A DNA stretch of 19,296 nt from Deltaproteobacteria bacterium (lineage in GTDB: Bacteria > Desulfobacterota > Syntrophia > Syntrophales > UBA2210). Position numbers and translations under genes: made by a program. Under the pieces are notes generated by a model. That model saw nothing but the letters and a program-made list of their open reading frames with translations, was not told the origin of the DNA and did not search any database. The stretch is from positions 1-19,296 of the forward strand of contig JAFGPZ010000256.1 in NCBI GenBank assembly GCA_016935935.1. The letters run 5' to 3'. Positions 1-19,296 of the stretch are shown here, one piece after another (positions within the stretch are counted from its first letter, which is position 1; each line of letters begins with the position of its first letter).

Positions 1-77
1 GATATTCGAGTGCAAGAAATTATCTCGGGCTGGAAGGATTGCTGGAGGTGCATACACGCTGGTAGCAGGTACATGCA

Positions 78-99
78 TTCCCACGCAGGAGCGTGGGAA
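78..99. repeat. REP-like perfect hairpin
   Basis: A perfect 9-bp inverted repeat, TTCCCACGC and GCGTGGGAA, encloses the 4-base loop AGGA. It lies 20 bases beyond the stop of the last gene of the leftward operon. Hairpins of this type (CCCACGC, short loop, GCGTGGG) recur in many proteobacterial genomes as REP-like elements, often in families mobilised by RAYT-type transposases. Only one copy is in this window, so the repeat status is inference. It has no T-tract on either side, so it is not a canonical terminator, but it could still stabilise the 3' end of the leftward mRNA. Bases 1-77 hold nothing else I can support. Confidence 0.6.
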
Positions 100-119
100 C
101 GAGGTAACCCCTTCTATAT

Positions 120-260
120 TTATGATAATGCTGAAGAAGTTGCTACAATAAGGCCTACAGCAAAAATAACTGCCGCAATGCCCGCACCCGCCACTCCAAA
201 GAGGGGTGCCAGCCCTACCAATAGAAATCCGAATGCAAATCTACCTTCACCTTTTCCCAT
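120..260 (-). CDS. 46-residue glycine-rich membrane peptide
   Basis: This small ORF encodes 46 residues. After a short charged N-terminus (MGKGEGR), almost the whole chain is hydrophobic and rich in Gly, Ala, Val and Leu, long enough for two short membrane helices (about residues 8-23 and 26-44) joined near a Gly-Val-Ala-Gly turn. AGGAGG lies 5 bases before the ATG, inside the last codons of the upstream gene. The ATG shares one base with that gene's TAA stop (TAATG), so translation is probably coupled. The strong ribosome site and coupling argue for a real gene despite its size. I do not recognise a family. A role with the OB-fold membrane protein encoded just upstream is only a guess from the coupling. 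Confidence 0.7.
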   Translation of the reverse strand: MGKGEGRFAFGFLLVGLAPLFGVAGAGIAAVIFAVGLIVATSSALS

Positions 261-745
261 TATAACCTCCTATGATCCTTTTTTACCTTTTCTATGCTGA
301 CGGCGGAGATGGCCGGTGCCCTGCGTGAAAAGATGTTTTTTATCACAACGCCCAGAACATCCACACTATCGCCTGTTTTTATGTCTTCTGAAGGCGATGT
401 GAACATTATTATTCTGATGGCGCCAGTTTCATCTTTAACTATAAAATGAGGTCTGTTGAGCCATCTGAAACTCACCTTTTGTACAGAACCGCTGACTCTG
501 ACCGCTGTTCCCGTAGTTCCCAGGGAAATATTTGCGATCTTGAAAGAACGACACCTGTTTATGTACTGGTCCGCCGCCTGGGCGTAACTTCTGCGACTCA
601 TCCATGCCAGTGTCATTGGAATGACGATGAGCAAGATGAGTCCAGGGATTGCAAAGAGCAAAAACTGCGAATTACCCGTCGTCAGATAATAATATAATAC
701 CGCCAGGGAACAAAATACAAATGTGACCCATGCAAATATAGACAA
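260..745 (-). CDS. Membrane-anchored OB-fold protein, function unknown
   Basis: The protein has 161 residues. Two hydrophobic segments (about residues 4-22 and 27-48) are followed by an Arg-Arg pair and a soluble domain (about 62-158) whose pattern of beta strands, including GTAVRVSGSVQ, FIVKDETGAIRIIMF and GDSVDVLGVV, resembles an OB fold of the kind seen in NfeD-like and stress-related membrane proteins. With the Arg pair after helix 2, the soluble domain is likely cytoplasmic. The only suitable start is TTG at 743-745, preceded by AAAGGTG. It begins 9 bases after the formate channel stop, so it is probably the penultimate gene of the formate operon. Its C-terminal codons contain the ribosome site for the 46-residue peptide. 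No catalytic motif is visible, and the link to formate metabolism is positional only. Confidence 0.7.
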   Translation of the reverse strand: MSIFAWVTFVFCSLAVLYYYLTTGNSQFLLFAIPGLILLIVIPMTLAWMSRRSYAQAADQYINRCRSFKIANISLGTTGTAVRVSGSVQKVSFRWLNRPHFIVKDETGAIRIIMFTSPSEDIKTGDSVDVLGVVIKNIFSRRAPAISAVSIEKVKKDHRRL

Positions 746-754
746 AACACACCT

Positions 755-1636
755 TTAATCCTGCGGTATCTCGTTTCTGAACATCAGGTAGTATGCCACG
801 CCGATGAAGAGAAAGCCGCCGAAGATATTCCCAATAGTAACGGGGATAATGTTCCAGAACCACACATCTGCCCAGCTGAGGCCGTTATTGCCTGCAAGCA
901 GGCCTCCTACCTTGCCTACCGTCGCCGGATACCAGTCGACGAGAAACTTTCCCGTGGGCAGGAAGTACATGTTCGCCACGCAATGCTCAAACCCTGTAGA
1001 CACGAAGGCCATGATGGGGAACCAGACGCCGAAGAACTTGCCAATCACGTTATCCGCCGAGATTGCCAGAAGGATCGCGATATTTACCAGGAAGTTACAT
1101 CCGATGGCCTTGATAAAGCACGACCAGAGACCGGCAGCACCGACGGCCTTGTAGGTAAGTATCTTTCCTACGGCAATATTGATAGCAGACATGCCGAAGG
1201 CATTGACGGCCATGGTTCCGTCCGCCTGCCCATCGACCAGTGGTCCCACGGCCATAATGTAAGCGTAAAAAAAGGAACCTACGATATTTCCGATATAAAC
1301 CCAGAACCAGTTTCTCCACACGGCGTTCCAGCTAATCTTCTTCATCATAGCTGCCAGTGGAACTAGCATACAGTCTCCTGTAAATAGTTCCATTCCCGTC
1401 AGGACGATCGCGATGAGGCCGACGGGGAATACGGCGCCCCCTATGAGTTTGGCCATTCCGGCTCCGAGATGGGGTGCTACACCGGTCACACATACGGTAC
1501 ACAATGCGCCTCCAATTGCGATATAGGCGCCTGCCATGAAACCTCTTATCAGTAATTGAAAGACCGAAAGCTTTGATTTATAGGTTCCTGCGTTAGATGC
1601 AAGACCAACTATCTTAGGTGGTGCGTTAAATGCCAT
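755..1636 (-). CDS. Formate/nitrite transporter family channel (FocA/FdhC-like)
   Basis: This 293-residue integral membrane protein belongs to the FNT family, which forms pentameric channels passing formate, nitrite or other small monovalent anions. Features seen are the first-half signature around GMELFTGDCML (residues 81-91, with the conserved Thr-loop region), a second half with CNFLVNIAILLA (180-191), and the pore motif GFEHCVANMYFLPTG with the conserved His218. Six hydrophobic segments are apparent and the length matches the family. AAGGAGGAAGAGG precedes the ATG. The gene lies 74 bases downstream of the formate dehydrogenase gene on the same strand, which makes formate the likely substrate and export the likely direction in a syntrophic setting. 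Nitrite or hydrosulfide relatives are possible but less supported. Confidence 0.93.
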   Translation of the reverse strand: MAFNAPPKIVGLASNAGTYKSKLSVFQLLIRGFMAGAYIAIGGALCTVCVTGVAPHLGAGMAKLIGGAVFPVGLIAIVLTGMELFTGDCMLVPLAAMMKKISWNAVWRNWFWVYIGNIVGSFFYAYIMAVGPLVDGQADGTMAVNAFGMSAINIAVGKILTYKAVGAAGLWSCFIKAIGCNFLVNIAILLAISADNVIGKFFGVWFPIMAFVSTGFEHCVANMYFLPTGKFLVDWYPATVGKVGGLLAGNNGLSWADVWFWNIIPVTIGNIFGGFLFIGVAYYLMFRNEIPQD

Positions 1637-1710
1637 ACCTCTTCCTCCTTCGCTTTATAATTTAGATTGTTGCCAAAACAACCTTAAAAAACACCTTATC
1701 TGTATTCACT

Positions 1711-4404
1711 TCACGCTGCCTCTATCTTTACCGCGCACACCTTATATTCAGGGATCTTACCAATGGGATCCATGGCGGGATTGGTAAGGCGATTGACTGC
1801 CGCTTCACTGAAATGGAAATTGGCAAAGATCGTTCCCACTGGAGAACGGTCTGTCACTTTCGCCCGTGCCGTCATGTGTCCTCTTCTGGTGGTTATGCAT
1901 GCAGGGTTCCCATCTTCGATGCCGTATTTCTGTGCATCTTCGGGGTTAATCTCTATCAGACTTTCGGGGCACCTTTCAGATGGACCTTTTGTGCGGCGGC
2001 TCATGGTGCCCGTATGATAGTGATATAGAACGCGTCCCGTATTCAGGATCAGAGGATACTCGCTGTCAGGCAGCTCTGCCGGCTCTATATATTCCACTGC
2101 GTGAAAGAGACCAAGCCCCCGGGAGAATTTGTCCTTATGGAGATATTTTGTCCCGGGATGATCAACGCTTGGGCAGGGCCACTGAATGCCTTCCTTCTCG
2201 ATTCGCTTGTAGGTAATGCCGGCGTAGCTGGGCGTTACCACATTTATTTCCTTCATGATATCTTCTACAGTGGAATAGTCCATTGTGTATCCCATGCGTG
2301 TGGAAAGATCGGCGATGATCTGCCAGTCCGGTTTTGCTTCACCGGGGGGATTAACAGCTTTCCTTATTCGCTGAACCCTCCGCTCCGTGTTCGTCAGTGT
2401 TCCGTCTTTTTCCGCGAAACACGCCGACGGGAGTACGACATCTGCAAGTTCAGCCGTTTCATTAAGAAAGATATCCTGTACCACCAGTATGTCAAGATTT
2501 TTCAATGACGCTTCCACATGAGACAAATCTGGATCACTCAGCATTGGATTTTCGCCCATAACATAGAGTCCCTTTATATTTCCCTTGTGGGCTTCCTCCA
2601 TAATTTCCAGAATGGTGAGTCCCGGTTTTGCCGGAAGGGAGATATTCCATGCCTTTTCAAAAGTTTCACGAGACTTTTCGTTGTTAACGGCTTGATAGGC
2701 TGGAAAAACATTTGGAAGGGCACCCATGTCACAGGCACCCTGTACGTTATTCTGGCCTCTCAGTGGGTTGACACCTCCCCCTTCGATGCCCACATTACCG
2801 CAGAGCATGGCAAGGTTGGCGCAGGACTTAACGTTATCCGTACCGGTAATGTGCTGAGTGATTCCCATTGCATATAGAATGGATGCCTTTTCAGCCGATG
2901 CATACAGCCTTGCCGCCTTTTTCAGGTCTTCGGCGGGTACGCCCGATATATTTTCCACGTATTCGGGGGTGTATTTTTTTACGACATCTCTCATGGTCTC
3001 GAAGTTTTCCGTTCGTTTTTCCACATAGTTCCTGTCATAGAGTTCTTCGCCAATGATGACATTCATTAACCCGTTTATGACGGCAACGTCGGTTCCCGGG
3101 TTCTGTCTGAGCCATATGTCAGCGTATTTCGTGAGGTCAATCTCACGGGGATCGATGACAATAAGTTTTGCCCCGTGTCGGCGGATGGCACGTTTTACCC
3201 TGCTCCCTATAACGGGATGGTTTTCCGTAGTATTGGTTCCCGTGGCCAGGATTACATTGGAAACATCTAACTCGCTGATTGAATTCGTCATTGCGCCACT
3301 TCCGAATGCAGCGGCCAGACCGGCCACCGTTACGGAGTGTCAGAGACGGGCGCAGTGATCGACATTATTCGTACCGATCACCGCTCGCATGAACTTCTGG
3401 AACAGATAGTTTTCCTCATTGGTGCAGCGAGCCGATGAAAGTCCCGCTAAGCTTTCTGCTCCATGCTTTTCCTTGATGGAGTTAAACTTTCGGATGATGA
3501 AATCGTAGGCCTCGTTCCAACTGGATGCTTCGAGTTTTCCTTCTTTCCTGATAAGGGGCGTTGTGAGACGATCCGGATGAGTGATAAAATCCATGCCGAA
3601 TCTCCCTTTGACACAGAGACTTCCATCGTTTGGTTGTCCGTATTCTCGATTACCGGTAACCTTAATGATCTTTCCATCGTGCACGTTGAGATCCAGTTGG
3701 CATCCTACGCCACAGTAAGTACATGTTGTCCGTACCTTTTCAATTTCCCAGGGGCGACCTTCAAATCTGGCCTGTTTAAAGGTGAGGGCGCCTACGGGGC
3801 ATACATCGACGCACTGTCCACAGAATACACACTCCGAGTCAATATAATCGGCATCGAATGCGGGGCCAACTTTTGCACGGGATCCTCTGCTGGAAAAGTC
3901 GAGGATTTCATTTACCTGAATCTCGTTGCATGCCCTTACACAGCGTCCGCAGAGTATGCACTTATTGAGATCTCTACTGATCATGGAGTTTGTATCTTCG
4001 ACTCTGTAACCCGGAGGATCGATATTAAACCTGGGCAATTCGATTTTCATATCATAGACCAGATCCTGCAGTTCACAGTTTCCGTTCTTTTCACAGGTAA
4101 GACAGTTATGATCTCCCGATGCCCACAGAAGTTCAACGATCATTTTTCTCGCATTAAGGACTCTTTCAGTGTTGGTTTTTACGACCATTCCGGGGCTTGC
4201 TGGCATACAGCAGGATGCCACCAGGCTTCTGGCATTTTCCACCTCGACAACGCACACACGACATGCACCCACATTCGTCGTTCCCTCATAGTAGCAGAGG
4301 GTTGGTATATGTATGCCATTTTCCCGAGCGACTTCCAGAATTGTCTGACCTGTTGTTGCCTCAAACTCCCTTCCATCGATATTTAACGCAATCTTGTTAC
4401 TCAT
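1711..4404 (-). CDS. fdhA: Selenocysteine formate dehydrogenase, catalytic alpha subunit
   Basis: The 897-residue molybdo- or tungstopterin enzyme interconverts formate and CO2 in the cytosol. The N-terminus is NuoG-like: a [2Fe-2S] domain (C37, C48, C51, C65/C66), a His-Cys cluster (H99, C101, C104, C110), two [4Fe-4S] ferredoxin motifs (C149-C159 and C192-C202), then the molybdopterin [4Fe-4S] site (C228, C231, C235, C264). Residue 355 is an in-frame TGA at 3340-3342 with the context HCARL-Sec-HSVTVAGL, typical of formate dehydrogenases, followed by a SECIS hairpin. The reading frame continues unbroken on both sides, so this is one gene, not two or a pseudogene. The start ATG has AGGAGC upstream. 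The true stop is also TGA (1711-1713), backed by an in-frame TAA at 1696-1698. The NuoE, HndB and NuoF-like genes upstream are its electron-transfer partners. Confidence 0.95.
3309..3342 (-). promoter_or_regulatory. Bacterial SECIS element with its UGA codon
   Basis: On the minus strand the UGA (3340-3342) is followed 18 bases later by the loop GGUCU (3317-3321). An 8-bp stem (3322-3329 with 3309-3316) carries it, with GGCC pairing directly flanking the loop and two G-U pairs lower down. The E. coli fdhF SECIS also presents GGUCU at the loop, about 19 bases after its UGA, so loop sequence and spacing both match the known SelB recognition site. The selA, selB and selC genes must be elsewhere in the genome. 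Confidence 0.88.
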
Positions 4405-4476
4405 TTCTTGCTCCTATATGAATTGTACATAAGATGAATGGTGAGTAAAATTTTGATGCACCATTTCCCGAGGTTT

Positions 4477-7400
4477 CTATATCTCGGCATCGCATCTCAG
4501 GCAGCGTGACGCCTCCTTAATAGCCTCATCTATGTTGAACCCCAGTTCAACTTCGTCAAAGTTTGTTTTTCTGACTGCGGCATCGAGTTCGGGCATGGCG
4601 GCCTGAGGCCTTTCCTCTGTGTCTTCGTCGATTTCAAAGGGTATATCTATTTTTTCCCCTTCAACTGCCTCCCAGTCCGGTTCATTGTTTCTATTGCGTA
4701 TCGTCCTGTCTATCTCCTCAGCCGCCTGGTGTCCCGCTGCAATTGCTCCGATAACGGTCCATGGACCCGTTACGGCATCACCGCCGGCAAATGCGGTTTC
4801 ATTAGTTGTCTGAGATTTGCTGTTTTCCACGATGTCTAAGCAGTCCCATTTATTGACAGCGATTCCGCTTTTATCTGGAATGAAAGACAGGTCGGGGGAC
4901 TGACCGATTGCGGCGATTACGGAGTTCACGCTAAGCGTAAAATCGGAACCTTCCACTGGAATGGGTCTCCTGCGTCCACTGCGATCGAAGTCCCCTGTCT
5001 TCATCCTCTGGCATGATATGCCCTGGACTCTGCCGTCTTTCCCAAGGATTTCGGTGGGGGCGACATAGTACTCAATCTTAATGCCTTCGTGTTCTGCCGC
5101 AACTATTTCCTCATCGGCAGCGGGCATGTCCTCACGGGTTCGCCGGTAAATAATTGTTACCTCTGCGCCCAGTCTCACAGCGCAGCGTGCAGCGTCGATT
5201 GCCGAGTTTCCTCCACCAATGACTGCAACTTTACTACCAAGTGATTTTTCACCATTCAGCCAGGCATCTTCATTGATGTTGAAATCCCTCAGAAATTCAA
5301 CACCTCCATAGACGCCGTGAAGTTCTTCCCCTGCTATGTTCATCTTTATACTCTTGTGTGCGCCGGGGGCAAGATAGATGTAATCGTAGTCTTTATCGAT
5401 CATTTCGAAGGAGATGTCGCGTCCGATCCGTGTATTGCAGACAATATCAACGCCGAGTTTCCGGATATCATCCACCTCCCCGGAGAGTATGTCCCTCGGA
5501 AGCCTGTATGAAGGAATACCGTAACGTGTCATGCCGCCCGGCTCTGGCAGCTCTTCGAAGATCGTTACTTCGTAACCGCGAATAGCCAGGTCTCTCGCGG
5601 CAGTGAGGCCTGCTGGGCCGGCTCCGACTACGGCGATCTTTTCCTTTCGCGTAACAGATACAGGTTCAACATCCGGTCGTTGCGCGTTGTCGGTTATGAA
5701 CCGTTTTATGAATTTAATGGCCAGCGATTCATCCAACGTTGATCTTCGACATTTCGATTGACATTGGTGGTCACACACCCTTCCACATATGGAAGGAAAG
5801 GGGTTTGTTCTGAGAAGTACCTTGTACGCTTCGTCAAATCGTTGCGCACGAACCAGGGCAAGATAGGACGGAACATCCATGCCGATGGGGCAGGCATTCT
5901 GACAGGGTGACTTGAAAAGATCGGCACAGACTCCGGCGGGGCAACGCTTTTCACGTATATGCGCTTCATATTCGTTTCTGAAATAACGGATTGTGCTCAG
6001 AACAGGATTTGGTGCTGTCTGGCCGAGCCCGCAGAGAGCCGAATCCTTGATGATATAGGCCATTTCCTCGAGAAGTTCTATATCTCCCTCCTTGCCTCGT
6101 CCCTGACAGATGTTGGTGAGTATTTCCAGCATCCTTTTTGTTCCTTCACGGCAGGGGGAACATTTTCCGCACGATTCATCCTGGCAGAAATCCATGAAGA
6201 AACGGGCCATATCGACAGGGCACATGTCTTCGTTCATGACGATCAGTCCACCCGATCCCATGATAGCGCCTAATTCAGCCACATGCTCGTAGTCTATCGG
6301 CGCGTTTAGATGTTGTACCGGAATCATTCCGCCCGAAGGGCCTCCAAGCTGGGCAGCCTTGAACTTTTTACCTTTTGGTATGCCTCCTCCAATATCATGC
6401 ACTATGGTCCCAAGCGAGGTGCCCATAGGAACTTCTACAAGCCCCACATTATTGACGTCACCGGTAAGGGCAAAGACTTTGGTGCCTTTACTCCTCTCGT
6501 TTCCAATGCTGGCAAACCATGAGCTTCCTTTGGCAATGATCTGTCCCACGTTGGCCAGAGTTTCGACGTTGTTCAATACACTCGGTTTTTGCCACAGTCC
6601 TGAAACGGCGGGAAAGGGCGGTCGGGAGCGTGGCGTGCCCCTGTTACCCTCGATTGATGTCATGAGAGCCGTTTCTTCACCGCAGACGAAGGCCCCTGCT
6701 CCCTGATAAACTTCCAAATCAAAATCAAACCCTGTATCGAGTATATTATCTCCCAGAAGTCCGTATTCTTTTGCCTGAGAGATGGCAATGTCCAGTCTGC
6801 GGAGGGCTAACGGGTATTCCGCCCTGCAGTATATATAACCCTTGTTTGCGCCGATTGCCTTTGCGGCGATTATCATTCCTTCAAGTACAGCGTGGGGATC
6901 TGCCTCGAGTACGCTTCTGTCCATAAATGCCCCTGGGTCACCCTCATCGGCATTACAGAGAACGTATTTAATATCTCCCTTAGACTGGGCGGCAAATTTC
7001 CATTTCAGCCCTGTCGGGAATCCTGCCCCGCCCCGGCCTCTAAGACCGGAATCGAGTACCTCTTGCACAATTTCTTCAGGACTCATTTCCGTCAAGGCCT
7101 TGGCCATTCCGGAATACCCGTCACGGGCAATATATTCATCTATTCTCTCTGGATCAATTAATCCTTTATTTCTGAGTACTCTCAGTTCCTGGTGTGCGAA
7201 GAAGGGAATGTCTCTCATTTCCGGAATTGTCTCTTCCGTGGAAGGTTCTTTATAGAGCAGTCTTTCTACCGGCCTTCCCTTGAGAAGATGTTCTTCGACA
7301 ATTTCGGGTACGTCTTCCGGTTGAACCAACATGTATATGACACCTTCGGGGTATACCACCATGATGGGTCCCATGGCACAAAACCCGTTACATCCGGTTT

Positions 7401-7533
7401 CAACAATTTTTATTTCATCGGAAAGTTTCTGTTTGTTGATCTCTGCAGCAAGAGCCTGTTTGACCTTTCCACTTCCTGTCGCGCGACAACCGGTACCTCC
7501 GCAGACCAATATATGAGACCGAAATACCTTCAT
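4477..7533 (-). CDS. Fused ferredoxin / NuoF / GltD-like flavoprotein subunit
   Basis: The 1018-residue protein has three modules. Residues 1-90 are a thioredoxin-like [2Fe-2S] domain (C11, C16, C48, C52). About 110-530 are NuoF-like, with the NADH/FMN motifs GRGGAGFPTGLKW (166-178) and CNADEGDPGAF (193-203) and the [4Fe-4S] ligands C455, C458, C461 and C501. About 531-1018 resemble GltD/NfnB: a Cys-rich iron-sulfur segment (C531, C536, C544, C548, C583, C587, C591, C595), the FAD motif GAGPAG (637-642), the nucleotide motif GGGNSA (773-778) followed by YRRTREDMPA, and a terminal CLRCD. I chose the ATG at 7531-7533 because GGAGGT lies 9 bases before it; an ATG seven codons earlier has no ribosome site. 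It lies between the HndB-like gene and fdhA, so it is inferred to carry electrons between formate dehydrogenase and NAD(H), with a second flavin site probably for NADP(H). Confidence 0.9.
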   Translation of the reverse strand: MKVFRSHILVCGGTGCRATGSGKVKQALAAEINKQKLSDEIKIVETGCNGFCAMGPIMVVYPEGVIYMLVQPEDVPEIVEEHLLKGRPVERLLYKEPSTEETIPEMRDIPFFAHQELRVLRNKGLIDPERIDEYIARDGYSGMAKALTEMSPEEIVQEVLDSGLRGRGGAGFPTGLKWKFAAQSKGDIKYVLCNADEGDPGAFMDRSVLEADPHAVLEGMIIAAKAIGANKGYIYCRAEYPLALRRLDIAISQAKEYGLLGDNILDTGFDFDLEVYQGAGAFVCGEETALMTSIEGNRGTPRSRPPFPAVSGLWQKPSVLNNVETLANVGQIIAKGSSWFASIGNERSKGTKVFALTGDVNNVGLVEVPMGTSLGTIVHDIGGGIPKGKKFKAAQLGGPSGGMIPVQHLNAPIDYEHVAELGAIMGSGGLIVMNEDMCPVDMARFFMDFCQDESCGKCSPCREGTKRMLEILTNICQGRGKEGDIELLEEMAYIIKDSALCGLGQTAPNPVLSTIRYFRNEYEAHIREKRCPAGVCADLFKSPCQNACPIGMDVPSYLALVRAQRFDEAYKVLLRTNPFPSICGRVCDHQCQSKCRRSTLDESLAIKFIKRFITDNAQRPDVEPVSVTRKEKIAVVGAGPAGLTAARDLAIRGYEVTIFEELPEPGGMTRYGIPSYRLPRDILSGEVDDIRKLGVDIVCNTRIGRDISFEMIDKDYDYIYLAPGAHKSIKMNIAGEELHGVYGGVEFLRDFNINEDAWLNGEKSLGSKVAVIGGGNSAIDAARCAVRLGAEVTIIYRRTREDMPAADEEIVAAEHEGIKIEYYVAPTEILGKDGRVQGISCQRMKTGDFDRSGRRRPIPVEGSDFTLSVNSVIAAIGQSPDLSFIPDKSGIAVNKWDCLDIVENSKSQTTNETAFAGGDAVTGPWTVIGAIAAGHQAAEEIDRTIRNRNNEPDWEAVEGEKIDIPFEIDEDTEERPQAAMPELDAAVRKTNFDEVELGFNIDEAIKEASRCLRCDAEI

Positions 7534-7585
7534 CGGATAGTAACCTCCTCGCATGTGTGTTTTGGTGTCATCTTCATATTAACCA

Positions 7586-7969
7586 CTAACCATTTTGTTC
7601 CTTTCCCTTGGCGAGAACGAAAGGGGTTTGTATTTCGCCTTCCAGAATGTGTCTCTTGAAGATCTGCCTCATTTTATTTGGAGTCATATGTTCATAAACT
7701 ATCGGATCTTTTTCAAGAATTTCAACGGTTATCTCAGGTTCCCTGCTGCATAGCCCCATACAGCCTGATGTAGTTACAATAACATCCGATACGTTTGACT
7801 CCTCTATTTCGGAAAGCAGGGTGTTCATCACCTCTCTCGCGCCGGCAGCTATACCGCATGTCCCCATGTGAACCGTTACCTTGACTCTGCGATCACCTTC
7901 CCTCAAGGCATTTTCCGCCTGCACTCGTTCCTTAATCCTTTTCAGATCTTCCACTTTTAATTTGGCCAT
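7586..7969 (-). CDS. HndB-like thioredoxin-fold [2Fe-2S] protein
   Basis: The 127-residue protein resembles HndB, a small subunit of NADP-reducing hydrogenases. The motifs are GTCGIAAGA, with C38, and TSGCMGLCSREP, with C70 and C74. A helical N-terminus with many charged residues (1-28) precedes the fold. Only three cysteines are visible; from memory this is usual in the HndB family, so I do not read it as a lost ligand, but the fourth ligand cannot be named from sequence. AAGGTG precedes the ATG. It begins 18 bases after the NuoE-like stop and ends 52 bases before the fused flavoprotein start. The order NuoE, HndB, NuoF, catalytic subunit is that of HndABCD hydrogenases, here with formate dehydrogenase in place of hydrogenase. 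Confidence 0.87.
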   Translation of the reverse strand: MAKLKVEDLKRIKERVQAENALREGDRRVKVTVHMGTCGIAAGAREVMNTLLSEIEESNVSDVIVTTSGCMGLCSREPEITVEILEKDPIVYEHMTPNKMRQIFKRHILEGEIQTPFVLAKGKEQNG

Positions 7970-7987
7970 TTTCGTTCACCTTCTTGA

Positions 7988-8482
7988 TTAATTGTACTCT
8001 TGTAATATGTCTTTAAGTTTGTCAGGTTTTACCCTTCCATGGACATCATCGTCAACGACGACGACCGGCCCCAGTCCGCATGCACCGAGACATCTTACCG
8101 TTTCGTAGGTAAACAACCTGTCGGGTGTTGTCTCTCCCTCTTTAATACCGAACATTTTTTCCACTTTTTCTGCTATCTTCTTTCCGCCCCGGACATAGCA
8201 TGCCGTCCCCAGGCATACCCTGACTACATGTTTTCCCCGAGGGTGCATTGTGAAGAAGGAATAGAATGTGACCACGCCATATACATGGCTGAAAGGAATA
8301 TTAAGTCCCCGCCCCACTCTCCTCTGAACAGGAGGTGGAAGAAACCCCAGCAGCTCCTGGGCCTCTTCTAAAAGAGGGATAAGTCCCCCGGGCCTGCCTT
8401 TGTGTTTTCTTATTATTTCATCCAGCCTGTCAATCTGTTCCGATGTAAATTCTTCCAAAAGCTCATTGTATTCGAGATCCAT
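7988..8482 (-). CDS. NuoE/HndA-like [2Fe-2S] subunit
   Basis: The 164-residue protein is the 24-kDa-type subunit found in complex I, HndA-type hydrogenases and NAD-linked formate dehydrogenases. An N-terminal helical part (about 10-60, with GGLIPLLEEAQELLG) is followed by a thioredoxin-like fold. The cluster ligands are C90 and C95 in VCLGTACYVRGG and C131 and C135 in TVRCLGACGLGP, the normal four-Cys set. I place the start at the ATG at 8480-8482, since GGAGGA lies 9 bases upstream; an upstream in-frame TTG at 8539 would overlap the previous gene and add 19 residues unlike the family. It is the first redox gene of the operon, 40 bases after the ATPase gene stop. Confidence 0.92.
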   Translation of the reverse strand: MDLEYNELLEEFTSEQIDRLDEIIRKHKGRPGGLIPLLEEAQELLGFLPPPVQRRVGRGLNIPFSHVYGVVTFYSFFTMHPRGKHVVRVCLGTACYVRGGKKIAEKVEKMFGIKEGETTPDRLFTYETVRCLGACGLGPVVVVDDDVHGRVKPDKLKDILQEYN

Positions 8483-8522
8483 TCCCTTATTCCTCCATAT
8501 AGAAGAATCTTTTGAAAGGAGA

Positions 8523-9071
8523 TTATTGTTCAACGGCAATCTCCTTCAGCTCTTCTTCGATAAATTCCTTTATGAAACGCAAGACTCGAGCATTGCTTAA
8601 GGAAACACCATCCAGTTCCTTCCTTATCTCTCTAGTGTCCAGCGTAAATGCCAGGCCGTCCTTTTCGTGGGTGTAAAGAAAATCTATATCGGGATTGCCG
8701 GCAACAAGGGCTGTTATTGTATCTGACATGCTTCCAAGTGGCTGGCGGTCTATATGGCTGTTCTTGAATACAGCCAGTACATGTGTGCCTTTTCCTTCTT
8801 CTGTTTTTAAAGAAAGACGCCCGCCGGCAGTCTGTGCGGCCTGATCAAACAGGGGGAGTCCCAATCCCACATTGCGGACCTTTTTTGTAGTGAAAAAAGG
8901 ATCGAGAACCTTGCTTGCCCTTGTTTGATTCATGCCTTCGCCATCGTCGGTAATCTCAACAGTCAGTCTATCGCCCAAGGTGTCTTCGTTGATGTAAATC
9001 TCTACCAGCGTCGCAGCGGCTCGTATGGAATTTTCCACTATATCAAGAATATGCATAGATAATTCCAGCAT
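8523..9071 (-). CDS. Histidine-kinase-type ATPase domain protein without phosphoacceptor
   Basis: The 182-residue protein has a GHKL ATPase domain at its start: N box HILDIVENSIRAAA (N14), G1 box DDGEGM (42-47), F box DPFFTTKK (58-64) and G2 box GLGLPL (69-74). There is no upstream dimerisation or His phosphoacceptor domain and no sensor or membrane segment, so it is not a complete sensor kinase. The C-terminal third (about 105-182) is unassigned and ends in an acidic helix. It starts 6 bases after the PHP gene stop and lies 40 bases before the NuoE-like gene. I infer a regulatory partner of the redox complex, possibly phosphorylating or binding ATP for the other small proteins of the cassette; no substrate can be named. 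Confidence 0.85.
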   Translation of the reverse strand: MLELSMHILDIVENSIRAAATLVEIYINEDTLGDRLTVEITDDGEGMNQTRASKVLDPFFTTKKVRNVGLGLPLFDQAAQTAGGRLSLKTEEGKGTHVLAVFKNSHIDRQPLGSMSDTITALVAGNPDIDFLYTHEKDGLAFTLDTREIRKELDGVSLSNARVLRFIKEFIEEELKEIAVEQ

Positions 9072-9077
9072 ATTTTA

Positions 9078-9797
9078 CTATCCGATGTATCTGCCACTCT
9101 CCCCCGACATGGCCAGTTTTAGCTCACTGATCGAGGGGGTTTCCATATAAATTGTGGTAACACCCCCGCCGATTTCGTCGATAAAATGAGCGTCCGACGA
9201 TGTGATAACGGGATAGCCGGATATTTCAATATTTTGTTTCCTGCCGGCAGTGGATATTTCAATTGCATCTAATCCCAGATCCGGTGGTATGAATCCCAGT
9301 TGCCCGATTATGCCGAAACTCTCACGGTCCACATGTGCTGCTATGGCAACACCATTGAGTTTATGGATTGACTCTACTATTTCTTGCAGCGAAAGATCTG
9401 TGGCTCCCAGCAGCAGCCTGTCATTAAACCCTTCTACCTCGTTCATCTCATTCACTATCGGCTGGCATCCGAAAATCTCTTCCCTGTTTGTTCCTTTCAA
9501 GGAGCGGTAGACGATATGCTGGATATTTTTCAAAGTCTTCGTGCTTTCAAAAAGCGCCAGGATATGGACTTCTTCCCTGCTCGTTATTTCCATTCCCGGA
9601 AATACAAAGACTGGTTTATCGGCTGCAGCAAGCAATACATATTCTACGTTTTCAGAAGCATTGTGATCGCAGACAGCTATGACATCCAGTTTTTCCAAAA
9701 CAGCCTTATCGACCAAAGCTGAAGGGGACATATCAAGATCTGCGCAGGGAGACAGGCATGTATGAATGTGAAGGTCACACCTGTATCCTCTTAACAT
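9078..9797 (-). CDS. PHP-domain putative metal-dependent phosphoesterase
   Basis: The 239-residue protein is a PHP-family phosphoesterase. Metal-binding motifs in order are DLHIHTCLSPC (D8, H10, H12), DHNAS (D44, H45), GMEITSREEVHIL (E70, H78), AAHVDR and SSDAH. Together they supply the usual His/Asp/Glu set for a two- or three-metal site. The family includes the phosphatase YciV/Rnm and histidinol phosphatases; the substrate here is unknown. I use the ATG at 9795-9797, which puts the first metal motif near the N-terminus as in relatives, with GGGG about 9 bases upstream. A TTG at 9819-9821 would add eight residues and has no better ribosome site. It lies 32 bases after a DRTGG gene and 6 before the ATPase gene. 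Confidence 0.88.
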   Translation of the reverse strand: MLRGYRCDLHIHTCLSPCADLDMSPSALVDKAVLEKLDVIAVCDHNASENVEYVLLAAADKPVFVFPGMEITSREEVHILALFESTKTLKNIQHIVYRSLKGTNREEIFGCQPIVNEMNEVEGFNDRLLLGATDLSLQEIVESIHKLNGVAIAAHVDRESFGIIGQLGFIPPDLGLDAIEISTAGRKQNIEISGYPVITSSDAHFIDEIGGGVTTIYMETPSISELKLAMSGESGRYIG

Positions 9798-9829
9798 CTT
9801 CCCCTGACCCCGGAACGACAATAGGTACT

Positions 9830-10177
9830 TTAGAGATAAATTACCCTTTTCATAAGTTCGTATACTTTACCCGCCACTTCGAAGCAGGGAAGCGCTGATG
9901 AAAGGATGGGAATCCCAGCCTTTTCCGCCTTTTTGACAGTCTCTTTATCTGGTTCCCTGTTCAGAACAAGTATAATCCCAGAGTGCTCCTTAAGCTCTGC
10001 TACTGCTACAATGTTCTGATGCGATTGGATGGTGATCCACACATTGCCCTTTTCACTGTTTGCGATGACATCACTTAAGAGATCGCCGACGTATCCGCCT
10101 GTAACACTACTGTCTAGTTTTTCCTCGCAGCATCTGACGGTGAGGTTCAAGGATTCAACTAATGACATAAGTTTCAT
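9830..10177 (-). CDS. DRTGG-domain small protein, TGG motif kept
   Basis: The 115-residue protein is a stand-alone DRTGG domain, a fold also found in the N-terminal region of some phosphotransacetylases and next to CBS domains, where a regulatory role is suspected. The characteristic segment is VTGGYVGDLLSDVIAN (about 25-40), followed by a strand-helix pattern ending in AEKAGIPILSS. Its ATG overlaps the stop of the RsbT-like gene (ATGA), a sign of coupled translation. It is a paralogue of the DRTGG protein at 10634-10993: both begin MKL, share LVE, LLSDV/LMSDV and IPI(L/V)S, and end with FE..G(K/R)(V/L)Y. Two cysteines (RCC, about 15-17) are unusual for a cytosolic regulator, and a redox role is possible but unproven. 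Confidence 0.82.
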   Translation of the reverse strand: MKLMSLVESLNLTVRCCEEKLDSSVTGGYVGDLLSDVIANSEKGNVWITIQSHQNIVAVAELKEHSGIILVLNREPDKETVKKAEKAGIPILSSALPCFEVAGKVYELMKRVIYL

Positions 10178-10626
10178 GGCTTATTTCCTTGCTCAGCTTT
10201 GGTGTCAATTGATATTTTAAGGTGAGCTCCAATATTCGGCGATGAAGTAATTTTAAAAAAATCGGAACACCGTTTTATATTGGAAAGACCCATGCCGGCG
10301 CCAAAACCCATATTCCTGATGAGATCAGTTGCTGTAGAATATCCATCCCTCATTGCGAGCTCAATATCATCAATGCCGGGCCCTTCGTCTTCCGCGTCGA
10401 TTTCTATCTTGTTTGGATCAATACGGAGTGTTATATGCCCAAATCTTGCGTAGGATATAATGTTCAGTTCCGACTCATACGTCGCAATTGCCGCTCTTCT
10501 CTGTATCTCTCCGGGGTATCCCATATCTTTGATGATACTCTTTACACGAAGAGAAACAACCCCGGCTTTATCGAAGTTTCCCCCCTCTATAGGGAAGCTA
10601 TTTTTATACCGTGACGTAGAAATCAA
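10174..10626 (-). CDS. RsbT/RsbW-like ATP-binding regulatory kinase
   Basis: The 150-residue protein is a GHKL-type ATPase like the anti-sigma or switch kinases RsbW and RsbT. Motifs are the N-box TYESELNIISYA (49-60, with N55), G1 box DEGPGI (80-85) and G2 box GFGAGMGLSN (107-116). The start is TTG at 10624-10626; no ATG is in frame before the conserved FPIEGGNFDKAG segment, and GGAG lies 12 bases upstream. It is flanked on both sides by DRTGG genes: 7 bases after one, with a 4-base overlap with the other. No sigma factor or STAS antagonist gene is present, so a partner-switch on sigma is not supported; the DRTGG proteins are the more likely partners (inference). Confidence 0.85.
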   Translation of the reverse strand: MISTSRYKNSFPIEGGNFDKAGVVSLRVKSIIKDMGYPGEIQRRAAIATYESELNIISYARFGHITLRIDPNKIEIDAEDEGPGIDDIELAMRDGYSTATDLIRNMGFGAGMGLSNIKRCSDFFKITSSPNIGAHLKISIDTKAEQGNKP

Positions 10627-10633
10627 CTATCTG

Positions 10634-10993
10634 TCATTCTCCAATTTTTTGGACACATCCGACCATGCCGTTCACATACAGCCTTCCTGATGTTTCAAAA
10701 AGAATGTATTTTGTAGAAACAATCGGTATGTTCAGTTTTTTGGCCAGTTCCACCGTTTCTGCTGGTGGTATTTTGCCTCTTACTATTACAATGGCCGACG
10801 AATCCAGAATGCTTGCCGTTCTCACAACCTGTGGATTTGTAAGGCCGGTAAGAAGAAGACTGTTAGGTTTGGCGAATGCCAATACATCACTCATAAGATC
10901 GGCGCTGAAAGCAGTTTTTACCTCCAGATCTAGATGGTTGTCTCCTGTGAGGACTGTACCATCAAGAATCTCTACTAACTTGGACAGCTTCAA
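10634..10993 (-). CDS. DRTGG-domain small protein, divergent motif; first gene of fdh operon
   Basis: The 119-residue protein is a second DRTGG-fold protein, with VKTAFSADLMSDVLAFA (about 25-41) where the motif is expected. The TGG triplet is replaced by AFS, so it may have lost a ligand contact kept by its paralogue at 9830-10177. The C-terminal half (SAIVIVRGKIPPAETVELAKKLNIPIVST) follows the family pattern. The start is TTG at 10991-10993 with AAGGT 6 bases upstream. It is the first gene of the leftward run, about 43 bases from a TATAAT-like hexamer, so its promoter probably drives the whole formate dehydrogenase operon. Function is unknown beyond presumed ligand sensing. Confidence 0.8.
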   Translation of the reverse strand: MKLSKLVEILDGTVLTGDNHLDLEVKTAFSADLMSDVLAFAKPNSLLLTGLTNPQVVRTASILDSSAIVIVRGKIPPAETVELAKKLNIPIVSTKYILFETSGRLYVNGMVGCVQKIGE

Positions 10994-11035
10994 TTCGTTA
11001 CCTTATTTAAAATTCTCTAACTGAATTGATACTAC

Positions 11036-11041
11036 ATTATA
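11036..11041 (-). promoter_or_regulatory. Candidate -10 hexamer of the leftward fdh operon
   Basis: TATAAT is present on the minus strand 43 bases before the TTG start of the first DRTGG gene. No good -35 hexamer lies 16-18 bases upstream (GATAGG is at 17), so the promoter would need an activator or another sigma factor. A TTGACA at 11081-11086 (minus) has a weak extended -10 (TGTGATAGG) 16 bases on and is an alternative. An inverted repeat, TGACA-8-TGTCA, occupies 11068-11085. Confidence 0.4.
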
Positions 11042-11122
11042 GGCAGTAACAATTAGCACCTATCACATGACATTTGGTTCTGTCAATTATTATTTTATGT
11101 ATAAAAATTTTCTATTTTTTCC

Positions 11123-11151
11123 TTGACAGAGCTGCGAGCCTCATCTATAAA
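11123..11151 (+). promoter_or_regulatory. Near-consensus sigma70 promoter of the fad operon
   Basis: TTGACA at 11123-11128 and TATAAA at 11146-11151 are separated by exactly 17 bases: a perfect -35 and a 5/6 -10. It lies 67 bases before the GTG start of the TetR gene. Transcription would begin near 11158, so the palindrome at 11167-11181 would sit just downstream of the start site, a position suited to repression. Confidence 0.75.
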
Positions 11152-11166
11152 GGGATTATGACTATA

Positions 11167-11181
11167 GGTCAGAAACTGACC
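11167..11181. promoter_or_regulatory. Perfect palindrome, candidate TetR-family operator
   Basis: GGTCAG-AAA-CTGACC is a perfect inverted repeat with 6-base arms and a 3-base centre. It lies 15 bases after the -10 hexamer and 37 bases before the regulator's start. TetR-family repressors bind short palindromes of this kind and usually regulate their own genes, so autoregulation is likely. It does not resemble the B. subtilis FadR operator (TGAATGA..TCATTCA). Confidence 0.6.
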
Positions 11182-11218
11182 ACCATTCATTTTTTGTTGA
11201 CATTCAAAAGGGCAAACA

Positions 11219-11860
11219 GTGGACACTGAGAAAAGAAGGAAAAAAGAGAGGGGCCAGAGAAAAAACAACATATTGAAAGTTGCCCGGAAGTTGTTTCTTC
11301 AAAAGCGTTTCAATGACGTCACGGTTTCACAGATTGCCCAAAAGGCTGCCTTGAGCAAAGGCGCCATATATCTTTATTTCAGAAGCAAAGAGGAACTATA
11401 TACTCAAATACTCTTGGATGATATCGAAAAATTCCACGACAGGGTCGCTAATATTTTCATGGAGGAAAGGTCCGCATCCGTCATTATTACTGATTTTGCC
11501 GATTTCTACACAAATTTTTTCCTGGCCGAGAGAGAATTGTTCAGAATATTGATAAATTTCATGGTTAATATGAATAACGTTAATTTCACTGGGGAAATGA
11601 ATGAGAAGGTTATTCGTGAGACAAATAAGACTGTTTCACTTATCGAGGGAATATTACAGTACGGTGTCCAGCAGGGAGAGTTCAAACTGGAAAACGAAGA
11701 GATCAGACCAGCAAGGAATGCCTTTTGGGGACTGTTGAATGGAATAATATCCCTCCATCTCTTCGTCGGCAATGAGGCAAAAAGGGAGGAGAGGATACGG
11801 ATTAACATTAAAAAAGGTTTAGACATTTTTATCGGGGGGCTGAAGGGCCTGAACCATTGA
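11219..11860 (+). CDS. TetR-family transcriptional regulator of beta-oxidation genes
   Basis: The 213-residue regulator has an N-terminal helix-turn-helix: ILKVARKLFLQKRF, then VTVSQIAQKAALSKGAIYLYF (about 34-54), typical of TetR family DNA-binding domains. The C-terminal all-helical part would bind a ligand, plausibly an acyl-CoA. The start is GTG at 11219, with AAAAGGG 6 bases upstream; the N-terminus is very basic. The stop is followed by AGGAGG and the acyl-CoA dehydrogenase ATG only 13 bases later, so the regulator is the first gene of the fad operon. By analogy with FadR (YsiA) of B. subtilis, which controls fad genes and is released by long-chain acyl-CoA, it is probably a repressor of this operon. 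The ligand is inferred, not seen. Confidence 0.9.
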   Translation: MDTEKRRKKERGQRKNNILKVARKLFLQKRFNDVTVSQIAQKAALSKGAIYLYFRSKEELYTQILLDDIEKFHDRVANIFMEERSASVIITDFADFYTNFFLAERELFRILINFMVNMNNVNFTGEMNEKVIRETNKTVSLIEGILQYGVQQGEFKLENEEIRPARNAFWGLLNGIISLHLFVGNEAKREERIRINIKKGLDIFIGGLKGLNH

Positions 11861-11873
11861 AGGAGGTAAATCT

Positions 11874-13739
11874 ATGGGTAATCTTTTGGTAAACACGAGG
11901 GATCAAAAATTTATTCTCTATGAGCAGATTGGTATTGAAAAACTTTTCCAGTTTCAGCGTTACGAAGACTACTCCAGTGAAGTTGTAGATATGCTGTTGA
12001 GCGAGGCGGAAAAGATGGCGGTAGAAGACATTCTTCCCACCTATGAAGCTGGCGATAAAGAGGGGTGTTCTTTCAAGGATGGTAAGGTTTCTGCCCCCAA
12101 ATCGTACCATGCTCCCTACAAGAAATTTTGCGAAGCGGGGTGGATAAGCGCACCACAGGATCCTGAAATAGGCGGCCAGAACATGCCTATCGTAGTATGG
12201 ACGGCCTGCGCGGAATTGTTCAACGCGGCAAATTTCGCCCTCATGATGTATCCTGGGCTTACATGGGGGGCGGCTGGTCTTATTAAGAAGTATGGCACTG
12301 AAGACCAAAAAAAAAGATATATGCACAAGATGTTTTCCGGTGAATGGGGAGGCACCATGTGCCTCACCGAACCCAATGCAGGAAGCGACGTGGGGGCAAC
12401 GAAAGCTACGGCCCGAAGGCTGCCTGACGGGCGATTCAGTATAACGGGAACTAAGATGTTTATCTCTTCTGGCGACCATGATCTGACAGAAAATATCGTT
12501 CATTCCGTCCTTGCCAGGATCGAGGGAGACCCTCCTGGAACCGGAGGTATTTCAATTTTTATCGTTCCAAAATACAGGGTCAATGATGACGGAACTTTGG
12601 GAGAATTCAACGATGTCGTAACAGGAAATATCGAGCATAAAATGGGTATCAAGGGATCCGCTACGTGCACTCTAAATTTTGGTGAAGATGGAGATTGTAT
12701 CGGAGAAGTCCTTGGGGAAGAGCGAAAGGGGATGAGGGTAATGTTCCAGATGATGAACGAAGCCCGACTGGAAGTGGGTATGCAGGGGTTGGGACATTCC
12801 ACTGCTGCTTATGAGCATGCACTGCAGTACGCGAAAGAGCGCGTACAAAGCAGGCCGATATGGGAAATGACCAATCCCAGTGCTGCGCCAGTTCCGATTA
12901 TTCAGCACCCTGATGTCAGACGTATGCTCCTATGGATGAAATCTTACGTGGAGGGCATCAGGGCGATGAACTATTTTGTTGCCTTTGCCATAGACATGGC
13001 AAATATTGCTGAAACGGAAGAAGAGAAGAGTAAGTGGAGCGGATTCGTAGAGTTGCTCACACCGGTCTGCAAGGCTTTTTCATCGGATATGGCCGTTGAG
13101 ATATGTTCTCTCGGAATAGATGTATACGGCGGCTATGGATACATTTCGGAGTATCCCATGGAACAGTACATGAGGGACGCAAAGATTGCATGCCTCTACG
13201 AGGGGACTAACGGTATTCAGGCTTTGGACCTTGTAGGCAGAAAACTGGCTCAGAAAAAGGGGATGAATGCTATGAACCTCTTTAGCGCCATGGGCGACAC
13301 GTGCCAGAAGGTGAAAAAGATCGATGCACTGAAAGCGGCAGCGGCAAGTCTTGAGGATGCCTATGCCTCTGTTGCTGCTCTGACTATGCAATTCGGCCAG
13401 TGGGCCAAAAGCTCCAGTATGATTATGCCCATCTTGAATGCAAGACCCTATCTCATGATCATGGGCGATCTCGTCGTGGGGTGGAAGCTGTTGGAGGGAG
13501 CAGGGATAGCTTACGAAAAGCTCCAGTCAATTTATGAAAAGGCCGGCGCCGATGAAACTAAGGCCCGTCGGAGGGCGGAAGATCGAAAAAATCCTGAAGC
13601 CGCATTCTATCAGGGGAAAATTGCTGTGGCCAAGTATTTTATGGCAAATATAGTTCCCACGATCAAGGCCCGATGTGGGGCCATACAATCTGGGGACAGA
13701 ACTCCAATCGAGATGCTGGAAGAATCTTTCGGGTTTTAA
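11874..13739 (+). CDS. fadE: Long-form acyl-CoA dehydrogenase
   Basis: The 621-residue FAD enzyme oxidises acyl-CoA to trans-2-enoyl-CoA, the first step of beta-oxidation, normally passing electrons to ETF. Motifs are CLTEPNAGSDVGATKATA (163-180), the ITGTKMFISSGDHDL flavin region (190-204), EARLEVGMQGLG (296-307) and LYEGTNGIQALDLVGRKL (441-458), where E443 is the expected catalytic base. The chain is about 220 residues longer than short-chain acyl-CoA dehydrogenases. The extra part is mainly C-terminal (about 470-621), as in the FadE group of about 600 residues with an added C-terminal domain. AGGAGG lies 7 bases before the ATG. Chain-length preference cannot be read from sequence, and no etfA or etfB gene is in the window. 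Confidence 0.95.
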   Translation: MGNLLVNTRDQKFILYEQIGIEKLFQFQRYEDYSSEVVDMLLSEAEKMAVEDILPTYEAGDKEGCSFKDGKVSAPKSYHAPYKKFCEAGWISAPQDPEIGGQNMPIVVWTACAELFNAANFALMMYPGLTWGAAGLIKKYGTEDQKKRYMHKMFSGEWGGTMCLTEPNAGSDVGATKATARRLPDGRFSITGTKMFISSGDHDLTENIVHSVLARIEGDPPGTGGISIFIVPKYRVNDDGTLGEFNDVVTGNIEHKMGIKGSATCTLNFGEDGDCIGEVLGEERKGMRVMFQMMNEARLEVGMQGLGHSTAAYEHALQYAKERVQSRPIWEMTNPSAAPVPIIQHPDVRRMLLWMKSYVEGIRAMNYFVAFAIDMANIAETEEEKSKWSGFVELLTPVCKAFSSDMAVEICSLGIDVYGGYGYISEYPMEQYMRDAKIACLYEGTNGIQALDLVGRKLAQKKGMNAMNLFSAMGDTCQKVKKIDALKAAAASLEDAYASVAALTMQFGQWAKSSSMIMPILNARPYLMIMGDLVVGWKLLEGAGIAYEKLQSIYEKAGADETKARRRAEDRKNPEAAFYQGKIAVAKYFMANIVPTIKARCGAIQSGDRTPIEMLEESFGF

Positions 13740-13766
13740 AAGACTTCCACTTGTACTATGATAAGA

Positions 13767-13798
13767 GAATAAGCTTGGAAAATTCAAGCGGATTATTC
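13767..13798 (+). other. Bulged hairpin between fadE and fadN
   Basis: In the 124-base gap, GAATAAGCTTG (13767-13777) pairs with CAAGC (13785-13789) and TTATTC (13793-13798), leaving a 7-base loop and a 3-base bulge (GGA). No T-run follows, so it is not an intrinsic terminator. It may affect mRNA processing or stability, or be chance. No convincing promoter is visible in this gap. Confidence 0.35.
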
Positions 13799-13863
13799 GA
13801 GAAAAGGGTGAGCATACGAGCACTTCTTTACAGATAACGTAACGCCTATAAGGAGGGTATGAC

Positions 13864-16281
13864 ATGTCATACGAAATAAAGAAAGCCGCCGTTTTAGGGG
13901 CAGGGGTCATGGGCGCCACCATTGCCGCCCATCTTGCTAATGCGGGGATTGAAACATTATTACTGGATATTGTTCCCTTTGAATTGACTGATGAAGACAA
14001 GAAGAAGGGGTACACGGAAAAAAGCCCTCAGTGGCGAAACAGCTTTGCTGCAAAGGGCTTGGACGGTGCGCTGAAGTCAAAGCCGGCGAGTTTCTATTCC
14101 AAAAAGTATGCCTCGCTGATTACAATCGGCAACTTGGAAGATGATCTGGACATGCTTGCAGGGGTAGATTGGGTCATAGAGGTTGTTGTTGAAAACCTTA
14201 AGATCAAGCAAGATCTCTTTGCCAGGGTAGAGAAGGTAGTTAAACCGCGTTGCATAGTGTCGACGAATACTTCGGGGATCCCTATTAAGGACATTTCAGC
14301 TAAATTTGGCAGTAAGTTAAAACAAAGCTTTTTGGGTACTCACTTTTTTAATCCTCCTCGCTATATGAAGTTGATCGAGATAATTCCAGGGGAAGAGACC
14401 AGTATAGAGATTGTCGATTATATGACAAAATTTTGTGAGGAAGTATTGGGGAAAGGCGTAGTCATTTGTAAGGATGTTCCCAATTTTGTTGGGAATCGTA
14501 TTGGTGTTTTTGATATTGCCAATGCGCTGAAAATCATGGTGGATCGGGGGCTCACCATAGCGGAACTGGATGCCATAATAGGCAAGGGTGTCGGCAGACC
14601 GGGGTCCTCGATAGGGGGTACAATGGATCTCGTCGGGCTTGATACGGGCTATCATGTAATGAACAACCTGTATGAAGCCGCTACTGATGATGAAATGAGG
14701 GAGTACTTTGCCCCCAGCGATCTTATGAAAGAAATGATGGAGAGAAAGTGGCTTGGCAATAAGACCGGTCAGGGTTTTTACAAGAGAACCAAAGATGCCC
14801 AGGGGAAACGAATAAAGCTAGCGCTGGATTACAATTCACTGGAATATGTTCCCTTTAAAAAACCGAAATATGCTTCTGTTTCCGATGCGAAAAAGCTGGA
14901 AGCAGGATTTGAAAAAAAGCTGTTGGCGCTCTTCCATGGAAAAGATATTGCTGCTGAGGTGGTCAGGGAATATCTCTGCAGAAATCTGATCTACGCGGCT
15001 AACAGAATCCCGGAAATATGCGATACGATCGTAGGGATTGATAACGCCATGAAATGGGGCTTTAACCATAAGCTTGGGCCATTCGAAACCTGGGATATGC
15101 TCGGCGTAAAAGAAGCCATTGATGTCATGAAATCGTTGAAACTGAAAGTCCCCAAGAAGGTGACAGATATGTTAAAATCGGGGGCACAGTCTTTCTATGT
15201 CAAAAAGAATGAAGGAAAATATTACTACGACTTTGAAGCGGGGGACTATGTTAAGTTGGAGGATAATCCAAGAATTGTTCTTTTGCCTTCCTTCAAAGAA
15301 CGTAAAAAGACTGTCAAGGAAAACGCGGGTGCTTCACTCCTGGATATCGGAGATGGTATTGCATGTCTGGAATTTCATACCAAGATGAATGCCATAGACA
15401 GAGATGTAATAGCAATGATCTATGACAGTTGCGATATCGTGGAAAAGGAATTTCTCGGGCTCGTTGTTGCCAACCATGGGACGAATTTTTCCGTTGGGGC
15501 TAATATCTTTCAGGTTCTTATAGCCGTGCAGCAGGCGGACTGGGACCTGCTCGATGATCTGGTTAATAAGTTTCAGTACGCGAATATGAGGATGAAATAT
15601 TGCGAAAAACCAGTAGTGACTGCCCCTGCCGGAATGGCGCTGGGTGGTGGCTGTGAGATGTCCATGCATGGGGCGCGTTGTCAGCCCTGCGGGGAAACCT
15701 ATATCGGACTTGTAGAGGTGGGTGTAGGTGTCATCCCTGCGGGAGGTGGGACGAAGGAACTGATGGTTCGATGCACCGAAGGGATACCAGAAGGCTTGAT
15801 AGAAAATGGCCTCAATCTCCAGACATATTACCAGAAGGTTTTCGAAAATATCGGTATGGCCAAGGTTGCTACATCTGCCGTGGAGGCCATGGAACTCGGT
15901 TACATCAGAAGGACGGAAAGTATAAGCCTGAACCGTGATCACCAGATATGGGATGCAAAGGAGATTGCCTTGGGCCTGTCAAGATTCTACAGAAGACCTA
16001 ACCCCTCCCAAATACCCGTTATGGGTGACAATTTCAAGGGTATGGCCGCTTCCATCCTCTATAATATGAGGGGGGGTAACTTCATCTCCGATTATGATGT
16101 TCATGTGGCAACAAAGCTTGCCGATGTTATTTCCGGCGGTGACTGTCCCGAAGGATCCTATGTTACAGAGGAATACATCCTCGATCTCGAGAGGGAGGCA
16201 TTCTTAAGCCTCTGTGGCGAGCAGAAGACACAGGATAGAATAATGCACATGCTGATGAATGGAAGGCCGTTACGTAATTAA
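13864..16281 (+). CDS. fadN: Bifunctional 3-hydroxyacyl-CoA dehydrogenase / enoyl-CoA hydratase
   Basis: The 805-residue protein catalyses hydration of enoyl-CoA and NAD-linked oxidation of 3-hydroxyacyl-CoA. The dehydrogenase comes first: NAD motif GAGVMG (12-17), STNTSG, and the catalytic pair H160 and E172 (THFFNPP to LIEIIPG), 12 residues apart as in the family. A second helical dehydrogenase segment follows. The crotonase domain is C-terminal (about 490-720): E598 in ALGGGCEMSM and E618 in GLVEVGVG are 20 residues apart, as the two catalytic Glu of crotonases are. This order is that of B. subtilis FadN and opposite to E. coli FadB. AAGGAGG precedes the ATG. It produces the NADH that the divergent formate dehydrogenase complex could consume. 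Confidence 0.95.
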   Translation: MSYEIKKAAVLGAGVMGATIAAHLANAGIETLLLDIVPFELTDEDKKKGYTEKSPQWRNSFAAKGLDGALKSKPASFYSKKYASLITIGNLEDDLDMLAGVDWVIEVVVENLKIKQDLFARVEKVVKPRCIVSTNTSGIPIKDISAKFGSKLKQSFLGTHFFNPPRYMKLIEIIPGEETSIEIVDYMTKFCEEVLGKGVVICKDVPNFVGNRIGVFDIANALKIMVDRGLTIAELDAIIGKGVGRPGSSIGGTMDLVGLDTGYHVMNNLYEAATDDEMREYFAPSDLMKEMMERKWLGNKTGQGFYKRTKDAQGKRIKLALDYNSLEYVPFKKPKYASVSDAKKLEAGFEKKLLALFHGKDIAAEVVREYLCRNLIYAANRIPEICDTIVGIDNAMKWGFNHKLGPFETWDMLGVKEAIDVMKSLKLKVPKKVTDMLKSGAQSFYVKKNEGKYYYDFEAGDYVKLEDNPRIVLLPSFKERKKTVKENAGASLLDIGDGIACLEFHTKMNAIDRDVIAMIYDSCDIVEKEFLGLVVANHGTNFSVGANIFQVLIAVQQADWDLLDDLVNKFQYANMRMKYCEKPVVTAPAGMALGGGCEMSMHGARCQPCGETYIGLVEVGVGVIPAGGGTKELMVRCTEGIPEGLIENGLNLQTYYQKVFENIGMAKVATSAVEAMELGYIRRTESISLNRDHQIWDAKEIALGLSRFYRRPNPSQIPVMGDNFKGMAASILYNMRGGNFISDYDVHVATKLADVISGGDCPEGSYVTEEYILDLEREAFLSLCGEQKTQDRIMHMLMNGRPLRN

Positions 16282-16346
16282 AATAGATTGACTCGGTGCT
16301 GTAATTGGAACAACCGAGCCGTTACGAAAAACAAGGAGGAAACGCG

Positions 16347-17534
16347 ATGCGAGATACCGTGATCATTGAATCCGTGAGGAGTCCTGGAGGGCGTTATAAG
16401 AGAGGGGGGCTTGCCAATACAAGGGCCGATGAGATAGGAATTCAGGTAGTGAAGGGATTGATGGAGAGAGTTCCGAAACTGAAACCTGCAGATGTGGATG
16501 ATCTTATATGCGGGTGCGCCTTTCCCGAGGCGGAGACCGGGATGAACGTGGGCAGGGTTGTGGCGTTGGGTGCAGGTCTGCCTATTACCACGTCAGGGAT
16601 AACGATCAACCGTTTCTGTTCTTCAGGTCTTCAGGCAATTGCCCATGCCACCGCAAGTATAGCAGTGGGTTGGGCCGATGTGGTTATAGCGGGAGGCACG
16701 GAATCTATGACCCATATACCGATGGGCGGAGGCATATTCAGGCCTCACCCGGAATGGGGGGATCTGCCGAATACCTATGTCTCAATGGGTGTGACTGCCG
16801 AGAATGTTGCTGCTAATTATAAGGTGTCCCGGGAAGATCAGGACAAATTCGGGATGGAGAGCAACAGAAGGGCCCATGAAGCAATAAAGACGGGGAAATT
16901 CAAGAAAGAGATCATTCCGATCAATGCCGTAAGATACACGCTGGATAAGCACGGCAGGAAGGTTAAAGAAAGAATAATATTTGATATGGATGATGGTGTC
17001 AGATGGCCTACCACGCTGGAGGCCATGGGGAAGCTTAAGTCACCCTTCAAGGACGGAGGCTCCGTTACGGCTGCAAATTCATCGCAGATGACTGACGGCG
17101 CTGCATTTACTCTGGTAATGGCGGCGGAAAAGGCGAAGGAACTGGGGCTGAAACCCGTTGCCCGCTTGACGCACTTTGCGGTTGCCGGTTGCAAGCCGGA
17201 AGAAATGGGGGTAGGGCCCGCTGTGGCGATTCCAAAAGCCTTAAAGATGGCGGGCTTGAAAAGCAAAGATATAGACCTTTTCGAGATAAATGAGGCCTTC
17301 GCCGCCCAGGCCCTATATTGTATACGAGAGCTTGGCCTCGAAAAGAGGCTGGAAGCAGGCGATATCAACCCAAACGGAGGCGCCATTGCGCTTGGTCATC
17401 CTCTTGGTTGTACCGGCGCCAAGCTGACAGCACAGCTTATTCACGAATTGAAGAAGAGAAAGTCGAAGAGGGGAATTGTCTCCATGTGCATCGGAGGCGG
17501 GATGGGTGCTGCGGGAATCTTTGAGATGATGTAG
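16347..17534 (+). CDS. fadA: Acetyl-CoA C-acyltransferase (3-ketoacyl-CoA thiolase)
   Basis: The 395-residue thiolase cleaves 3-ketoacyl-CoA with CoA to give acetyl-CoA and a shortened acyl-CoA. Catalytic residues are C91 (NRFCSSGLQA), H351 (GHPLGCTG) and C381 (VSMCIGGGMG), nearly the same positions as in the Zoogloea thiolase (89, 348, 378). NEAFAAQ is also present. I chose the ATG at 16347 because AAGGAGG lies 7 bases upstream and the chain then begins MRDTVIIESVRSP as in relatives; a TTG at 16305 would add 14 unrelated residues. The gene follows fadN by 65 bases and ends just before a strong terminator. An acetyl-CoA acetyltransferase acting on acetoacetyl-CoA is the main alternative; context favours beta-oxidation. 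Confidence 0.94.
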   Translation: MRDTVIIESVRSPGGRYKRGGLANTRADEIGIQVVKGLMERVPKLKPADVDDLICGCAFPEAETGMNVGRVVALGAGLPITTSGITINRFCSSGLQAIAHATASIAVGWADVVIAGGTESMTHIPMGGGIFRPHPEWGDLPNTYVSMGVTAENVAANYKVSREDQDKFGMESNRRAHEAIKTGKFKKEIIPINAVRYTLDKHGRKVKERIIFDMDDGVRWPTTLEAMGKLKSPFKDGGSVTAANSSQMTDGAAFTLVMAAEKAKELGLKPVARLTHFAVAGCKPEEMGVGPAVAIPKALKMAGLKSKDIDLFEINEAFAAQALYCIRELGLEKRLEAGDINPNGGAIALGHPLGCTGAKLTAQLIHELKKRKSKRGIVSMCIGGGMGAAGIFEMM

Positions 17535-17557
17535 AACGTCCACAGTCTTTAAAAAAG

Positions 17558-17593
17558 AAAAAGCCATGGTCATTTGTATGACCATGGCTTTTT
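17558..17593 (+). terminator. Intrinsic terminator after fadA
   Basis: A perfect 16-bp stem, AAAAAGCCATGGTCAT with ATGACCATGGCTTTTT, closes on the 4-base loop TTGT and ends in a run of five T. It lies 23 bases after the thiolase stop and clearly ends the fad operon. The A-rich left arm means it could also work weakly on the other strand. Confidence 0.92.
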
Positions 17594-17674
17594 CAATTTC
17601 CCTTAGCAGCCTTTTCCGTGTAGGTGCCGTAATGGGCCGTTCACATGATTTTTATCATAAACGCCTGTATAACC

Positions 17675-17703
17675 TTGACAGCATATGAAAATTACCATAG
17701 ATA
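17675..17703 (+). promoter_or_regulatory. Tentative promoter for the GerMN / EF-G unit
   Basis: TTGACA at 17675-17680 is a perfect -35 hexamer. At 17 bases the -10 position reads TAGATA, which is poor; TATAAG at 17702-17707 is better but too far away (21 bases). Some promoter is expected here, since the fad terminator lies upstream and the GerMN gene starts at 17736. Confidence 0.4.
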
Positions 17704-17735
17704 TAAGCGCTAACCGAGGAGGAGAGTAAAAGCAT

Positions 17736-18353
17736 ATGGGATCAAAGAGGAAAACTAAAGAGAGACACATTAAGGCAACGAAGAAAAAGAGGCTTACGAG
17801 ACGGTTTTTCCTTTCAATCATAATTCTCGTTGCGGTCCTGTTTCTTGTATTTTTCTTTGTTTCTCTCTTTGACAAAATCTATCCTCCGGCTACGGGTGAA
17901 AAGGTTGCAGCAAAAAAGAAGGAGAAACAAAAAGTAGAACTATACTTCGCCGAGTCCAACGAAAGATTTCTTGTGGCCGAATCCAGGTATATACCATGGG
18001 AAAAGAAAATTGCAGGGCAGGTGGAAGAATTGGTAAAGGCCATCATTGACGGATCTCATACAAATCTTGTAAGAACCCTTCCAGAAGGGGTTGTGTTGAA
18101 GGATATCAGGGTTAATGGTGAGACAGTTTATGTAAATTTTGATCAAAATTTAAGCCTTCTCCATCCAGGTGGCAGCGCCAGTGAGATGATGTCTATATAT
18201 TCTGTGACCAATACGATAATTTCAAATATAAAAAGTATAAAAAAAGTCAAATTTCTTGTAGAGGGAAAAGATTTAGAGACAATAAAGGGACACGTCGATA
18301 CAAGGCAGCCTTTTTCAATAAACAGGGAACTGATAGTTAAAAGTCAAACGTAG
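17736..18353 (+). CDS. Membrane-anchored GerMN-domain protein
   Basis: The 205-residue protein begins with a strongly basic segment (1-24), followed by one membrane helix (about 25-45, [20 protein letters not shown]), so it should be anchored with the C-terminus outside. The outer part has the GerMN pattern: [20 protein letters not shown], then [10 protein letters not shown], a linker with [26 protein letters not shown], and [14 protein letters not shown] with KVKFLVEGK. GerMN domains occur in spore germination protein GerM, in LpqB and in many non-spore-forming bacteria, so sporulation is not implied. The role is probably at the cell envelope. The ATG is preceded by GGAGGAG. EF-G begins 14 bases after its stop, so the two may be co-transcribed. 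Confidence 0.88.
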
Positions 18354-18367
18354 TACAGGCAGGTACG

Positions 18368-19296
18368 ATGGTTACACAGGCAAAGAAATCGCAGATAAGA
18401 AACATCGGGATAGTCGCGCATATCGACGCCGGGAAGACTACGGTTACAGAACGAATACTATTCTATACGGGACGGTCCCATAAAATGGGTGAGGTACATA
18501 ATGGTGAGGCCGTTATGGACTGGATGCCTCAGGAACAGGAGCGGGGCATTACGATTACGTCTGCCGTGACCACATGCAACTGGAAAAACCAGGAAATTCA
18601 CATTATTGATACACCGGGACATGTCGATTTTACAATAGAGGTAGGGCGTTGTCTAAGAGTTTTGGATGGCGTTGTGGTGGTGTTTTGTGCCGTCGGTGGC
18701 GTGGAACCTCAATCGGAAACGGTTTGGCATCAGGCGGATAAATACAAGGTCCCCAAGATAGCCTTTATCAATAAAATGGACAGGCCGGGGGCTGATTATT
18801 TTGGCACCATAAAAACGATGGCCGCTCGGTTCAATTCCATGCCTTTGCCTATTCAGATACCTGTGTATGATAACGACAGATTTGAAGGGATCATTGATCT
18901 TATAAAGCAGCAATTTGTTACATGGGACGATAATACGCTGGGAGTTCAATACAGCAATTCCGATATTCCGTCACGCATGGAATTGCAGTCAAAAAAATAC
19001 AGGGAAAAGATGATCGAAGCGATTGCCGAGATCGACGACGCATTTGCTGAAAAATATCTTAACGGAACCGATATTAGTGAAGAAGAAATATTGGAGGCTA
19101 TACGGAAGTCTACAATTTCATTGAAGCTGGTTCCCGTAATGTGCGGAACGGCTTTGAAGAACAAAGGAATACAGCATTTGCTTGACTCTGTAGTGCATTT
19201 CCTTCCTGCTCCGGAGGATGTTCCCCCCATTGAAGGGGTAAATCCAAAGACGCAGGAAAGGGAAAATCGTAAAAGCAGCAACAAAGAAAAGTTTGC
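18368..19296 (+). CDS. fusA: Elongation factor G, N-terminal part (runs off the window)
   Basis: The first 309 codons of a translational GTPase are present; the gene continues past the window edge. The G domain is complete: P-loop AHIDAGKTT (17-25), RGITI (switch region after DWMPQEQE), DTPGH, NKMD, and a CGTALKNKG segment in the G5 position. The insert and beginning of domain II follow. EF-G moves tRNA and mRNA through the ribosome and also helps recycle it. The gene is not in the usual ribosomal rpsL-rpsG-fusA-tuf cluster: its neighbours are a GerMN gene and the fad operon. It may therefore be a second EF-G copy, although many genomes carry one unlinked copy. The start ATG has AGGT four bases upstream, a modest ribosome site. 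Confidence 0.93.

Follow-up and report, generated by a model that had tools for sequence, protein, structure and literature searches.

A conserved DRTGG, RsbT-like, PHP and GHKL gene cassette as a possible ATP-dependent switch on the NADH head of redox complexes

The window is the whole stretch of DNA that was analysed, 19,296 nucleotides from a Deltaproteobacteria bacterium. It contains a cassette of five genes, DRTGG1, RsbT-like, DRTGG2, PHP and GHKL, all of them open reading frames of the minus strand (Table 1). From DRTGG1 to GHKL the genes are spaced by 7 bases, a 4-base overlap, 32 bases and 6 bases, and 40 bases lead from GHKL to the ATG of nuoE at 8482. The PHP gene starts with the ATG at 9797; an upstream TTG at 9821 is also open. 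The genes, positions and spacing of the original prediction match these open reading frames exactly.

Table 1. Cassette genes and downstream redox genes in the window.
Feature	Positions	Strand	Basis
DRTGG1, stand-alone DRTGG-domain protein, 119 aa	10634-10993	-	ORF, Pfam
RsbT/SpoIIAB-like GHKL kinase-type ATPase, 150 aa	10174-10626	-	ORF, HATPase_c
DRTGG2, second stand-alone DRTGG-like protein, 115 aa	9830-10177	-	ORF, Pfam
PHP-family metallophosphoesterase-like protein	9078-9797	-	Pfam PHP and PHP_C
GHKL ATPase, MutL/GyrB type, without HisKA phosphoacceptor domain, 182 aa	8523-9071	-	HATPase_c, model
NuoE/HydC-like [2Fe-2S] thioredoxin-like subunit	7988-8482	-	profile matches
TRX2, short thioredoxin-like [2Fe-2S] companion protein	7586-7969	-	Pfam
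HydB-type NuoF (N-terminal thioredoxin-like domain) fused to GltD-like NAD(P)-binding flavoprotein	4477-7554	-	profile matches
FdhA, NuoG/HydA-type N-terminal Fe-S domains and formate dehydrogenase catalytic domain	1711-4404	-	
Formate/nitrite transporter (PF01226), 3' of fdhA	755-1636	-	

The cassette is followed, in order, by nuoE, a short thioredoxin-like gene, nuoF and a selenocysteine formate dehydrogenase gene. TRX2 scores 23.3 bits in Pfam, below the cut-off of 24.8, and adjoins the cassette in many relatives. The NuoF-GltD fusion is 1025 aa long. One in-frame TGA of fdhA (3340-3342) is read through as selenocysteine, in the context HCARL-U-HSVTVAGL. The catalytic subunit 3' of the cassette is a formate dehydrogenase, not a group A [FeFe] hydrogenase.

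Among the ten operon proteins scanned there is no response regulator, sigma factor or STAS protein, as had been predicted, and none has a Pfam match to a HisKA/DHp phosphoacceptor domain. Of 17 window proteins scanned, one is a transcription factor; this TetR protein (11219-11860) is divergent from the cassette and heads a beta-oxidation operon. Neighbouring genes suggest that the organism is a fatty-acid-oxidising anaerobe. Terminator-like patterns are not more frequent between 500 and 11300 than in shuffled sequence (9 against a mean of 9.6), and Rfam gives no match at the gathering score.

Against the Pfam DRTGG profile (PF07085), DRTGG1 scores 39.7 bits and DRTGG2 25.0, the latter just below the gathering cut-off of 25.2. 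DRTGG1 has a DLMSDV motif, and its Ser35 is conserved at 0.98 in 134 relatives; this serine lies at a helix start and may be a structural cap. DRTGG2 carries the motifs GGYxxDLLSDV and WxTxQxHxN. In the RsbT-like protein, Glu51 and Asn55 of the N-box are conserved at 0.99, and the match to TIGR01925 reaches 40.6 bits, where the cut-off is 135. The RsbT part of a natural fusion protein (L063) has a predicted fold nearest to SpoIIAB. The fusion model has a pTM of 0.76, and the fusion alignment (A5) is a small set selected by trial with MAFFT.

In the PHP protein, H18, H20, D52, H53, E78, H86, H163, D210 and H212 (numbered from the TTG start) are conserved at 1.00 in 138 sequences; these residues are presumably metal ligands. 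By sequence, its closest named families are TrlF, Ppl, CehA/McbA and RNase RNM. A relationship to the anti-phage protein Ppl was considered and is weak, with 27.3 bits in PADLOC and 48.5 in NCBIfam against a cut-off of 1000. PHP proteins act also on nucleotides and RNA. Because of this, and because of the nearest families, the PHP protein may not be a protein phosphatase.

The GHKL protein belongs to a family with a common HxDRxPxG motif. Histidine kinases rank first in sequence searches, which would favour a truncated histidine kinase, but the closest solved folds to the model (residues 1-166), among the families listed, are MutL and GyrB, and the fold is preferred. The original prediction was right that the second ATPase lacks a phosphoacceptor, but with a model nearest to MutL/GyrB the protein is more than a histidine kinase that has lost a domain.

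These properties of the PHP and GHKL proteins can also be read as those of a maturation or repair module, whose task would be not signalling but the assembly or mending of the flavin/Fe-S NADH head. GHKL would serve as a clamp or chaperone that depends on ATP, a cofactor or nucleotide would be held by TRX2 and the DRTGG proteins, and PHP would hydrolyse a nucleotide by-product. A GHKL fold nearest to MutL/GyrB and not to a complete histidine kinase agrees with this, as does a PHP sequence whose closest models include TrlF, RNase RNM and nucleoside bisphosphate phosphatase. The cassette also follows the NADH head across hydrogenase, formate dehydrogenase and complex I contexts. Such a module is nevertheless unlikely. 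The RsbT/SpoIIAB-type kinase with its intact N-box, the fusions to CBS pairs and the putative sensory HydS are all signalling traits, and the cassette is not needed for the assembly of canonical NuoEF or of several HydABC enzymes.

The cassette was predicted as a set of five genes. Relatives often have a sixth between RsbT and DRTGG2, encoding the [FeFe]-hydrogenase-like HydS. No HydS is found among the scanned window proteins, and here the RsbT-like and DRTGG2 genes overlap by 4 bases. The window thus holds a HydS-less form of the cassette, attached to a selenocysteine NAD-linked formate dehydrogenase.

In the relatives that carry it, HydS has two Fer4 motifs, an H-domain and a C-terminal Cx2Cx4Cx16C. 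Invariant cysteines in an alignment of 12 sequences (A2) include C389-x2-C392-x4-C397-x16-C414, and the six proteins scanned match Fer4, Fe_hyd_lg_C and FeS in Pfam, with a PAS match in none. This layout, judged by domains and cysteines, is that of the group D (M2e) hydrogenases, which the literature calls putative sensory hydrogenases. Natural fusions join HydS to DRTGG1, HydS to DRTGG2, DRTGG1 to RsbT and a CBS pair to RsbT.

The H-cluster maturase HydG was not found in 25 of 32 genomes with HydS, so in such genomes HydS may sense redox state and not H2. The search for HydF matched many other GTPases, and its use was confined to rows that reached the cut-off or came close to it. The idea that HydS simply lies elsewhere in HydS-less genomes was rejected, since none was found in the eight of eight examined, six of which matched in the ferredoxin part only. 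Against that rejection, in a larger sample HydS and PHP are on separate contigs in eight genomes (G033, G071, G150, G244, G070, G106, G135 and G188); thus, trans arrangements or contig breaks do occur. One of the searches behind these contig placements scored only 5 candidates per genome.

The PHP gene of the cassette is present in 66 of 297 genomes in a sample of one phylum. All five genes occur together at 45 of 58 adequately covered places, and at least one is missing nearby at the other 13; 9 of 67 places were dropped for too little flank. Because the gene set is conserved across genomes, chance adjacency is ruled out. Most of the genomes are metagenome assemblies, so absences are uncertain. 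Counts of NuoF and catalytic-subunit neighbours use 47 of 67 and 38 of 80 places, and the second locus set contributes 41, 58, 64, 65, 73 or 75 of its 80 loci, depending on the question. No description of the cassette as a unit was found in the available portions of the open-licence literature searched.

The common partner of the cassettes is the NADH head, consisting of NuoE, a thioredoxin-like protein and HydB-type NuoF. At 37 of 47 well-covered places NuoF is on the same strand, no more than 10 kb away, where our own calculation from 137 NuoF-type matches in ~111 Mb (30 of the 66 PHP genomes) gives about 2.5% by chance. The co-occurrence behind the original prediction is therefore better than chance. 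Its suggested link to HndABCD-type hydrogenases is also borne out, as cassettes adjoin NuoE, NuoF and the group A [FeFe] hydrogenase HydA. At 8 of the 47 places, the cassette's strand shows no NuoE/NuoF and no known catalytic subunit up to a distance of 10 kb.

A tie to hydrogenases and formate dehydrogenases alone proves too narrow. At 16 of 67 places the cassette is in or against complex I (nuo) operons, and at L140, L145, L149 and L225 cassette genes lie within nuo operons with GHKL directly 5' of nuoE; the NuoG of complex I is present at the first three. The ~850-aa protein of L133, like those of L132, L134 and L144, is indistinguishable from NuoG. A cassette specific to [FeFe] hydrogenases is contradicted by the window, by other formate dehydrogenase-linked cases and by complex I-linked cases. 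HydA counts require the H-cluster motif, which is missing at five HYDA-labelled places of 67 and two loci of 80; by score only, the HYDA profile also caught molybdopterin NuoG-like proteins, for example that of L014 (the same locus as L167). The formate dehydrogenase class uses a stricter score, since looser classes took in proteins near NuoG. Because the cassette travels with a formate dehydrogenase, hydrogenases and complex I, it is suggested to control the enzyme part they share, which exchanges electrons with NADH.

Alternatively, the cassette may sense H2, redox state or nucleotides and signal to a transcription factor elsewhere, leaving the redox complex untouched. Such signalling has been proposed in print for sensory hydrogenases. 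Group C and D HydS proteins are called putative sensors with kinase-like neighbours in PMC8163306 and PMC3561251, and the locus of T. mathranii includes an AraC regulator. Set against this are the ten operon proteins, which include no response regulator, sigma factor or STAS protein, and the nuo operons, where GHKL directly before nuoE fits local action better. Transcriptional control is quite improbable. The reading that fits best is the one originally predicted, of a device that acts on the redox complex or on how it is made.

The five genes are given an even chance of being the core of a conserved ATP-dependent switch on the NADH head of several redox complexes, working as proposed below. 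This reading builds on the gene set and its order, the fusions, the conserved residues, the predicted folds and the link to the NADH head; from these we infer kinase and phosphatase reactions, a phosphosite, direct contact with NuoE/NuoF and a direction of control. The head served would be NuoE, TRX2 and HydB-type NuoF. The RsbT-like protein would be a SpoIIAB-type kinase whose partners are DRTGG proteins instead of STAS proteins. It would phosphorylate DRTGG1, for which Ser35 at the helix start is the candidate site, or grip it in an ATP-dependent way, and perhaps treat DRTGG2 likewise. Resetting of the switch would fall to the PHP protein as its phosphatase. The genes of DRTGG2 and of the MutL-type GHKL ATPase adjoin or sit near nuoE, and these two proteins would relay the switch's state to the NADH head, whose activity or assembly would be set in this way. 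In other genomes the input would come from the Fe-S/H-cluster protein HydS, sometimes fused to DRTGG, or from a CBS pair joined to RsbT. For the window, it would have to be either the nucleotide state as such or something that is encoded elsewhere.

A wider reading is put forward tentatively and is somewhat doubtful. The cassette would be a partner switch with DRTGG for STAS, and a so far unrecognised control on the NADH head that bifurcating hydrogenases share with NAD-linked formate dehydrogenases and with some complex I enzymes. PAS-less group D HydS would signal via fused or neighbouring DRTGG proteins, and in most cassette-carrying Desulfobacterota HydS would be an unmatured Fe-S sensor of redox state, not of H2.

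The TamHydS study (PMC8163306) raises the question by what route a group D sensory hydrogenase without a PAS domain transmits its signal. HydS-DRTGG fusions and recurrent DRTGG, RsbT, PHP and GHKL neighbours provide concrete candidate partners. HydS retained without detectable H-cluster maturases questions its reading as an H2 sensor in those organisms. If the switch is real, the same kit in nuo operons would be a dedicated ATP-driven control module on some respiratory complex I enzymes. In syntrophic fatty-acid oxidisers, the cassette would decide when NADH electrons leave as formate.

Hydrogenase-linked HydS neighbourhoods are already in print; the sixth gene, the fusions and the complex I contexts were missed by the original prediction. 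As far as the accessible text goes, group D (M2e) HydS loci, such as that of TamHydS of Thermoanaerobacter mathranii (PMC8163306), likewise have kinase-like ATPase genes before a bifurcating hydrogenase, and M2e genes near bifurcating hydrogenases (PMC3561251) share the neighbourhood type of the cassette's relatives. The window differs from these loci in having no HydS and in serving a formate dehydrogenase. DRTGG, PHP and MutL-type ATPase partners, fusions and embedding in complex I operons are not named in the available portions of the two accounts. The corresponding text on Halanaerobium hydrogeniformans (PMC4237134) gives a putative operon, Halsa_1862-1871, with PHP, histidine kinase, anti-sigma/serine kinase, NuoE, ferredoxin-like, NADH dehydrogenase and hydrogenase genes. 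Unlike the window, it is hydrogenase-linked and has further Fe-S genes; there it appears as a gene list only.

Other likenesses concern single proteins. The cassette GHKL has a fold similar to the MutL/GyrB ATPases, at 182 aa and without their DNA repair or topoisomerase domains. The RsbT-like protein shares fold and N-box with the partner-switching kinases SpoIIAB, RsbW and RsbT (PDB 1til, 1l0o, 6m36). In contrast to the Rsb/Spo switch, a STAS antagonist, sigma factor and PP2C phosphatase are absent from the ten operon proteins scanned, and DRTGG and PHP proteins would stand in for STAS and PP2C. Finally, known proteins combining CBS and DRTGG domains share the DRTGG fold and the joint use of both domains with the cassettes; in the latter, DRTGG either forms a protein of its own or is joined to HydS or RsbT, and CBS is joined to RsbT.

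The five cassette genes of the window (DRTGG1, RsbT-like, DRTGG2, PHP and GHKL) are real, and they lie where the original prediction had placed them. Directly after them, with no interruption, come nuoE, a gene for a short thioredoxin-like [2Fe-2S] companion protein (TRX2), a NuoF-GltD fusion gene, fdhA and a formate/nitrite transporter gene. The formate dehydrogenase encoded by fdhA has an in-frame TGA for selenocysteine, in the context HCARL-U-HSVTVAGL. The fusion gene joins a NuoF subunit to a GltD-like flavoprotein, which may give the complex a second NAD(P) site. Divergent from the cassette are genes for TetR, acyl-CoA dehydrogenase, 3-hydroxyacyl-CoA dehydrogenase/enoyl-CoA hydratase and thiolase. 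Because of these fatty-acid genes, the enzyme probably serves to discharge the NADH of fatty-acid oxidation as formate, and the divergent operon points to beta-oxidation coupled with formate production. The best matches to the window in the genome collection are assemblies of Syntrophaceae and other Deltaproteobacteria.

Coordinates of features in the window and in related loci (L-numbers)
Stretch	Positions	Feature
Window	3340-3342	In-frame TGA of fdhA
Window	4477-7554	NuoF-GltD fusion gene (1025 aa)
Window	8523-10993	Five-gene cassette, minus strand
Window	11219-17534	Divergent operon of TetR and fatty-acid genes
L003	8126-17557	Cassette with NuoE-TRX2-NuoF
L146	8272-12189	Sulfhydrogenase-type [NiFe] hydrogenase genes
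L152	7521-8321	Cassette-family PHP gene
L201	1794-3833	[FeFe]-hydrogenase-like fusion gene
L225	1-20000	Complex I genes with cassette genes

The cassette is found well beyond the window. With an E-value limit of 1e-20, the PHP profile matches 66 of 297 genomes in the phylum of genome G001. The match is at 4.1e-71 or better in 65 of them, and G047, the last, has a match in two pieces only. A second phylum has matches in 6 of 247 genomes, one match being part of a 936-aa frame and thus probably another PHP family. Profiles of the remaining cassette-linked genes were made from 80 related loci and then used to annotate the surroundings. Among the 58 of 67 PHP sites with at least 2.9 kb upstream and at least 0.7 kb downstream, DRTGG1 is found near PHP in 50, the RsbT-like gene in 52, DRTGG2 in 52 and GHKL in 50, and the set of five is complete in 45.

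Redox partners were counted at the 47 sites with 5 kb on either side. At 37 of these, NuoF is encoded on the same strand and no more than 10 kb away, and the count for NuoE is also 37. Since NuoF-type matches number 137 in 30 of these genomes, by arithmetic about 1.2 per Mb, the chance of finding one in a 20-kb neighbourhood is about 2.5%. Within 10 kb, a clear formate dehydrogenase occurs at 12 sites and a group A [FeFe] hydrogenase (HydA) with the H-cluster motif at 6; two HydA proteins (L054, L158) exceed the NCBIfam cut-off for the NADH-dependent group A6 enzyme. Eight sites have neither NuoE, NuoF, nor either of these catalytic proteins within 10 kb on that strand. In L003 no catalytic subunit lies alongside, and the next genes, read by eye, resemble methylenetetrahydrofolate reductase and methyltransferases. 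The PHP gene of L152 has no further cassette gene in the stretch examined; its neighbours resemble, by reading, electron-transfer flavoprotein genes.

Another setting can be found in complex I. At 16 of the 67 sites a cassette gene is within a nuo operon or immediately adjoins one. L140 reads DRTGG1, CBS-RsbT, nuoA, nuoC, nuoD, DRTGG2, PHP, GHKL, nuoE, TRX2, nuoF, nuoG, nuoH, nuoI. In L225, from genome G135, nuoD is followed by DRTGG2 and GHKL, then nuoE, while DRTGG1, RsbT and PHP come after nuoN (the identities of NuoD, NuoH and NuoN were checked). The hydrogenase genes of L146, next in line to the L225 array, come after nuoN-DRTGG1-RsbT-PHP. In L145 and L149, nuoD and nuoE enclose RsbT, DRTGG2, PHP and GHKL, and DRTGG1 was not found within the stretch examined. 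In L225, L140, L145 and L149, an additional thioredoxin-like gene separates nuoE from nuoF. Five loci (L135, L137, L150, L153, L154) have nuoL, nuoM and nuoN, then a complete cassette with HydS, the sixth gene of some relatives, then NuoE, TRX2 and NuoF. In the last four a formate dehydrogenase resembling the window's comes next, with selenocysteine in the same HCARL-stop-HSVTVAGL context; the L135 stretch stops in nuoF. Partial cassettes occur at complex I sites in L138, L139, L141, L142, L143, L147 and L151.

The NuoE-TRX2-NuoF head is the partner common to these settings. Among 88 NuoF ORFs linked to a cassette, 81 have the N-terminal thioredoxin-like cysteine motif. Four of the remaining seven seem broken or masked, and three retain the stretch without its cysteines. 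G135 has a second cluster (L201) with RsbT, HydS, DRTGG2 and GHKL, from which PHP and DRTGG1 are absent. PHP has one match per genome in 13/13 and 64/66 genomes, so two clusters may share one PHP. L201 also encodes a further [FeFe]-hydrogenase-like protein, which is joined in a fusion to HisKA and HATPase_c domains.

HydS is a Fer4-[FeFe] hydrogenase H-domain-FeS protein. In Parabacteroides and Subdoligranulum records, and in many genomes, its gene is placed between those for the RsbT-like protein and DRTGG2; it is near PHP at 20 of the 58 sites. Twelve HydS proteins share a C-terminal Cx2Cx4Cx16C and four cysteines taken as H-cluster ligands; none of the 12 has a cysteine directly before the first CP motif. 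These are features printed for groups C and D (PMC8163306, PMC10407848), and the lack of a PAS match fits group D, the putative sensory M2e hydrogenases. Of the 297 genomes, 32 contain HydS (E up to 1e-100). The PHP gene of the cassette is present in 31 of them (Fisher p 1.6e-22); in the exception, G272, the locus is cut by a contig end. At the same threshold HydS is missing from 35 of the 66 PHP genomes. A full search of eight HydS-less genomes found it in none, six having matches in the ferredoxin part only and no HydG. In a quick PHP tree (LG+G4), HydS presence or absence requires at least nine changes, and the window sits in a starred set of eight rows, seven HydS-less and one unknown.

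The maturases of the H-cluster are often missing. HydG is above cut-off in only 7 of the 32 HydS genomes, leaving 25 with none such, and HydF in 4, with a fifth (G106) in two pieces, one just under. The cluster cysteine motifs of HydS are retained in most of the 32. HydG occurs in 7 of the 9 HydS genomes with a further [FeFe]-hydrogenase-type match versus 0 of the 23 others (p 1e-5). G070 and G214 have such a match yet no HydG above cut-off, so assembly gaps do occur; they can hardly account for the 23 others. In these, HydS is probably without the two-iron subsite, and may sense redox state rather than H2.

Fusions join CBS pair to RsbT (14 ORFs, 11 distinct), HydS to DRTGG1 (5 ORFs, 3 distinct), HydS to DRTGG2 (3 ORFs) and DRTGG1 to RsbT (2 ORFs; L063, L165). 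One example of each type was checked against Pfam. Joining cassette members as they do, the fusions speak for physical or functional contact.

By their conserved residues, the RsbT-like and GHKL ATPases have intact ATP sites and PHP has a complete metal site. The DLxSDV serine is kept in 0.98 of 134 DRTGG1 and 1.00 of 133 DRTGG2 sequences. In an alignment that is uncertain, four generic DRTGG domains carry His, Gly, Gln or Ala at this position. The AlphaFold model of GHKL (pLDDT 90) has MutL/GyrB as its nearest folds, and that of the L063 fusion (pLDDT 88.6, pTM 0.76) divides into SpoIIAB-like and DRTGG parts. From these residues and models a partner switch is proposed. The DRTGG proteins would take the role of STAS proteins, PHP would be the phosphatase, and the MutL-type GHKL ATPase would be the output toward the NADH head; the kinase reaction, phosphosite and target are likewise putative. 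Alternately, the cassette may be an assembly or repair module, or a purely transcriptional circuit.

In the portions of three papers used here (PMC3561251, PMC8163306, PMC4237134), the DRTGG, PHP and GHKL genes are not presented as a single module. Nor do the papers, in these portions, mention cassettes that lack HydS, are linked to a formate dehydrogenase or are embedded among complex I genes, the fusions, or the absence of maturases. What they describe is the group D setting: these hydrogenases adjoin kinases upstream of bifurcating hydrogenases and are called putative sensors (the 2012 meta-analysis, PMC3561251; Land and colleagues, PMC8163306), and a Halanaerobium paper gives such an operon gene by gene (PMC4237134).
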